Shown here piece by piece: positions 1-60,545 of a stretch of DNA of 60,545 bases. The DNA is from Ignisphaera sp. (GTDB lineage Archaea; Thermoproteota; Thermoprotei_A; Sulfolobales; Ignisphaeraceae), in the NCBI GenBank assembly GCA_038735125.1, contig JAVYNU010000007.1:1-60545 (forward strand), in the 5' to 3' direction. The position numbers and the translations under genes were made by a program. The notes beneath the pieces are model-generated. The model had not been told where the DNA came from. It made no database searches and saw only the letters and a program-made list of their open reading frames with translations. How positions within the stretch are numbered: position 1 is the stretch's first letter; every line of letters starts with the position of its first letter.

Positions 1-295
1 CTTCTCTAGTAATTATCAGCGGCTCTATTGGGGCACCCACAGCTGTTATGCATGGCACTACAAGATCTATTCTCTCTGTTGGTTTCTTAGGCAGCTCATC
101 CCCAACAACTACCAGAACATCTATATCGCTCCATTCGTTAAAATCCCCTCTAGCATATGATCCAAATAGGATGACCAGGTCGATACTGTGAAATATTCTC
201 TTAACACATTCAGCAAATTCTCTTGCTTTCCTCAAAGCCTGGTTAGCTCTTCTTATTCTCTCCTCAATAACCTTCTCCAAACATCTCTCACCCAC
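1..295 (-). CDS. MNT-type nucleotidyltransferase (partial, runs off the left edge)
   Basis: This is a minimal nucleotidyltransferase, the usual antitoxin partner of HEPN toxins. The reading frame shows the polymerase-beta-like signature GSYARGDFNEWSDIDVLVVV, that is GSx10DxD, whose two Asp residues bind metal. It is read from the minus strand and its C-terminus lies beyond base 1. The start is taken as GTG at 293-295; a TTG at 278-280 is an alternative. Either start lies inside the end of the upstream HEPN gene, so the two are translationally coupled, as is typical of HEPN/MNT pairs. In studied pairs the MNT protein adenylylates the toxin; that is known for the family and not visible here. 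Confidence 0.8.
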   Translation of the reverse strand, partial: MGERCLEKVIEERIRRANQALRKAREFAECVKRIFHSIDLVILFGSYARGDFNEWSDIDVLVVVGDELPKKPTERIDLVVPCITAVGAPIEPLIITRE

Positions 296-696
296 TCAAT
301 GACGCTTTCGGCAAGTCTTACTGCTTCCTCAGCCTCATTGTCAGTATAATATTCTTCTGGCACCCCCTCGCTCCAAGCATCAGGATATCTTGTAGGTATG
401 TAGAATTTGCTTAATCTAGCCAGTGCCTCATAGATATTTAGGGGGATCTCTATATTCATATTCTTTAAAGCATTTCCAAGCTCAATTAGTGAATGTCCAG
501 TCTTAGGATTGCCAAGACCCCACAAAAGAGCTTTAAGGGCTTTCTCAGCTGCTTGGTGAGCTTTGAAACAAGACCAATTATAATCTCCATTAACTTTATC
601 CCTCCTAGCAGACTCAAGAGTAAGTACAGCGCTTCTCATCCATCTATTGAATTCATTTTCATCGACGATATTCAAAGCGCCCCACAACCTTCTCAA
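253..696 (-). CDS. HEPN domain protein (toxin partner of MNT)
   Basis: A 147-residue all-helical HEPN domain protein of the COG2250 type. The diagnostic stretch is around residues 40-60, where 'SCFKAHQAAEKALKALLW' matches the HEPN core helix, followed by a GHSL motif. The C-terminal helix ends in RRLLRRE. It overlaps the downstream MNT gene, so the pair is one operon. A canonical RX4-6H RNase motif is not obvious, which is common in this subgroup. Role: probably the toxin or ribonuclease half of a toxin-antitoxin pair, inferred from family and neighbour. Confidence 0.8.
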   Translation of the reverse strand: MRRLWGALNIVDENEFNRWMRSAVLTLESARRDKVNGDYNWSCFKAHQAAEKALKALLWGLGNPKTGHSLIELGNALKNMNIEIPLNIYEALARLSKFYIPTRYPDAWSEGVPEEYYTDNEAEEAVRLAESVIEWVRDVWRRLLRRE

Positions 697-892
697 TAAA
701 TATAGTTGTTAAACAGGATAAAAGTTTTCACCTTTACACATAATACTTGCTACCTAGGTAACCAAGATCTATATAGCTTATTCTGTATCTATGAAGTTAG
801 CTACTATAACAATTACAAATCTACTCCTACAACAGCTCCTCAAACACTATTGCATAAGAGCAAAAAATGTTCTTATAATATATCAAGCAAAG

Positions 893-2098
893 CTATTTTG
901 AAGCTACATCTCTAATCTTCTTTGAAAGCTCTTTTGCTAGACTCCGTAAATTCTCTACATCCTCTTTAGACGGCGTTACATTGATTTTAACTACCCCAAC
1001 AAGCTCTGCTTTAAGATCACTCAACATTTCTTCTAGTTGTCTATCAGCTGCAGTACCCCAGGCATACAAAGTTATTATTGCTAGGTACTTTGTTGGAGGC
1101 TTTAGTAGCTTGGTCAGATATGCTGCTTGGACTGTTAATGGATGTGCATTTAATACTACTGTTGGTGTTGCTACCACAATTGCTCGAGAATCGACAAGAT
1201 CTTTTGCAACATCACCAACATCTGCCACAGCAAGATCGTGTAAAACAACCTCTATCTCATTAGATTTAAGCTCATCGGCAAACATTTTAACGATTTTCTC
1301 TGTGTAGTGCCACATTGACACATAGAGTATCGTTGCCTTCTCTCTAGTCTCGCCTCTTGCCCACCTATAGTAGTTTTCAATGATTTTTCTCGGGTTTCTG
1401 TAGATAGGTCCGTGGGAAGGCGCTATAATCTTTATATCTAGATCAGCTATTTTCTTTAGTGCATTCAGCGCATTATTTTTGAAGGGCATCATTATCTCGC
1501 CAAAGTATCTCTGGGCATGGTAAATCAAATCCTCTACCTCATCATCCCACAGACCTTGTGCTACATGAGCTCCAAAGAAATCGCATGGAAATAGCACCCC
1601 ATCTTCAACCAGATATGTAAACATAGTTTCTGGCCAGTGGAGCATCGGAGCCTCTATAAATCTAAGAGACTTCCCACCTAAATCAATGGTTTCGTCATCC
1701 CTAACAATAATTATCCTTTCATCTGCTACGCCATAGAATATCCTAGCCATTTTGGCCCCAATAGCTGTTGTTATGAGTTTTGCCTTGGGTGAGAGGTTAA
1801 GTATGTAGGGTATGACACCAGCATGATCTGGCTCAGCATGGTTCATAACAACATAGTCTAGTTTAGATGGTTCAACAACTGATGAGATCCTTTCCACTAA
1901 CTCGTTTTCAAATCCGGGATTCACAGTATCTATCAAGACTATCTTTTCTGTGCCCACAACAAGATAAGAGTTGTAGGAAGTGCCCCTGGGAAGTGGTATG
2001 AGAGAATCGAAAAGTCTTCTACTGATATCTCTTGCACCAACCCAGTATACATTATTGACTATTGGAATAGCTCTATACATTACATCCACCAAAACCAT
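893..2098 (-). CDS. FprA-family A-type flavoprotein (flavodiiron protein)
   Basis: A flavodiiron protein of 401 residues, the usual length. Such proteins reduce O2 to water or NO to N2O in the cytoplasm of anaerobes. The N-terminal metallo-beta-lactamase fold carries the diiron ligands: HAEPDH at residues 87-92 (H87, E89, D91), the later His in LHWPET, the Asp in FPCDFFGAH, and the His in PSHGP. A flavodoxin-like FMN domain follows from about residue 255 (ATILYVSMWHYTEK). All expected ligands are present, so it should be active. It lies 412 bp from a ferritin-like gene on the same strand, which fits an oxygen-defence role. Whether O2 or NO is the substrate cannot be told. Confidence 0.93.
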   Translation of the reverse strand: MVLVDVMYRAIPIVNNVYWVGARDISRRLFDSLIPLPRGTSYNSYLVVGTEKIVLIDTVNPGFENELVERISSVVEPSKLDYVVMNHAEPDHAGVIPYILNLSPKAKLITTAIGAKMARIFYGVADERIIIVRDDETIDLGGKSLRFIEAPMLHWPETMFTYLVEDGVLFPCDFFGAHVAQGLWDDEVEDLIYHAQRYFGEIMMPFKNNALNALKKIADLDIKIIAPSHGPIYRNPRKIIENYYRWARGETREKATILYVSMWHYTEKIVKMFADELKSNEIEVVLHDLAVADVGDVAKDLVDSRAIVVATPTVVLNAHPLTVQAAYLTKLLKPPTKYLAIITLYAWGTAADRQLEEMLSDLKAELVGVVKINVTPSKEDVENLRSLAKELSKKIRDVASK

Positions 2099-2510
2099 AT
2101 GTAGATAAAGTATTCTATTATAAAAATTTCTATTGTAAAACCTTTTCCATTATTCAAACGCAGAATAGAGCACTGGAAACCATTGGTTGATTCATAGTGG
2201 CTAGGGATTTTTCTTTCCTTTATACAGAGCTTTATATAGACTTAAAACGGATTGCATCACAAACACCATAGACACCTCGTGGATTATCGTAGGGCAGTTA
2301 ACGGAAAGCAATGTTTTCAAAGCTTTGATTACATTTTACATAATTTGCAACATAGTGGTTAACAGGTTTATTGTGAGGTATTTGACGTGTAGAATAGCTT
2401 GGGGAGGGACTATAGACTAGGGCATTTCTTAGTGCTAAACCCATACATACTAATTGATTCGTTGGTTGTGCTCTAACTATGGATCCATACCGAATTTTTA
2501 TGGCGTGCAA
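2099..2510. other. intergenic region, no gene seen
   Basis: An AT-rich spacer between the ferritin-like and FprA genes. Short open frames exist but none has a recognisable family, a good start or coding character. It should hold the FprA promoter and the 3' end of the ferritin-like transcript. I see no convincing RNA gene. Confidence 0.5.
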
Positions 2511-3038
2511 CTATATTGATGTTGCTATAGCTCCATCAATTTTTTTAAGCATTTCTTCATGCCATTTCTCGTCGAGAGCAATTTTCTTGAATAGCAGCTC
2601 AATCGAAGAGAGGGTGCTGGGATCAGCACAATTACGCAGTTCCTCTTTTAGACTTAGGAGAGGTAGCAAGAGTTTATGGTATGTTTCTTCGCCCACGGCA
2701 TTCTCAAGCCATATCTGCTTCTCTATAAACTTCTTCAAATCTATGTGCCTACCACTAGAAACCTCTTCAAAGAGTTCTTGGAGAACTAACCACGGCATGC
2801 CAATGACTTGGGAACAGTCATCGATTTCTTCGTAGAGGTTGTAGAGCCTTGCTATCATGTCTATAAGCTCTGCATGCTTGCTACTTTCAATAGCTATGGC
2901 AGCTAGTATAGCCCTAGCCTCACGCTCCTTAGGAGAGTCTTTAAGTTTTTCGGCATAGGTCAGTAGAAGTTTTGCTACTAGGTGCTCCAGCCTATAGCTA
3001 CAATAGAGCTTTCTTTTCACAATCTGGCATGGGTCCAA
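2511..3038 (-). CDS. ferritin-like/rubrerythrin-like helical protein
   Basis: A 175-residue, mainly helical protein. Residues around 50-60 read AIESSKHAELI, an ExxxHxE-type diiron helix of the ferritin/rubrerythrin superfamily, and near the C-terminus ALDEKWHEEML supplies a second E...H..E helix. A middle helix has ENAVGEETYH. This suggests a four-helix bundle binding two metals, with a role in peroxide or iron handling. There is no rubredoxin CxxC domain. The start is TTG at 3036-3038. It sits upstream of the FprA flavoprotein on the same strand. Exact subfamily unknown. Confidence 0.7.
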   Translation of the reverse strand: MDPCQIVKRKLYCSYRLEHLVAKLLLTYAEKLKDSPKEREARAILAAIAIESSKHAELIDMIARLYNLYEEIDDCSQVIGMPWLVLQELFEEVSSGRHIDLKKFIEKQIWLENAVGEETYHKLLLPLLSLKEELRNCADPSTLSSIELLFKKIALDEKWHEEMLKKIDGAIATSI

Positions 3039-3367
3039 GGTGTTTCATCCTGTTATTTGCATGTAGCAATAGATTTTAATACATTTTCTCGAAACCTGTC
3101 TACATAACCTATACTTGCATCACTTTTTAGCTTTTTCAGAAGCCTTAAGCCCCAATTTTCTAACCTGTTGAGGGGTAGAGCATTTACAAGTCCTCGTTTT
3201 ATCTATCTACTTGGCCTTGTTTTTATTTGTAAGAGCTATGCGAGGAGGTTGATGATTAATTTTTGTCAGCTCCTCTTTTCCGAGCTTTAGCATAGAGTTG
3301 GTGAACCCAAAATATACTGGCAATACCCATTGTTCTAAGCGCTATAGTTGTATTGATGGATATACGT
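3039..3367. other. intergenic region, no gene seen
   Basis: A spacer with no supported gene. One short minus-strand frame near 3130-3205 gives a Lys-rich peptide but has no start codon, so I do not annotate it. Confidence 0.45.
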
Positions 3368-4033
3368 CTAAGCAGATGGTTTTTGCTTCACCAGGTTCTG
3401 GATGATGTTTACCACGTCATCTATGTTTTTGGCTATGAATCTTGGGCTTGCTTTTGTTTCTAGGCACCTTCTCCAGCATATCAATATGGATACAGCCCCT
3501 ATTCTATTGGCTGGTGCTATATCGTATTCTGTGTCCCCAACTATAACAGCATTTGTTGGCTCAACGCCTATTCTCTCCAATGCTTTGAGGAACATCTCTG
3601 GATCTGGCTTTCTCTTCGAAACCTCGTCGCTTCCAACATAGGCATCTATATACCTAGCTATATTGTTTGCTTTGATAACACTCTCTATCACTTTTCTTGG
3701 GACAGACGATGCTATGGCTATTCTCAGACCCATTTTCTTCAGGTTCTCGAGAGCCTTGTCAACACCTGGAAAGATTTTGACCTCACCGATCTTTGATAGG
3801 TATATTCTCTGCTTAACCTCGGCAAGTCTCTGGGCCATTTGCATGTCCTTGGTTATGTTGTATGCTATGTCGATTGGAGCCAAGCCAACAAGACCTCTAA
3901 CAAACTCTACAAATTTCTCCTCATCCTCAGCGCCCTTGACTATGCCAAGAGCCTTGCAAGCCTCTTTCCACGCATAAACATGCACCTCAACACTGTCGAC
4001 AAGAGTCCCATCGAGATCGAAAACAACCCCCAT
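3368..4033 (-). CDS. HAD-superfamily phosphatase (phosphoglycolate phosphatase/beta-phosphoglucomutase type)
   Basis: A subfamily I HAD hydrolase with the four canonical motifs in order: FDLDGTLVDS (nucleophile Asp) at the N-terminus, IASSVP (motif II Ser), KRKPDPEMF (motif III Lys) and VGDTEYDI (motif IV acidic pair). A helical cap domain lies between motifs I and II. It removes phosphate from a small metabolite; the substrate cannot be told. I use the ATG at 4031-4033 (MGVVFDLDG). A second ATG at 4037-4039 has a GGTGAT ribosome-binding site four bases away and is equally possible. The longer upstream frame to 4102 adds residues not typical of the family. Confidence 0.88.
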   Translation of the reverse strand: MGVVFDLDGTLVDSVEVHVYAWKEACKALGIVKGAEDEEKFVEFVRGLVGLAPIDIAYNITKDMQMAQRLAEVKQRIYLSKIGEVKIFPGVDKALENLKKMGLRIAIASSVPRKVIESVIKANNIARYIDAYVGSDEVSKRKPDPEMFLKALERIGVEPTNAVIVGDTEYDIAPANRIGAVSILICWRRCLETKASPRFIAKNIDDVVNIIQNLVKQKPSA

Positions 4034-4164
4034 AATCATCTCGATCACCAAACTCTTGGCTTCAGTATCTGTGTGCTGTGAATGGACAAGAGTTAAAAGC
4101 ATATCTATGGAGACAAAATAGCGTTTCCTAACATTGTTTTGCTGAAAAAGCAGGTATAGTTTTA

Positions 4165-5667
4165 TCAGCTTGACAAATTGATTTTCCTGAACCTCCAGAA
4201 CCCCAAGCTAAACAATCCTATGTTCCACAGCAGTGGAACCGCTATTGCAAGTACAGAGTTGAGAGCGGATATCTCATTTACAGCTCCGTAGGATAGGAGT
4301 ATATAGTACCTAGCTATATTGACGAATTGTAGAGGATTCAAATATGATAGTTTGTATGACAGTTCTTGGTAGCTTGTGCTCATAATACTTATCCCAAGCA
4401 TGAATGCTATAGCTATGGTGGCTAAACTCCATAGCATTGCGAATAAAATGTATAAAGTGATTGATATGGCTAGGTAGAGACCAGATCTAGTTGTGGAGGC
4501 AATGGCGTAGCATAATGTGTGGAAGGTTAGTAGCGACGCCAATATGCCTAGGTATAGTAGCATATAGCCCCAGGGATCCAGCCCAATTCTAAGAACAAGG
4601 GGCTGGAATATGGCAAGAACTATCGAGAGTATAACGGAGGAAATAACTATAATGATCGCCCCGGCTAGATACCTAGAGAGGTATAGATCAAATCTCGTCA
4701 TAGGTCTAGCCAGCACAAACTCGAGTGCTCCAGTGCTCCTAGGCTTTGCGACTAGGGTATACGAGATGTATATAACGGCTATTGGGAAGAATTCGAGGAA
4801 TAGATTCAAACCTATTGAACCTATTGCTAACTCTATATATGATCTCTCCACATTTACTTTATAGCTATAGTCAAAGCCAGCTACATTTAAGTTATGGTCG
4901 ACTTCTGAATAGAACTGGATAGCGTCTTTATTCGGGTCAAGAGACAAATCAAATTTCTCTATAGGGTGCCTTATCTCTATAGATCCTTGAGATTGGTTAA
5001 TCTGAGTGGAAGAGAAAAATATTGAGGAGAATGTATAGTTTAGCACTATGGGCTTTGTCAATTCTACGCTCATTGATGAGGTGTTTACCGTAAACGTATA
5101 TAGCCTTGCTTTCCACGATTTCAGATCATTTATAAACATTTTGAAAACATGTAGTGTAGAACCTATGTAGATATTGCCGTCACTCTTCCCACATACGAAA
5201 ATAGATGATGCAATGTGGGTGAAGTTGTATATGCCAGCAGATCTAGGAGCAATAAGCAATAATGAAAAAGCAGAAATAGTGGTACAAGAGATGTTGAGTT
5301 TCACCAGATTGGTTGATATCTCAATCATATCTATGTTGTGCCTACAGATGCTCGGGTCTTCAACGATAAATGTAGAGGTGCTCTTGAAGCTGTATATTCT
5401 AGAGCTGTTAGTTATGAGTGTTAAACTGCTTTCAACAGGGTCTCCTCTTCTATCGAATATACCGCCCATCAGAACACATCTGGTATTATTACCTTCACTT
5501 GTTTTGATATATACTGCAACTCCTTCTACATTTGGATAGTAGCCTGCTAGAAAGATGTATGCATAGTATGTTGTTGCGACGCCAAGTGCTGCAAAGAGTA
5601 CTAGCATGAGCAGGACTAGTGGTCTGAGGAGAGATCTCTTGACATCGTATATGATGGCACTTCTCAT
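4165..5667 (-). CDS. ABC-2 type transporter permease with large extracellular domain
   Basis: A 500-residue membrane protein. A first membrane helix (about residues 10-38) is followed by a roughly 240-residue Asn/Ser/Thr-rich region, probably outside the cell and glycosylated, then by about five more helices. The stretch PRSTGALEFVLARPMTRFDLYLSRY before helix 3 is the cytoplasmic loop typical of ABC-2 permeases that contacts the ATPase. Its start overlaps the stop of the ATPase gene by 4 bp, so the two form one transporter operon. The substrate is unknown; the large ectodomain is unusual. Confidence 0.85.
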   Translation of the reverse strand: MRSAIIYDVKRSLLRPLVLLMLVLFAALGVATTYYAYIFLAGYYPNVEGVAVYIKTSEGNNTRCVLMGGIFDRRGDPVESSLTLITNSSRIYSFKSTSTFIVEDPSICRHNIDMIEISTNLVKLNISCTTISAFSLLLIAPRSAGIYNFTHIASSIFVCGKSDGNIYIGSTLHVFKMFINDLKSWKARLYTFTVNTSSMSVELTKPIVLNYTFSSIFFSSTQINQSQGSIEIRHPIEKFDLSLDPNKDAIQFYSEVDHNLNVAGFDYSYKVNVERSYIELAIGSIGLNLFLEFFPIAVIYISYTLVAKPRSTGALEFVLARPMTRFDLYLSRYLAGAIIIVISSVILSIVLAIFQPLVLRIGLDPWGYMLLYLGILASLLTFHTLCYAIASTTRSGLYLAISITLYILFAMLWSLATIAIAFMLGISIMSTSYQELSYKLSYLNPLQFVNIARYYILLSYGAVNEISALNSVLAIAVPLLWNIGLFSLGFWRFRKINLSS

Positions 5668-6569
5668 TTCGATTCACCTATCACCTTAAAGAATATCTCC
5701 TCTAGGCTCGCCTCCTCCTTTTTGGTCTCCTCAACTTTGTAGCCACTTCTAACAAGCACTTCTACAATGTCTGCTGGCTCTGTCTTGGGGTTGTATATGT
5801 ATATAGCGTCTTTCTCAACTCTTACATTCTCGCTGTAGCCTCTGGCTATGTCTACTGCTCTACTGTCGAGGTTTCTCAGCTTGATTACTAGAACGGGTTT
5901 CGCACTAGCCTTTATCTCATCCATCGTCATAATTTTCACCACCTTCCCCCTGTTTATGAAGACAACTCTGTCTGCTAAGTCCTCTACCTCTTTAAGGATG
6001 TGCGACGAGAATAGAACAGCCCTATTCTCTTTCTTAAACTTTTTAACCAAGTCTCTGAAGAACGCCACACCAAGGGGGTCAAGCCCATTGAGAACCTCAT
6101 CAAATATAAAGTTATCTGGGTTGTTGATCATGGACACAGCTAGTGCAAACCTCTTCTTCATACCAAGGGAGAAGTTCTTGAGCTTTTTATTCAAAGAGTC
6201 TCCGAGACCCACCTCCTCAAGCAGCTTTCTGCCAAGCGACCTGGCCTCAGATGTTCCCATCCCATAGTAGCCAGCAAGATAGACAAAATAGTTCAATGCA
6301 CTCTCATCAGGTTCGAATATAGGTATCTCCGGAACCCAGCCAACATACCTAGAAGCATTTCTCTTGTCCCTAGTAACAGAATAGTCGTCGATAAGAACAT
6401 CTCCGCTATCAGGTGGCAGAACCCCAACACAAATCCTTATAGTAGTTGTTTTACCAGCCCCATTGGGGCCAACAAACCCAACAACCTCGCCATTCCTAAC
6501 ATCAAAAGAAACATTGTCTAACGCTTTGAATCGTCCAAAAGATTTAGATACTCTATCAATACTAATCAT
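5664..6569 (-). CDS. ABC transporter ATP-binding protein
   Basis: A 301-residue ABC ATPase of the exporter/drug (CcmA-like) class. Walker A is GPNGAGKTT near residue 35, the signature is FSLGMKKRFALA near residue 138, and Walker B is FIFDEVLNGLDP near residue 160, followed by the H-loop SSHILKEVEDL. A C-terminal regulatory tail of about 90 residues follows. It is the first gene of a two-gene operon with the overlapping ABC-2 permease. Confidence 0.95.
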   Translation of the reverse strand: MISIDRVSKSFGRFKALDNVSFDVRNGEVVGFVGPNGAGKTTTIRICVGVLPPDSGDVLIDDYSVTRDKRNASRYVGWVPEIPIFEPDESALNYFVYLAGYYGMGTSEARSLGRKLLEEVGLGDSLNKKLKNFSLGMKKRFALAVSMINNPDNFIFDEVLNGLDPLGVAFFRDLVKKFKKENRAVLFSSHILKEVEDLADRVVFINRGKVVKIMTMDEIKASAKPVLVIKLRNLDSRAVDIARGYSENVRVEKDAIYIYNPKTEPADIVEVLVRSGYKVEETKKEEASLEEIFFKVIGESK

Positions 6570-7002
6570 GTAAACACCAATGCAATTCTACCTACAATTA
6601 CCTAGCCAAAGGCAGGCTTTATATACTTAACCCTGTATCAATCAAAACAAAAATACAGATATATAGATCAAAAGATGCCAACCAATTTGACTCTGAGAAT
6701 ACGGCCCCCATATGACAGAGAGCAGTGTCTAATAAAATAGGTGTAAGTATTTTGAGATTGAGATTAGAGTAAGTGACATAATAGGCAGTATAGTTCGAGA
6801 GTATGATGACAATACTATGCAGAGGCTGTAGCGGATATTAGGTATAATATATTATTATTATAATAGTATTTAGAGTGTCTTGCACAAGGTTGTGGATAGT
6901 GACCACGTTGAATGTAAATTGTGTTGCCTGGTTTACAATTTGTGTGATAAAATGGGTTAATTATCTAAAAAAATGTGTTTTGTTTTCAGCATATTGTTAA
7001 TG
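6570..7002. other. intergenic region with an AT-repeat stretch
   Basis: A 433-bp spacer. It contains a short low-complexity stretch of TA and ATT repeats near 6846-6870, presumably an easily melted region. I see no supported gene or RNA in it apart from the small Lys-rich frame that starts beyond its right end. Confidence 0.4.
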
Positions 7003-7068
7003 TTACTTGCTCTTTTTCTCTTCCTGTTTCTGCTCTTGCTTGCTCTCCTTCTTCTTCTTGCATGCCAT
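7003..7068 (-). CDS. possible 21-residue Lys/Glu/Gln-rich peptide
   Basis: A short open frame, ATG at 7066-7068 to TAA at 7003-7005, coding MACKKKKESKQEQKQEEKKS plus a final K. It is preceded in frame by a stop, so the start is fixed if it is translated. It lies 35 bp after the flavin reductase-like gene and could share its transcript. Composition is extreme: about half Lys, the rest Glu, Gln and Ser. No strong Shine-Dalgarno is seen. It may be a basic small protein, or just a purine-rich 3' leader. The opposite strand gives a falsely hydrophobic frame. Confidence 0.3.
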   Translation of the reverse strand: MACKKKKESKQEQKQEEKKSK

Positions 7069-7103
7069 TGCGTCTCACTGTGTAATGACTTTAGCTGGCA
7101 ACA

Positions 7104-7601
7104 CTATTTAATCTGTTTTGCTTGTGACTCGTGCCATATGAGCAATGGTTTTGCTGATGTTTTGTAGGCTTTGACTGCTTCTCCAACAACTATTACATGG
7201 TCTCCAGCAGGATACTCTGCAACTAGTTTGCACTCTATTACTAGGGGGGATTGGGGTATTATGGGAGCGGTTATTGCCTGTGCCTTCAGCGGCTCTATAC
7301 CGGCTTTAGCAAACTTGTCTACGTCTCTTCCACTCAAAGAGCCAAAAACATTCATTGCAACATCTTCAAGCTCTTTGGAGACCAAGTGAATTGCAAAGGC
7401 CTTGAACTCCTTTATTAATTGATAGGTAAACCTCTTAGGAGAAATCGCAACAGCTACTAGTGGTGGATTCCAAGAAACTCTGGAAACCCATGCAGCTGTC
7501 ATACCACCTCTTCTACCAGGTGTCTGCGGGTCCCCTGCAGTTACTATTGCAAGTGGGTGTGGTATTAGATCCAAAGCCTCGAAAACATCTATAGACTCCA
7601 T
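7104..7601 (-). CDS. flavin reductase-like FMN-binding protein
   Basis: A 165-residue protein of the flavin reductase-like domain family (split-barrel FMN binding). The N-terminus MESIDVFEALDLIPHPLAIV and the following GGMTAAWVSRVSWNPPLVAVAI match the conserved FMN-binding strands (nT.AWv...s.nPP.v.v.i). The C-terminal YPAGDHVIVVGEAV is the usual GDH..vvGeV strand. Archaeal members are flavin:NAD(P)H reductases or flavoproteins of unknown acceptor. It is not in an obvious operon with a monooxygenase. Confidence 0.85.
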   Translation of the reverse strand: MESIDVFEALDLIPHPLAIVTAGDPQTPGRRGGMTAAWVSRVSWNPPLVAVAISPKRFTYQLIKEFKAFAIHLVSKELEDVAMNVFGSLSGRDVDKFAKAGIEPLKAQAITAPIIPQSPLVIECKLVAEYPAGDHVIVVGEAVKAYKTSAKPLLIWHESQAKQIK

Positions 7602-7796
7602 TTGAAATCACAGAAAAATGGTTTAGATGGTCTGGTAAAAAGGCTTTTGCGTAGTTCGCTATTCTCTTCCTTACTAATAAGCTGGGTTTAGCATGATCTC
7701 TTCCACAAAGTTTCATCGAATGTTGTTATGGGTCTGTGTTGACATATATTTGGGTATATACCATATTCAATGATTAATCCTATACATCTAAATCAG

Positions 7797-8558
7797 TTAG
7801 CTGAGTAGGGCATCTAGATAAAGCATTGTGTAGAACCCTAGGAAGAATCCTAGAGCAGATATTCTTCTATACGAGGATGTTTCGTGGAGTATCTCAGGCA
7901 GGATCTCCTCGACCACTATATAGATCATTGCACCTGCTGAAAAGCCCATTCCAATTCCCAGTATGTTGTGGGCAAATGCAAACAGTGTTGCTCCGGCTAC
8001 AGCCGACGCAGTTTCTACGAGTCCGCTTAGCACAGCTACTGCAAAGCCCTTGAATTTTCCTCTCCATAGCATTGAAAGGGGTAGTGCAACCGCCGCCCCC
8101 TCAGGAATGTCCTGCAAGCCTATTGCAATGGCGGTGGCAAAGCCGAGCTCAATGCTGTAAACAGTTGTTACACCAACTGCAAGTCCCTCAGGTATGTTGT
8201 GAATGGCTATAGCTATGGCAAGTAGAACAGCCTTTCTAAGCCTGTTCCTCATATGCTCTGGACCTTCATAACCGCTGACAATATGTTCGTGAGGGATGAA
8301 AGCATCTAGCAAAATCATTGCTATAACACCAATGGCCATGCCAATACCAACATCTGTGTAGAGACCCTTCTCAAAGGCTGGGATAATCAGGCTCGTGAAA
8401 CTGGCTACAACCATGACTCCCGAGGCAAAGCCTAGGGAGAAGTCCAGGCCCCATCTAGGCAGTCTAACCCCTGCGAGAGACGGTAGGGCGCCAACAGATG
8501 TGAGACCTGCAATGAGGAAGCCGTTTAGAAGTGCGTGGTAGATGGTGTTGTCAACCAT
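7797..8558 (-). CDS. ZIP-family metal transporter
   Basis: An eight-helix ZIP transporter of about 253 residues. Helix 4 carries the metal-site motif HNIPEGLAVG. Helix 5 has LQDIPEGAAVA, in which the usual first His is Gln, so the site may differ in metal preference. The middle loop has a short His-containing stretch (FIPHEH). The start is taken at ATG 8556-8558, with a GGTG box just upstream; a longer frame to 8579 adds seven residues. The next upstream gene, on the same strand and 32 bp away, is a CDF cation transporter, so metal import and efflux seem co-transcribed. ZIPs import Zn, Fe or Mn; the metal here is unknown. Confidence 0.9.
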   Translation of the reverse strand: MVDNTIYHALLNGFLIAGLTSVGALPSLAGVRLPRWGLDFSLGFASGVMVVASFTSLIIPAFEKGLYTDVGIGMAIGVIAMILLDAFIPHEHIVSGYEGPEHMRNRLRKAVLLAIAIAIHNIPEGLAVGVTTVYSIELGFATAIAIGLQDIPEGAAVALPLSMLWRGKFKGFAVAVLSGLVETASAVAGATLFAFAHNILGIGMGFSAGAMIYIVVEEILPEILHETSSYRRISALGFFLGFYTMLYLDALLS

Positions 8559-8590
8559 CGAAACACCTGGGACAAACATTTAAAGGTTTG

Positions 8591-9457
8591 CTATTGTGAA
8601 TCGCTAGACTGTGTATATCCTAGCTCTGGACCTCTCTCCAAAGTCTCCAACTTTTTCGGCTCTACATGTATAACAATATCGATGTTGTGTTTCTCTCTAA
8701 GCTCGTTCTCAACTTTATCCACAATCTCATGTGCCTTGTCTATAGTTGTCTCTGGAGGCAATCTAATGGTTGCGTCGCCGTGGAAACTGTCTTCAAATAC
8801 TCTTCTAATCCTTATCTCACCCACATCAGAAATGCCATATCTGAGCAGGGTGCTCCTCACAATTTCGACAACATCCCTTGGTGTGTGGTCGCTCACAGCA
8901 TATATAATTTCCTTCAAGCTCTTAGCAATCTCCACAAAAAGATATGATGTTAGTGCTACAGCGCCTGCAAAGTCTATCATATAAGATATTGTTGCGCCCA
9001 TGAAAGAGGTTGCTATGGCCACACCACTCTCTATAAACTCTATCGATGTGAATCTAGCGTACAGAATGGATAGACTCCCAAACCTTCTTGTAAACAGTAT
9101 GGCAAGTGTGTAGGGGATCAAGGCCATGGCAGCATAAACAGACGAGGAAACAGTGACAACATATCTAGACGCTATACTCTCATACAGATCAATGGCTATG
9201 ACCCCCGCAACAAATGAGTACAGCGAGACCGTGAATATCGCCCCGCCAAGAGCATACCTGGCATGCCCATAGCGATGATCTATATCAGGAGGCTTCAGAC
9301 TCTCCCTAAAAAACTTGTAGATAGCCAAAACAGAGACTGTATTAGCTATAGAGGTCAGTGCATCCACGAAAACAGATTTCGAACCACCGACAACACCACC
9401 ATAAACCTTTAGCAAGCCACCAAAGGCACTAAGCGTTGACACGAGGATGAAAGCCAT
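8591..9457 (-). CDS. cation diffusion facilitator (CDF) family transporter
   Basis: About 289 residues with six predicted membrane helices and a C-terminal cytoplasmic CDF domain (residues about 205-275, containing EIRIRRVFEDSFHGDATI and DIVIHVEP). The helix 2 motif is SVFVDALTSIANT, where the usual HxxxD metal motif is changed, and helix 5 has FAGAVALTSYL, so the transport site is atypical. The start is ATG 9455-9457 with GAGAGGT eight bases upstream. It precedes the ZIP gene in a likely two-gene metal homeostasis operon. Metal specificity cannot be inferred. Confidence 0.85.
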   Translation of the reverse strand: MAFILVSTLSAFGGLLKVYGGVVGGSKSVFVDALTSIANTVSVLAIYKFFRESLKPPDIDHRYGHARYALGGAIFTVSLYSFVAGVIAIDLYESIASRYVVTVSSSVYAAMALIPYTLAILFTRRFGSLSILYARFTSIEFIESGVAIATSFMGATISYMIDFAGAVALTSYLFVEIAKSLKEIIYAVSDHTPRDVVEIVRSTLLRYGISDVGEIRIRRVFEDSFHGDATIRLPPETTIDKAHEIVDKVENELREKHNIDIVIHVEPKKLETLERGPELGYTQSSDSQ

Positions 9458-9789
9458 GGTTGGGGACCTCTCACTATACAATGAGACAGCACCAAAGGGT
9501 GTGCAATCAAATCATAGCGAATAGCTGGCTAGAACCAATAAAAGCTTTATACACCTTTGACAGACCTCCTCACCACAAAAAAGTGGGATATTCGATCACA
9601 GCCTTGGCTCCAGCCTCATCGAAGAAAGCCAGCCTATTTAAGAGGTGCCGTTGTCGCTGGCTAGCCGGGTGAAAAACGTGATCTAGGAGATCCATTGTCG
9701 TTGAATTGAAATTCAGTTGGGTGTTTGCTGTGGGAAAGCTATAGAGAAGCTTTATTAGTTTGTATACAATCTGTTTACTTGGTGATGGT
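9458..9789. other. divergent intergenic region with a GC-rich hairpin
   Basis: This lies between the minus-strand CDF gene and a plus-strand antitoxin gene. It holds a perfect 7-bp inverted repeat, AGCCAGC at 9627-9633 and GCTGGCT at 9656-9662, in a locally GC-rich stretch (about 9600-9680) that stands out from its AT-rich flanks. It could be a small structured RNA or regulatory stem. No tRNA-like arms or clear C/D boxes are seen. Confidence 0.35.
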
Positions 9790-10020
9790 ATGAGCACTGT
9801 GATCAGTGTTAGGGTGCCAAAATGGGTTAAAGAGAAGCTCGATAGATATGGAATAGACGTTGCCGAGCTTGTCAGGAAGAAACTTTTGGAGGAGGTCGAA
9901 AGGATTGAGCTAGAGGAAATAGAAAAACAATTGGATGTTCTTAGAGAGAGACTGAAAAACAAGATAGATCCGTACGAACTTGTGAGAATTGTTGATGAAG
10001 AGCGTTGGGAGAGGCGATAA
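9790..10020 (+). CDS. VapB-type antitoxin
   Basis: A 76-residue protein with a short N-terminal ribbon-helix-helix-like part (MSTVISVRVPKWVKEKLDRY) and a charged helical tail (about residues 30-76) ending DEERWERR. This is the usual form of crenarchaeal VapB antitoxins, where the tail wraps the PIN toxin. The start is ATG 9790-9792, after GGTGATGGT. The gene is followed after 4 bp by a frameshifted PIN toxin gene, so the antitoxin is intact while its toxin seems broken. Confidence 0.75.
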   Translation: MSTVISVRVPKWVKEKLDRYGIDVAELVRKKLLEEVERIELEEIEKQLDVLRERLKNKIDPYELVRIVDEERWERR

Positions 10021-10024
10021 TGAG

Positions 10025-10457
10025 GTGTACGTCATTGATGCAAGTGTCTATACACCCTTGATTGCTGTTTGTGGTAGGGGTCTGGTCAAGGCTGTGAGAG
10101 CTTGGCTTTGTATTACTTGACCTTACAGTTTATGAGGCATGCAATGCTTTTTGGAGAGAACACAGCAAGTTACATAAGATAGATAGAGATGAGGCTGTCC
10201 AAGCGTGTGCCATTTCTAAGAATCTAGCTCGATATGCAAAACTATACAGTGTTGTGGATCTAGATGTTGAAGAGGTTATGAGAATAGCTATTGAGAACAA
10301 CATCACATTCTACGATTCATCCTATATAGCATTGGCTCAGAAACTCAAGGCACCCATATCCACTGAGGATAAAGACATCATATCAGTGGCCCCTAGATAT
10401 GGTGTGAAGATTATACGACTACACGAATTAATGGATCTGATAAAAACCTGTGGCTAA
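10025..10457 (+). pseudogene. VapC PIN-domain toxin, frameshifted
   Basis: The first frame, from GTG 10025, reads VYVIDASVYTPLIAVCG, the first strand of a PIN domain with its catalytic Asp, then stops after ITTGA near 10120. The PIN fold resumes in another frame as VLLDLTVYEACNAFWRE and runs on to YDSSYIALAQKLKAPISTED and the true stop at 10457. All catalytic acidic residues are therefore present, but split by one single-base shift at about 10100-10120. It is either inactivated or a sequence error. An intact protein would be about 143 residues, a normal VapC length. Confidence 0.8.
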
Positions 10458-10514
10458 GGGCACTGCATAGCGGGGGTACTGGATAGGCTGTCGCAAGTTA
10501 GCCACCTTTGGTTT

Positions 10515-11009
10515 TCAGATCCCAATTCTATAGTGAACCACTTTCGCGTGGGGGAGAATAGCCTTAATTGCTTTAACAACGTCTTTGTTGTCGTCCCAGA
10601 CCTCGGCTATCTCACATCCGCTTTGGATAAGCCTCTTTATGATCTCTGCTTTGAGCTCATAATCCTTCTTATAGCTTTTCGCAGGTCTGAAGAATATCTC
10701 GTCGTATGGGATCCCAGCATCTCTAAGCTGCTTGACTGTATAATGCTTTTGTGTGTCCTCCCTCCTCCCGGTGACAATCACTATTCTGTAGCCCTGGCCC
10801 TTAAGGCTCTTGACATACTCTACAAGCTCTTTGTTCGGCACATCCAAGTGCATGTACCTGTCGCTCAGAAAGCAGTTCCAGAACAGGCTTCTCCTACCCC
10901 TCGGTATAGAGTCCACAGAACCGGCACCAGCCTCAGCCAAGCACAGCTCAAGCCTCTTACTAACATCAAACAGAACACCATCCAAATCAAAAACAGCACA
11001 CCTAGTCAT
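10515..11009 (-). CDS. HAD-superfamily phosphatase (small, LNS2/polynucleotide phosphatase-like)
   Basis: A 164-residue HAD hydrolase: FDLDGVLFD (nucleophile) near residue 7, VIVTGRRED (motif II) near 87, a motif III Lys in RPAKSYKKDY, and VWDDNKDVVKAI (motif IV). It has no large cap domain. The layout resembles HAD phosphatases that act on nucleic acid ends or on nucleotides, but the substrate is a guess. The start is ATG 11007-11009 (MTRCAVFDLDG); a longer frame to 11024 adds five residues. It is a lone gene on the minus strand. Confidence 0.85.
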   Translation of the reverse strand: MTRCAVFDLDGVLFDVSKRLELCLAEAGAGSVDSIPRGRRSLFWNCFLSDRYMHLDVPNKELVEYVKSLKGQGYRIVIVTGRREDTQKHYTVKQLRDAGIPYDEIFFRPAKSYKKDYELKAEIIKRLIQSGCEIAEVWDDNKDVVKAIKAILPHAKVVHYRIGI

Positions 11010-11303
11010 AAAACCACCTAGCATCTCCTAAGAAAATGTTTGTCTGGAGTACACAAGCTATAACCCTGGTTGCCCAACACTTTTCTGCAAAAGGCAATAC
11101 ACGGTCATGAACTTGAGATATGCACTGGTGATAGATGTTGCTGTAAAGCCCGAAAACAAGTGTTTTTGCCCAGCACAACTATAGCAATAGTGTTGATCTG
11201 TATCAAATGATGTAAACAGTAGCTACCATGTCTTGATGTTTGTAGGCTGTGCACTTCCAAGCTTTTAACAAGCTTTTAAAAGGTAGTGAGTATAATCATA
11301 TAA

Positions 11304-11313
11304 CTTTTTATAA
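11304..11313 (+). promoter_or_regulatory. archaeal TATA box upstream of the pilin-like operon
   Basis: CTTTTTATAA at 11304-11313 is a near-perfect crenarchaeal TATA element in a 370-bp gene-free region. Transcription would begin about 25 bases downstream, near 11335-11340, giving a leader of about 100 bases to the ATG at 11436. It would drive the five-gene operon 11436-18173. The rest of 11010-11435 holds no gene that I can support. Confidence 0.55.
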
Positions 11314-11435
11314 TATTGCATAGCATGGTTAATACAAGTGTTGTCTGTTTGTTATGCTATTACCTCTGAGTGTTCTAGGTATTGCGCAAAGTTTTTAGTC
11401 CTAGTATACACCATTTAAAAGTTGGAGTATGGCGT

Positions 11436-12617
11436 ATGTATACAAACAGGCATCTCTTCAGGGGGCTGTCAGAGCTAAATGCTATAGCTGTTCTACTCGG
11501 TCTTTCCATAGCTTTCTCAATGGCTTTTTTCGTCTATATCAATAGTGAATATGCCTCGGGTCAGACCAATGCACAGATCTATAGAGTTGTCGAAAACGAG
11601 AAGATGAACACACTGATAAAGCTTGCATCGGCAAGCGGGGACTCTGTTACCCTGCTCCTCAAAAAATTTGGCGGCACCAACACAATATCTTTCTTCATAT
11701 ACAACGGCACGGCCTACGACGACTGCTCCAAGATTGTGAAGAGCTTGGTCGGGGGTGCCATTACCTATGTCAACACATACAATGTAGACGATATACTTGT
11801 TGTGCCAAGCGATGGCAGGGGAAACCCCTACAGCTTCCGCTACTATGCGAGGTCAATGGGATATCCAGACAGCGGCAAAATAACTGTGTGCACAGTTGGA
11901 CTCAGTGGAAACACTGTTGCTGTTCTAACAGGTGGTGGCCTCAAACCGCAGTACCAAGGCTATAGCTACACAGAGTTTTATTCTAATGGGCGTAAGTGGA
12001 GAATGTTCGGAACAATAGAGTTTACAGTAGCTTATCTAGGCAACCCCAACGGGAATCACCTAGCATATAACGGGACTTGGATACAGCTTAGAGTGGGGGA
12101 CAGGGTCAGAATAGATGTAGACACGCAAACAGGCAAGATAGACATGACCCCGCAGACACTGCCCAACGGAAAGTTTGGTGCATGGATTCTCTCGCTCAAT
12201 GTATTTGCCAAGGCTGTATACCTAAACGGCGCCCTCATAGCCCAAAACGTGCTCGTAGAAATGGTAAAATCTGAGGTGGCAATCGACCTCGGAAGCCTGT
12301 TCTCCTCCATAAGCATAGAGATATACCCCAGTCCACCGGGCTTCACGAGGATTAGGTATGGGGGTGAGACAATTCTTGACGACTGGAACAACAGCAAATA
12401 CGTAAGAATCTTTGGATGGATACCATTGGTGTCTAATGATTATAGGCAGATGGTTCTTCAGCTAGATAGTGGAAACCTCTATGCCCAGGGCTTTGCCTAC
12501 GCCATATATATAAGTGATAAGCCTTCCTATGGTGTTGATAGGCTGTCACTCTTTGTTGTGACGTATATCAATAACAGGCCCTATTTGGTCGACGTATATG
12601 ACTATAGGCTCAGCTAG
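11436..12617 (+). CDS. secreted pilin-like protein, subfamily A (operon gene 1)
   Basis: A 393-residue protein with an archaeal class III (type IV prepilin-like) signal: FRGLSEL, where peptidase would cut after Gly, followed by a hydrophobic helix AIAVLLGLSIAFSMAFFVY. The rest is beta-rich and extracellular. It shares with the next gene the landmarks LLKK, YNGTAYDDCSK, a Y-A-x-x-MGY-x-x-SG motif before a second Cys, and the C-terminal pattern VVTYINNRPYLVDVYDYRL. The two conserved Cys may form a disulfide. A region of about 200 residues is inserted relative to gene 2. The start is ATG 11436, with GGAG 8 bases upstream; a TTG at 11382 is less likely. Probably a fibre or pilus subunit; no known family was recognised. 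Confidence 0.75.
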   Translation: MYTNRHLFRGLSELNAIAVLLGLSIAFSMAFFVYINSEYASGQTNAQIYRVVENEKMNTLIKLASASGDSVTLLLKKFGGTNTISFFIYNGTAYDDCSKIVKSLVGGAITYVNTYNVDDILVVPSDGRGNPYSFRYYARSMGYPDSGKITVCTVGLSGNTVAVLTGGGLKPQYQGYSYTEFYSNGRKWRMFGTIEFTVAYLGNPNGNHLAYNGTWIQLRVGDRVRIDVDTQTGKIDMTPQTLPNGKFGAWILSLNVFAKAVYLNGALIAQNVLVEMVKSEVAIDLGSLFSSISIEIYPSPPGFTRIRYGGETILDDWNNSKYVRIFGWIPLVSNDYRQMVLQLDSGNLYAQGFAYAIYISDKPSYGVDRLSLFVVTYINNRPYLVDVYDYRLS

Positions 12618-12680
12618 GTTTTTTACCTTTCCAAGTCTTTTACATAGTGAGAAGGGTTTGTGTGGGTGGTGGGTAGGTTT

Positions 12681-13328
12681 ATGAGGGGTCAGAGCGAGCT
12701 TCTATCAACTTTTGTTATCATAGGTGTGGCTGTGGTTATAGGCGTGGCCATGATAAGCTATTTCGTTCCTCTGGTCTCTACGTATAGAAGCAATGTTGAT
12801 CTTGCTAGCTATCTCCAGAAAGAGGCTTCGAATAACCTCATCAACATAGTTTCCTACGATGATGCCTCCTCGAGTCTGTGGATTCTTCTTAAGAAAGCTG
12901 ATGGCTCCTCTACAGACTTTTTCATAGCTGTTGATGTGAATGGGAGTTTTCTCAACTGCTCAAAGGTTCTCGTCTATAATGTGACTAGAGACAGCAATGG
13001 GATTCTATGCGACTCTAAAGATAGTGACTGTGCTAAGGCTGTGGAGGTTTTCAGGGGATCTCTAAACAGGGTTTATATACCGTGGGGAGGGGCTATAAGC
13101 AGCTACCTCTCCTACGCCAAGGCGATGGGCTACACATCGAGTGGTGACATGCCCATTTGCAGAGTTTGGAATGTCTGTAGATACACAGCCAAAGCCGGTC
13201 TATGCGGAGAGAGCACAATAGCCCAGCTACAACTGGGTGGCACAACAACAAAAGTAAGGATACTTGTGATTGCATTCTACAGCAACACACCCTATGTGGT
13301 TGGGATACACGAGGTGGCTCTCAGATGA
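12681..13328 (+). CDS. secreted pilin-like protein, subfamily A (operon gene 2)
   Basis: A 215-residue protein. It starts MRGQSELLSTFVIIGVAVV, a class III signal peptide with cleavage expected after RG, then a single hydrophobic helix and a beta-rich ectodomain. It is a shorter paralogue of gene 1: the same LLKKADGSS, NGSFLNCSK, YAKAMGYTSSG and final FYSNTPYVVGIHEV. The start is ATG 12681, by analogy with gene 3, which starts MRGQAN; the frame is open from 12660. The stop overlaps the start of gene 3 as ATGA, so translation is coupled. Confidence 0.75.
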   Translation: MRGQSELLSTFVIIGVAVVIGVAMISYFVPLVSTYRSNVDLASYLQKEASNNLINIVSYDDASSSLWILLKKADGSSTDFFIAVDVNGSFLNCSKVLVYNVTRDSNGILCDSKDSDCAKAVEVFRGSLNRVYIPWGGAISSYLSYAKAMGYTSSGDMPICRVWNVCRYTAKAGLCGESTIAQLQLGGTTTKVRILVIAFYSNTPYVVGIHEVALR

Positions 13329-14971
13329 GGGGCCAGGCAAATGTGATAATAGCAACTGTATTCTTCTCACTACTCCTCATACTTGTCATACCCCTGGTAC
13401 TCAGCATGTTCTACACAGCCTCATCCAGGCAGCCAATCTATGAAGACCCCGTCTACAAATCCCTCTCAATCTCACTAAAATCTGTTGGCCAAGACATCAC
13501 AGCATTCTACAATGCCTCCAACTCAATGCTGTGGATATCAAATACAGGTGGGGGGGACATAAGAATAGAGAAGACAATTCTATACATATCCTGCCCCAGC
13601 GGAAACACATACACCAACTACTACATAAACACAAAGACTGGTCTCGTAATACCCTCTGGAAAAACAGTACAGCTAAAAGTCAACGCCACACTACCCTGCC
13701 AAAACCCTAACACAAAGTCCTTGTACCTTATCACAAGCGAGGGGGCTGTCATAAGTGCAGCAGTTCTAACACCACAAGACCTCCAAGCAATGAGGGGCCA
13801 AAGGCTAAACACTACACTGCCCGCCAGCCCAACAGCAGCAAAAACAATTCTGCCAGTAGCTGTATCTACTCAAGACACAATATGGAACATATCCATTCTG
13901 AGACAAAAAGGCTTCGAAATATACACACTAGACAGCATGACAAACCCGACAAAGATCATGCCCTACACAAACCTATCCAAAGGAATGAGGGGAGGGACAA
14001 CAACAACCTACATATGGAGATTGCGAGACGTATTCGAGAGAACCAGCATAAGCATATCCAACCAATATGTAAGATGCATCTGGATAGGCTACGACCCCAG
14101 AAACACATCAAGATATAACATAATCATAACAACACGCTCAATCCAGATGAGCATTGGAGGAACACAGTATTCAACGAGTACAAGTACATACACAAGGATA
14201 AAGATATACGGCTTTACACCCAGAACCCCCAACGGAATTCTAAGGCTCACAGATACGAGACTTGGAAGTAATGTGTGGATTAAAAGACCCGACCAAGATG
14301 TTGCCGAGTACACATTTTTGTCGTCTGGACAGCAGCAGCCTGGGCAGATCGTCACATTGGATGGAACAGCAGATAGAATTGAGGTATACACTCGTGAGAC
14401 TGGCACGGAATCTGGGTACAACCCCTACACAATGCTTATGAATACCGATGGCAGTAGGGCGGCAGGGATACTCTTTACAACAATAGATAGAACTTACGGT
14501 GGAAGCTTGTTCAGTTTAAACGAGGGATACGATAGTCTCATCGATTATTCGACCCTTCTACTGGTTCTTGTGTACAAAGGATTTGCAGTGTATAACACGA
14601 ATAGCTCAGCTGTTGTTATAGCTGTTAACTACAAGTTCCACGATAACGAGGGTTTAGATGCTGATGGCGTGACTGTGGATAGTCCAATAATGTTTGTTGG
14701 CCTGGTTAATGAGAGTGGATATGTCTATAGCTATAGGAGCTACACATTTAGGGAGCTCACAAGATATGAGGACACCTATCCACCAACAGCACAAGCCCAG
14801 AGCAGCTTGGTGTTTATAACCCTTCCGCCTAGGGATCAGGGTGTGAAGAAGTTCTATGTGTTTGTAGCAATACAAGATCCCTATAGCTACAACTATTATG
14901 ACGACTACTATTATGACGACGTTGACTTCACACTCTTTATAGAATCCCTAGTGGTGTTGCCTGTGGGGTAG
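13325..14971 (+). CDS. secreted pilin-like protein, subfamily B (operon gene 3)
   Basis: A 548-residue protein. The signal is MRGQANVIIATVFFSLLL (cut after RG) with a long hydrophobic helix. An N-terminal beta domain follows, with the pattern N-T-G-G-G-D-I-R-I typical of archaeal pilin/flagellin folds and a Cys pair. A long middle region leads to a C-terminal domain shared with genes 4 and 5: a FHD...D-rich loop, Y-R-x-Y-T-F-R-E-L-T-R-Y, then FVAIQDPYS and an Asp-rich DDVDFTLFIESLVV. The acidic loops suggest calcium binding. The start is the ATG of the ATGA overlap with gene 2. The ectodomain is far larger than in normal pilins. Confidence 0.75.
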   Translation: MRGQANVIIATVFFSLLLILVIPLVLSMFYTASSRQPIYEDPVYKSLSISLKSVGQDITAFYNASNSMLWISNTGGGDIRIEKTILYISCPSGNTYTNYYINTKTGLVIPSGKTVQLKVNATLPCQNPNTKSLYLITSEGAVISAAVLTPQDLQAMRGQRLNTTLPASPTAAKTILPVAVSTQDTIWNISILRQKGFEIYTLDSMTNPTKIMPYTNLSKGMRGGTTTTYIWRLRDVFERTSISISNQYVRCIWIGYDPRNTSRYNIIITTRSIQMSIGGTQYSTSTSTYTRIKIYGFTPRTPNGILRLTDTRLGSNVWIKRPDQDVAEYTFLSSGQQQPGQIVTLDGTADRIEVYTRETGTESGYNPYTMLMNTDGSRAAGILFTTIDRTYGGSLFSLNEGYDSLIDYSTLLLVLVYKGFAVYNTNSSAVVIAVNYKFHDNEGLDADGVTVDSPIMFVGLVNESGYVYSYRSYTFRELTRYEDTYPPTAQAQSSLVFITLPPRDQGVKKFYVFVAIQDPYSYNYYDDYYYDDVDFTLFIESLVVLPVG

Positions 14972-14982
14972 AGGTGGTGTGG

Positions 14983-16473
14983 ATGAGGAGACTGTCTAGA
15001 GGCATTTCAGAAGCTGTTGCTGTTGTCATAGCCTTTGCCATATTGTCTGTGGCTATGCTATATCTGCTCACAAACCTCTTGTTAGTGCCTGTGGCCGAGC
15101 AGAAAGCTGTTGAACTACCCCTAGGCTATTCAGATGAAAGTCTCGTGCTGTTTGTTGCAGGTGGGAATCTGATGGTGAAAAACGTTGGCTCTGTGCCTGT
15201 GCACATAAAATATATTGTAGCTATAAACATGTCTTCTAATAGCAAAGTTTTGTTGAATTCGCTTCGCAGTACACAATGCAACTTCAATGCTTCTAACGCT
15301 GTCATCAACCCTGGGGGGACAGCAGCTATCACTTGTGCAAGCGGCTATGCACCTCTAGCTGTTGTTACTGAGAGGGGTAGGGTGTTCTCCATAGACCCGA
15401 GGTTCTATGCCATAGCTATTGGGAGAAGCTATGGAATACCCATGACAACGGTTTATGGCGGAATAATGTTCACATCATCGTCAGGCCTTCTCAAATTTCT
15501 AGGTCTTAAGAATAAGACTATGATGTATAGCGGGGCTGTGAACACATCGATAAAAATGGATCTCTATCTCAACACATCGGGAAACATAAATGCAAACTTA
15601 AACGCAGCACTCATATTAATTGGCCTGAACCCTGCTAACAACAAGCTGAACATGCTGATTATCGGAAGTGGCAGTTTGGGTAGCGGCCAACAAATAACTG
15701 TAAATAGTGGTAGTGTGGACTTGAGCAAAGTTGCTATGTATAGGTATAGGCTGAAGATAGAGAACTTCTCGGGAACAATAAGCCCAAATCTGGGGCCAGG
15801 TATATACCCATGCTACATAAACTTTAGCAGAGGTTGCCAGCTAACAATAAACGGTAGAGCAGATAGAATTGTTCTCTATACAAACTCCTCTAAAATCACT
15901 GGAGGTATTGTTGGTCTAGACCCATACATATTTGTTGGAGATCTAAATAAAAATGGCAATGTGGAGGTGGTTTTTGTTACCCAAGACTTCTCTACAGGCA
16001 ATAGCAATAGTGTAAACGATGTTCTTACAGTCTCTGGTCGGCGGCAAACATATGTTGATGCAACTGTAAAGCCTGTTAGGCTAGTCTTTAGTGGGACACC
16101 CATAGACAGTAGCAGGTATAGAATGGCGATTCTGAGTCTCGGCATGTTCTTCTGGGACAACTCTGAAGATGATGTTCAGGACAACGATAACAGGGTTATA
16201 ATGAGGGTTGGGCTATACGATGCTGTGAACAAGTCTTTTGTGTATAGCACATATCTAAGCTACTACGAGCTTAATAGGTATAGGAATGTAAAACCCTTCT
16301 CCATATCGTATATAACGAAGGACTTTATGATATATGTGCCCAACACCGGCCGCACATACTATGTTGCTGTGGAGATTGCAGACCCATATAATGTTGAGGG
16401 TGCTAGAAATGATGCAGATATAATACTCGGTTTAGAGTATATAGGTATAGCCCTGTCTGTATATAGTGGGTGA
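14983..16473 (+). CDS. secreted pilin-like protein, subfamily B (operon gene 4)
   Basis: A 496-residue protein. MRRLSRGISEAVAVVIAFAI is a textbook class III signal (RG, then I-S-E and a hydrophobic helix). The N-terminal beta domain has VKNVGSVPVHIKYIV and a Cys pair, with the pattern C...INPGGTAAITC. The region FVGDLNKNGNVEVVFVTQD resembles an EF-hand-like or FG-GAP calcium loop. The C-terminal domain matches gene 5: FFWDNSEDDVQDNDNRV, SYYELNRY, YYVAVEIADPYN and DADIILGLEYIGI. The start is ATG 14983 with GAGGTGG upstream; a GTG at 14974 is possible. It lies 11 bp after gene 3. Confidence 0.75.
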   Translation: MRRLSRGISEAVAVVIAFAILSVAMLYLLTNLLLVPVAEQKAVELPLGYSDESLVLFVAGGNLMVKNVGSVPVHIKYIVAINMSSNSKVLLNSLRSTQCNFNASNAVINPGGTAAITCASGYAPLAVVTERGRVFSIDPRFYAIAIGRSYGIPMTTVYGGIMFTSSSGLLKFLGLKNKTMMYSGAVNTSIKMDLYLNTSGNINANLNAALILIGLNPANNKLNMLIIGSGSLGSGQQITVNSGSVDLSKVAMYRYRLKIENFSGTISPNLGPGIYPCYINFSRGCQLTINGRADRIVLYTNSSKITGGIVGLDPYIFVGDLNKNGNVEVVFVTQDFSTGNSNSVNDVLTVSGRRQTYVDATVKPVRLVFSGTPIDSSRYRMAILSLGMFFWDNSEDDVQDNDNRVIMRVGLYDAVNKSFVYSTYLSYYELNRYRNVKPFSISYITKDFMIYVPNTGRTYYVAVEIADPYNVEGARNDADIILGLEYIGIALSVYSG

Positions 16474-16478
16474 CGCAC

Positions 16479-18173
16479 ATGATTAGAAGGGGTGTTTCAA
16501 CAGCCCTGATAGCCTTTGTAATAGCTGTCATAGTTCTAACGCTGTTTACATACATGTTTCTCAACACCTACTTCTCCCTCCTCAGCTCATCGATGACCTT
16601 CGGAAGTGTTGCCAGATACTACCACAGCTATGAGGTGTCCAAACTTGTACTCAACACCACAGGCAACAAAGTCTATATGAAGAACGTTGGATCATCCGAT
16701 ATAGTTATAGATAAGCTCGTCGTAAAAGACTCCACAGGATCTGTAAAGGTTCTCCAATCAGCCGACGTTCAGACGCTATGCAGCTCAAGGGTGATCCCCG
16801 CACAGCAAAGCATTGAATGTAGCTCAGGATACGACTACCTAGCTGTTATAACGCCAGACGGCGTTGTGATAAACCCCCAGCAACCTGTTGTAAAAGGCTA
16901 TTTGGTGAAGACTAACACAACTTACATAATACCCATAACATTCTCCGGCATAAGTAGCCCCCTAGACTTTGTGCAGCTATTCAATGTGAGTAAAGAGCTT
17001 GTAGCCAAGCCATATACAAATGCAAGGGTAAGAGGGATGACATCTGGTGATCAGCTGCTCTTGCTTCCACTGGGTCAGGAGAGCGAGTTCTACAAAACAT
17101 CTGTTCAGACAGATAACAATGGGGTTTCATTTGGAGTGGCTGTGATAGGCTATGACCCAAGCTGGGTAAGAGAAAAGCAGCTCAACCCCAATACTGCTAC
17201 TCCACCGAGGTTCTCGATAATGATCGCAGGGCCCAAGGCCCAAAAAGAAAAGATTACTTATGGGAACAGACAGGTAACCCTATCTGAAAACGGCTACAGG
17301 ATTTTGATACGGAACTTCACAGGTGTTGTAAAAATCTTGGATAGCTCTGGCAATACAATTGCCTGCACATCTTCTCTGCCAAGCGATTGTGGAAATGCTG
17401 TGCGCTCGGCCATGGGCTTCTGGTACTATGGCACAACAGATCTTGGATACAGACTATACCTCAGTGGTGTAGCAGACTATGTAGCCAATTTTATGAGGAT
17501 TGCCAGTAGCAATTCCCCAACTCGTGAAACCAGCTACTACCCCTATATATATGTAGGCGATGTGGATGGAGACAACATGGTCGATATAGTGTTTGTGACA
17601 GAGGATGCGTACTATGGTAGCACTAGCAGGGTGGACGATTGTGTAGGTAATTGCAACCCGCCTCGCGGTAACGACATTGATTTGAGTGATTGGAGCACAG
17701 TACCTCTAAAGCTGGTGCTCCCGCAGGTGGGGAAAGCGTTGGGATCTTCAGATGGGTCGATAGATGGGAGTGTATATGCTGGAGTGACCCTGTATATGAA
17801 TATATTCTTTCACGACGACTCCTACCCAGATGAGAACCAGCTCCAAGACAATGATAGAACTGACTGGATGCTGAGGATTCTCCTCATAGACGATAAGGGC
17901 AATGAGTATGTGGTCAGAGAGTATAGATACCAAGAGATATGCAACTACCACAAAACACGTATAACAGACTTTGACAAGGACAACTACTTTGTGAAGTTGT
18001 CCCAGTCCATATATGTGCCACTTCCATCAACTGGTAGATACTGGATTGCTATAGCTTTCCAAGACCCCTACAGCGAGGAAGTGGAATACTCAGGGGGTCA
18101 CACATACTATGTAAATGATGTTGACATCACAGTGGGTGTAGAGTTCATAGGTGTGGTTCCCTTCTTTAGATAG
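16479..18173 (+). CDS. secreted pilin-like protein, subfamily B (operon gene 5)
   Basis: A 564-residue protein. The signal is MIRRGVSTALIAFVIAVIVL (cut after RG). The N-terminal beta domain has YMKNVGSSDIVIDKLVV and the Cys pair seen in gene 4 (CSSRVIPAQQSIEC). VGDVDGDNMVDIVFVTED is a strong calcium-type loop (DxDGDxxxD). The C-terminal domain carries FFHDDSYPDENQLQDND, a YRYQE segment, IAFQDPYSEE and VNDVDITVGVEFIGV. It starts at ATG 16479 (or GTG 16470, overlapping the gene 4 stop). It is the last gene of the operon. Genes 3 to 5 are clearly paralogues. Confidence 0.75.
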   Translation: MIRRGVSTALIAFVIAVIVLTLFTYMFLNTYFSLLSSSMTFGSVARYYHSYEVSKLVLNTTGNKVYMKNVGSSDIVIDKLVVKDSTGSVKVLQSADVQTLCSSRVIPAQQSIECSSGYDYLAVITPDGVVINPQQPVVKGYLVKTNTTYIIPITFSGISSPLDFVQLFNVSKELVAKPYTNARVRGMTSGDQLLLLPLGQESEFYKTSVQTDNNGVSFGVAVIGYDPSWVREKQLNPNTATPPRFSIMIAGPKAQKEKITYGNRQVTLSENGYRILIRNFTGVVKILDSSGNTIACTSSLPSDCGNAVRSAMGFWYYGTTDLGYRLYLSGVADYVANFMRIASSNSPTRETSYYPYIYVGDVDGDNMVDIVFVTEDAYYGSTSRVDDCVGNCNPPRGNDIDLSDWSTVPLKLVLPQVGKALGSSDGSIDGSVYAGVTLYMNIFFHDDSYPDENQLQDNDRTDWMLRILLIDDKGNEYVVREYRYQEICNYHKTRITDFDKDNYFVKLSQSIYVPLPSTGRYWIAIAFQDPYSEEVEYSGGHTYYVNDVDITVGVEFIGVVPFFR

Positions 18174-18280
18174 CTACAAGCAGCCATTTCCAGCAGGCGG
18201 TAAACCAGGAGAAGCTCTATCAGTATAACATAATAATTTTTTATTGTGCTTGAACAGCTATTTCGTGTTTTTGTGCAAGG

Positions 18281-18641
18281 CTATCTCTTGTGCAATGATT
18301 TTTCGAAGGATTCCCCACCCTCCTCTACTATCTTTCTGAGCATGCTACCAGCTCTGCTCCAAGCTCAGTCGCTGTGGCAATGTATGACGCGTCGTAGTAT
18401 GCAACCTTGGGTCTATGTGCAATTTCTAGCACTAGCCGCCTGTCTTGAGGGTCAACAATGTTTAGGTATCTTGTCAGGAGCTCTACGTGTTAAGTAGTTG
18501 CGTTGTTTCTTCAAGCGATATTCTATTTAATAACGTGGCCTCTTTCCACAGTGTATTGCCTATTTCGTATGGTGTAAGCGTCTTTTCTCCGGGTATCCTC
18601 AAAATGTTTAGTAGTGCTGATGCATTGAACAAGAGTTTCAT
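18281..18641 (-). pseudogene. decayed VapC PIN toxin
   Basis: The minus strand reads MKLLFNASALLNILR, a PIN first strand with the catalytic Asp replaced by Asn. After an apparent deletion it continues LTPYEIGNTLWKEATLLNRI and stops. In a second frame it resumes RYLNIVDPQDRRLVLEIAHR and YYDASYIATATELGAELV, and in a third EEGGESFEKSLHKR. At least two frameshifts plus the deletion make this a dead gene. The order of parts matches a normal archaeal VapC of about 130 residues. Confidence 0.8.
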
Positions 18642-18742
18642 CTCCCCTCACGGCTACTCCTAATAGCCTCAACAAGCTCTTTTCTTCTCCTAACCTCCTC
18701 TTCCAAGGCACTTCTAATAACAACAGTTATAGACACCCCCAT
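18638..18742 (-). CDS. short VapB-like antitoxin (34 residues)
   Basis: A 34-residue peptide beginning MGVSITVVIRSALEEEVRRR and ending SSREGR. Its strand-then-charged-helix layout and its ATGA overlap with the following VapC remnant identify it as the antitoxin of that pair. It is shorter than most VapB proteins (70-90 residues), so it may itself be trimmed. With its toxin dead it is probably not under selection. Confidence 0.55.
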   Translation of the reverse strand: MGVSITVVIRSALEEEVRRRKELVEAIRSSREGR

Positions 18743-18940
18743 ACCTCTTTATCCTAGCAGAAACTGTTACATAGCCCATTGAAGCGCTGCATATAGTGTA
18801 TTGTAATATATAATAAGCTTTAGTACATAAACATGTATTATGGTTGCAGGTCCTGTCCATAACCTGGGGCTATAGCATGTAGAAAATGGGGTTGTGGTGA
18901 GGGAGGGGGAGATGGATATAGATCCGAAAAAGATTGTTTG

Positions 18941-19375
18941 CTATGCCATGTTACGCTCTTTAAGTATTTTCCTAACCCTCGACACACTTGTTTCAAGCTC
19001 TTCGGCTATTCTTCTAAGCGAGTAGCCCTGCTGTCTTAACCTAATGACCTGCTCTGCTATATCCTCATCCTCGTTTTGTGCAACTGCACCAATTTTTGTG
19101 TTTAGGTCATTAAGACTGCTCTCAATGGCAGCCACCTTCTTCTCTATGGCTCCCAACCTCTCCTCCAGACTCGAAACCCTTTTAGCCAGCTCATCTAGTT
19201 GGGGGCTGTTGCTAGGAGAGAAGCTGGTTAGATTCGAAATCTCTGACTTGATTTTTGCTATCTCGCTTCTTGTCTCCTCAACAACCCTGGGATACTCAAA
19301 TCTTTTATAGAGTATGTACAGTGCCACGGGTGTTGCTACAGAAACAGCCAGTGCAGCTACAGCTAGGCTACTCAC
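18941..19375 (-). CDS. membrane-anchored coiled-coil protein with C-terminal HTH
   Basis: A 144-residue protein. Residues 3-22 form a membrane helix, residues about 30-95 a coiled coil with heptads (ELAKRVSSLEERLGAIEKKV), and residues about 108-142 a helix-turn-helix of the resolvase/sigma type (VIRLRQQGYSLRRIAEELE then SVSRVRKIL). A DNA-binding module tethered to the membrane by a coil could be a membrane-bound regulator, or could anchor DNA. Family not recognised. It lies alone, between the VapBC remnant and decayed HEPN/MNT genes. Confidence 0.65.
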   Translation of the reverse strand: MSSLAVAALAVSVATPVALYILYKRFEYPRVVEETRSEIAKIKSEISNLTSFSPSNSPQLDELAKRVSSLEERLGAIEKKVAAIESSLNDLNTKIGAVAQNEDEDIAEQVIRLRQQGYSLRRIAEELETSVSRVRKILKERNMA

Positions 19376-19709
19376 AGGTCTAACACCTAGACTCTGTTTA
19401 GAAAATGGTGTTTAAATAAGCTAGCAGGTTCTTCAAATAAAGAAACCATGTTATGTGGATATATCGCCATATCCAGCAAATCTCCTAGCTATGTCTAAGC
19501 GGATACAAAATGCACTTAACTTTATACATGTCTTGATGGAATACCCCAATTCTTACTAAACAAATAAGGTGGCATGCGTTCTCCTGTACAATTAATCTAT
19601 CAATTGATTAATGGAAATAATAAGTATTGTTACAAGTTACAGTCTTAGGTTGCCTTCGTGTTGGATGCTGGGGTTATGTGTCTAAAGAACTAAGACATTT
19701 TTTATGCAT
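19376..19709. other. intergenic region, no gene seen
   Basis: AT-rich spacer of 334 bp. It should contain the promoter of the coiled-coil/HTH gene. No frame, hairpin or repeat that I can support. Confidence 0.4.
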
Positions 19710-20132
19710 CTAAAAATGACCACGGTTTAGGAAGTGGTAGAGGAGTTTTATTACAGTGTTGTACACATATTCAGCATAGCTTAAAGCCTCTTCAGCATCG
19801 CCTCTGTCGTATAGTGGTTTCCTCATCTCCATACATTGAGGGTTCTCGTTCTCTTCGAAGAATTCTGGAGATCCTCGCTAGAATTGGGTATCTCTCTTTG
19901 AAACCATTCAGGGGAATCGACGCTTCTCTTTTCTGAGTATAGATCCTACATCATGCCATTTTGGCACATCTGCGCCAACTAATCTGAGGGCTGCTTTAAG
20001 TAGAAGTTCAACGGCTTCTTGGCTTTGTCTCATAACATATGGGTAGTTTCCTCTATCTAGAGATTCCCTAGCGTGGTGTAACCTCTCCTCAGCTTGTCTT
20101 ATGTATGACCTCGCCATTTCTATGTTATTCAA
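19710..20132 (-). pseudogene. HEPN domain gene, multiply frameshifted
   Basis: The first frame gives a good HEPN N-terminus (RSYIRQAEERLHHARESLDR, then QEAVELLLKAALRLVG and WHDVGSILRKEKRRFP) and stops at 19908. The family's C-terminus continues in other frames: PEWFQREIP, then ILARISRILRRERE and SMYGDEE, then RGDAEEALSYAEYVYNTV, ending at 19710. At least three shifts separate these blocks, so the gene is decayed. It overlaps the upstream nucleotidyltransferase remnant. Confidence 0.8.
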
Positions 20133-20653
20133 ATTTCTATCACCTCACCAAATACATAATCTTTCTTGAGCCTCCAATACCATTTTCTACCAATCCACAC
20201 TCTCTCAGCACCTAATTCCCTAAGTCTCGATCTTAATTTGTCTAAGATTTGTTTGAAGAAATTATCTTTATCGTATAGTATCACAGCATCCTCTACCATG
20301 TCTAGGTATAGAGGGGTAAAGCGTTTAGCTTCTTCAACAGTTTTTATAATTGGTGAGAAGTCTATATAGAATCCTTGCTCAGTTAAATCCTCAACATCCT
20401 CCTCAATATGTTTCTCTATCTCTAAGAACATCTCCTATCTCCTAAGTCTGCTCCTCGGCGCTTCTCTAACAACTATAAGCAAATCGATATCACTATCCCT
20501 CCTAGCCTCACATCTAGCAACAGAGCCAAAAACAACCACGGACACTAGGTTATCTCCTAGAGCATCCAGCATTACATTCAAGAGCTTTTTAAGAACATTG
20601 GAATAGGGTCTGCATACCCACATACCTAAGGTAGCCACAGCACCAAACACCAT
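20129..20653 (-). pseudogene. MNT nucleotidyltransferase interrupted by an in-frame TAG
   Basis: The N-terminal half carries FGSVARCEARRDSDIDLLIVV (GSx10DxD) and runs into TAG at 20435-20437. The next codons in the same frame are GAG ATG and the rest of the protein (FLEIEKHIEEDVEDLTEQGF to YVFGEVIEI), so one nonsense codon splits an otherwise open gene of about 174 codons. Pyrrolysine decoding is not expected in this lineage. Reinitiation at ATG 20429-20431 would give only the non-catalytic half. Its HEPN partner next door is also broken. Confidence 0.82.
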
Positions 20654-20928
20654 TAGCTAGGTATACATACTATTAAAATAAATATAGTTTAGGTAGTATA
20701 TTAGCCATGAATACAATCAAAATCCTTGGACATAGTCAAACATGTGTTAGGGTGATGGGGATTGGAGAAGAGGGCCTGTTTTTATTAGGTAGTGAGCAGG
20801 TCTCAAATCTTGAAATGCTGTGAAATGGAATGGCTAAGGGCTCTGATGATAGTCTCTGCAGCGTCTATATTTTTATTGTTGCTAGCACCAGATATATGTG
20901 GCTTTGAATAGTTGGATAGGTGGTTTAG

Positions 20929-21918
20929 ATGATTAGGAGGGTTGATGATAGGCTTTTGTGGAGCGGCTACCCCTCAGCACATGATGTTGAGAAGGTTGCG
21001 AGAGAGGGTGTGAAGCTTATCGTGAATCTAGTGGACTATTCCCCCGGGAATGCGAAGTACTACAAGGTTGCAAGGTCTCTGAATGTAGATGTGCTGGCCT
21101 ATCCCATAAAAGACTTTGGCTTCAGGCCTCCAGAGGATGTACACTTCCATGTTTTGAATTCTGTTCTGAGGGTTGTGCAGGGGGGTGGGCTGGCTCTAGT
21201 ACACTGCGAGGGTGGTATAGGTAGGAGCGGGACTGTTGTAGCCATGTACCTAATGCTTAGGCATGGCCTTGGCGTAAAGCAGGCTCTATCCCGTGTCAAG
21301 AGCCTTGGCGGCGGCCCAGAGTCTGATATACAGCTCCTGGCCCTGGAATGGTATGGGAGGGCGCTGTCTCTGCTAGGCTCCAGCGGTCTAGACACCGTCC
21401 TTGAAATTGGACACAACTACGACTTTGGCTGGGGCATAGACCACGCATCGACTGTGGCCAACATAGCCTGTGACATAGCCTCGCTACTCGGATTCAACAA
21501 GAAGATGCTTGCAGAGCTTTACATAGCAGGGCTCCTACACGACATTGGAAGGGCTGTGGCCAGCGATGATAAGCACCATGTTAAGAGCGCTGAGATTGTT
21601 ATGGAGCTGAAAAATGCTGTGGAAAGATACGGGGATCCGGAGGCAATAGCGTTTCTGCTAAGAAACCATAGAACAGAGACAGATCCGAGGAGAGACCATT
21701 ACGCCAATAAACTCGGGCAAGACTATGTTCTGCTCGCATCCATACTGAGACTAGCAGATGCATTCACAGACATCTACGGTGAAGAGGAGTATCTTGGTGC
21801 GGAGCTCAAAAACAATAGAATAGCTATCAAGACTAGTAGAGCCGATGCAACTAGGGTAGAGACAAAGGCCCAGATACTGAAAGAACTGGGCTACAACATA
21901 GAGCTGGAACCCATTTGA
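20929..21918 (+). CDS. dual-specificity phosphatase-HD domain fusion protein
   Basis: A 329-residue two-domain enzyme. Residues 1-145 are a dual-specificity/PTP-like phosphatase with the P-loop HCEGGIGRSG (Cys93, Arg99) and a plausible general-acid Asp62. Residues about 160-310 are an HD-domain metal phosphohydrolase: the first His in GIDHAST (His172), the HD pair in LLHDIGR (204-205), then HH at 216-217 and a late Asp in RLADAF. Both active sites look intact. PTPs act on phosphoproteins or phospholipids, while HD domains often cut nucleotides or cyclic nucleotides. The fusion suggests coupled signal removal, which is inference. It is a lone gene. Confidence 0.85.
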   Translation: MIRRVDDRLLWSGYPSAHDVEKVAREGVKLIVNLVDYSPGNAKYYKVARSLNVDVLAYPIKDFGFRPPEDVHFHVLNSVLRVVQGGGLALVHCEGGIGRSGTVVAMYLMLRHGLGVKQALSRVKSLGGGPESDIQLLALEWYGRALSLLGSSGLDTVLEIGHNYDFGWGIDHASTVANIACDIASLLGFNKKMLAELYIAGLLHDIGRAVASDDKHHVKSAEIVMELKNAVERYGDPEAIAFLLRNHRTETDPRRDHYANKLGQDYVLLASILRLADAFTDIYGEEEYLGAELKNNRIAIKTSRADATRVETKAQILKELGYNIELEPI

Positions 21919-22024
21919 GAGCACAAGCTGGAAACATCCAACGGGATGAGAGAATGCTGACAGGGCTTATACCAAAAATATTTTTTCTAAACCATCAGGG
22001 CTGCGCAACTCAATCGCAACCTAG

Positions 22025-22708
22025 CTATATCTGGATTGCTCCTGATATCATCTTTTTCTTTACTGTGTCGATTTCTACATAGGTCAGCAACCAGGCCTCG
22101 AACTCGAAAAGCCATGGGATATACACTATACGTGGTATGAATCCTGCTATTAATCTGGTTATTGGTATGAGGATGAAGATTACTGCTGTTATTAGGAACA
22201 TTTTTGAGTTGAGAGCTCTTCCAAGTCTGAAGAGAAACGTTACGAGGCCTATGTATCCTAGGAGAATCAGTATAGCTGCTATCAGCACGGCAATTGCAGT
22301 TGCAGTGAATGTGGCTAGGCTCTTGGTTGATGCAGCAGCCGCGGCTATAATCACACCTATAATGAATAGTATAATCCCCCAGACAAAGCCTAGGGACAGA
22401 AGCTTTGCAGGCGTTGAGAGGCTGTCTAGCCTCCACATAGCAAAATCTCTAGCCGATGGGATAAGCTTTGCGTATGTAGCCACAAGACATAGTATTAGCA
22501 TTGCCAACAAAATAATAAGGCTGACTCCGCCAACAACTGGAAGAACACCAAAATTGCGTATGGATAGAGCCATTGATCCGGTAGAAGATGCGTCAACAGC
22601 CCACACAAAGCCAAGTATCGCCACAATCATCATGAGTATAGCAGCCATGTCCAGCTTTTCTAAACCGCTTACAACAAACCATTTCAACTCTTCAGACAAA
22701 CCACGCAC
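22025..22708 (-). CDS. multi-pass membrane protein (possibly DUF996)
   Basis: A 227-residue protein with about five or six membrane helices (residues about 20-38, 50-78, 100-125, 130-155, 165-195). It ends with a cytoplasmic tail. It has short loops and no catalytic motif. The helix pattern resembles archaeal DUF996-type membrane proteins, but I am not sure of the family. It is a lone gene on the minus strand, convergent with the phosphatase-HD gene. Confidence 0.7.
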   Translation of the reverse strand: MRGLSEELKWFVVSGLEKLDMAAILMMIVAILGFVWAVDASSTGSMALSIRNFGVLPVVGGVSLIILLAMLILCLVATYAKLIPSARDFAMWRLDSLSTPAKLLSLGFVWGIILFIIGVIIAAAAASTKSLATFTATAIAVLIAAILILLGYIGLVTFLFRLGRALNSKMFLITAVIFILIPITRLIAGFIPRIVYIPWLFEFEAWLLTYVEIDTVKKKMISGAIQI

Positions 22709-22904
22709 CTAAATAAAATCAGTTCAAGACAAGGTTTTTAAGTATTGTGTATGCATCCAATGGGTAAACAAAGTAAGCGTTATGGGGACTGACATGAATT
22801 TACCCAGACTTAAAATCTTTGTGATAGGTATTGGCTTAGTTGTTGGAGGTTATAAAATGAGAGAAATGATTTCGTTGTGTAGAATGATTGGGCATCGCCA
22901 CCCC

Positions 22905-23083
22905 TTTTAAAAGGAATAGCTCTGCTTAGGCAATGGGAGCAACACTCCAAGCTTAGGTGGGTAAAGTTTAGATGGGGTATGTTTTGTTCACCTTAATAGC
23001 TGCCCACGACCCTGTGGGATGGGCTAAGCAAGTCCTCTAGGCTAGGCGGAAGCCCCTGCTGCCACACACAAAAAGCAAAAGTT
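22905..23083. ncRNA. candidate structured RNA in a GC-rich intergenic island
   Basis: This 430-bp gene-free region holds a stretch much richer in G and C than its flanks, the usual mark of an RNA gene in an AT-rich hyperthermophile. Visible stems are GCCCAC/GTGGGC-like pairing around 23009-23030 and GGGCT with AGCCC further on (about 23026-23060). On the minus strand it is preceded by a TATA-like TTTTAAA near 23075-23095. I compared it by eye with SRP RNA, RNase P RNA, tRNA and C/D box patterns, and none fits. Strand and ends are uncertain. Confidence 0.35.
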
Positions 23084-23138
23084 TAAAACAATATGAAGCG
23101 ATAGGGGCAAACGGTATTATCTCAGTATAATTTCATAG

Positions 23139-23387
23139 CTATCTAAACCATTTATCTATTTGCAAGTGGCCACTCATATGTTTAGCATAGATCTTACATA
23201 AGCTTCTTCTCAAATCCTCCGGTAGGTGGTGCTTCCTCAGTTGATGGCAGAATCTGGATCTGTTAACCCTTATTTTAATCTTTGTATAGAGCCATAGATA
23301 AACAAAGTTCGCTAAAATAGTTAAGATGGATACACCGGTCTGGAGGTATAGCCAAAGATTTTCAGCCACTCTTCTCCTCCTCACCAT
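23139..23387 (-). CDS. small membrane protein (82 residues)
   Basis: An 82-residue basic protein with one or two hydrophobic segments (about residues 10-35, LWLYLQTGVSILTILANFVY). It overlaps the end of the upstream winged-helix gene by 26 bp, which supports translation. The C-terminal half is rich in Arg, His and Lys. No family recognised. It is the last gene of a three-gene cluster. Confidence 0.5.
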   Translation of the reverse strand: MVRRRRVAENLWLYLQTGVSILTILANFVYLWLYTKIKIRVNRSRFCHQLRKHHLPEDLRRSLCKIYAKHMSGHLQIDKWFR

Positions 23388-23799
23388 GCTTCACCAGATA
23401 AACTTTTGTTGCGCTTCCTCTCCTCTGTGTCCTTACAACACCTATACTCTCTAGATATCTTATCTTAGATGCCACTATTCTTCTAGAGGCTCTACCTCTA
23501 ATCTCCTTAACTCTTCTAGTGATCTCTGTTATAGAGAGGCCGTTTTCTATGGCTAAGATCTCTAGAATAGTCTTAGTTATGGAATCTGATATGCCGTATC
23601 TTGAGACTATATATGTAATTGTTTTAGCTGATTTAACAGCTTGTTGAATAGGTATAGTGAGGGAGGATACCAGGTCAAAGATTATATCTAGTTCAGAGAT
23701 GCCTAGAGCTTTAAAAAAATTTTCAAGTTTCTCAAGACGATCCAAAACCTGTGTTAATAGCTTCTCAATTCTATCTATCTTCTCTTCAACGCTTGGCAC
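23362..23799 (-). CDS. coiled-coil winged-helix protein
   Basis: A 145-residue protein. Residues 3-32 form a short coiled coil (KIDRIEKLLTQVLDRLEKLE). Residues about 80-140 form a winged-helix DNA-binding domain, with EILAIENGLSITEITRRV as helix 1-2, a KIRYLESIGVVRT recognition region and a KVYLV wing. It is probably a transcription regulator. It sits between an acidic protein gene upstream and a small membrane protein gene downstream on the same strand. Confidence 0.65.
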   Translation of the reverse strand: MPSVEEKIDRIEKLLTQVLDRLEKLENFFKALGISELDIIFDLVSSLTIPIQQAVKSAKTITYIVSRYGISDSITKTILEILAIENGLSITEITRRVKEIRGRASRRIVASKIRYLESIGVVRTQRRGSATKVYLVKHGEEEKSG

Positions 23800-23818
23800 A
23801 CTACTACCCTAATTAGCT

Positions 23819-24190
23819 TCATTCCTCGCCCTTCTCTCCAGAGTTCTTTGCAGGCCCAACAGCTTTTTTAGTCTTTTCACCGCCCTTTGGAATTCCACTG
23901 ATTAGGTTACCTATACTGCTAAGAGGCTTTAATCTCTCTTCTAAAAATCTCTCAGTCAGCGTTTTAGCTAAAGATGGATCAACACCAGCCTCAACAATAC
24001 TCTTATAGAAGGCAGCTACCTCTCTACCAAGCCTATCACCACTAAAGCTCTCTAGCAGAGTATTTAACAAATCTTTTAGAGGCTCTCTAATCTCCTTTAC
24101 GAACTCTGAAACAGCTTTGAGTACTTCTCTAACTTCTTCAATATCCTCATGTTTATCTAAACTGGATTTAGCCTCTTTTTCTTCACCCAT
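23819..24190 (-). CDS. acidic helical protein of unknown function
   Basis: About 123 residues, rich in Glu and Lys. Helical segments cover residues about 15-95 (EVREVLKAVSEFVKEIREPL, then LLNTLLESF). The low-complexity tail is rich in Gly, Lys and Glu. The start is ATG 24188-24190 with GGTG upstream; a GTG at 24226 is possible. It leads the cluster with the winged-helix and small membrane genes, 19 bp from the next. No family recognised. Confidence 0.5.
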   Translation of the reverse strand: MGEEKEAKSSLDKHEDIEEVREVLKAVSEFVKEIREPLKDLLNTLLESFSGDRLGREVAAFYKSIVEAGVDPSLAKTLTERFLEERLKPLSSIGNLISGIPKGGEKTKKAVGPAKNSGEKGEE

Positions 24191-24808
24191 TTCACACACC
24201 ACATCCACAACATATTCTCTGATCACAGTAATAAACCTTCCATTAATGTAGTGAGCAGAAGGTGATCACAAAAGATATCTGGTGGCTATCCTGATATACA
24301 TTCAGCACCAGAGCTCTGCATAATCTAAGTAGACATCTCTTAAACTTTGCTATAGAGATATGCTAAAGCCCATTCTCCATCTCTGTGGATAAGCCACTAG
24401 ATGTACTGTAGACACTCACATGTAAAATACTATTACAGTAACAGAAGCTAAAACAAACTAGTGATTCAATCATATTGCTCCAGCCACTTTAATTATCATT
24501 GGTAGAGAGGGGAGTATGTTAAGAGGTAGATTATTAATGCTCTGACGATAGTCTTCTTGATGTATGACTTACCACTCCACACCATCTTTCGCTGAGCTAC
24601 ACCCATCTCAACACCTATACTTCTCCTCCTGCTCAAGACTTATAAATATAATGTTTTATCTATAGAGATGCATCTATTTATAGAGAAATGGAAGGACTAC
24701 CTGCATGCTACTTCTTTTAGCTGGTGTCATGTAGGTTGTGACAGTTGTGTCACTTTGGGAGGGTACTATAAGTCTGTGTACCCACTAAATCTACTTAGAG
24801 GTGATGTA
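24191..24808. other. divergent intergenic region with promoters
   Basis: A 618-bp region between divergent genes. A clear TATA element, CTTATAAATA near 24639-24648, points to the right. An ATG at 24668 could be a leaderless start giving a 47-residue extension to the next protein, but that extension hides the signal peptide. A second weaker box (ACTATAAGT, about 24766-24774) suits the ATG at 24809. No other gene seen. Confidence 0.45.
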
Positions 24809-26152
24809 ATGTTAGATGTGTCTAGATTGATAAAAATGCTTGTGGTGCTAGCCATAGTAGCCACACCTATGCTTGTATCCACTATTGTCAGCGCATGTAT
24901 TAATCCCTTGGATGACGCTATAGAGATTTTGTTCAATAAGCCGGGGGTTGGCTACAATCTAATTGCGCTACTAGAATCGTTTAGGAATGTGATAACAGTT
25001 GAGGAGGACAGGCTATACGCATTTAAATATGTGTATGTGACGGGTGGTAGGGGATACGAGCTTGCTGTCTATATATACATCGAGAGATTCTGCAGTGGTG
25101 CGCCATGCATTGAGGGCTTTAACGACGAACCCCCTGTAACAAATGTTCTAGGGCTGAGAATAGAACCCTTGAAGACAAGCCCACAGCCTAGCGTCACAAC
25201 CACGCCAGCTACAGAGATGACTCCGCCTCCACAGACTCTAACCACAGCTACTACGACAGTTGTATATCATATAGACGTAATCACAGTTGTTAATGACACA
25301 ACCAAGGTGGTTCCAGTCTACGAAACCACAACTGTTGTAATACCTGTATCACCTCAAGTCGTGCCACAAACACTAGCAACACAAGCGATGCGTGAATATG
25401 CTAACATTGTATATGAGGCGTTCCTCGATCTCTTAAACGCTTTAGCCAAGAGCGGTGTTATAACAGGTTTGAGCGGTGATGACATTATCGATATAATGGT
25501 GGCTGTGAAGGTCTACTACTTCACTCCGTATGGTGTTAATCTAGTTAGTGGATGGAATAACAGGTTGATGTATAGCGAGGCTCTAGGGGGCTGGGCTCCC
25601 TACAGCGTTCTAGTTAGGGATGGTCTCGTCAAAGGCTTGGTTGTGAAGGGGAATAAATGTTCATATACGGTACCACAGCATATCCTCGACGAGCTTGAAA
25701 AAACTGAGGCATCGCTAATGGTTATAGAATCAGTATATACTCCGCCTCCGCTGGGTCATACAGAGACTATTGTTATAGCGACCCCATCGATGATAACATG
25801 GTTTAGCACTAGCCAACGAGAACCCACCACCATAACACCTGCAACAACATCTTTACCAATTCCCTCACCAACTCCAGGGAGCCCCAAAATTGCAACAGAA
25901 CCGACATACACCTATACCTTGCCAAGCCACATAGAAACTGTTGCAACACAAGCAGCACCCATCACTTCGCCAACAGTAGCGCCACAGGCAATTATAACGG
26001 TGACAGTGCCAACAACTGTAACAGTAGTAACAGTAGGGGCGGCAACAGTCCAAGCAAGAGATCTAGTCGATCCTAAGGTTGTGACAGCCATGGTTGTAGG
26101 GGTTGTGGCATCGGTTACAGTCTATATCCTAGCTAAGAAGATTTGGCAATAA
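24809..26152 (+). CDS. Thr/Pro-rich surface protein with signal peptide and C-terminal membrane anchor
   Basis: A 447-residue secreted protein. MLDVSRLIKMLVVLAIVATPMLV is a signal peptide. Two globular parts (about residues 30-120 and 200-310) alternate with low-complexity Thr/Pro/Ser stalks (for example PPQTLTTATTTVV and TVTVPTTVTVVTV), which are probably heavily glycosylated. A C-terminal helix, VVTAMVVGVVASVTVYILAKK, anchors it in the membrane. It looks like an S-layer-associated or adhesin protein; the globular family is not known. The start is ATG 24809 after the box GAGGTGAT. Confidence 0.7.
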   Translation: MLDVSRLIKMLVVLAIVATPMLVSTIVSACINPLDDAIEILFNKPGVGYNLIALLESFRNVITVEEDRLYAFKYVYVTGGRGYELAVYIYIERFCSGAPCIEGFNDEPPVTNVLGLRIEPLKTSPQPSVTTTPATEMTPPPQTLTTATTTVVYHIDVITVVNDTTKVVPVYETTTVVIPVSPQVVPQTLATQAMREYANIVYEAFLDLLNALAKSGVITGLSGDDIIDIMVAVKVYYFTPYGVNLVSGWNNRLMYSEALGGWAPYSVLVRDGLVKGLVVKGNKCSYTVPQHILDELEKTEASLMVIESVYTPPPLGHTETIVIATPSMITWFSTSQREPTTITPATTSLPIPSPTPGSPKIATEPTYTYTLPSHIETVATQAAPITSPTVAPQAIITVTVPTTVTVVTVGAATVQARDLVDPKVVTAMVVGVVASVTVYILAKKIWQ

Positions 26153-26191
26153 AAATACATATTTTTATCCTCTTCACCCACAAATCTCATT

Positions 26192-26623
26192 GTGGGTCCT
26201 CACACAATGCTCTCCAAAGAGGATCTGGAAGCCTATCTAAAGCTCAGAAACCATGGCAAGCCAGTAACTGTAAGAGGCTTTCAGAGGCTGATGGGGTATA
26301 AGAGCCCTGGCAAGGCCCAGAGGGTTCTCGACAGACTGGTTAGACTTGGTTTTGCTGAGAGGGTAGGGACGGAGTACAAGGCTAGAGATGATCTACCCCC
26401 ACAGCTAGCCATGTACACTATTATCAAAGGCTTTATAGTCCCACGCATACTGGTATACGCAGTATACTCGACAGTGACCGTGGCAGTCTATGCGATTTTG
26501 TCGACACCGCCACTATACCTCATCATATTACTAACATCAATTGTTGTCCCCTACTGGCTTGAAACAATCAAACTATACAACGCTTTAAACACATTACTAA
26601 AGAAAGCAGAGCAGTTCATATAG
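26192..26623 (+). CDS. winged-helix protein with C-terminal membrane helices
   Basis: A 143-residue protein. Residues about 8-70 are a winged helix (LSKEDLEAYLKLRNHGKPVT, VRGFQRLMGYKSPGKAQRVL, then a LVRLGFAERVG recognition part). Residues about 80-130 carry two membrane helices. It is probably a membrane-bound regulator and may sense or control the surface protein gene 39 bp upstream. A TTTTTATC box near 26161-26168 sits about 26 bases from GTG 26192, which fits a leaderless start there; an ATG at 26207 is the alternative. Confidence 0.65.
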   Translation: MGPHTMLSKEDLEAYLKLRNHGKPVTVRGFQRLMGYKSPGKAQRVLDRLVRLGFAERVGTEYKARDDLPPQLAMYTIIKGFIVPRILVYAVYSTVTVAVYAILSTPPLYLIILLTSIVVPYWLETIKLYNALNTLLKKAEQFI

Positions 26624-26839
26624 CGACTACAGCTCTCAAAGAAGCGATGGAGATCCAGCTGATAGTAGCACGAATTGACGCATAAACTTGTCGTTGTCAA
26701 GGATTTTATGTAAAAAGCTTTTGACCACATTTTATTTCTTGTATAGATTTATAGTTGTTGTGTTTGGTGAATACTCAGCAATGAATATCTCAAATACATA
26801 TTACACTTTATTAGCAGTAGATGTGAGTTGTTTTAGAGG

Positions 26840-27229
26840 ATGCAAAGGGCATGGACCTGCCTAGAGAGTGGGTTGAAAAAAGCCGAGGTCTTTATTAGAG
26901 AAGCTGAGAGGCACCTTGGCCTAGGCATATACTGGCTAGCATGTTTTGAGGCTCAGCAAGCTGCTGAATTATATTTGAAAGCATATACTCAAGCTCACTG
27001 CCACGCATCCATATACTCATGATATAGCAGAGCTTTTTGATGTGCTGAAGAGGCTTGGATAAATGTGCCAGAGGAGCTAGTGGTCTTACGGTGATGCGCT
27101 AACACCTCACTATATACTAGCTAGATATCCTGGAAGAAAGCCGCTCGAGTATAACAAGGATCGTGCCGAGAGGTGTATTAACCAAGCCAAGTCTATAATC
27201 AGCTGGGTGCTGAGGCATGGAGACCCCTA
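26840..27229 (+). pseudogene. HEPN domain gene, frameshifted
   Basis: The first frame gives a HEPN core (ESGLKKAEVFIREAERHLGL, then ACFEAQQAAELYLKAY) and stops near 27022. The family's C-terminal blocks follow in other frames: HPYTHDIAELFDVLKRLG, then NVPEELVV, then DALTPHYILARYPGRKPLEY and AKSIISWVLRHGDP, ending at 27229. There are about three single-base shifts. The downstream nucleotidyltransferase overlaps it and is intact. Confidence 0.8.
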
Positions 27230-27567
27230 GAATCTACGAGATATACGCTGAGAAGTTAAAGACATACGAAGAGACCTTCAGAGAATTTGTAGAGGTTCTA
27301 TGCAAAAGCGATAAAGTTGTAGAAGCTTTCCTGATTGGCTCAAGAGCAAGAGGAGACAACCTCCCCTACAGCGACTACGACATAGTCGTGGTAGTGCCAA
27401 ACAACATCGATAAACTCTCAGTAGCAGAGGAGCTACGCAGATTAAGAAGAAAAAGCTTTCCTCTAGATCTAATACCACTTTACAAAGATGAGCTAGATGA
27501 CCCAATATACAGCGAGATGCTGAGACACACTAAGAAACTCTGTAATAAAGTAATGGGATATAGCTGA
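27217..27567 (+). CDS. MNT-type nucleotidyltransferase
   Basis: A 116-residue minimal nucleotidyltransferase. FLIGSRARGDNLPYSDYDIVVV is the GSx10DxD core, and LDLIPLYKDEL supplies the third acidic strand. It starts at ATG 27217, inside the last codons of the HEPN gene. The enzyme looks intact although its toxin partner is broken, so it may now act alone or be about to decay. Confidence 0.85.
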   Translation: METPRIYEIYAEKLKTYEETFREFVEVLCKSDKVVEAFLIGSRARGDNLPYSDYDIVVVVPNNIDKLSVAEELRRLRRKSFPLDLIPLYKDELDDPIYSEMLRHTKKLCNKVMGYS

Positions 27568-27723
27568 GTGGTTTTCGGAGTTAATACTATGAATAGTTGC
27601 TTTAGCATTATTGTAACGCATTTTTATTCTGTTAGTAGTCTTTGCATCGATTTTTCATGGCCTCATACAAACCCAAAGTATATTACAAAGCTATGAGAAC
27701 CGGGCTAATGATTGTACACTGCC

Positions 27724-28557
27724 TCATCTCAAAATTTTCATTACTAGGTATGCTTGGCTAATGGCTCTCATCACCTTCTTCGAGATCTCTGCCAGTAACC
27801 CCCATTCTCTTCTGGGGACAACACCCTCTATCAGAAGCTCTAGAGCTTTGAGTTTATCGCCTTCTTCGAGTGTATAAACTATGTTGGATTCTCCATAGCT
27901 TAGCTTAACACGATAGATTATCTCATCCCAGTCCACAACTCTTCTAAATCTTTGATAGGAAACTTCAATGTATTTGAAGATAGCTTCGGGGACATCAACA
28001 ACCTCTATCAGTCCATAGCAATCCACTGCAGAATAGAGATCAACATCGATTTTTATGTTGCTAGAAATACCCTCTGTTTTTCGCTTTACTGCTAAGTAGT
28101 TGTGTAACCTAGTTTTGTAGTCATCTGCTAAGTTAGTGTTTTTCAAAATGTTCGTTGCATCTTCTTCGGCTTTGGGATTCAAAATAAAGAATATAAGAGA
28201 GCCTATATCCTCTGGCGGATATTTGTAGACATTGCCTCTAGTCATGGCTATGAGCTCTTTGCTCTCGGTGTAATAGAATTCGACGGCCTTTCTACTGTGA
28301 TAACTCACCCAGAGGCTAGAGTATATCAAGCCGTGGTCTTCAGATCCGCTGATCCTTACCTCAAATAACCCATAGTATTCCCCAGAAAACACAGGTTTGC
28401 AATCTTTGCATGGAGAAGATGTTGAGAGAGACTTGGTGTCAACAGCCCATATACCCAGCATCATAAGCATTGTTACAGCATCCATTAGAGATTTGGCTAT
28501 CTCCGAAGCATCGAATCCCCGATATCCATTCATCAAAGGTTTGGCAGATGTGTCCAT
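27724..28557 (-). CDS. protein of unknown function (277 residues)
   Basis: I do not recognise this gene. It has no signal peptide or clear membrane helix. A CKDCK motif near residue 50 could bind metal. The middle is mixed alpha/beta and the C-terminal 60 residues are helical (LLAEISKKVMRAISQAYLVM). Codon usage looks like its neighbours. It is a lone gene on the minus strand, between two HEPN/MNT loci. Confidence 0.6.
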   Translation of the reverse strand: MDTSAKPLMNGYRGFDASEIAKSLMDAVTMLMMLGIWAVDTKSLSTSSPCKDCKPVFSGEYYGLFEVRISGSEDHGLIYSSLWVSYHSRKAVEFYYTESKELIAMTRGNVYKYPPEDIGSLIFFILNPKAEEDATNILKNTNLADDYKTRLHNYLAVKRKTEGISSNIKIDVDLYSAVDCYGLIEVVDVPEAIFKYIEVSYQRFRRVVDWDEIIYRVKLSYGESNIVYTLEEGDKLKALELLIEGVVPRREWGLLAEISKKVMRAISQAYLVMKILR

Positions 28558-28666
28558 GTCGAAACCCTACTCAATGCTGTGACATGTTTTGGCTTGGGCA
28601 CCACCATCCCTAATTGTGACAAAAGCAAATATAAGTTATTGCTTCAATGAGGTATGCGAAAGATGA

Positions 28667-29017
28667 TTAGGAGACAGTGTCCATGCCTATAGATATGCCA
28701 CTATATTTGCGAAGATAATATTTTGCGTAGTCTTCTGTTACAATCTCTATATGCACATTGCTACAGATATCTATGTTAGCTCTGTCCATGATTTCAGCCT
28801 TTATTCTCCCTATCTCAAGCATTGATTGCGGTAGTGTTTTACATATAACCAGTATATCTATATCGCTTGCAGGCATGGCCCTACCCTCAGCCCTACTACC
28901 AATTAACACAGCTCTGCACCCCATATATTCAACAACAGCTCTAATCCTTTCAAAAGCTTCGTGAACATCAACATTACTGCTAGTGAGAAGCCTTACTAGC
29001 TTTTCTAGATTCGACAA
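28667..29017 (-). CDS. MNT-type nucleotidyltransferase
   Basis: A 116-residue nucleotidyltransferase with LIGSRAEGRAMPASDIDILV (GSx10DxD). Its start lies inside the end of the upstream HEPN gene (overlap about 38 bp). No frameshift is seen. With the HEPN gene it forms an intact toxin-antitoxin pair, one of only two complete HEPN/MNT pairs here. Confidence 0.85.
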   Translation of the reverse strand: MSNLEKLVRLLTSSNVDVHEAFERIRAVVEYMGCRAVLIGSRAEGRAMPASDIDILVICKTLPQSMLEIGRIKAEIMDRANIDICSNVHIEIVTEDYAKYYLRKYSGISIGMDTVS

Positions 29018-29426
29018 ATTTTATCACCTCCTCAGCGAATTTAACAAGTTCTTCGGCATCCTCCTTACTAAACTCCTTTGGAAGATACCTCGAGGAGTAG
29101 TAGGCATCCTCAAGTGTATGCAATTTATATTTGTTTGCCTTTATAAACTCTTTGAATTCGTTGCTAGCGCCAAGCAACTCCCCCACAACCTGCAACAACT
29201 TTCTAAGATTGTGTGTACGGGGAGTAGCGTCTGTGTATTCCAAGATAATAGATTTGAGGTAGAGCTGAACAGCCTGCTCAGCATCGAATACCGCACCGTC
29301 GTAGTCTCCTGCCTCAAGATCCCTCATAGCTCTAGTCAATGCATTTCTACTTCTCCTCCTATACAAGTCAACTAGATGTTCATGACTTTCCTCATCGCCA
29401 ACCTCCACATCGTATTCAGCAAACAT
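28980..29426 (-). CDS. HEPN domain protein
   Basis: A 148-residue HEPN protein: ALTRAMRDLEAGDYDGAVFD then AEQAVQLYLKSIILEY, the HEPN core helices, TPRTHNLRKLL, and the YYSSRYLPKEFSKEDAEEL tail common to COG2250. The start is taken at ATG 29424-29426 (MFAEYDVEVG); the frame is open seven codons further. It is upstream of and overlaps its MNT partner. Confidence 0.85.
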   Translation of the reverse strand: MFAEYDVEVGDEESHEHLVDLYRRRSRNALTRAMRDLEAGDYDGAVFDAEQAVQLYLKSIILEYTDATPRTHNLRKLLQVVGELLGASNEFKEFIKANKYKLHTLEDAYYSSRYLPKEFSKEDAEELVKFAEEVIKFVESRKASKASH

Positions 29427-29894
29427 GGTGCAATCGCCCAACACCACCTTCTAGTTTTGCCAAGTTATGAACTGTTCCAAGACTTAAAAACAATTGTGGG
29501 CTCCATGCCCTCAATCTCAATGCTTTTGTAGTTACAGCTACAACATCTATGGTTGTAACTCATAGAAAAATTGATGACACCTTAACCTGGTGCTTCTAGC
29601 AATACTAGCAATAAAGCATAGCATTAATGTGAACCTCTACTTCTTAAACAGTCTTAAATGTGGTTTTAGCATCCTTGCTACGAGCAAGATATACAAATGG
29701 AATTATTGTAGTGAGATGAACTAACTGGAAACATATAACCAATGCTATCCCATTTATTGAAAGACCTTGTAGCCCAAATTATCCCTCATCCCATACTGAG
29801 CCATGCTTTTCCGCAGTTGCTGACAAGCAAAATGCTTATTTTTCTAAGAAGCCAACCCATTTTATAAGCTGTGGGGTTTGTTGGGCTGTGCTAG
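29427..29894. other. divergent intergenic region, no gene seen
   Basis: A 468-bp spacer between the HEPN/MNT pair and the nuclease gene. It must hold promoters for both directions. I see no supported RNA, repeat or small gene. Confidence 0.4.
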
Positions 29895-30605
29895 ATGGTG
29901 GCAACATCAACTACTAGTAACAGTAGCCTCAAGAGCGAATTTCTCAGGCTTTTGAAAGAGGATGAGGAGTTTAGATATGCTGTTGCCGGTCTTATTGGCT
30001 TTGGGGAGGTTTTGAAGAGGCTTGATAGGCATGAGGAGGAGTTGAAGAGGCTTAGAGAAGACTTCTTAATATTTGTCAAGGAGCAGGAGAAGAGATGGGA
30101 GGAGAACAACAGGAGGTGGGAAGAGGCATACAAGAGGTTCGAAGCTATTGAGAATGAGTTGAAGGCTCTTAGAGAAGATTTTAATAGGCTTCATGAGAGT
30201 GTTGCGATGAAAATGAATTCTTTTGAGAGGAAGCTCATGGCGTTGGGCGCTAGATGGGGTATAGAGTCTGAGGAGGCTTTTAGAGAGGGTATGAGGGGTA
30301 TTGTTGAAAAGATTTTGGGTGTTGCAAGAACTGGTAGGTGGATCTATAGGGATGAGGCTGGCGAGGTTTATGGGTATCCGAGCATAGTCGAGGTTGATCT
30401 TGCAATCAAAGACGATGTGCATATTCTGGTTGAGGTGAAATCGAGTGTATCCAAAGGTGATGTGGCTGTGTTTTGGAGGATTGGAAAGCTATATGAGAAG
30501 GTGGCAAGGGTTAAGCCAAAGCTTGTGATAGTATCTCCATATGTAGATGAAAAAGCAGTTGAGCTGGCAACGAATCTGGGGATAGAGATATACACAGATG
30601 TTTGA
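29895..30605 (+). CDS. coiled-coil PD-(D/E)XK nuclease-like protein (DUF3782-like)
   Basis: A 236-residue protein. After a short N-terminal domain, residues about 40-110 form a coiled coil (RLDRHEEELKRLREDF, then RRWEEAYKRFEAIENEL). The C-terminal half is a restriction-like fold: Glu in ESEEAFREG, Asp in VEVDLAI, then ILVEVKSS, giving the D...EVK catalytic pattern. Such proteins are common in crenarchaea and cyanobacteria with unknown role, perhaps DNA processing or defence. It is a lone gene and looks intact. Confidence 0.75.
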   Translation: MVATSTTSNSSLKSEFLRLLKEDEEFRYAVAGLIGFGEVLKRLDRHEEELKRLREDFLIFVKEQEKRWEENNRRWEEAYKRFEAIENELKALREDFNRLHESVAMKMNSFERKLMALGARWGIESEEAFREGMRGIVEKILGVARTGRWIYRDEAGEVYGYPSIVEVDLAIKDDVHILVEVKSSVSKGDVAVFWRIGKLYEKVARVKPKLVIVSPYVDEKAVELATNLGIEIYTDV

Positions 30606-31016
30606 CTGTTGGAACATTCCTTTACCCTCCACACAAATAATTGAACACCAATCTAATGCTACTGTATGTGCTTAGCCACAGCACCTTACCTATCTTAGAA
30701 AATGTTTGGTATGTCTGTTCAGCGAAAATAAACATGTACAATACTTGATATCGCTACAAGTGGTTATCGGATTCTCTTGAAGAATTGAATGATATAAATT
30801 AGGAGATCTGTAGAAATGAAGAATTGTGAAGCTCTTTATGTTTGTCGCTAAGAGATGTTCAAGAAAGGTTTGTGGCGAATCTATCAACAAAGTGGAGTGT
30901 TTGATTGAAAGGTTGAGAAATTGGAATTCAATAGCCTTTGCCTCAATATTATATGATATTCGCCTCAGCTAAAATTTTTGGGTGTTTAATTTAGCAGATT
31001 CAAGATATTAACAGTA
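30606..31016. other. convergent intergenic region, no gene seen
   Basis: AT-rich spacer of 411 bp between convergent genes. I found no coding frame with recognisable content and no hairpin that stands out. Confidence 0.4.
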
Positions 31017-31466
31017 TTATAGTTTTATCTCGTCTAGGAATTTCACACCTAGTTTCCCCAGATCGTTTATTATTGGCTTCATCTCATCTTCTATTCTCTT
31101 GAAGAGGGGTGTTGCCTTGACTTTTTCTGCAGATGCTATGACATAGCAGTCTGGTAATGCTATATGCAAATGCTTCTTTAGCTCTCCGGCTCTAAGCGCT
31201 ATATCGCTGTTTATGTCAATTACTTCAACTCTACTCTTAATCCATTCTATAAAGTCTAGGGCTTTTCTATTAGGATCATCTACACCAGCAATTTGATAGA
31301 TTCTCGATGCTATATATAGCACCTCGCTTAATGTGATGGCGCTAACATACAGTTTTAGCCCGCTTGTTGATGCTTTATCAAACAGCTTAGCAACAATGGG
31401 TCTGTAGGGGCTCCTCAAAACGATGTACTCTATAATTACACTGGTATCAAGAACGAGTCTCTCCAC
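31017..31466 (-). CDS. VapC-type PIN-domain toxin
   Basis: A 149-residue PIN ribonuclease. The catalytic acidic residues are visible in LVLDTSVIIEY (first Asp), AITLSEVLYIA (Glu) and IALPDCYVIASAEK (Asp). Length is normal. The start is GTG 31464-31466 (VERLVLDTSV), inside the end of the antitoxin gene (20-bp overlap). With its antitoxin it forms the only intact VapBC pair in the window. Confidence 0.88.
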   Translation of the reverse strand: MERLVLDTSVIIEYIVLRSPYRPIVAKLFDKASTSGLKLYVSAITLSEVLYIASRIYQIAGVDDPNRKALDFIEWIKSRVEVIDINSDIALRAGELKKHLHIALPDCYVIASAEKVKATPLFKRIEDEMKPIINDLGKLGVKFLDEIKL

Positions 31467-31698
31467 TTGAGACCATCCTCGAAAACCTAGCCTTCTCCAA
31501 ATCATATTCTTCGCGAAGGATCTTCTCTACAACCTCCGGATCAACATCGACGACCATAGGCTTCAAAGCCCTTAAAACAAGCTCCTCGCCAACAACCTCA
31601 GCCACAACATAATCTCCTTCACCAACTCTCATCGCCTCTCTCAATCTCTTAGGCAAAACTATAACACCCTTCCTATGAACCTTCAAAACCACTCTCAT
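31447..31698 (-). CDS. AbrB-type VapB antitoxin
   Basis: An 83-residue protein with an N-terminal swapped-hairpin AbrB domain (VHRKGVIVLPKRLREAMRVG, then EGDYVVAEVVGEELVLRAL) and a helical tail for toxin binding (about residues 50-83, EVVEKILREEYDLEKARF). It probably represses its own operon. It overlaps the VapC gene downstream. Confidence 0.88.
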   Translation of the reverse strand: MRVVLKVHRKGVIVLPKRLREAMRVGEGDYVVAEVVGEELVLRALKPMVVDVDPEVVEKILREEYDLEKARFSRMVSSGETRS

Positions 31699-31822
31699 AC
31701 ACGTTTACCAGACTAAGAAATAGCTAACCAGATATATAAAGTTTAACCATGCACAACAAGTTTATCTAAAACTAGCTAGCATATTCCAAGCCTTTCTAAA
31801 TGCTACAACAATAGGTTTTACC

Positions 31823-32106
31823 TTGGGTGGGCTTGGTTTGGCTCTTAGGTTGAGGGTTGGAAGAAAAGGTTATATAATTTTGCCGAAGGCTGTTCGCGAT
31901 GTTTTCGGTATTGATGAGGGTGACGAGCTTATTGTTGGGATTAGAGATGGTATTGTTCTTAAGCCTGCTAAGAGGGGTGTAGACATTGAGAAACTCAGAG
32001 AGTCTCTGAGGAGACATACTGAAAAACTTGCGGCCTCTCTCAAAGAAGAGAGCTCAGATCTGGTGAACTGGCGAAAACATATCTTGAGGAGGGGTTTGAG
32101 AGGTGA
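31823..32106 (+). pseudogene. AbrB-type VapB antitoxin, frameshifted near its C-terminus
   Basis: The N-terminal AbrB domain is intact (LRVGRKGYIILPKAVRDVFG, EGDELIVGIRDGIVLKPA), with a helical tail to ESSDLVNW. The frame then goes wrong at about 32060: the expected end LAKTYLEEGFER followed by TGA at 32104-32106 lies one base out of frame. The open frame reads on to 32182 with non-family sequence. The DNA-binding half could still be made. The toxin downstream is only a stub. Confidence 0.75.
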
Positions 32107-32141
32107 AGGTCTTTATAGATTCTCTACTCTTCATAAGCTAA
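32103..32141 (+). pseudogene. VapC start fragment
   Basis: GTG at 32103 opens a frame VKVFIDSLLFIS ended by TAA at 32139-32141. KVFIDS is the first PIN strand with its catalytic Asp. Only 12 codons remain, so the rest was deleted. It overlaps the antitoxin stop, as in an intact VapBC operon. Confidence 0.6.
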
Positions 32142-32226
32142 CGGTCATCATATGCCGCATTCTTTATGTAACTGTTGGCTAGCTGGTCAAAAGCCTCGCT
32201 ATTCAGAGTGGGGAGGAGGTCCGTCG

Positions 32227-32430
32227 CTACGGTGGTTTGACCTCTTTAAACTTTTCACTTGCCGGTTCTCCGCCTACACCCCAATTCTCTTTAGAAACTT
32301 CATGAATAATGATCTCAACAGCTTGGGCAGGGATTCCAAGCTCTTCAAAAACCTTGGTTATACCCTTAATAATCTTCTCTTTAGCTTCTCTCGACACACC
32401 GCTCCACATATATACAACAACTACGGGCAT
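32227..32430 (-). CDS. 4-oxalocrotonate tautomerase-like protein
   Basis: A 67-residue tautomerase-fold protein. After removal of Met the first residue is Pro (MPVVVVYMWSG), the catalytic N-terminal proline of the 4-OT family. A central helix (EAKEKIIKGITKVFEELGIP), a second strand (VEIIIHEVSKENWGVGGEP) and a short tail complete the family length. Substrate unknown. The start is ATG 32428-32430, which places Pro at position 1; the longer frame to 32466 would bury it. Confidence 0.88.
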   Translation of the reverse strand: MPVVVVYMWSGVSREAKEKIIKGITKVFEELGIPAQAVEIIIHEVSKENWGVGGEPASEKFKEVKPP

Positions 32431-32660
32431 ACAAGCACCTAGACCACAATAAATAGAGCAAAACATAAATTTTTATGAAGGCAATTGGTCGAAGGACTAG
32501 GCTTAGATTTATTGACATAGGGAACTTCTAGTCACTATGATTTACCCATGCAATAAAGCAGATACTGTGCCAAGAGAAAAAGAGTTTAGTGAAGCATTAT
32601 AGCATTAACGCAGAAGGGTGTTGCATTTATGGCTGAAACATGCATGAAAGCTTCGGTGCA

Positions 32661-32842
32661 CAGTTTCTGGTATTCGTCAACCTTTGGATTTCTCCGGAGG
32701 TTATATGGTTTGTGTGGACGTTGGCTGGAACATTGGAATAGCCCTACATGTATACTCCTCCAGACTCTCGAAAGCTGTTAAAATCTATAGAGGGTAAAGC
32801 CATGGAAATAGGAATGTGTGCAATAAAAAGAGGAGATAGGGT
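32661..32842 (+). pseudogene. degraded copy of the two-helix membrane protein gene at 40042-40383
   Basis: Base by base this stretch follows 40200-40385, with substitutions and small gaps: both contain CAACCTTTGGAT, GGTTTGTGTGG, ACATTGGAATAGC- or CCATTGGAATAGC-type runs, and AAAGCCATGGAAATAG. The copy keeps FVNLWISPEVIWFVW in frame, then shifts and stops. The first part of the gene is missing. It is a pseudogene from an old duplication or insertion. The flanks (32467-32660 and 32843-33116) hold no other gene I can support. Confidence 0.75.
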
Positions 32843-33116
32843 GGCATCTGGAGAATTATCTTATCAGCGGTTTGAGCCCTATTGGCGGATCGTAGAATCC
32901 CAGCTCTAGTAGATGCTTTAGCTTTGTTTTGTATCGTATCTCTTAATAGGCTCTCTGTATGCGATGAGGGTGGAGCATATTTGAAAATTTCTATCAAAGT
33001 TCAAGCACTAACTATTTTAGAGTGCTAGTGTATTGATAGATGGGGGATGCGATATAATAGCTGGTTTATAATGTTATGTAACATATGTTATCGAAGGGCA
33101 GTGGTGAAGCCTGTGC

Positions 33117-33937
33117 ATGATCGTTAAGGACAGGCTAGCTTTCGCCAAAAACTGCATAGGGATCTTGTACAAGCTCAGAACCGGTATTGAAAAACCAGAT
33201 GACATAGCCGGCGATCTGGTATTGAGGGGTGCTATTGAGGGGGTATCTGCACCTCGCAATTGAAGCGATAATCGATGTTGGTATGAGACTTGCATCGCTT
33301 CTGAGACTCGGCAAGCCCGAGAGGTATCGAGATATCGCAAAGATGCTTAGAGACTGTAGAATACTAGACGGTGACGAGGCCAGGAAGCTCGAGTTGTGGA
33401 TAGACCTCAGAAACATACTAGTACACGGTTATGCCGAGATCGATTACGAGAAGCTCTACGAAGCTCTTAACGAGGTTGAAGAGCTTGAACACCTCATAAA
33501 CAAGATCTATAAATATGTTGCAGACAAGAATATTGATCCCAAGACAAATGGTTGTGAGAACCTTGTAGCTAGAGCTAGGGAGGTGCTTGAGAAGAGAAGC
33601 GACATAGTATTTGCATATGTTTTCGGTTCGCGTGCAACGGGTGGATACGGGGATAAGAGCGATATCGATATAGCCATCTACACAGAGAGCCCACTCAAAT
33701 GGAGAGAATTCGTAGAACTGGCTCTAGAGCTCGAGGATCATCTTGGGAATAAAAGTCGACTTGGTTGATCTCAGAACAGCACCACTGCTACTAGCCTATG
33801 AAATTATATCCAATGGTGTAGTCATAGTTGATAGAGATAGGGAGAAGAGACTAGAATTTGAAGCCAAGATCTTAAGAGAGTACCTAGACTTAAAGCCCCG
33901 GTTGGAGAGGTATTACAGTGATATCTTATCCAGCTAA
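33117..33937 (+). pseudogene. HepT-MntA fusion (HEPN DUF86 plus nucleotidyltransferase), two frameshifts
   Basis: Three frames join into one protein of about 272 residues. Block 1 (ATG 33117) is MIVKDRLAFAKNCIGILYKL to LRGAIEG. Block 2 is YLHLAIEAIIDVGMRLASLL through WIDLRNILVHGYAEIDYEKL, then VFGSRATGGYGDKSDIDIAI. Block 3 is IKVDLVDLRTAPLLLAYEII to the stop. RNILVHGY is the RX4HXY motif of HepT toxins, whose Tyr is adenylylated by MntA; GSx10DxD is the MntA core. Normally these are two genes. Each shift can be fixed by removing one G from a G run (GGGGG near 33238-33242, GGG near 33745), so sequencing error is a real alternative to decay. Confidence 0.75.
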
Positions 33938-34166
33938 CCCCTATGCGCTTGGACAAAGCTTATAAGCATTTTGTATGGCGATCTTGAGGGCGGAGACCCT
34001 AAATAACCATGGAACACCCCAAATAATCACTCTCAAGTGAATGGCTTATTAAGACCGAGATAAAAGTTTGAGGCGCCCAGAGCTTAGCAGTATTAAAAAC
34101 CCTATACACTAGCATGGGATTCTAACATCATTGACGGTGTTTTGGTGGAGAGGGTTCATGACCGGT

Positions 34167-34415
34167 TTATTGCGGTGATCTTTTAGTGGGCCTGTCTTTA
34201 GCTAAAATTGTTTTTATTAATGCTTCTCTTACTCTTGGGTCTTTCCACATCTCTCTATCGGCTTTCCACGCCTCAATGAGCCACTTGTCTCTTTGCTCAA
34301 ACCACTTAATGCCCAACTTCCTAACCATCTCAGCTTCCCAGCGAGCGTTACGAATAACATCTTCGAGGTTTCTCCTACGCTCCTCCCTAAGCTCTTCCAC
34401 AAGACTGTTGACCAT
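34167..34415 (-). CDS. small charged helical protein, partner of the nucleotidyltransferase upstream
   Basis: An 82-residue helical protein rich in Arg, Glu and Trp (VEELREERRRNLEDVIRNAR, then KWLIEAWKADREMW). No family recognised. It follows the AbiEii-like gene after 3 bp on the same strand, so it is probably the second component of that unit (or was the antitoxin gene of a two-gene system). Confidence 0.55.
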   Translation of the reverse strand: MVNSLVEELREERRRNLEDVIRNARWEAEMVRKLGIKWFEQRDKWLIEAWKADREMWKDPRVREALIKTILAKDRPTKRSPQ

Positions 34416-34418
34416 GGC

Positions 34419-35108
34419 TCACACCCCCTCTAGCACTCTGCAATTTGCTTTCAGCTTTGCGCACCACTTCTCCAGCTCTTCACCATATATAAAGTCTCTG
34501 AAGAGCGTGTAGAGGAACACAGCATCGCCAGCATCCTTTTCAGTGCCTAGAAATAGCTTGTAAGCTATTTGTAGCTCTAGGGGAGATATTCTAATAGCAG
34601 ATTCATTATTTATCACTACTTTTATACTATTATCTAATGCGTATCTATGAGCCTCTGTCCTCGCTAGTTTGATCTCCACATTTGGGAGAACGGTGTCTCT
34701 ATACATAAACCTAACACTGTAGCCCTCAGCTAGGTAGCTTCTGTACACTCTTCTAACTGACTCCTCAACCCCTATATCTCCCTGCATCAGTGTGAAGCCT
34801 GCCTTCCAAGCTCTCCTGCAAATCCCTACGAATACATCTTCATCGATCTCCTCGATTATAAAGTCGATGTCGTCACTCCTCCTGCCTCTACCAAATAGTA
34901 TCGCTGTATAGCCGGCGACAACAACGTATTTCACCCCACTCTCCTCCAATACACCTGCAAACGCAAATGCAATAACGTCTTCTGGTAAAAGCACTTGTCT
35001 AGTTAAGCGAATTACACGCTCAGCTCTGTTAAACACTATGGATCCATCTGAGACTACTCTAAACCCATCTACCTCTCTACCTCTATCTCCAGAGAGATCC
35101 CACAACAT
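34419..35108 (-). CDS. AbiEii-like nucleotidyltransferase
   Basis: A 229-residue enzyme. YVVVAGYTAILFGRGRRSDD then IDFIIEE is a nucleotidyltransferase core of the DUF1814/AbiEii-like kind (G..a......R.S.DID). The later segment RISPLELQIAYKLFLGTEKD and DAGDAVFLYTLF match the helical part of this family. Such proteins are toxins of abortive-infection or toxin-antitoxin systems, transferring nucleotides to tRNA or protein. Its start region has a long N-terminal extension of about 40 residues. It is the first gene of a pair with the small helical protein. Confidence 0.7.
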   Translation of the reverse strand: MLWDLSGDRGREVDGFRVVSDGSIVFNRAERVIRLTRQVLLPEDVIAFAFAGVLEESGVKYVVVAGYTAILFGRGRRSDDIDFIIEEIDEDVFVGICRRAWKAGFTLMQGDIGVEESVRRVYRSYLAEGYSVRFMYRDTVLPNVEIKLARTEAHRYALDNSIKVVINNESAIRISPLELQIAYKLFLGTEKDAGDAVFLYTLFRDFIYGEELEKWCAKLKANCRVLEGV

Positions 35109-35591
35109 AAATCTCAGCTCCCTATTAATGCCCTATAACTATAACAACAACTAGATAATTATCTTTATCTCTGGGTAAGTTTCAAAATAACATTTCTTCA
35201 TAGGCTTAGCAAAAGGTGTGACGATGATCATGACTGATGTTCAGAAAGATATTTAATACAGTAGTGAGCTTGCTAGACCTCTCCACGATTTATTTCTATT
35301 ATTTTCAACCTTTGACTATCTACATGGATTTCACAAGCCACACTCTTCTCTCGAAGTTCGTTTATTATTCACTAAATGGGTTTAATTACCTTGAGGCTAT
35401 TGCCTATTGCCACGTCGATCAAGTCGCCTATGATGGCTCTGGCATTTAGTTGCTAGTTGCCATATAAAATTGAAGAGTTTTTGGAAAATGTGACAAATAC
35501 GTCATAAAGTCTTGTATAGCAATATCTTCTAGTAGTTCTTGTTATGCTCAATTTCATTTGTAACGATGTTTTAGATGCATTTCCTAGGATT
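35109..35591. other. gene-poor AT-rich region
   Basis: A 483-bp stretch between the AbiEii-like gene and a PLD remnant. Open frames here are short and without recognisable content. It contains the AbiEii-like promoter at its left end. Nothing else supported. Confidence 0.4.
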
Positions 35592-35942
<351 letters not shown>

Positions 35943-36177
35943 TCGCTTGCCTCGGGAGCTCTATAGCTATGCTATACAAATAACTTTGCATGGTTTTCCA
36001 GCGTTGATTGGTTTGGATACCAAATGGAGTAACATAGCTAGAGAAGAGCACCTCAACGCAATAACTCAATACTATTTCAACTTTTCTCAACTATACCAAG
36101 GTTCTGCTAAGGCGATGTCATGGGTAGATGTGGTGTGGTAAGCGAAATAAGGAGAATTTTTCGTTAAGAAGAAACTC

Positions 36178-36339
36178 TTGGGTATACACCAAAAGAAGGA
36201 GATTTGCAGCAACTGTCACAACAAGGTATTGAAGCTGATAACAGATTTCGAGCTAAAGCTAAAGGAATGTGGATGCGATAATCTCTATGCAATAAGCTTT
36301 TATCTGTGTTACCTCTGTAGAGTAGACCATAGACCATAA
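36178..36339 (+). CDS. possible small zinc-ribbon protein or gene fragment
   Basis: A 53-codon frame from TTG 36178 with two CxxC pairs: CSNCHNK near residue 10 and CYLC near residue 45, plus CGC between. The spacing suits a zinc ribbon. There is no ATG or GTG start and no good ribosome-binding site, so it may be the tail of a lost gene. The flanks (35943-36177 and 36340-36535) hold only short frames. Confidence 0.3.
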   Translation: MGIHQKKEICSNCHNKVLKLITDFELKLKECGCDNLYAISFYLCYLCRVDHRP

Positions 36340-36535
36340 AGAAGCTGTGTGGAGATTGATTGTGTTATGCTTGTAGAGGTTTCCAAGAGATGGGTTTGCT
36401 TTAGATACATAGCTCTATTCAATAAATCTCCACTGGATATTGTATATCCACAGTTCTGAGAGCTGAAATGGTCATCTAGATGTCTGTCTCGGTATAGCTA
36501 ACAATATTTTAACTAGTTTTCTAATAATTTATGTA

Positions 36536-36808
36536 GTGGGTAAGATCTTGGAGCCGATTGTACGTGAGAGCTTAGAGGTTATGCTGAAGAGGATTAATAG
36601 AGAGGCTGCGGTAGTCGAGGCTAGGCTTCAGAAAATAGCTACAAAGCTAGGTGTCGGGGACTGGAGGGAGCTAGAGGAACTGTTCACCAGTAGAGGCATT
36701 GATAACCCAGAGGTAGATCTTCTCTGGTCAGAATACCTCTACCTAAAGACAAGACTTGGAAAGCTAGAGGAGAGGAAGAAACGTGTACTAGCAATGCTAA
36801 AGGGATAA
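36536..36808 (+). CDS. helical antitoxin-like protein (TumA-like position)
   Basis: A 90-residue helical protein (ESLEVMLKRINREAAVVEARL, split here as helix 1; LYLKTRLGKLEERKKRVL at the end). It is directly upstream of a TumE-type toxin (6 bp gap), so it is probably the antitoxin; that is from position only. An archaeal start, GTG at 36536, lies shortly after an AT-rich promoter-like stretch. Confidence 0.6.
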   Translation: MGKILEPIVRESLEVMLKRINREAAVVEARLQKIATKLGVGDWRELEELFTSRGIDNPEVDLLWSEYLYLKTRLGKLEERKKRVLAMLKG

Positions 36809-36814
36809 AGATAT

Positions 36815-37189
36815 TTGTCAAGGCTACGCAACGTATTAGACTTGGTCAACAAGTTTCTAGGCGAATACAACCCTGTAGTCAGAGTTATCGAACACTATAC
36901 TACTGATGAAGGAGACATAGAGTACTTAAATGTAAGGATAATCATTCCTCACACCAGTGTGTTAGTGGAAATACGCGAGTACTGGCAAGGAAATAATCTC
37001 ATAGCCTATGGTTACTACCTGAGAGCTTATGACTATGAGGAGTGGTGGGATAACCGACCCCATCACCCAGAAATCCAAACCCATCCACATCACAGACACC
37101 TAGGAGGAGAAGTACACCCCCTGCAAGACCCATCACTAGAAAAATTCCTAGACACTGTTAGGCAGCTACTCCACAAACACTTGACTTAA
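36815..37189 (+). CDS. TumE-family toxin-like protein (DUF6516)
   Basis: A 124-residue protein. The C-terminal half has the signature WWDNRPHHPEIQTHPHHRHL, then DPSLEKFLDTVRQLLHK, which is typical of the TumE/DUF6516 toxin family (W-D-N-x-P-H-H-P, P-H-H-x-H). The N-terminal half is a beta sheet (IIIPHTSVLVEIREYWQG). Toxicity in this family is known from bacteria; the target is not clear. It starts at TTG 36815, just after its presumed antitoxin. Confidence 0.8.
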   Translation: MSRLRNVLDLVNKFLGEYNPVVRVIEHYTTDEGDIEYLNVRIIIPHTSVLVEIREYWQGNNLIAYGYYLRAYDYEEWWDNRPHHPEIQTHPHHRHLGGEVHPLQDPSLEKFLDTVRQLLHKHLT

Positions 37190-37248
37190 AACTGCTTATC
37201 CCTATCCTATCCTGAAACAAACAATAATAGAACACTATACTATAGCGT

Positions 37249-37332
37249 CTAGTTTCCCTGACTTTCTGACGCATTTACTATGAATGGGTGTACCGATATT
37301 GTTAGTGTCAACACTGTTACGATAAATACCAT
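37249..37332 (-). pseudogene. signal-peptide fragment of a secreted protein
   Basis: ATG at 37330-37332 opens MVFIVTVLTLTISVHPFIVN followed by ASESQGN and TAG. This is a good signal peptide with nothing after it, so it is the start of a lost secreted protein gene. A short upstream frame in another register could have supplied residues before it. Confidence 0.4.
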
Positions 37333-37348
37333 TCTGTCCTTACAACCC

Positions 37349-37438
37349 TCATTGCTGGCCACCAAGACCAATCTCTATATGTACGATATTACTGATTAAG
37401 TTCTTCAAAGCTGTACTCTCATCAAATGCTATAATCAA
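37349..37438 (-). CDS. possible 29-residue peptide with a strong ribosome-binding site
   Basis: TTG at 37436-37438 is preceded by GGAGGTGA at ideal spacing and opens IIAFDESTALKNLISNIVHI then EIGLGGQQ before TGA. The strong Shine-Dalgarno suggests a real start, but the product is short and may be the stump of a longer gene that continued into the signal-peptide fragment region. Confidence 0.3.
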   Translation of the reverse strand: MIIAFDESTALKNLISNIVHIEIGLGGQQ

Positions 37439-37483
37439 GAACCTCACCTCCTTTCCTCTATCAGACTTGGGTCCTCGAGAACA

Positions 37484-38034
37484 TCATAGAGAGATGCGTA
37501 TACCAGTGGAGGGATCTTCTTGAAAAACCCCAGCTTTCCTCACAGTATAGCTGTCATATACAATGACACTGCCATTCACAATAAGTTTGTACTCAACGCT
37601 ACTAACAATACTAAACCCAGCCCTTACAGTTTTGAAGGGGAACTTAACCTCAAAACTCTGCGTCATTGCCGGTAGCCCAGGTATGTAGGCTAGGTACCAC
37701 CCCCTAGCCCATGGGATAGGAACCATCTTAACACTATAGAGTATAGCTGTAGGTAGTGGAGGTTGAAGCTCGGTCACATTGGTCTTAGCCTCAACGGTTA
37801 TCGTAGCCTCTAGTGTAACATCTCCACTGCTAGGAACATAAGTAATAGGAACATAAGTAAAGGCTAGAACTGGTTGACCAGAATACACCTCGTAGGGGTT
37901 CTTACAAGCTTGAATTCCGCGAGCCAGTCTAAAGCTACCGATGAAGTTGGTAGCAATGTGTTGGGTACTACTGCTAGTATGATAAGAATTAATAGGGGTA
38001 GACATGTCTTAAGGGAGATACACCACCATATAAA
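37484..38034 (-). pseudogene. secreted beta-rich protein with a frame break after its signal peptide
   Basis: The frame 37484-38005 codes a beta-rich extracellular-type domain (VTLEATITVEAKTNVTEL, then RGWYLAYIPGLPAMTQSFEV and VEYKLIVNGSVIVYDSYTV). Its own N-terminus is not a signal peptide. In another frame over 37864-38034 the DNA reads KTCLPLLILIILAVVPNTLL then PTSSVALDWL, a clear signal peptide. A shift near 37870-37910 would join the two into one secreted protein of about 180 residues. No valid start codon is visible for the signal frame, so it is probably dead or has an error. Confidence 0.5.
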
Positions 38035-38880
38035 TCACTATAGCAAGAGTTTGTTTCCCAGCCTAATATCTATTTCTAAATTCTTAGAATGTTTTTCAGA
38101 AACATGCTTCGGCCTAATCTGTTTAGTTAGATATTACAACAAATTTGTCAATGGGCTTTTCAAAAAGCTTATAAAATTACAAGGTGTTGGCAAACATGGG
38201 AGGGCAAGAGGTATAATACATCTAGCATTAATAGCGATAAACATAAGAGCAATTTTAGACATGGCTAGAGACATAAATGAATAAAACAAAATAAAACCCC
38301 AATTGAGTTATTGCCTTGCTTTGCAAACTCTATGAAGTGGTAAAGCTCTTAACTAACTAAAAACTCCGAGGAAGAATAGAAAGGAAAACTTGTAAAATAA
38401 ATGATAATGAAATTAACACCAATTAATTTGAAGTGAAGCAAGTATTTCACTACAATAGATAGGACTTCGCAACCTTAACTATTACGTCAAAATGAAACTG
38501 ATAGTTAAGTAGCAAATTAGTTTCGTAATTTAGTTTAATGTAGTATGGGATGTCTTTTTGCTGAGGTGGGATGGGTGTATAGAAAATTTAAAGGGTGTCA
38601 AAATTTTATGAGTCGAGATAGGAATTTGTGTTGATGGTGTTTGTCTGTGGTCTCTCACTATATTCTTCCTCTTGATCTTCAGTTTGAGTAGATTAGGGCT
38701 GTGGAGGTTTGTAGGAGGCTTTGAGCACCACTTTACCTCTTTTTACCACTACATCGAACATGTCAAAATGGTCTATATGCGCTTGTGTGACAAATATAAA
38801 GATTTTTAAAAGACTTTTTATACCTACCTATCTAGATATAAAGATGTCTGGATATCTGGATAAATGTTTGGGAGCATTGT
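38035..38880. other. gene-poor region with a weak transposase-like remnant and a promoter
   Basis: An 846-bp AT-rich region. Near 38640-38760 the plus strand reads SHYILPLDLQFE, stop, IRAVEVCRRL, stop, which faintly resembles the start of a TnpB-like protein, too short to call. A TATA element CTTTTTATA at about 38814-38822 would serve the gene at 38881 with a leader of about 35 bases. Confidence 0.4.
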
Positions 38881-39648
38881 ATGACTGTGGATGTAGTGCT
38901 TCTCTTTCGCGGATGTTTTAGGGGTACAACTATTCCGCTGGCTCTTGCTGTTGGTGAGGATGTTGGTGCAGAGGTTTATGGTTTTGTTGACAGGCTTAAG
39001 AGGCTTGTTGGCAAAGAGATGCTTGAGAGACTTGATAAGGTGTTTGAGGAGGCTTTGAGAGATGAGATACGTGTTGCTCTCAACACCGATAATCTTGAGC
39101 GTGGTTTTCCTGCGCTTGTTGAGAGGTTTTGGCTTAGGATAGCGTTCTCTTTGGTTGATCTCAGCAACAGTATACACACCTCGCTTGCCTCGGGGGCTCT
39201 AACATTAGCTGAGTTTAGAGGTGTTGTGGAGGAGCTTGCCAAATCCTTGGCTAAGAGACTGAAGTCCAGTGGGTACAAGTATGCTGATGACCTCGTCTAC
39301 GCCATGTCTATTCTCGTGGAGAGGGATCTGTGGATAGCAGACAGGGTGGCTAGGCTGGGGCTAGAGGAGTTTGCCAATAGGCTGACCAGCAGAGCCCCAG
39401 ACGCTGTTTTGCAGTTTGCTGCCTACTCCATGTACCTAGCATTTGCATGGACATCGGCAACAGTAGCTGTACTCAACATTGTTAGAGAGTATAGTGAGAG
39501 CAACATAGATGCACTAGCTAGGTGGAGCCACGAGTATGCTAAAGAGGTTGAGGGGTATATAGACACACTCGATTTGCTTCTAGACGACGAGGTCTACAGC
39601 AACCTGCTGGAGCTGGGCATTATCAAGAGAGGTAATATTAAGAGGTAG
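38881..39648 (+). CDS. helical protein of unknown function
   Basis: A 255-residue, mostly helical protein. Residues about 15-110 are amphipathic (DRLKRLVGKEMLERLDKVFE), and a weakly hydrophobic stretch lies at about 180-205 (QFAAYSMYLAFAWTSATVAV). No motif recognised. It has good start context after the TATA box at about 38814. A RelE-like gene follows after 5 bp, so it could be that toxin's partner, though it is much larger than known RelE antitoxins. Confidence 0.6.
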   Translation: MTVDVVLLFRGCFRGTTIPLALAVGEDVGAEVYGFVDRLKRLVGKEMLERLDKVFEEALRDEIRVALNTDNLERGFPALVERFWLRIAFSLVDLSNSIHTSLASGALTLAEFRGVVEELAKSLAKRLKSSGYKYADDLVYAMSILVERDLWIADRVARLGLEEFANRLTSRAPDAVLQFAAYSMYLAFAWTSATVAVLNIVREYSESNIDALARWSHEYAKEVEGYIDTLDLLLDDEVYSNLLELGIIKRGNIKR

Positions 39649-39653
39649 ATGAA

Positions 39654-39918
39654 TTGGGGTGTAGTCTAGACATCAAGAAAAGTGCTAGAAAATTTCTTGA
39701 GAAAGCACCAAAAGATATTACCAATAGAGTTAGCGAGAGGCTTCAGCAACTAGCTGAAAAACCCATATGCGAAGAGAAGTTAAAGCCCCCGCTAGAAGAG
39801 CTTTGCAAAACCCGTGTGGGCTCCTACAGAGTAGCATACCTGCTAAAACCATGCAACATAGTTGTCGTGGCCATTGGAGAAAGAAAACTTCTATGACAAG
39901 CTATTGCACAGCCTATAG
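39654..39918 (+). pseudogene. RelE/ParE-type toxin with a C-terminal frameshift
   Basis: An 80-codon frame of the RelE/ParE fold: KKSARKFLEKAPKDITNRVS, then EELCKTRVGSYRVAYLLKPC and VVVAIGERK. It ends LL at 39896, where the family expects about ten more residues. One base out of frame the DNA reads ENFYDKLLHSL and stops at 39916-39918, which is the expected end. The shift lies in an A run near 39885. The start is TTG 39654. The loss removes C-terminal residues that often help catalysis. Confidence 0.75.
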
Positions 39919-40041
39919 CCAACAGCTGGCACAAATCAATAGAAGCTGTGGAACGAGATTGGGGCTACATGCAGAGGTTACATGTAGTCTGAGCTAGGTA
40001 CATACTTGAAGTGGCCAAGCCAAAGAAGCTAGAGTGAGGGT

Positions 40042-40383
40042 ATGGTACTTGGTTTAGAAATTTTAGCGCTAGTATGTGTAGGTGGTGTTGTGGGTGGCGA
40101 GGTTTCGTTAAGGGAGTTTATCAAGGCTTGGAAAGAGCTCGAGGTTGAGAATGCTAGAAGAGGCTTTATAACACATCTGGTTGTGTATATTATTGTCAAC
40201 TCCTTTCTGATATTCGCCAACCTTTGGATCTCTCCAGAGGTTATGTGGTTTGTGTGGCCGTTGGCCGGCTGGACCATTGGAATAGCTCTACACGCATACC
40301 ACTCTAGACCATCTGAAGTCGCCAAATCTATAGAGAGAAAAGCCATGGAAATAGAGGTGTATGCTAGAAAAAAGAAGAGATAG
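40042..40383 (+). CDS. two-helix (2TM) membrane protein
   Basis: A 113-residue protein with an N-terminal hydrophobic segment, an amphipathic part and a typical 2TM domain (about residues 45-90, THLVVYIIVNSFLIFANLWI, then WFVWPLAGWTIGIALHAYHS). This resembles the 2TM domain family, found alone or attached to kinases and regulators. The tail is Lys/Arg-rich. A degraded copy lies at 32661-32842. Confidence 0.75.
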   Translation: MVLGLEILALVCVGGVVGGEVSLREFIKAWKELEVENARRGFITHLVVYIIVNSFLIFANLWISPEVMWFVWPLAGWTIGIALHAYHSRPSEVAKSIERKAMEIEVYARKKKR

Positions 40384-40611
40384 GCAGCAACTGGATAGGG
40401 GCTATAGATTCCCCAACACTTTTTCACCATCTCAACAGATGCTGTAACGCTACTCCTCAATATCATCTTCTCTTTGCTGAGAATGTGCAGAGCATGGCGG
40501 TTAAGTTTTTAGAGTAAATGCAATAGATACAGACCATCAAGGCAGTTACGCAAAAATCAGCTTAACAATGCCTAAATAGTTGAGCCTGAAGAACTGAGGT
40601 TGTGTACTTAC

Positions 40612-40800
40612 TTAGGGACTCACCGCCAGGTTTATCATAAATTGCCAAGTTTCTGTCCCAGTTTTAGCTTCTATTATTGTTACAGGCGTGGTTTCCGTTA
40701 TAGTCTGTGTTTTAGTTGCTGTCTGAATTATAGTTTGTGTTAATGTAACAGTTTTAGTGTGAGACTCTATGTTCACCGTGAATTCTCTGCTGTAATTCAT
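40612..40800 (-). CDS. Thr-rich stalk fragment
   Basis: A 62-codon frame beginning MNYSREFTVNIESHTKTVTL and continuing as alternating Thr/Ile/Gln (TQTIIQTATKTQTITETT). This is the composition of glycosylated stalks of archaeal surface proteins such as the one at 24809. There is no signal peptide or anchor, so it is probably a fragment. The opposite strand is falsely hydrophobic. Confidence 0.4.
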   Translation of the reverse strand: MNYSREFTVNIESHTKTVTLTQTIIQTATKTQTITETTPVTIIEAKTGTETWQFMINLAVSP

Positions 40801-40918
40801 GTATCAATTGCATTTATATTGCTCGTTTTAGCTATATACTTTGTTAAGAAAATATATAGCTATGATAGGTAGTTCTGTGTAGTAGGCACTGCAATTCTTG
40901 GGTTAATCCCTGACCCTT

Positions 40919-41665
40919 CTACACTTTGAGTTCTAGGAGCTTTGCCACTTCTCTAACCTTTGTTGCAAGGTCCTTTGCGGCCTCTTCCAGCCATATACGG
41001 CCCTTCTCTGCGGAGGCTAGGGTTGGTTTGCCTAGGACTGCTCTTGGATAGAGCTTCTCTTCGAGTTTGGGTGAGTAGACTGTTATGCTGGGTATGGGCT
41101 CGGTGATGTGGTCTCTAGCGCTTGACATATCGACTGTTTCTGGGGCTATGTGGAGTACGGCGCTGGTCTCGTCCTCGCCTGCGTGCCCGGGGTATGTGAA
41201 GAGTTCTCGCCTCTTCTCCTGGGCTAGATCACTCCACCAGTTCACAACCAGTATAGAGGTGCCAGTTTCAAACGAAACCTTCTTGGCGGCTAGCCGAAGA
41301 GCTAGGGTGTTGCCGCCGTGGCCGTTGACAACCACTATAATTCTGTAGCCCATGGACGCCACACCCCTCAGAATCCCACACATATATGCATAGAGGGGGC
41401 CATCGCCAACATCTATTGTTCCACTAAACCGCGCAAGCGATTTCGCTGCACCATACCACACAGGTGGGAAGAGATGTGCACAAAGCTCATCAGCCACCTT
41501 CTCAGCAACATACATAGCCTCCAAAGCATCTGTCCCCAAAGGAAGATGGTCACCGTGCCTCTCAACAGACCCCACAGGGATTATAGCCACACCCTTCTCC
41601 AGCTCATCAAACCTCGACCCAGGGACAAGCCACACCTTAACACCACAACCCATACAACATCCCAA
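40919..41665 (-). CDS. creatininase-family amidohydrolase
   Basis: A 248-residue metal amidohydrolase of the creatininase/FAPy deformylase (ArfB/MftE-like) family. IIPVGSVERHGDHLPLGTDA is the metal motif (Glu, His, His, Asp), VVNGHGGNTLALR is the second His site, and HAGEDETSAVL is the late Glu. Archaeal members include 2-amino-5-formylamino-ribosylaminopyrimidine deformylase in riboflavin and F420 synthesis, which is possible but unproven here. The first ten residues (MGCCMGCGVK) are odd, and a start at GTG 41635 is possible. Confidence 0.88.
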   Translation of the reverse strand: MGCCMGCGVKVWLVPGSRFDELEKGVAIIPVGSVERHGDHLPLGTDALEAMYVAEKVADELCAHLFPPVWYGAAKSLARFSGTIDVGDGPLYAYMCGILRGVASMGYRIIVVVNGHGGNTLALRLAAKKVSFETGTSILVVNWWSDLAQEKRRELFTYPGHAGEDETSAVLHIAPETVDMSSARDHITEPIPSITVYSPKLEEKLYPRAVLGKPTLASAEKGRIWLEEAAKDLATKVREVAKLLELKV

Positions 41666-41777
41666 TACCTAACCGAGTCCTAGGTATATAAATGCATCTC
41701 AGTTATCCTTACCCCAGCCATCTATACTGTGCATAGAGATTCATTGCTCTAAGCTTAGGTGGTAAAGATGACTAAAC

Positions 41778-42097
41778 ATTGGTATTGCTAGTGAGGAGTT
41801 TGGTAGAATTATGCAAGTGTGTATAGCATCACATTTTAGGATTCTCGTAGCACAATCCTTTACTGATAGTGCAAGGAGAGAGGCTGTGACAGATGGTTTC
41901 TTCGTAATTGAGTTGGGGGAAGGCCGCCGAGGCCAATGCTAAAGAGATGTACAACATTATCTATAAGAAGCTATCTGACCTCTTCACGAACAGCACCGCC
42001 ATATCTACTAGAGATAGCTAAGAGAGCTAGCCAAACAGCTGAGGAGCTTAGCAAAATTGCACAAGAACTAGCAAAGCTATCACAAAGCTATAGATGA
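41778..42097 (+). pseudogene. decayed gene of unknown family
   Basis: Several frames read as good protein in sequence: IGIASEEFGRIMQVCIASHF then RILVAQSFTDSARREAVTDG, shift, KAAEANAKEMYNIIYKKLSD, shift, IAKRASQTAEELSKIAQELA and the stop. Together they suggest a helical protein of about 105 residues or the C-terminal part of a longer one. No start codon is seen for the first frame. Family not recognised. Confidence 0.6.
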
Positions 42098-42232
42098 TAG
42101 GTCGTAGCCATCATCAAAATATGTTACGTCAATAACCTAAAGCCGGCAACCAAATGCACAATCTTACATTTTATCAAAGCATATAATTGTGGCATTGAAA
42201 TTAATATTTGTAGAGCCTTTTGGTGATATGCT

Positions 42233-42916
42233 ATGATTGAGGGGTTTTATGATTTGCAGAACGAGGTTATGAACTGTAATTTTGTGGGCTGTCCATATAG
42301 GGGTTCTTGGGATTCTGAGAAGCTGTCTGAGCACAGCCTATCAAACAAATGGTGTTGGTGGTTCAAAAACAAGTTTCCTTGTGGAAAAGATGTTTACTAC
42401 ATATTGTTTAGGTATACTGGGGAGTTGAATGGGGTTATAGTTGCCTTGAGGCCGACAGGAGCATGGATTATAGATACTGCAAATATCTACTTGGCAAATG
42501 CTTTGAAGAGGCTTGGGCTTGTCGAAGAGAGGTTTGCGATGGAGAAAGATACATTCGTTTACTACGACAGCAGAATACTGGTAACAGATTTGATCAAGTG
42601 CAAGGGTAAAGCAGAAGAGAAAATCAGGGATGTGCCTAAACCATGCCTAGAGTTTTTAAAGAAAGAGCTAGAGCTGGTAAAGAAGATCACTGGGAAAGAG
42701 CCTGTCGTAATAGCAATGGGTGGCGAATCAGAACGCCTACTCAAAAAACACAGAAGTGCACTGGGGATCAAGAACCCCATTCAGAGAATACCATTCCACA
42801 GCTACGTATATGGAAGAGGAAGAAATGAATTTGGAGAAACAGCTGAAGAGAGAATCAATAAATATGCAGAAGAAATAAAGAGTGCTTTCAGCAAAGCAGG
42901 ACTGCCCATACCATAA
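42233..42916 (+). CDS. uracil-DNA glycosylase-superfamily-like protein
   Basis: A 227-residue protein. The central part matches the UDG fold: VIVALRPTGAW (motif A position), NALKRLGL, then YDSRILVTDLIKCKGK, KPCLEFLKKELELVKKI and PVVIAMGGESERLLKK, and near the end RIPFHSYVYGRG at the motif B position (usually HPS). Four Cys in the first 50 residues (CNFVGC, CWW, PCG) may bind a metal or iron-sulfur cluster. The catalytic residues of known UDG families are not clear, so activity is uncertain. Start ATG 42233 with GGTGAT upstream. An exonuclease gene follows 260 bp later. Confidence 0.65.
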   Translation: MIEGFYDLQNEVMNCNFVGCPYRGSWDSEKLSEHSLSNKWCWWFKNKFPCGKDVYYILFRYTGELNGVIVALRPTGAWIIDTANIYLANALKRLGLVEERFAMEKDTFVYYDSRILVTDLIKCKGKAEEKIRDVPKPCLEFLKKELELVKKITGKEPVVIAMGGESERLLKKHRSALGIKNPIQRIPFHSYVYGRGRNEFGETAEERINKYAEEIKSAFSKAGLPIP

Positions 42917-43176
42917 TCTAGAACAGTCATGAGGATGAATATGTGGTGTCGACAAGAATAGATCGGCTAATCCCTAAAGCACTTCTCGATAAAGTCCTTT
43001 GCAAACCTTCTGCAGCAGCATATTCACCAGGGTTCTCATTGTTTTCGAGAGCTGGGGCTAATCAAGAGCGCTTTAGTATATCATCTCTAAAGCATTTATT
43101 ATCCACTGAGAGAACTTTGATATGGTGAGCGGTATGATGTACAGAGTTGCTGTGGATTATGGTGTTGTGAGAGAGG

Positions 43177-43800
43177 TTGTGGGTTTTCTATCTAGACGTA
43201 GAAACCTATAGGCCGAGAAACGAGGACATCTTTAGAAGAGAGAAAATAATTGTTATTGGCGTATTAGAGGATTGGACTCCATACAAACCAGAATCTTCAA
43301 AGATATGGGATGGGCATAGCGTAAAGTTTCATTATTTTGCTGAGTGGGAGCTTGGAGGGGAGAGAAATGTGGTTCTTCAATTCTACGATTATTTGAGAAG
43401 ACTCGTTCAAGATCAGAAGAATAATAGAATAGACTTTCTCAGTGTTATAGGCTTCAACATACTTAGATTCGATGTCCTGCTTCTCATACAGAAAGGAGTA
43501 GAATACAACGTGGAAACTCTACCAAATCTAAATGAGTTATGGCACAACACCTTCACCATAGACTACTTCCAAACATCTCTACCATTCCATAACATGAAAT
43601 TCAAGGATCTAAAACTTGAGTACCTGGTTGAGAAGGCAAGAAGCAGCGGAATAGATGTTCCAGAGCCTTTTGGCTATGGCAATGAAGTAAAAGAATGGTA
43701 TGATAATAAAGAGTATGATAAGATAATCAAACATTTAGAAATGGATTTAAAGATTGTTCGTGTCATAGATTTGAATTACAAACGTATCTATGGTATTTAA
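43177..43800 (+). CDS. DEDD-type 3'-5' exonuclease
   Basis: A 207-residue protein of the DnaQ/PolB-exonuclease superfamily. ExoI is FYLDVETY (Asp7, Glu9 region), ExoII is VIGFNILRFDVLLL, and ExoIII is HLEMDLKIV, together giving the D-E-D-D metal-binding set. There is no polymerase domain. The start is a TTG at 43177 just before WVFYLDVE, so the N-terminus may be slightly longer in life. It lies downstream of the UDG-like gene; the two could act together on damaged or foreign DNA (inference). The gap 42917-43176 holds one 61-codon frame without recognisable content. Confidence 0.75.
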   Translation: MWVFYLDVETYRPRNEDIFRREKIIVIGVLEDWTPYKPESSKIWDGHSVKFHYFAEWELGGERNVVLQFYDYLRRLVQDQKNNRIDFLSVIGFNILRFDVLLLIQKGVEYNVETLPNLNELWHNTFTIDYFQTSLPFHNMKFKDLKLEYLVEKARSSGIDVPEPFGYGNEVKEWYDNKEYDKIIKHLEMDLKIVRVIDLNYKRIYGI

Positions 43801-44030
43801 GGATTTATTGCGTGGAGTTAAGCAATTCTAGCCTTAAGTATACTAGACATCTCTCTGGTCAAGAGTTGTAGCAACTCCTATTAATTAGATTATAATGAGT
43901 TGCATGATAATTGGTGAACTGATGCTGGGTTATGGAAGCCTGCCGGTACTACCAAAAAATGCTTGCCCCTATGTGTTCCGGCTATATAATTAATGCTTTG
44001 GCATAAATCAGTTGTTGTATGTATCGAAGT

Positions 44031-45068
44031 TTACGCATAATGGTAGATTAACGAGAATATGTTTTCTGTTTTTTCATGGATATTCCTTAGCAGTCTAATG
44101 ACATCTGGTAGCGTCTTTAGCTCATCTTCTTGAACCTTTCCATACCTTACATCATTGTAATATCGGCTTAAGCAAATGTGTAGTGGAATTGACATAAACA
44201 CATCAAGGTTGTCTACCACAATGATTTTTAAGAGTTCCTCTAGTCTTTTTTCGCTTAAAGCCTTGGGCAAAGGTATCAAACCGGCTAGCTCAGCTAGTCC
44301 CGATAGCAGTTCCTTGATTTTCATTGTCACAAGTAGAGATGCTTCGTATTCTCTTAGGACTCTGTTATAAACGGTTTCAGCTTGCTCCTCCACCTTTTCA
44401 ACGAACTGTGTGGTTAGCTCGAGGCAACGCTCAGCGGTATTTATCGACTCTAAATATCTGCCAAAGATGGATTGGGCATCCATACACAAGCTTTTCCTTG
44501 TGTCGTCCATTACAATGGGTACTGGTTGCGAATAATATGAAACAATCAAATCAATTAATTTCTCAGCTGCTTCTCTCGGCATAGCCCCTTCCTCAACACC
44601 GCCTTCTATAATCCGCTCCTTACTCTTAGCTAGGCTAGTAGGTATTTGACTTAGTGTAGAATTCATGTAATCGATTAGCCTTCCCGAGCACCAGCTCTCA
44701 AATAAATTAGTGAAATCTTTTAAGAACCCCCGGAATTCGTGTCCCAGTTTTCTCGGGTCTACATAACCACTAATTCTCTTCAACAGATTGTGAACATCTC
44801 TAAACTTCTCTGATGTATTTATCTTCTCAGCAATCTCTGTAACGAAGCTTAGCTGGAGAACCCATAGATAAATAATATAGGTCTTTAGGGTCTTTTCTGA
44901 GGCCTGCTCTAAGTAGTAGAGAGCCTGTTGCTTATAATAATGGTTCTGTTTCTGCGCCTCCAGCGAATACAATATCTCAGCTATTTCTAAATCGTATTTG
45001 GCATACACAAGAAATCTTTGAGCCAATTCAATAACATTCTCTGAGCTCTCGCCCGACATAACAACCAC
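44031..45068 (-). CDS. large HEPN-like helical protein
   Basis: A 345-residue, all-helical protein. The N-terminal 75 residues resemble a HEPN domain (VYAKYDLEIAEILYSLEAQK, then QALYYLEQASEKTLKTYIIY). The remaining 270 residues are helical, with no recognisable family. HEPN proteins of this size occur in abortive-infection systems. It is a lone gene on the minus strand, at the left edge of the defence island. Confidence 0.55.
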   Translation of the reverse strand: MVVMSGESSENVIELAQRFLVYAKYDLEIAEILYSLEAQKQNHYYKQQALYYLEQASEKTLKTYIIYLWVLQLSFVTEIAEKINTSEKFRDVHNLLKRISGYVDPRKLGHEFRGFLKDFTNLFESWCSGRLIDYMNSTLSQIPTSLAKSKERIIEGGVEEGAMPREAAEKLIDLIVSYYSQPVPIVMDDTRKSLCMDAQSIFGRYLESINTAERCLELTTQFVEKVEEQAETVYNRVLREYEASLLVTMKIKELLSGLAELAGLIPLPKALSEKRLEELLKIIVVDNLDVFMSIPLHICLSRYYNDVRYGKVQEDELKTLPDVIRLLRNIHEKTENIFSLIYHYA

Positions 45069-45690
45069 TTCAAAGCCATTCTATTTTCACCTGGTTTGCA
45101 AAACAACATATATAGCTAATTCTCTCAATTCTTTAGGAGCTTTTCATCACCTAGATTGTTACAAGATTCTGCAAGCAATACAAAAACAAAATACTTTGAT
45201 GTAGTAGCAAATGCTCTTTGAAAAGAGATGTCCTAGCAAGTAAGACATGTTTTGTAGGGCTCTAGCAAATTTGTCAATTGCCTCAGGGAGTGAGATAAGT
45301 GTTGTTACCTGGATATAAGAGTTGCCATTGCCTCCATTAGCCTATCCCACCCCAATTTTCCAGTCATAATATAGCTTGGCATATACCGCTACTTATGTAT
45401 TAAGTGCATTAAAGGGTTCATCGAAGAAAGAGTTAAAACATCAAAGTGCTTAGAATTCCTAAGACCAACAAAGAATGACTCACCAGCTATGTCTAACAGT
45501 CTTTGTTGGAGATCCAAAATATCATAGAATAGATATGAAAAGCGACATCTTAAAACGTTATTGCCGGGATAGATACCTTTATTTACTCTGTTCATAGCAG
45601 ATTTTATAACAGGCGCTGAAGAGTCTATGTCTACATTAGCTGTAACTAGTGTTGGAAGATGCTATAGAACAGAAGAAAAGGTGTGGGAAC
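45069..45690. other. divergent intergenic region, no gene seen
   Basis: A 622-bp AT-rich region at the left edge of the defence island. It holds promoters for the HEPN-like gene and for the zinc-ribbon/methyltransferase operon. A 68-codon minus-strand frame at 45389-45595 has no recognisable content and I do not call it. Confidence 0.4.
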
Positions 45691-45894
45691 ATGGTCAAAT
45701 GTCCGTTCTGTGGTTATGATTCAAGTGAGGAGGGGTTTAAGCTTCTCAGAAAACCGTGGAAATTTAGATTCTACACCGTCAAGAGGATTGAGTGCCCGAA
45801 GTGTCATGGAGTTTTCAATTACTATTATGGTGTGAGCCCTCGCTCAAATAAAGTTTCTGTATTTGTAATTAGAGTTAGGCCTAGGAAGAGGTGA
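45691..45894 (+). CDS. small zinc-ribbon protein
   Basis: A 67-residue protein with two Cys pairs, KCPFCGYDSS and ECPKCHGVFN, forming a zinc ribbon, and a basic tail (VRPRKR). It lies 6 bp before the methyltransferase gene and is probably its operon partner. Start ATG 45691; the frame is open to 45649. A nucleic-acid-binding accessory role is likely but unproven. Confidence 0.7.
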   Translation: MVKCPFCGYDSSEEGFKLLRKPWKFRFYTVKRIECPKCHGVFNYYYGVSPRSNKVSVFVIRVRPRKR

Positions 45895-45900
45895 ATTAGG

Positions 45901-48900
45901 GTGTCTCAGCGTATTAGTGTTCCTCAGCTAGATATTGATGATATAATGTTGTGTATTAAGAATTCTGTTCTTAGAGCCGCTACAGAGGAGGATGTTAGGG
46001 TAAGGGTTTCGTCGTGTATAGAGGAAAAGATTTTGAAGCCTCTGGGTCTTCAAAGTGTTGCTGGTAAGTATGAGTATACGTTGGTCTCTGGTGCTAGGGT
46101 TGATGCCTTATATGGGCATGTAATTGTAGAGTATAAAGCCCCTGGCAAGCTGTCCTCGGCCCACGATATTCAAAGAGCTAAGGAGCAGGTCATAAGATAC
46201 ATAAGGGATGAGGCTGGAGGCAAATCTGAGTGGTCTAGGTATCTAGGTGTAATAATAAGCGATAGAATAGCTTTTGTCAGATATGATCCTAGAAGCGATG
46301 CGTGGGTGCTGAGAGGGCCCTACGACATTAGGCGCGAGGTTGTAGTAAAGCTTGTTGAGGCTTTAAGAGGTCTCAGAAGAAAGAATTTGGATGTCAATAG
46401 TCTTGTCAGGGACTTCGGGCCCCAGTCTGAAATAGCGAGAAAAGCCATCAAGTTGCTCTACAACAAGCTTAAACAGAGCAAAAGCCCCAGAACAAAAACT
46501 CTATTCGAAGACTGGATGAGGCTCTTCAAGCAGGCAACAGGCTATAAACCAGAAGAGCTTGAGGAGTTGCCGAAGCTAGCGAGCGAGTATGGCCTTGTGG
46601 AAAGCATAGATTACGATGCACTGATATTCTCTATCCACACGTATTATGCTCTAATAATGAAGCTGTTAGCCGCTGAGATAGCATACTTGTACGGTGGAGG
46701 GAGGTTCTACAGATCCTATGTAGCCGAACTCGACGACGCATATTCTAGAGGTGGCGTTGAAGGTGTTAAAGATGTTCTAAGAGATCTTGAGAGTGGGGGT
46801 CTATTCAGAAAGCTACTCAACATCGAGAATTTCCTAGAGGGCGACTACTTCTCGTGGTATCTAGACGAACTCGATAAAGACCTAGCAGATGTTATAGCAG
46901 AGATAGCTAGAAGACTATCGGACTACGAGGTGGCCACACCCCAGCTAGAGCCCGAGTTTGCCAGGGACTTGCTGAAGAGGCTCTACCAGAACCTTGTTCC
47001 AAGCGACTTGAGGCACAGACTCGGAGAGTTCTACACACCAGACTGGCTAGCCAACTTATTACTAGATGAAATTGGTCTGAGCCTAGATAACCTGCTTAAG
47101 ATGGGTGAGGAAGACTCGCTAAAACCTCTTAGGATAAGGGTTTTGGATCCGGCATGTGGCTCAGGGACATTCCTAGTACTCTACATAAGCAGGCTTAGGA
47201 GATATGCCGAGGAGCACTACCTAACAGACCAATTATTAGATTATGTCTTAGAGAATGTTGTGGGATACGATCTTAATCCATTGGCGGTCCTCACAGCTAG
47301 AACAAACTATCTGTTGGCTATAGCAGACCTGCTTAGCTATGCCAGAGGGAAAATTGAGATACCTGTGTACCTAGCCGACTCGATAATGATTGAGAGAAGC
47401 ACGCAGCTGACCGGCGATGTGTACATACTTAGAACAGTTGTTGGAGAGTTTCAGATACCTATAAATGTTGTTGACAAGGGCTTGCTACCCGAGATACTGG
47501 CCGAAATATCCCAGGCTCTGAGGAATAGGTATAGCGTTGAGGACTTTAAGAATAGAATTAGGTATAAGTTTAAAGATGTAAGCGAAAGAGATGCTGAAAT
47601 GCTAGGAAAGTTGTTTGGGGAGTTACTCAAGCTCGAGGAAGAGGGCAAAGACGATGTATGGATCTCAATCCTGAGAAACGCCTTTGCACCAATACTTAAA
47701 GGGAAGTTCGACTACGTTGTGGGCAACCCACCATGGGTAAACTGGGAAAACCTACCAGAAAACTATAGGGAGATAAGCAAAGATTTGTGGGTTAGATACG
47801 GACTTGCCGAAATCAAAGGTAAGACAGGTTTAGGCAAAGTTAAGAGAGATCTGGCAATGCTCTTCCTAGCGAGATGCTTTGATCTATACCTCAAGGAGGG
47901 AGGCAAGCTGGGCTTCTTAATGCCATTCACAGTATTTAAAACTCAGGCAGGTGCAGGCTTCAGAGATTTCCTTGTTAGGAAGACCCGTATACACGTGATC
48001 CACGACCTTGTAACACTATATCCGTTTGAGGGGGCAGTAAACAGAACAGCTGCAATAGTTGTCGAGAAGGTGTGTAGCCTATCAGACATTAACAATGGCA
48101 GATGTCCGCAGATGGGAGAGGTATACAAGAGCAACATTAGTGAGATTAAACACATAGTATGGGCCAATACATCAAAGAAGCCTATACCAACAGACACGCC
48201 TTTAGAGGAAGTGTTAAAGGCAACACAACGGTTTGAAGCCGTAATGGCTCCTCTAATAACAAATGATCCTACCAGTCCTTGGATGCAGGTAACTCCACGA
48301 GCACTTGAAGCCATCAGAAAAATGGTTGGTAGAAGCCAGTATTATGAAGCCCACGAAGGAGTAAATGTGGCGCTAAACCAGGTATACTTTGTGAAAATAC
48401 TTGAAAAACTTCACGATGGAAAACTCAGGATCACAAATCCTCCTGAGCCAGGCCAGAAGAAAAAGGTTAAGCAAGTTGAGGTTGCCGTGGAACCAGATCT
48501 AGTATATCCGTTGATAAGAGGAAGAGACGTGAAGAAATGGTATGTAAGCTTCGAGGACAGATACATAATTGTGCCGCATGACCCTAAAACAGGCAAACCT
48601 CTTCGTGAGAGTGACTTTAAAGTAAAGTTCCCACAAACTTACGATTACTTAAATATGTATAAGAGGGAGCTGGAAGGTAGATCGGTACATAAACTGTGGG
48701 GTAAGGGAAACCCATTTTATTCCGTTTATGATATCGGCTCATATACTTTTGCACCTTATAAAGTTGTCTGGAAGGAGGTATCGGCACGTATGCAAGCTGG
48801 TGGATTTCATGTCGCTGTTGTGGAGCCTGTTGAGAGTAGGTATTTAGGTAAAAAAGTTGTCATACCTGATCATACAGTGATACTGATACCACTCTATGAT

Positions 48901-49560
48901 AGAGATGAAGCATACTATATTGCTGGAATACTAAATTCCACAATAGCAACTGTATATGGTGTCTACATGGTAGGAGGTATGCTTGAAAATATGCGCATTC
49001 CTAAATTCGATAAGTGTAACCCTAATCATCAGAAAATAGTTGAGCTTTCTATGAGAGCTCACGAGCTTGCTAGAGAGATCTATGAAAAGGGTAGAAGGGG
49101 TCTTGAGGGTGAGCTTAGAAAGGTTGAGGAGGAGCTGGATGTTGCTGTTGCTAAACTGTTTGGCATGAACGAGACTGAGCTTAGAGAGCTCAAGAAGTTG
49201 CTAGCGGTGCTCTCTGGTGAGGAGATTTCTGAGGAGGAAGAAGTTGTTATGCCGGAGAGACCCATTGTCAATGTTTTGAACACTTCTCTGCAGCCTGATG
49301 TGGGATCTTATATCGAGGTCGATGTTGTTAACCCATCGGGTGAGGAGATAGTGTTTACGTATGAGTTGCCTTGGGGTAAGGGTTCTTTCAGTATTGTAGA
49401 GGGGAGGTATAGAATTTCAACACCTCCTCTGAAGCCGGGTAAATATAAAGGTGTTCTCAAGTGGGTTTGGCGTGGTGAGGAAAACTCTTTGGATATTGTT
49501 ATAGATGTTGTAGAGTCTGCAGGTCCTAAGAGGAGGAAGACGCTCTTAGATATTGGGTGA
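45901..49560 (+). CDS. Type IIG-like restriction endonuclease/N6-adenine methyltransferase with a C-terminal beta domain
   Basis: A 1219-residue protein. The N-terminus has a nuclease-like motif (RVDALYGHVIVEYKAP: Asp68, Glu77, Lys79). A helical connector leads to LGEFYTPDWLANLL and the methyltransferase core: motif I DPACGSGTF near residue 416 and motif IV NPPW near 609. The second half (about 780-1100) is a target-recognition region, with GILNSTIATVYGVYMVGG. The final 110 residues form a beta-sandwich-like domain (RPIVNVLNTSLQPDVGSYIE, LKPGKYKGVLKWVW), unusual for this class. It would both modify and cut DNA, or only modify if the nuclease site is dead. Its stop overlaps the BrxL start. A PglX-type BREX methylase is the alternative reading. 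Confidence 0.85.
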   Translation: MSQRISVPQLDIDDIMLCIKNSVLRAATEEDVRVRVSSCIEEKILKPLGLQSVAGKYEYTLVSGARVDALYGHVIVEYKAPGKLSSAHDIQRAKEQVIRYIRDEAGGKSEWSRYLGVIISDRIAFVRYDPRSDAWVLRGPYDIRREVVVKLVEALRGLRRKNLDVNSLVRDFGPQSEIARKAIKLLYNKLKQSKSPRTKTLFEDWMRLFKQATGYKPEELEELPKLASEYGLVESIDYDALIFSIHTYYALIMKLLAAEIAYLYGGGRFYRSYVAELDDAYSRGGVEGVKDVLRDLESGGLFRKLLNIENFLEGDYFSWYLDELDKDLADVIAEIARRLSDYEVATPQLEPEFARDLLKRLYQNLVPSDLRHRLGEFYTPDWLANLLLDEIGLSLDNLLKMGEEDSLKPLRIRVLDPACGSGTFLVLYISRLRRYAEEHYLTDQLLDYVLENVVGYDLNPLAVLTARTNYLLAIADLLSYARGKIEIPVYLADSIMIERSTQLTGDVYILRTVVGEFQIPINVVDKGLLPEILAEISQALRNRYSVEDFKNRIRYKFKDVSERDAEMLGKLFGELLKLEEEGKDDVWISILRNAFAPILKGKFDYVVGNPPWVNWENLPENYREISKDLWVRYGLAEIKGKTGLGKVKRDLAMLFLARCFDLYLKEGGKLGFLMPFTVFKTQAGAGFRDFLVRKTRIHVIHDLVTLYPFEGAVNRTAAIVVEKVCSLSDINNGRCPQMGEVYKSNISEIKHIVWANTSKKPIPTDTPLEEVLKATQRFEAVMAPLITNDPTSPWMQVTPRALEAIRKMVGRSQYYEAHEGVNVALNQVYFVKILEKLHDGKLRITNPPEPGQKKKVKQVEVAVEPDLVYPLIRGRDVKKWYVSFEDRYIIVPHDPKTGKPLRESDFKVKFPQTYDYLNMYKRELEGRSVHKLWGKGNPFYSVYDIGSYTFAPYKVVWKEVSARMQAGGFHVAVVEPVESRYLGKKVVIPDHTVILIPLYDRDEAYYIAGILNSTIATVYGVYMVGGMLENMRIPKFDKCNPNHQKIVELSMRAHELAREIYEKGRRGLEGELRKVEEELDVAVAKLFGMNETELRELKKLLAVLSGEEISEEEEVVMPERPIVNVLNTSLQPDVGSYIEVDVVNPSGEEIVFTYELPWGKGSFSIVEGRYRISTPPLKPGKYKGVLKWVWRGEENSLDIVIDVVESAGPKRRKTLLDIG

Positions 49561-50977
49561 TTGTGTGAGCGAGTTGTTTAATAAGGTTAAGAGGTGTTTT
49601 GGCGATTACGCTGTTGATAAGAGGCTTGCCTATGAGCTTGAGTTAGCCAAGCTTCCTAGGTATGTGGCTGAGTTTCTAATCTCCGAGTTCATGTATGGCG
49701 GTGGTGATTGGGAAAGTAAGTTAAGAAATTTTGTTAAAGATCATTATTATGAGCCTGAGGAGAAGGAGGTTGTTAAGCACAAGTTGGTCACGGAAGGTGT
49801 TGTTAGGTTAATCGACGAGCTGAGAGTGTATGTTGATATTGAGACAGAGACTCATGTTGGTGTTATTCAGGCGCTTGATATATGGGCTCTGGTGCCTGTA
49901 GACATTGTTAATAGGAATAGGGCTACACTAACAACTGGGATGTGGGGGCTGATAACTCTCAAGAAGTCGGATATCCCCATAGAGGTTTTTGGGAGGCCTA
50001 TTTCAGTGGTTGTAGCAGACTTCAAGCCTTTTCAAGCACCTGATACAGACCCAAAGATTCTTGAGGAGGCTAGAGAGTGTTTCACACTTGATGAGTGGAT
50101 AGATGTTTTGATAAATACCATTGGTCTAGACCCCACCGTCTATAGCCCTAGGCAAAAGCTTCTCCTACTCTCACGCCTCATACCGCTAGCTGAGGGCAAT
50201 GTGAATATGGTTGAGTTTGGCCCTAGGCAAACTGGGAAGATGTATCTCTACAGAAATGTGAGCAACTATGTTAGGATAATATCTGGTGGAATCATATCAC
50301 CAGCTGTTCTATTCTACAACTTAAGAACTAGAGTTCCTGGCGAGCTAGCTGTTAAAGACGTAGTGGTCTTTGACGAGGTTAGCAAGGTTAGGTTTCAGAA
50401 CCCGGATGAGATGATGGGCAAGCTCAAAGACTATATGGAGAGCGGCCACTATGAGAGAGGCGATAAGAAGGTTGTATCTGATGCGTCGTTGGTCTTCATG
50501 GGCAATATAGCTGTTGAAATGAGTGCTGAAGGTTATGTACCAATCGAAGACTTAACCTATGTGCTACCTGAGCCCATGAGAGATTCGGCATTTATAGATA
50601 GAATCCATGGTCTGCTACCAGGCTGGGAACTGCCCAAAATCTCTCAAACCAAGTATCATCTATCTAAGGGGTATGGAATAGCCTCAGACTACTTCGCAGA
50701 AGCGTTGCATAGCATGAGAAAAGAATCTCTGGTAGGTCTAGTAGGGAAACACATAGAACTCTCAGAAAACTTCAAGATAAGAGACGAGAAGAGCTTTAAG
50801 AAAATTACAAGTGCTTTAATCAAGCTACTATTCCCACATAAATCATTTAATAAAAGCGAGCTTAAGCTGGTAGCAGATGCTGCATTAGAGTTCAGGCAGA
50901 GAGTTAGAGACTGGCTACACAAGATAGCACCAGGAGAATTCCCCAAGGAGAGACTCAACATAAGAATATATTCATAG
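49553..50977 (+). CDS. brxL: BrxL-like AAA+ ATPase (BREX), without the Lon protease domain
   Basis: A 474-residue protein. VEFGPRQTGKMYLYRNV is the Walker A region (about residues 222-230), VVVFDEVSKV is Walker B (about 274), and LKDYMESGHYERGDKKVVSD then ASLVFMGNIAV is the segment specific to BrxL. The family's ATPase lid ends at FRQRVRDWLHKIAPGEF and the protein stops there, while typical BrxL goes on about 200 residues with a Lon-like protease domain. BrxL is needed for phage restriction in BREX and forms DNA-binding rings. It overlaps the methyltransferase gene by 8 bp (TTG start), so the two act together. No PglZ, BrxC or BrxA/B is seen nearby. Confidence 0.88.
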   Translation: MGDCVSELFNKVKRCFGDYAVDKRLAYELELAKLPRYVAEFLISEFMYGGGDWESKLRNFVKDHYYEPEEKEVVKHKLVTEGVVRLIDELRVYVDIETETHVGVIQALDIWALVPVDIVNRNRATLTTGMWGLITLKKSDIPIEVFGRPISVVVADFKPFQAPDTDPKILEEARECFTLDEWIDVLINTIGLDPTVYSPRQKLLLLSRLIPLAEGNVNMVEFGPRQTGKMYLYRNVSNYVRIISGGIISPAVLFYNLRTRVPGELAVKDVVVFDEVSKVRFQNPDEMMGKLKDYMESGHYERGDKKVVSDASLVFMGNIAVEMSAEGYVPIEDLTYVLPEPMRDSAFIDRIHGLLPGWELPKISQTKYHLSKGYGIASDYFAEALHSMRKESLVGLVGKHIELSENFKIRDEKSFKKITSALIKLLFPHKSFNKSELKLVADAALEFRQRVRDWLHKIAPGEFPKERLNIRIYS

Positions 50978-51278
50978 ACAAACATAGTAAGCACCCTCAA
51001 TACCTAGTTAAAAGCATCTCTAAAGCCCTTAAATTCGTCAACTTTTAGACGCAAAACATTGAAAAACTGAGTATACAATAGAATTACCCCTCTTACCAGA
51101 TAGATAAATAAACAAGGTGCACATATAGATCTTAAGCATTTTCTTAATTGTGTTTTGTATAGCTAGAATACCTCTTACATAGGAGCATGCGTTTAATACT
51201 TTCGGCTATCTCTCACTACAATTATTGTTTATTAATGCTAAATATAATTATAATGTTGGATTTTGATGAAGGATTGCA
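50978..51278 (+). promoter_or_regulatory. intergenic region with promoter for the Argonaute module
   Basis: A 301-bp AT-rich spacer. The element AAATATAATTATAAT at about 51239-51253 lies about 26 bases from ATG 51279, the spacing expected for an archaeal TATA box with a leaderless or near-leaderless start. The Argonaute module is thus probably a separate transcription unit from the BrxL operon. Confidence 0.5.
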
Positions 51279-52154
51279 ATGGGGAAGATGTTTATGAGGA
51301 GAGGTGCTTGGTCTAAGTTTCGAGGTGGTACAATCGGTGGAAGGGGTTTTGATGACTCTGACCATTTTGCGGGTGTGCTGTGGTTTGAGTCTTTGGCTTT
51401 GGAGGAGTTGTATGGTGGTAGGGTTGGACTCTCTTTGACGCCGTATATTGGTTTATATAGGGTGGGTTTTCTTGAGGAGGTGAGGGTGTTGGCTAGGATT
51501 GCCTATGGTGGGGGTGCAAATGTTGTGAGGGGCGCTGGTGATGAGGTTGCTGTTTATCTTCTTCATTATGGGAATTATGTTAAGGTGGGGTCTTCGAGTG
51601 TGTCTAATGTTGTAGGTAGAATGTTTTCGCAGGCGCCTCTCTGTGGCATGGTTGTAACTTCTCTTATATTTAAGGAGAGGGCTAGTTCAGAGGAGGTTTT
51701 GGACAGGTATTTGGTTAGGAGGGTAAGGGGTCTGTCTGTTTTGAGAGGTGCAAATATTCGTACTAGGAGAGAGTATGTTGGTGGTTTGGTTAATAGGATT
51801 GTTAGAGGGGCTGTAGATCCTAAGACACTAATAGATGGACTGATTGGCATAGCTAATGCTATGTATGGTTTTCTATGGGATGAAGATGTGTTGCATAGGT
51901 ATGAACCGCTGTTGCCGCCATCGAGGTACTGGTTTACTATGTCGATATGTGATGAGGATATAGAGTTCCTAAAGAAGCTCAGGGCCTCTGGTACTAGATA
52001 TGGTGTTCCAAGTGGTTTAAAGCATGTAAATGAGTTGGTCAAAGGGACTTTAACTGTTCTCCACAATGCTTTGTGTGTTGTTGGCATAGAGAACAAGACG
52101 TATATAGACTATTGCGACAAGGTCTCTAGGAACATGCTCTTCGAGGTTGTTTAG
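51279..52154 (+). CDS. putative DUF2797/GIY-YIG-like protein, operon partner of Argonaute
   Basis: A 291-residue protein. The central part, VYLLHYGNYVKVGSSS (residues 92-107), then Arg114, QAP near 118 and a Glu pair at 138-139, follows the order of DUF2797 proteins and the wider GIY-YIG nuclease fold (v-Y-L...k-V-G....R...Q-g-a....E). The N-terminal 30 residues are basic and glycine-rich. The C-terminal 120 residues are helical, with no known family. It ends 2 bp before the Argonaute start, so the two are co-translated. It may be the nuclease or effector for an Argonaute that has lost its own activity. The family call is by eye and uncertain; the pairing is clear. Confidence 0.5.
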   Translation: MGKMFMRRGAWSKFRGGTIGGRGFDDSDHFAGVLWFESLALEELYGGRVGLSLTPYIGLYRVGFLEEVRVLARIAYGGGANVVRGAGDEVAVYLLHYGNYVKVGSSSVSNVVGRMFSQAPLCGMVVTSLIFKERASSEEVLDRYLVRRVRGLSVLRGANIRTRREYVGGLVNRIVRGAVDPKTLIDGLIGIANAMYGFLWDEDVLHRYEPLLPPSRYWFTMSICDEDIEFLKKLRASGTRYGVPSGLKHVNELVKGTLTVLHNALCVVGIENKTYIDYCDKVSRNMLFEVV

Positions 52155-52156
52155 AG

Positions 52157-54349
52157 ATGGATGGAGAGAAGATTTTTGTGCTAGCCTTTCCAATAACCAT
52201 TAGCAAAGCCCCCAGCACCATATACGAGTATCTGGTTCCCGAGGAATACATAGGCTTTGCACGCTCGCTGCTATACCAAGAGAATATACCGCATGCAGTA
52301 GAGAGAAGAGATGGTGTAACCGGGTTAATAGTATATGCAGCTGATGAAAGCGACAAACTAGAGAATAGAGTGGGTGGTGCTAAGAAAAAGCAGGTAAAGC
52401 AGGCAAAACTCTCACCAGACATAATCAACAGGCTTATCTCTTCGGCCATAAGAATAGCCTTCATCAACAATGGGTGGGTAAGCTCATCATCAAAGCTCTA
52501 CAACCCCGACAAATCCGAGGCCCAGCAGCTAGCCAAAGAACTTGCCCTAAGATACACTGCTGTCAGAATCGCGGTTGACGATCTAGGCAACGAGACTAAA
52601 GCTCTATTCATAGACCCAACATCAAAGATAGAGTTTATCTATAGTTTGAGGTACATCCACGAGAAGTATCCTCAGCAGGCAGAGAAAATAGACTTTGTTA
52701 AAATTATGGGAACAACAGTTTCATTCTACACTGTGAAAAGCGAGGTACCAGAAACAAACATAGAATATGGCGATGTCATAGAAAAGGCTATCGAAACAAT
52801 AAATATGTTTAGAGGCACAGAAATCGACACGTCACTTAGCAGAAAAACAGATAACATAGTCTATGTAACGCCAAAAAGCGTAAAACTCTCGACAACTCTC
52901 CAAAACAGGATACCTGGGCTACCAACCATAGGCAAAAACCGAGTGGCAATACCACTGCCAATGGAGATTCTAACACCAGTGGGATCGCTAGACAACATCG
53001 CTCTATTCGAAAAGGTTCCAATTCTCACCAAACCACCTCACGAAAGATTCAAACAAGCCTTGGAGATCCTCACCAACACCATCTTAGAAAGCGTCAACAA
53101 CGTCAAAGGTATGCAAGTCTCTATCAACACTCAAAATATTATTGAGGTTCCTCCCAGCTCCGTACACCTCACCCAAATAAAGAGCAAGTATTGGAAGTGG
53201 TACCCAAAATTCGAGGGTAACAGCAAAAGAGTGCTACTTGTGGTTACTTCACCTGGTAATTCGAAAAGGTATGATAGAAGATGTTCAATTGCAACAGATA
53301 TCATTAAATCCTTGGCGGTTAGCTGTCGTTTGCTTAGTTCTCCCAGGCTTGTACAAGAGATCATGTTTTTAGATAATCTAGAAGACATTTTGAAAGCATA
53401 CAAAGATTATGATGAGAAGTTTGCGATATTGCTATATGATAAGAGCTTGGATAAAGAGGAGATAGACGATATCATAGGCAGGTTCGAGTATAAAGCCGCT
53501 AGCCAGGGCTTCTATCCGCATGAGCTTGGAATAGAGACAGATATAGATGAAGATGATTTTAAGCGCAGGATCCCATTCAAGATCCAAAGCATTATAAAAG
53601 ACTTTGCTACAAGAATTGGTGCTATACCCAATGATCTAAACCCACCTAGCGGGCTTGAAGACGCCTATGTTGTAGGGATAGATGCGACAACAGTTTCTGT
53701 AGGAAGAAATCAGATATATTTAGGTGTTGTAGTCGTAACTGTGAAAGCCGACAACATAAAAGACTATAGTGTAGAATTCAAATACATCGACGAAAGCGAT
53801 ATAGAGGTTCTGACCACCATCGTAGAGGATATTGCTAGTAGATACAAAAAAGCGCTCATCATGGTAAACAAATCAAGTATAGAAAGGTTCCTAGAGGAAC
53901 TAGAGAAAGAAAAGCTTCAGAACCATGTAATAGTCGGTATTAGCAAGACACATTCATATTCCAGAATACTGGCCTCTGCATCGATAAAAGGCGGAGCTGA
54001 AATTAGATATGTTAACCCGCCTAGAAGCGGGGTATTCGTAGAATTGTCGCCGACATGGCTCAAAGACATAAGGATTTCTAGGTATCTTGGGGTCACAACA
54101 AACTCGATAAAGGGCGAATATGAAAAGGGTACCATAAGGCCTGTGATAGTAAATATAGCAGGCAATGCTGATCACAAAAGGGTCTTAGACTACATCCAGG
54201 ATCTAACACACTACGCCTCCATATCCACTGTCTGGCTACCATCAATACCATGGCCACTACACAAAGCAGATAAACTATGCAAAAAGCTGAACAGAATCAT
54301 AAAAGTCAGCAACAAAATACCTGACTCATCTATACTAAGAAGACTGTAA
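52157..54349 (+). CDS. prokaryotic Argonaute (long, predicted catalytically inactive PIWI)
   Basis: A 730-residue protein. The C-terminal 230 residues are a PIWI domain: YVVGIDATTVSVGRNQIYLG (first catalytic Asp at 509), LIMVNKSSIERF where active enzymes have an RDG-type Asp (about 571), KGTIRPVIVNIAGN, LTHYASI, and PSIPWPLHKADKL (about 697-706), the conserved last helix. Before it lies a MID domain (about 345-500, with LSSPRLVQEIMFLD and KAASQGFYPHEL). N and PAZ-like parts occupy the first 340 residues. Only one of four catalytic residues is clearly in place, so it likely binds guide and target without cutting. It is in operon with the DUF2797/GIY-YIG-like gene, like other inactive pAgos that recruit an effector. 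Confidence 0.8.
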   Translation: MDGEKIFVLAFPITISKAPSTIYEYLVPEEYIGFARSLLYQENIPHAVERRDGVTGLIVYAADESDKLENRVGGAKKKQVKQAKLSPDIINRLISSAIRIAFINNGWVSSSSKLYNPDKSEAQQLAKELALRYTAVRIAVDDLGNETKALFIDPTSKIEFIYSLRYIHEKYPQQAEKIDFVKIMGTTVSFYTVKSEVPETNIEYGDVIEKAIETINMFRGTEIDTSLSRKTDNIVYVTPKSVKLSTTLQNRIPGLPTIGKNRVAIPLPMEILTPVGSLDNIALFEKVPILTKPPHERFKQALEILTNTILESVNNVKGMQVSINTQNIIEVPPSSVHLTQIKSKYWKWYPKFEGNSKRVLLVVTSPGNSKRYDRRCSIATDIIKSLAVSCRLLSSPRLVQEIMFLDNLEDILKAYKDYDEKFAILLYDKSLDKEEIDDIIGRFEYKAASQGFYPHELGIETDIDEDDFKRRIPFKIQSIIKDFATRIGAIPNDLNPPSGLEDAYVVGIDATTVSVGRNQIYLGVVVVTVKADNIKDYSVEFKYIDESDIEVLTTIVEDIASRYKKALIMVNKSSIERFLEELEKEKLQNHVIVGISKTHSYSRILASASIKGGAEIRYVNPPRSGVFVELSPTWLKDIRISRYLGVTTNSIKGEYEKGTIRPVIVNIAGNADHKRVLDYIQDLTHYASISTVWLPSIPWPLHKADKLCKKLNRIIKVSNKIPDSSILRRL

Positions 54350-54610
54350 AACACCAATATACAATCCTCAAGACAAAAAGCATATCAATTGATGGCACCA
54401 ATCTTATCTGTTGCAATTCAATTCGCATCAAAAACTAGGCTTTAGTAAGCGTAATTTCTAAGAGTATGGCACTAGACAGCAAATCCATAAAATAATGTGC
54501 TGTATCTGGAACCTAGTTAGCAGCTATAAGTTCTTCTGTGTATAGAGTAGCTGATGTGAGAGAAATGTTTATTTGTATGCTGTGAAAGTTTGCTGTGTGG
54601 GGGTGTTTGT

Positions 54611-55060
54611 ATGGCTAGGTACTGGATTGTTGTTGTGTCTGAAGAGAACTGGAATGTTGTCAAGAATGTGAATGTGTATGGGGCTCCGGAGCAGGGGGGA
54701 TCTAGATCAATCGACAAGCTGGTCTCTGTAGGCGACTACCTGATCTTCTACGTCTCGAAGAGGGGGTCTAGGAGTCTTGGCGGAAAGTTTGTGGGTGTAT
54801 ACAGAGTGGCGTCAACATGGTTTAGAGAGGAGAGGCCTCTGTGGCCAGATGAGATTAGAGAGAACAGAGTTAAGTACCCGCTGAGGGTTAGGATAGAGCC
54901 AGTTAAAATCGGTGTGGCAAGCTTCGACGAACTCGCCCCAAAACTCAGCTTCATAAAGAACAAGAGCAGGCCAAACGCATACCTCGTGGGAACCCCAGCC
55001 AATCTGAGAAGACCCATACCAGAAGAAGATGCGAAGATAATCATAGACTCTCTGGCTTAG
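54611..55060 (+). CDS. EVE-domain protein
   Basis: A 149-residue protein of the EVE (PUA-like) family: MARYWIVVVSEENWNVVKN, then VSVGDYLIFYVSKRGSRSLGG, FVGVYRVAS, and RRPIPEEDAKIIID. EVE domains read modified bases in DNA and are often linked to methyltransferases and restriction systems. That fits its place between the methyltransferase/Argonaute genes and the DISARM-like genes. Start ATG 54611, after a short AT-rich region; the spacer 54350-54610 holds nothing else. Confidence 0.85.
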   Translation: MARYWIVVVSEENWNVVKNVNVYGAPEQGGSRSIDKLVSVGDYLIFYVSKRGSRSLGGKFVGVYRVASTWFREERPLWPDEIRENRVKYPLRVRIEPVKIGVASFDELAPKLSFIKNKSRPNAYLVGTPANLRRPIPEEDAKIIIDSLA

Positions 55061-55208
55061 CAATAAACCGTTTTGTGTTGGTAGGCTCTACACCATCTAG
55101 AAACATATAAAAGGCTCTTTTCCTTGTCTACATACCTAGCTGCAATAGACACGTGTATCTAGAACGTCCAAGGGCTAGACATTATATATGATGTGTATAG
55201 AGCGTCCA

Positions 55209-57455
55209 CTACACCACATATTCTTTGCCACTATTCCACAGCTCATCGAATTTCCTAACATATTCACCAACCTTGGCAGGGTCTGTAATGATTTTACTCA
55301 GATTCTCTATGTTGAATGTCAGTCCAGATTTTGCGAAATTGGACGAGCCCTCGATAACAACCATATCATCTATTATTATCGCCTTTGCATGGAGGTCCTC
55401 ATTTATCCTCACCTTGATACAGCCTCCCAACCTGTTTCTTAACTCATTTACAGCTGTTCTCGAAACCCCATCATCAACAGCGTTTTTACCCAATATCACA
55501 TAGATGTTGCCCCCATTTCTGCAGAGTTCTGAAAGAGTCTCGATTATATTGTTGTCTATCGATGTATTTGATGTTATTATCCTAAGCTTTGCCCTAGCCA
55601 TTTTCAGCCACGGCAATATAATGTCTCTGATGTTTGTGCCTAGACTCAAGTCCTCCCCAGTTCTGCTATGCTGCTTAGTCAGGTACTCCACAACAGTATA
55701 GCTAACAGAAAGAGGCTCTAGAAATGGCCCTAGAGAGCACCCATCCTCGATAAACCCACAGCCAATATTCCCGTCAAATGCTGAGAACATCGATATTACC
55801 CTCTCTATAATATTGCCAAAGGCTTCGCTGAGCCTGCCTGGCACCAACTTCCTCTGTAGAATATACCTGATTGTGTATGGGTGAATTGTAACCCCATGTC
55901 TACGGTATACCTCGTACAGTAGTGAGATGAATCTGCCCAACTTATTTGCAGTGTCAGCTAGTTCCCTATCTCCTTGTGCATATTTTGCAACATTTTCTAG
56001 AAACCTCTTCAACTCGGCTACATCCCTATCATCTATACCACCCCTGCAATACTCTTCCACAATTCTAGATCCAATCAACGACTCGTTGTACAAGCTCTTC
56101 ACAATTATTTCGTATAGCCTAGATTTTTGCATCGCCAAGTGCTTTAGGTATCCCAGCCCACCAGAAACGGTTTCATACAAATATATCTTCCATTTGCCAC
56201 CATCATACAGAACCCTATATGACAGATAATCTTGGTCGAGACCCAGATCACTCCATAGCGAAGAGATTATGTTGTGGGCTATTGTGTGCACGACTATAAA
56301 TCTGTAATACTGTTTGTTTGCTTCATCAAGACTCTTCGAGTCTCTGACAAGCGTATCAAATGTTTCGGCATTGTTTGATTGTATTGTACTGTATAGACGC
56401 TTCCAAGGTGCCAAATAGTCTGGTTTCATATCGCATTTAGAATCATCACAAAGCTTGCTTTCAGACAACAAAACCTTTTTGTAGACAACCCACTTATGCT
56501 CCATCAAATCGTTTACAATTTTGTCAAGTGTAGAGGTTTCAAACTCTAGAACAATAGCATCTGTGTTTAGAATCCTTATACCTAGTGTGTATCTAAAGGA
56601 TGCAAAGTGGTATGGAATCCAACACTTCTTTGGCTGGAAAACCACCCCCTCGTAAAAAGCTAGCAGAGATAATTCGTCAACAAAATACACATATGCTAAG
56701 GGGTGAAAACCAAATGGTATAACAAACAATCTAACTCTAGACCTTTTTCTATCACCTTCCACAGTCTCTGAGTCGAGCGGCTTTACCTTAATTTGTGGAA
56801 TAACCTTATATAAACCGCTGTAAGTCTCTCTAATGCTATACAAATTCCCACTGCACCTTCCCCATATAGCAAAAGGACACACATATTTGATTGGACACGA
56901 CTCCCTATGCGATATTAAGACAAGGCCCCGAGGACAAAAACGTGGGTGTGCCAATGACTCGTAGCTGTACTCTGCTAGCAGAAACAGCCCACTGTGCTTA
57001 CTTAAAAGGTTCCTCAGCCTATGATACCCGATATAGATATAGATATCCTCTGTTAATGCCTGATACAAAATACTGTGTAGAACCACAACATAGGGCCCCT
57101 CTTTTTTGAATTGAAAAGCAGGCCAATCCACATATTCATATATATTATATCTATTGTCAACAGATATGGGAAGCTTTCTCAGTGTACTACGAAACCAGAA
57201 CCCCCATACATTTTTCTTTGGATACTCTCTTTTGAGAAGATCAATCAAATTCTTTTCGCAAACATCCCCAAAATCTTTGTAGTAAAATGCTTTGAAGCCC
57301 GTTGGAGGTAGTATAACCAATGTATAAGCATCGCTAGGCTCTTCACCAGCCCCTCCACCATGTTGCTTATAAACTATCTTAAATGGGGTAAATGTATACA
57401 ATGCTTCGAGGCCTCTCCTCTCATACCCCCTCTCATATCCGCTGCGATCCAGCAT
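55209..57455 (-). CDS. DUF1998-phospholipase D fusion (DrmB-DrmC-like)
   Basis: A 748-residue protein. The middle (about 385-460) is DUF1998, the DrmB/MrfA hallmark: VVHTIAHNIISSLWSDLGL, then YLYETVSGGLGYLKHL. Cys clusters (RESCPIKYVCPFAIWGRCSG near 200; CDDSKCD near 345; CGFIEDGC near 580) may bind zinc. The last 130 residues are a PLD nuclease-like domain with one HKD motif (LHAKAIIIDDMVVIEGSSN), as in DrmC. In DISARM these are separate genes. It is 12 bp downstream of the helicase gene on the same strand, and convergent to the EVE gene. Confidence 0.75.
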   Translation of the reverse strand: MLDRSGYERGYERRGLEALYTFTPFKIVYKQHGGGAGEEPSDAYTLVILPPTGFKAFYYKDFGDVCEKNLIDLLKREYPKKNVWGFWFRSTLRKLPISVDNRYNIYEYVDWPAFQFKKEGPYVVVLHSILYQALTEDIYIYIGYHRLRNLLSKHSGLFLLAEYSYESLAHPRFCPRGLVLISHRESCPIKYVCPFAIWGRCSGNLYSIRETYSGLYKVIPQIKVKPLDSETVEGDRKRSRVRLFVIPFGFHPLAYVYFVDELSLLAFYEGVVFQPKKCWIPYHFASFRYTLGIRILNTDAIVLEFETSTLDKIVNDLMEHKWVVYKKVLLSESKLCDDSKCDMKPDYLAPWKRLYSTIQSNNAETFDTLVRDSKSLDEANKQYYRFIVVHTIAHNIISSLWSDLGLDQDYLSYRVLYDGGKWKIYLYETVSGGLGYLKHLAMQKSRLYEIIVKSLYNESLIGSRIVEEYCRGGIDDRDVAELKRFLENVAKYAQGDRELADTANKLGRFISLLYEVYRRHGVTIHPYTIRYILQRKLVPGRLSEAFGNIIERVISMFSAFDGNIGCGFIEDGCSLGPFLEPLSVSYTVVEYLTKQHSRTGEDLSLGTNIRDIILPWLKMARAKLRIITSNTSIDNNIIETLSELCRNGGNIYVILGKNAVDDGVSRTAVNELRNRLGGCIKVRINEDLHAKAIIIDDMVVIEGSSNFAKSGLTFNIENLSKIITDPAKVGEYVRKFDELWNSGKEYVV

Positions 57456-57467
57456 AGGCGCCTTACC

Positions 57468-60400
57468 TCACAAAGGCCTAAGACCTACAGTATCTATGCT
57501 TTCCCAGGCAAAGGTTATGGGGATAATCTTAGACACTATGTTGAAGAACTCATCACGTAGAACCATATACCAACACATGCTCAGTTTAATCGCATCGATT
57601 TTATTGCACTCTTCAATATCATACCCGCTAAAATTGATGAATTCGCTTATCGCCATAAGTAATGATGCAGGGCTCTTTTCAATACTATTTCTTAATAGAT
57701 TAAAAAATGGCTCTAAGCGTTTGCGTATTCTCATTAACTCGACATTGTATATTTCTGGCAATACACATTCAACCATAATTTTATTGACTCTGTCGATGTC
57801 TGTAACAGGCATTTTACTAGGAAACATTGACATAGTTTTGCAACCTTCCAAATCTCGTTTTTTGTTAAGTTTATTATACAATTCTTGAATTAGAGAATGC
57901 AAATATGATTGAATAGATGATATGTTAACATATGAAGCACTTGAGTTTTCAAACCTAGTTACATCTTTCTCAACATCTTTCACTATATTGTATATCTCTT
58001 TTAGTACGTCCTTTGTACACTTGATTACTTCTTTCTTATTATCTTTCAAATTAATACCGTATCTCTGCAAAATGAGTTTGATTTCTTGGCTCTCTCTTAA
58101 GAATTTTAGGGGTTTCTTTTTTGCTGCTCCATATTCTTTTAATAGCTTTTTGATCTCCTTTCTAAATTCTTTCCATGTCTCTATTGGTTTTACTGCTTCT
58201 AGCTGTTCTTTAAGCATTTTCATTAGTTTAAGGAAGTCTGCTTGTGATAGTTTCTTCAGTAGCTCGTCTCTAACTCCCCATCTTCTCAGCCATAGTATAT
58301 TTTGGCTATTCAGCGACTCGGCGATGTATTGAATCATAATGTTTTTGGCTTCATCTAATCTAACCTCACCTATTTTGCCATTGAGTATAGAGCTTTTCAG
58401 CTGTTGAATAATATGATATTCTAGAACACGTTGGAGAAAGACTAGTTCAAGTGTCACTTCGTCAGGTAAAGCAACATCTTTTTTCTGTTGTGGTCTACTG
58501 AAAAACCTTTGTATTGTCACGGGGGTTAGCGTAGGTATGTAGAATGCTAGCGAGATTCTATAGGTATTTTCCTTTCTACCAGCTCTTCCGACTCTTTGTT
58601 CCAGCGCTTCATCGCTTATGGGGTCTTTGTATTGTACAATGAATGCGACGTCGTCATAGTCCATTCCCAGGTCTAGTGTCGATGTAGCTATCAATGTTTT
58701 TAGCGAGCCGGTCTCAAACTTCTTTTCAATCTCGCGCCTCTGTTCTTCGTTTAATCCGCCATGATGCAGACCTACGTGGTTGATCAATGTGCTGAGCTTT
58801 TCAATCAAATCCTTTACATATTGCATATTTGATAAATCGGTTAGATGGACCCAGCTATAATCACTGTTATCTCTTGTGAGAGCATCTCTGGGCGTCAACT
58901 TATCGTATTCGTGATTTCTACAGGAAACTTGGTTTATGTGGTCACAGAGTTCAACACCTCTTCTATACTTAAATGTTGTTGTTATGTAGTCCATTATTGT
59001 GCCTGTCTCGCTTATGCTATCAATGAATACTATGGACTTTAGCCTTCTGCCCATCTGTATTAGGAGTAGGAGCTGTATAATCCCATGCAACATTGTTTCA
59101 ATACTTCGTCTATATGGAAGCAGTGTAACAATAATCTTAAGTCTACGTTGCTCCTCATGCCTTGGCTCAAGCTCCTCATAGTCTAGACTTTCAACAGACT
59201 GTTTGCTTACACCAAACATCCATCTAACAAGGTCTTCAACATCTGATAGTGGGATAGTGGCAGATGATGTTATAACAAGAGGTTCTTCATCATAGATTTT
59301 ACGTAATTGAATAAGTAATCTAAGTATTGCTGTTAGTGGTACGTAGTTCACGTTTATGTAAACATGCGCTTCATCCAATATTACGACTCCACACCCTCTA
59401 TATAGTTGCTGGTATTCGCTTTTTGGATGCAACAAACGCTGTTCAACAGTCCAAGGATTGGAGATTAGTATGTCCGGCTTTTTAAATGCTACCTCATCCC
59501 TATCTTCCTTGGTATACACTATTCCTACAAGAAAATCCAGCGGCTTATTATCCGAGCATTCATATCTTATAGCGAAATTGTTTTTATATAGTGCACGTAT
59601 TGTTAGCTTATCGTTTTCTGGGCATGGAATTCCCGTGTCTATATATTTCCCCTCTAAAAGAGGTTCTAATCCATATCTAACCCCGCTGTCAACAGCCAAG
59701 GTTACCGTGTATCGTTGGAGCCCAAGCTCTTTAAGTTTATTATTTATGAAGTAAAGGGGTTTTACCAGTCTCCCCAACTGCTGCTTTTGAAGAGCCCTCC
59801 TTGGATATACTATTAGAACCCTATTTTGATTTCCTCGATATTTGAATAAAAGTGAATGGGCTATTGCAACAATTTGGAATACCAAGGTCTTGCCTGTAGC
59901 TGTTGGCGCTGATATGACGAAGTATCTCCTCTCTTTTGATGCCATCAAAATTCTTTCTATGGCCTTCAGCTGCCACTCAGCCAGTTTCTGATACCCGCTT
60001 CTATGAAGCCCCTCTACAATGGCTTCGCAAAACCTCTCTGCAATGTCTTTTTTCACACCATTATCTATGAAGAACCTCGCCAAAACATTCTTCAGATCTG
60101 AAGAAACACTTCTAGCCCCAAAATCAGGTGCATACTCATACTCAATATCTATGTTGAAACCTCCAACCCACCTCCCATTCAAATCATCCTCATAAGCTCT
60201 GCCCCTCAAAACCCTAAACACCAAATCCCCATGCAAAGTAGTGTAAATAGTAGCGCCATCCACCTTGCCAAGCTCAACTAGCATACCATCACTGATAAGC
60301 CTACCCAAAACATTTTGATCCACCTGAGTCTTAGGAACCACCCGAATCTCATAGCCCATGACACTATGAGAAAAAACTCTTTCTTTACACGACGGCCCAA

Positions 60401-60524
60401 AACAGAAAACAACATACCTCAACAATCCTTGTGTCTTAGAAGACTCCATCTCTTTAAGCTGCTCTTCAACAAGCTTTTGATAGAAAAGCATATGTGATAA
60501 TTGACTCGTTAGCTTCACCCTCAA
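57468..60524 (-). CDS. DISARM/MrfA-like superfamily 2 helicase (DrmA-like)
   Basis: A protein of about 1018 residues. An N-terminal 190-residue domain precedes the helicase core: Walker A APTATGKT (about 204-211), DEAH in VVILDEAHVY (about 380), SSAT, and motif VI in ALEQRVGRAGRK (about 640). From about 680 on it is helical with a coiled coil (LKEQLEAVKPIETWKEFRKE). It pairs with the DUF1998-PLD gene, so it resembles a split MrfA or the DrmA helicase. The exact start is uncertain: TTG 60524, GTG 60518 or ATG 60491. A TATA-like TTTTAAAA at 60531-60538 lies just upstream. Confidence 0.75.
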   Translation of the reverse strand: MRVKLTSQLSHMLFYQKLVEEQLKEMESSKTQGLLRYVVFCFGPSCKERVFSHSVMGYEIRVVPKTQVDQNVLGRLISDGMLVELGKVDGATIYTTLHGDLVFRVLRGRAYEDDLNGRWVGGFNIDIEYEYAPDFGARSVSSDLKNVLARFFIDNGVKKDIAERFCEAIVEGLHRSGYQKLAEWQLKAIERILMASKERRYFVISAPTATGKTLVFQIVAIAHSLLFKYRGNQNRVLIVYPRRALQKQQLGRLVKPLYFINNKLKELGLQRYTVTLAVDSGVRYGLEPLLEGKYIDTGIPCPENDKLTIRALYKNNFAIRYECSDNKPLDFLVGIVYTKEDRDEVAFKKPDILISNPWTVEQRLLHPKSEYQQLYRGCGVVILDEAHVYINVNYVPLTAILRLLIQLRKIYDEEPLVITSSATIPLSDVEDLVRWMFGVSKQSVESLDYEELEPRHEEQRRLKIIVTLLPYRRSIETMLHGIIQLLLLIQMGRRLKSIVFIDSISETGTIMDYITTTFKYRRGVELCDHINQVSCRNHEYDKLTPRDALTRDNSDYSWVHLTDLSNMQYVKDLIEKLSTLINHVGLHHGGLNEEQRREIEKKFETGSLKTLIATSTLDLGMDYDDVAFIVQYKDPISDEALEQRVGRAGRKENTYRISLAFYIPTLTPVTIQRFFSRPQQKKDVALPDEVTLELVFLQRVLEYHIIQQLKSSILNGKIGEVRLDEAKNIMIQYIAESLNSQNILWLRRWGVRDELLKKLSQADFLKLMKMLKEQLEAVKPIETWKEFRKEIKKLLKEYGAAKKKPLKFLRESQEIKLILQRYGINLKDNKKEVIKCTKDVLKEIYNIVKDVEKDVTRFENSSASYVNISSIQSYLHSLIQELYNKLNKKRDLEGCKTMSMFPSKMPVTDIDRVNKIMVECVLPEIYNVELMRIRKRLEPFFNLLRNSIEKSPASLLMAISEFINFSGYDIEECNKIDAIKLSMCWYMVLRDEFFNIVSKIIPITFAWESIDTVGLRPL

Positions 60525-60528
60525 TCAT

Positions 60529-60541
60529 TTTAAAAGCCACA
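60529..60541 (-). promoter_or_regulatory. TATA box of the helicase/DUF1998-PLD operon
   Basis: On the minus strand GGCTTTTAAAATG at 60529-60541 carries a TATA-like element. Transcription would start about 25 bases downstream, near 60505-60510. This lies past the TTG and GTG starts, and so favours translation from ATG 60491. Confidence 0.4.
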
Positions 60542-60545
60542 CAGT

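Follow-up and report, generated by a model that had tools for sequence, protein, structure and literature searches.

The five genes at positions 11436 to 18173 of the window (the whole 60,545 nt stretch of DNA analysed, which is contig C7 of a 1.81-Mb archaeal genome that is 99.9% complete) would, on the reading that we favour with some reserve, encode a hetero-oligomeric minor-pilin complex of an Ups-like type IV pilus, acting as its tip adhesin; the tip position and the ligand are drawn by analogy. That they provide accessory subunits of such a pilus in one capacity or another is likely. Because the genes travel with a known type IV pilus machine in related genomes, adhesive tip or accessory subunits are suggested rather than a new fibre.

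The pil operon

The five ORFs all lie on the + strand: pil1 (11436..12617, 393 aa), pil2 (12681..13328, 215 aa), pil3 (13325..14971, 548 aa), pil4 (14983..16473, 496 aa) and pil5 (16479..18173, 564 aa). There is an alternative TTG start for pil1 at 11382, 54 bp upstream. The intergenic gap is 63 bp between pil1 and pil2, pil2 and pil3 overlap by 4 bp, and the remaining gaps are 11 and 5 bp, suggesting that pil1 to pil5 are very probably one operon. The initial annotation had described a five-gene operon of pilin-like surface proteins, and the ORFs, the shared strand and the tight spacing agree with it. pil5 is 100% identical in the Thermoproteota MAG DRTY-1.bins.6, and the next homologues are in Ignisphaera MAGs.

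Elsewhere in the window, 20929–21918 encodes a 329-aa protein in which a dual-specificity phosphatase domain is fused to an HD domain. The segment 45901–50977 encodes a Type IIG-like restriction-methyltransferase of 1219 aa and, after it, a BrxL-type Lon-like ATPase of 474 aa; no other BREX genes were seen, and the pair is a possible two-gene defence unit. Adjoining this pair is a 730-aa protein (52157–54349) that matches pAgo/PIWI weakly (E about 2e-8). On the opposite strand, 55209–60524 encodes two proteins, one of 748 aa with a DrmC/DpdK-like region at its C-terminus and a helicase-like one of 1018 aa with DrmA/BrxH-like matches, together possibly a remnant or variant of a DISARM/Dpd-like defence system.

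Signals and paralogous families

All five products open with a short basic leader ending in RG (FRG/LSEL in Pil1, MRG/QSELL in Pil2), followed by a hydrophobic stretch of 20–26 residues with a mean Kyte-Doolittle value of 1.7–2.3, and none of the five has a second stretch of equal hydrophobicity downstream. The class III signal and one hydrophobic N-terminal helix by which archaeal type IV pilins are recognized are therefore found in 5/5, and cleavage is predicted. This part of the initial annotation stands, on the sequences and on the helices in the AlphaFold2 models. N-glycosylation sequons are not enriched over shuffled sequences.

BLAST comparisons between the paralogues (Pil1–Pil2, E=1e-7; Pil4–Pil5, E=4e-24; Pil3–Pil5, E=9e-13) uphold the proposed division into two subfamilies, Pil1/Pil2 and Pil3/Pil4/Pil5. 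The shared features reported for each were also confirmed: CSK, MGYxxSG and the last strand in Pil1/Pil2, and a Cys pair, acidic loops (GDVDGDNMVDIVF, GDLNKNGNVEVVF) and DPY in Pil3–5. Pil2 is the small conserved partner, and Pil1 has the same type of head with an insert of about 180–200 residues. In the alignment of 30 Pil3–5 homologues, conservation is among the highest in the acidic loops and DPY, and P355, D446, P516 and D529 (Pil5 numbering) are invariant. We found no convincing kinship between the two subfamilies; a profile comparison showed no common head and gave only a short 39-column match, which lies outside the pilin part.

Pil3, Pil4 and Pil5 as modular pilins

Single-protein look-ups in Pfam, NCBIfam and PDB sequences gave nothing above cut-off for Pil1–Pil5. 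The curated models gave sub-threshold UpsB matches only (Pil5, 17.7 bits against a cut-off of 70), and the NCBIfam cut-offs for UpsB and UpsA were not reached. A profile of Pil3–5 built from 30 homologues, however, matches PDB 8fk7, an archaeal pilus subunit deposited as 'Flagellin', with E=2.4e-6 over positions 4–137. The heads of Pil3–5 are thus homologous to a solved pilus subunit, and 8fk7 is also the top PDB match of the genome's own 150-aa pilin on C1. The earlier statement that no known pilus family was recognized consequently holds for curated models at cut-off but not for the profile. Similarity to a described archaeal pilus or flagellin had been named as grounds for refutation, and we find it for the N-terminal pilin part of Pil3–5 but not for the C-terminal module.

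Pil1 and Pil2 have no significant match to pilins by sequence. A fold search with Pil1 returned common beta folds only and listed the archaellar filament 8cwm at a Z of no more than 4.8. The AlphaFold2 model of Pil1 has an N-terminal helix at residues 3–58.

In an order-wide search, many genomes match the Pil3–5 profile at positions ~1–150 only, often in small ordinary pilins, and others match over 1–526. This suggests that Pil3–5 are, judged by sequence, an ordinary archaeal pilin with a C-terminal module of ~350–415 residues, and we refer to them as modular pilins. They are indeed far larger than ordinary pilins, as had been pointed out, and the size comes from the extra module on a normal pilin.

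The AlphaFold2 model of Pil5 (23 sequences, pLDDT 83.7) agrees with this architecture. It has a long N-terminal pilin helix at residues 2–53 (16482..16637, + strand), a pilin beta head with the Cys pair and homology to 8fk7 at residues 56–124 (16644..16850, +), a low-confidence linker at ~138–146, and a beta-rich module with the acidic loops and the DPY motif at residues 150–564 (16926..18170, +). Pil5 is therefore made up of pilin-like residues 1–135 and the module 150–564, the C-terminal graft that is characteristic of modular minor pilins. Structurally, the module is most similar to MAM (meprin; Z 8.7), the gingipain K2 adhesin (8.0) and CBM4 (7.7), and this weak jelly-roll resemblance may reflect a common arrangement alone. 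Weak FG-GAP matches in family members would fit a calcium loop. Foldseek matches of Pil5 to large toxins (TM 0.2 or less) were discarded as fold noise.

Pilin-type signals are also carried by surface proteins other than pilins: the Sulfolobus Bas system displays sugar-binding proteins with class III signals (PMC4187195), and one homologue in our set has a weak BasB match (E=3e-4). The operon might on this account encode a non-pilus surface complex, either a bindosome-like binding set or a short pseudopilus. We regard this as improbable, as no solute-binding-protein Pfam domain was found in any of the 30 family members, which led us to reject a bindosome proper, and no ABC transporter was found directly beside the operon in the window.

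Pilus machinery in the genome

A search of the rest of the genome for a prepilin peptidase, ATPases and platforms, which had been proposed as a check, found all three. There is one prepilin peptidase-like gene, at C1:169 kb, which is FlaK/PibD-like and below curated cut-offs. ATPases and TadC platforms are present on C1, C2, C3 and C10, with type IV pilus-type machines at C1:572–576 kb (machine 3) and C10:30–33 kb, an archaellum-like one at C2:0–7 kb, and one on C3. Machine 3 consists of an ATPase, a fused two-domain TadC platform and a ~150-aa pilin; the platform resembles UpsF (E=5e-32) and the pilin resembles UpsA (E=7.5e-8), all below curated cut-offs. No type IV pilus machine lies near pil1–pil5 in the window's own genome.

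Two further loci were noted. At C3:93–97 kb a TadC gene is accompanied by three pilin-like genes (177, 145 and 444 aa); its likely ATPase is ~35 kb off, at C3:131 kb among ribosomal protein genes, and in G003 the distance between pil1 and a homologue of this ATPase is 3.6 kb. The second locus, at C1:575.8–579.5 kb (L061:9807–13475), encodes a protein of 1222 aa that looks secreted and has a weak carboxypeptidase-regulatory-like match. Its gene is often adjacent to that of the machine-3 ATPase or divergent from it, and the protein may be an S-layer-like component or an anchor of the pilus.

Linkage of the operon to the machine in relatives

Linkage was read locus by locus from gene maps. A machine-3-type (Ups-like) ATPase, TadC and/or small pilin lies beside homologues of the operon in 13 genomes from 9 genera and 5 families (G003, G008 and G009 of genus g1; G015, g2; G024, g12; G034, g21; G053, g30; G132, g53; G167 and G169, g16; G100 and G101, g40; and G080, g34). 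In G008, G167 and G080 the contig with the homologues carries no part of the machine but the small pilin, which lies at its end. In both G024 and G034 the order is ATPase, TadC, pilin, modular pilin and small pilin, all on the same strand, and the gene maps list no further sizeable gene among them. The end of contig C16 and the start of C6 in G008 share 354 bp at 91% identity; if the two contigs join, the run is probably ATPase-TadC-pilin-pil1-pil2-pil3-pil4-pil5 on one strand, but the match could instead come from separate copies of the pilin gene.

Assuming one machine-3 TadC per ~1.6-Mb genome and a window of ±10 kb, the chance of linkage in 8 of 21 genera is ~1e-10; this estimate is rough and takes the genera to be independent. 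Additionally, in a sample of the phylum the module was found in two genomes only outside the order, and both copies are in TadC/ATPase operons.

The initial annotation had suggested an undescribed extracellular fibre or thread. The class III signals in all five proteins and the linkage to an Ups-like machine do not favour an independent structure of this kind, and we have dropped it as the leading interpretation. Sulfolobus threads assemble without class III signals and independently of the class III peptidase (PMC9715654). Identity with the thread (Saci_0406) was rejected because threads need a Sec/SPI signal and Pil1–Pil5 all carry class III signals.

A separate heteropolymeric fibre could also be made mainly of the five large pilins, with the shared type IV pilus machine acting in trans to assemble it. 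The five pilin genes have no small pilin gene between them, operon and machine are unlinked in several genomes (the window's genome, its near-twin G005, G136 and the g59 genomes), and large-pilin filaments do exist, as in the Iho670 fibres of a 33-kDa pilin-like protein (PMC4187195). However, the operon encodes neither an ATPase nor a platform, linked machines and operons are usually separated by a small pilin of the major type, and a single copy of each paralogue would be unusual for a bulk polymer. We therefore give such a fibre little credence.

Distribution, partner gene and phylogeny

The C-terminal module is present in ~45 of 214 genomes of the order and in none of the genomes listed for family f11 (probably Sulfolobaceae). 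In 41 of 47 loci the modular pilin gene has a pil2-like gene of 198–241 aa next to it. A contig end truncates four of the six loci without one; the remaining two are distant ones with another gene of ~195 aa in the partner's place, in one case with a match to a Class III signal domain.

In a maximum-likelihood tree of 52 proteins, Pil3, Pil4 and Pil5 form three separate clades (support 100/99, 100/99 and 100/100). These have closely similar internal branching across families f1, f2, f8 and f9, with one copy of each, as would be expected of a fixed hetero-complex. The pilins of genus g53, which belongs to f9, fall among those of g1 rather than with their own family, as does its TadC (54–59% identity with that of the window's genome, compared with about 28–38% for other f9 genera). 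This points to the pilins and the machine having been inherited together. In G136 the pilin locus and the TadC locus are on different contigs.

G001 and G004, which belong to the same genus, have the machine without the five-gene operon, suggesting that the set is an optional, dispensable part of the pilus; G006 has neither. By a rough hand count that ignores kinship, the machine is present in ~36 of 44 module-bearing genomes and ~103 of 170 others. The machine is found in many genomes that lack the module, and co-occurrence was rejected as too weak to serve as the sole argument.

A second, smaller set is present in the window's genome at C1:424.8–426.6 kb (L183:6829–8624), where a pil2-like 205-aa gene and, after it, a pilin-like gene of 396 aa lie between the EF-1alpha/rpsJ region and a peptide ABC transporter. 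A similar pair (L182) is present in G001.

The homology to 8fk7 and the linkage to the machine would apply equally if the five proteins were accessory pilins scattered along the same pilus shaft and decorating it. Non-core minor pilins in bacteria are spread along filaments and are dispensable (PMC10191384), and the operon set is dispensable too. We consider shaft decoration unlikely, since modules of 350–415 residues would be bulky along a shaft and the strict conservation of three paralogues, one of each, together with their partner fits a defined complex better.

Proposed minor-pilin tip complex

Core minor pilins are the first subunits to enter a type IV filament and remain at its tip, where modular pilins present adhesive domains (PMC10191384, PMC9934059), and the small partner and modular pilins of the operon match this layout. 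In the tip complex that we favour, the prepilin peptidase at C1:169 kb would cleave all five proteins after RG, as the motif suggests. Pil2 and its enlarged copy Pil1 would pair with Pil3, Pil4 and Pil5, consistent with the near-universal adjacency of their genes. From homology and linkage, the N-terminal helices would be inserted into the filament base that also takes up the major pilin, by means of the ATPase and platform of the latter. By analogy with PilABC of Streptococcus sanguinis, the complex is probably the first part to be assembled and comes to lie at the tip of the pilus, with bulky modules that would serve there as adhesins, possibly calcium-dependent and glycan-binding ones. The genomes in which operon and machine are unlinked, and the relatives that have the machine but not the set, count against this reading. 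We infer the tip position, the stoichiometry, the ligand and the calcium binding.

Archaeal pilus tips are little described, and this family is a concrete, order-wide candidate, in which gene order links a pilin partner and between one and three modular pilins to a single machine. If the interpretation is correct, the grafting of large modules onto pilins, as in some bacteria, also occurs in archaea, and soluble domains can be used to test what archaeal pili attach to.

Comparison with known systems

The PilA/PilB/PilC proteins of S. sanguinis are modular minor pilins that have been placed at the tip by modelling (PMC9934059). Like the products of the operon, they combine a small pilin partner with large pilins that carry modules grafted on the pilin part; unlike them, they are bacterial and the modules are von Willebrand A and ConA-like lectin domains. 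No sequence kinship between the two sets was found.

Among archaeal systems, UpsF and UpsA of Sulfolobus resemble the machine-3 platform and 150-aa pilin, below curated cut-offs. Aap pili, the case in which archaeal tips have been studied best, have two-pilin loci and one minor pilin candidate, AapA, and whether AapA is a cap has been left open (PMC11178815). The Iho670 fibre of Ignicoccus hospitalis, compared by description, resembles the operon products in that its protein is large, carries a class III signal and comes from a hyperthermophilic crenarchaeon, but its bulk is one 33-kDa protein.

Finally, Makarova et al. (2016) noted three to four extra components of untraceable origin in the type IV pilus systems of Desulfurococcales clade 4A and proposed, by analogy, that these are a minor pilin set (PMC4858521). 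Matched by description, the operon family is probably this same set. To the untraced components of that study our analysis adds the pilin-plus-module architecture, the near-constant Pil2-like small partner, the three parallel paralogues and the computed order-wide distribution.

Follow-up and report, generated by a model that had tools for sequence, protein, structure and literature searches.

Two adjacent genes in the stretch of Ignisphaera sp. DNA analysed here (60,545 nucleotides; hereafter, the window) probably encode a DISARM-like antiviral helicase–nuclease, which would represent a sister lineage of DISARM within Thermoproteota; a role in defence is suggested by the kinship of the two proteins and by the genes found beside their relatives. 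Directly observed are the genes themselves, their domains and motifs, their recurrence across the phylum, their phylogenetic neighbourhood, and the absence of the methyltransferase that accompanies most members of the family; formation of a complex, DNA cutting, and defence are inferred.

A Helicase and a DUF1998–PLD Fusion Protein Encoded Side by Side

The module consists of two intact open reading frames with the following features:

57468..60524, minus strand: helicase gene, 1018 aa, TTG start; YprA/DrmA-like SF2 helicase, intact ORF
58467..60083, minus strand: helicase core including the RecA1 insertion before DEAH, approximately residues 148-686 (profile match)
59886..59909, minus strand: Walker A motif APTATGKT of the helicase (motif alignment)
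55209..57455, minus strand: fusion gene, 748 aa; DrmB-like DUF1998 region and PLD nuclease domain, intact ORF
55668..56771, minus strand: DrmB-like CON/DUF1998 region, residues 229-596 (VIA-align to 7s9v_B, Z 12.2; family alignment)
55221..55628, minus strand: PLD nuclease domain with a single HKD, residues 610-745 (Pfam PLDc_2; NucT/Nuc fold matches)
55338..55391, minus strand: HKD catalytic motif LHAKAIIIDD...GSSN (alignment)

Both genes lie on the same strand, separated by 12 nt, with the fusion gene downstream. The helicase contains DEAD (1.7e-19) and Helicase_C (7.1e-14) domains according to Pfam, and all core motifs are present, namely Walker A, DEAH, SAT, and QRVGRAGR. Among solved structures, its closest sequence match is MrfA/YprA (1.2e-12). 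A predicted structure of middling confidence (mean pLDDT 66.3) also gave MrfA as the top match (Z 16.6 over 436 residues), while DrmA (7s9w_A) was matched with a Z score of 14.2 over 516 residues.

In the fusion protein, the PLD domain is readily recognized (PLDc_2, 3.9e-17, residues 617-740), and the corresponding part of an AlphaFold2 model, again of middling confidence (mean pLDDT 64.6), resembles the nucleases NucT (Z 18.0) and Nuc (Z 17.6). The Pfam match to MZB/DUF1998 is sub-threshold (E=0.019, 16.1 bits versus a cut-off of 24.2, residues 393-440), and the DUF1998 assignment is therefore based on the family alignment, in which an HTxAH...E..GG motif is apparent and other members keep the sequence CWDGCxxC...GC, together with the predicted structure. 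Residues 229-596 of the model superimpose on the DrmB chain of the solved DrmAB complex (7s9v_B) with a Z score of 12.2 over 224 residues and an rmsd of 4.0. MrfA is not among the best 50 fold matches listed for the fusion protein, which excludes nothing. When profiles of the fusion family and of true DrmB proteins were compared, the matches were weak, with probabilities of 66.6 for one archaeal DrmB and 1.0 and 7.2 for two bacterial ones.

Recurrence of the Module in Thermoproteota

The search for relatives covered 147 genomes with single-protein queries and 398 genomes of the phylum with profiles; G000 denotes the genome of the window, and G005 its close sister MAG. Fifteen fused loci were found. 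Thirteen of these comprise two genes (G000, G005, G006, G081, G130, G139, G053, G260, G472, G262, G302, G209, and G115), in which the order from helicase to DUF1998–PLD protein is constant and the gaps range from -35 to +12 nt. At the other two, a single gene encodes helicase, DUF1998, and PLD regions together, yielding proteins of 1593 aa in G200 (L205 6510-11291) and 1677 aa in G096 (L207 8392-13425); the PLD of the latter looks degenerate and was recognized only by eye, having been missed by the profile. Recurrence in the same order at 13 loci and as one gene at two indicates that the pairing did not arise by chance. The initial annotation, which had described DUF1998 and PLD as parts of one protein next to a separate DrmA/MrfA-like helicase, is borne out by Pfam, alignment, fold, and this recurrence (n=15).

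Other arrangements occur as well. G067 encodes helicase, DUF1998, and PLD as three separate genes, and at seven loci (G051, G047, G113, G375, G183, a second locus in G260, and G287) a module-clade helicase adjoins a DUF1998-like neighbour with no PLD match in the fetched stretch, the second gene in G051 and G287 being assigned by position only. At E<=1e-45, the helicase was matched at 17 places in 15 of the 398 genomes: 12 fused loci, two without PLD, a contig fragment (G472:C194), one locus whose visible surroundings contain no DUF1998 gene (G019), and one that is BRIGADE-like (G358). A 5.9 kb fragment, G104, was excluded from trees and counts.

In viral contigs, neither the Sulfolobales-type fusion protein nor the window helicase had a relative. 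Plasmids searched with the G260 fusion protein gave only two Dietzia PLD matches, and a scan of genome contigs gave, apart from the sister MAG, a single weak match confined to PLD.

The Helicase Probably Groups beside DISARM DrmA

Trees were built from module helicases, MrfA (7 rows), DISARM DrmA, BRIGADE helicases, and a RecQ outgroup; they contain no Druantia, ARMADA, or Dpd sequences. One of two Natronorubrum BRIGADE helicases and the row x_G184 were dropped after the first tree and are missing from the second and third. The G302 helicase, which derives from an over-long ORF, was shortened by 96 N-terminal residues. In the 37-row tree, the module helicases form one clade (100/99) and DISARM DrmA another (96/92), and the two are joined with support of 92/94. 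Adding nine rows gave 98 SH-aLRT for the joint group and 82 for the DISARM clade, in a third tree of the "quick" kind that has no bootstraps and for which one-gene proteins were trimmed to their first 1000/1050 residues. BRIGADE rows fall outside the group of module and DISARM helicases. Forcing the module helicases together with MrfA cost 19.8 log units in an AU test (p 0.057), a placement that is disfavoured and not rejected. The phylogeny against DrmA and MrfA proposed in the initial annotation sets the helicase beside DISARM DrmA and apart from MrfA.

Within the module clade, the rows lacking PLD group together in a nested clade (99) to which G067 is adjacent (85). This topology would fit loss of an ancestral fusion, with the branching order inside the module clade being weak.

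A character outside the tree agrees with this placement near DISARM. The segment between GDT/GDS and DEAH, which measures the RecA1 insertion, spans 94–129 aa in 16/16 module-clade rows, 145–202 aa in DISARM, and 120–125 aa in BRIGADE, compared with 53 aa in 7/7 MrfA rows. Zinc modules inserted into RecA1 of DISARM and Dpd helicases are described in PMC12458937, and CxxC pairs lie inside the RecA1 insertion of several module helicases.

These data bear on a reading in which the pair is an MrfA-like repair helicase that has been divided and has gained a nuclease, serving DNA repair and not defence. The rank of MrfA as the top solved-structure match and the AU value speak for such a role, as does the window genome, which contains no MZB gene above the Pfam cut-off and in which the module could consequently fill that position. 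The tree and the RecA1 insertion, missing from all seven MrfA proteins, point the other way; moreover, the sparse spread of the helicase, including one BRIGADE-like case, and its methylase and Hma neighbours (see below) are unlike those of a housekeeping repair gene, and G081 has a separate MrfA-type gene in addition to the module. A repair function is considered quite unlikely on these grounds.

Methyltransferases and Other Neighbours of the Module

At 12 of the 15 fused loci, a DNA methyltransferase that matches a single profile is located no more than 4 kb away, directly adjacent in nine (G006, G081, G130, G053, G260, G472, G262, G302, and G200) and one gene away in three (G209, G115, and G096). 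In the relatives it is an N4/N6-type enzyme. It is important to note that the profile, A5, was built from module-adjacent genes, such that its seven strongest phylum genomes do not constitute independent proof. Weaker matches outside the profile's own rows were obtained for G115, G200, and G096 (6e-25 to 8e-34) and for G209 (8e-22). When the methyltransferase alone was searched for in non-training genomes, two of seven hits (G375 and G183, the two best by full-length match) were accompanied by a module-type helicase and a DUF1998 gene; no module-type helicase adjoins the remaining five (G402, G191, G291, G241, and G208).

The family methyltransferase was not found in the whole genomes of G000, G005, and G139 at E<=1e-6, with PF01555, PF02384, and PF07669 lying outside the search. 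The earlier statement that no dedicated methylase is present on the same strand is thus correct for the window, but it does not extend to the family. At the G139 locus (C211:35375-42956; L029, L065), helicase and fusion genes are accompanied by a 298-aa unknown gene and, two genes downstream, by a DndC-like PAPS-reductase-type protein (PADLOC 9e-43); phosphorothioation in place of methylation is possible in this genome.

Genes of the Hma type, encoding a DUF1156 methylase, a DUF499 ATPase, and an SNF2 helicase with NOV_C, are found beside 5 of the 15 fused loci: L059 3605-14917 (G006), L062 (G130), L108 (G209), L106 (G262), and, in part, L060 (G081).

The window itself contains another methyltransferase in a conserved trio on the plus strand (45649-50977), composed of an 81-aa zinc-ribbon-like gene, a type IIG restriction–methylation enzyme at 45901 (PADLOC 1284 bits), and BrxL, in that order. 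Near copies of the trio occur in G005 (C4:249100-254412) and G200 (C4:23050-28416), with identities of 63-66% for the IIG enzyme and 57-80% for BrxL. The initial annotation had suggested that a variant DISARM borrows this enzyme for self-marking. Proximity favours the proposal, as the IIG gene lies ~6 kb from the module in the window and in G005 and ~7 kb away in the distant genome G200, and neither G000 nor G005 has the usual methyltransferase anywhere in its genome. Co-localization is seen in two lineages, window/G005 and G200, but co-occurrence elsewhere does not support borrowing. Among 145 relatives, nine contain the IIG enzyme, two together with the module and seven without it; among 19 other module-clade genomes only three have it, the remaining 16 being without it at E<=1e-30. 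The copy on C4 gives G005 a second IIG–BrxL pair, on another contig and with no module gene within the fetched 19 kb. G200, a counter-example in which the two co-localize, carries its own methyltransferase beside the module, and G139 has neither enzyme. Based on its occurrence in genomes without the module, the second G005 pair, and the low count within the module clade, the gene at 45901 is assigned to a separate cassette, which renders borrowing distinctly improbable.

Additional genes surround the module in the window. On the plus strand, positions 51279-54349 encode a 291-aa protein with no Pfam, PADLOC, or NCBIfam match, followed by a 730-aa PIWI/argonaute-like protein (PADLOC PprPIWI, 2.2e-8), and an EVE-domain gene (54590-55060, 2.1e-13) is convergent with the fusion gene. 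In G472, a related EVE gene (3.3e-16) adjoins the module; PMC12458937 reports that class 1 DrmA carries EVE-like domains at its N-terminus. A 345-aa protein on the minus strand (44031-45068) shows a weak HEPN signal (0.099) and corresponds to two ORFs in G005. The window has no tRNA and no Rfam match.

Conservation of the Module in the Window Lineage

In the window fusion protein, the catalytic H and K and the GSxN motif of the PLD domain are intact, and of the 12 fusion proteins aligned, 11 keep H and K of the HKD motif. The exception is the sister MAG (L003 10001-12241), where LRAK and DPFD replace LHAK and GSSN, so that the HKD histidine and GSxN appear to be lost; both genomes are drafts, and the loss is provisional on that account. 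The flanking genes in G005 are 98-100% identical to those of the window, with the IIG, BrxL, and 291-aa genes being identical, compared with 95.0% DNA identity for the fusion gene. The differences cluster at its 3' end, in the C-terminal part of the protein, perhaps representing a mosaic block produced by recombination. The apparent loss of the motif in G005 indicates that constraint on nuclease activity is uneven.

The zinc cysteine cluster varies across the family. In the window protein it is reduced to SAFDGNIGC...GC, and the alignment shows reduced clusters also in G005, G006, G139, and G053, while the full cluster (CxDGCxxC...C; CMDAC in G262) is retained in G081, G130, G260, G472, G302, G262, and G209.

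Taken together with the missing methyltransferase in G000 and G005, the diminished cluster and the G005 substitutions, which are predominantly C-terminal and include the LRAK and DPFD changes, could indicate a decaying remnant that has lost the methyltransferase along with some of its zinc cysteines and whose nuclease is drifting. Against this stand the intact ORFs of the window, with all helicase and HKD motifs preserved, pairwise dN/dS values of ~0.18 for the helicase and ~0.31 for the fusion gene, and the retention of both genes and the HKD motif in G006 at 46-47% identity. Decay is consequently judged unlikely.

A Model for a Tethered Helicase–Nuclease

Based on the comparative data, a simple model for the DISARM-like module would have the helicase, in the role of DrmA, and the DUF1998 part, in that of DrmB, form one translocating complex that loads onto single-stranded or forked invading DNA. 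The PLD domain is covalently tied to the DrmB part, so that a tethered nuclease, probably working as a dimer of PLD domains, would cut the DNA that the helicase moves. Self DNA may be marked, in most relatives, by the adjacent DNA methyltransferase; in the methyltransferase-free window lineage, the choice between self and non-self would depend on DNA structure or on another methylase. Recognition of ssDNA overhangs by DrmAB, and a DrmC that does not co-purify with DrmAB, are reported in PMC9142583.

More tentatively, the clade may represent an undescribed YprA-family defence lineage as old as DISARM, whose ancestral form combined helicase, DUF1998–PLD protein, and methyltransferase. The single-gene protein of G200 would then show that PLD belongs to a DrmAB-type complex, and the window form would be methylase-free, discriminating self from non-self by DNA structure alone. 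This broader proposal is conceivable and, at present, somewhat doubtful.

The recurrent fusion of PLD to a DrmB-like partner, and in two genomes to the helicase as well, argues for joint action of nuclease and helicase as a unit, and the arrangement may show how such helicases obtain their nuclease. A compact enzyme from heat-loving archaea is thereby offered for testing this unity, and with a methylase-free form, self-recognition in the absence of methylation could be tested directly. The family, likely a defensive one, is missed by PADLOC and NCBIfam models. According to PMC12988326, RM, CRISPR, and argonautes make up most of the defence repertoire known from this phylum, with few other systems. 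No DrmB–PLD fusion in archaea was found among the titles and abstract openings of the literature; the clade may stand in the supplementary tables of PMC12458937.

Comparison with Known Systems

PADLOC Hma (HmaA, HmaB, HmaC) is linked to the module through related genes that adjoin 5/15 fused loci, but it is an operon of its own and was not seen in the window. ARMADA and Druantia III share the logic of helicase, DUF1998, and nuclease; they differ in being one-protein helicases with other inserted domains. PLD domains at the helicase C-terminus of Druantia III are noted in PMC12458937.

Dpd and BRIGADE likewise combine a YprA-type helicase bearing a RecA1 insertion with a PLD nuclease, and DpdK is the best PADLOC and NCBIfam match of the window PLD domain. 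In contrast to the module, their helicase and DUF1998 regions form one protein and are accompanied by 7-deazaguanine genes. No Dpd 7-deazaguanine modification gene, and no DrmD or DrmE, is among the PADLOC matches listed for ten proteins of 42233-60524 (the best 25 of ~60 for two of them). BRIGADE is further set apart by its position outside the group of DISARM and module helicases.

MrfA/YprA has an SF2 core fold and a DUF1998 part in common with the module, but it is a single protein with core, MZB, and an intact Cys4, has neither RecA1 insertion nor PLD, and occupies another clade. The window genes, by comparison, are separate ORFs with an MZB score of 16.1 versus 24.2 bits and a reduced cysteine cluster.

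DISARM consists of DrmA, DrmB, DrmC, DrmMI/DrmMII, and DrmD (class 1) or DrmE (class 2), with the PLD nuclease DrmC present in many, not all, operons. The module resembles it in encoding the helicase and the DUF1998 part as separate adjacent genes, in its PLD nuclease and DrmB fold match, in the sister relationship of its helicase clade to DrmA, and in the methyltransferase of most relatives. The differences are that PLD is fused to the DUF1998 protein and not an independent gene like DrmC, that the helicase is sister to the DrmA clade and not within it, and that the methyltransferase derives from another family and is missing in the window, where no DrmMI/DrmMII lies beside the module. Neither window protein reaches a curated DISARM cut-off (DrmC_I, 19.1 vs 133 bits). 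The fused nuclease, the lack of DrmM, DrmD, and DrmE, the helicase beside the DrmA clade, and these scores are the reasons for the designation DISARM-like instead of DISARM. The term variant DISARM used in the initial annotation is accordingly too narrow, as the helicases form a clade beside DISARM and several defining features fail, but the kinship itself is supported: the tree, the RecA1 insertion, and the methyltransferase and Hma neighbours ally the module with DISARM, as a clade beside it, and not with a repair-only MrfA.
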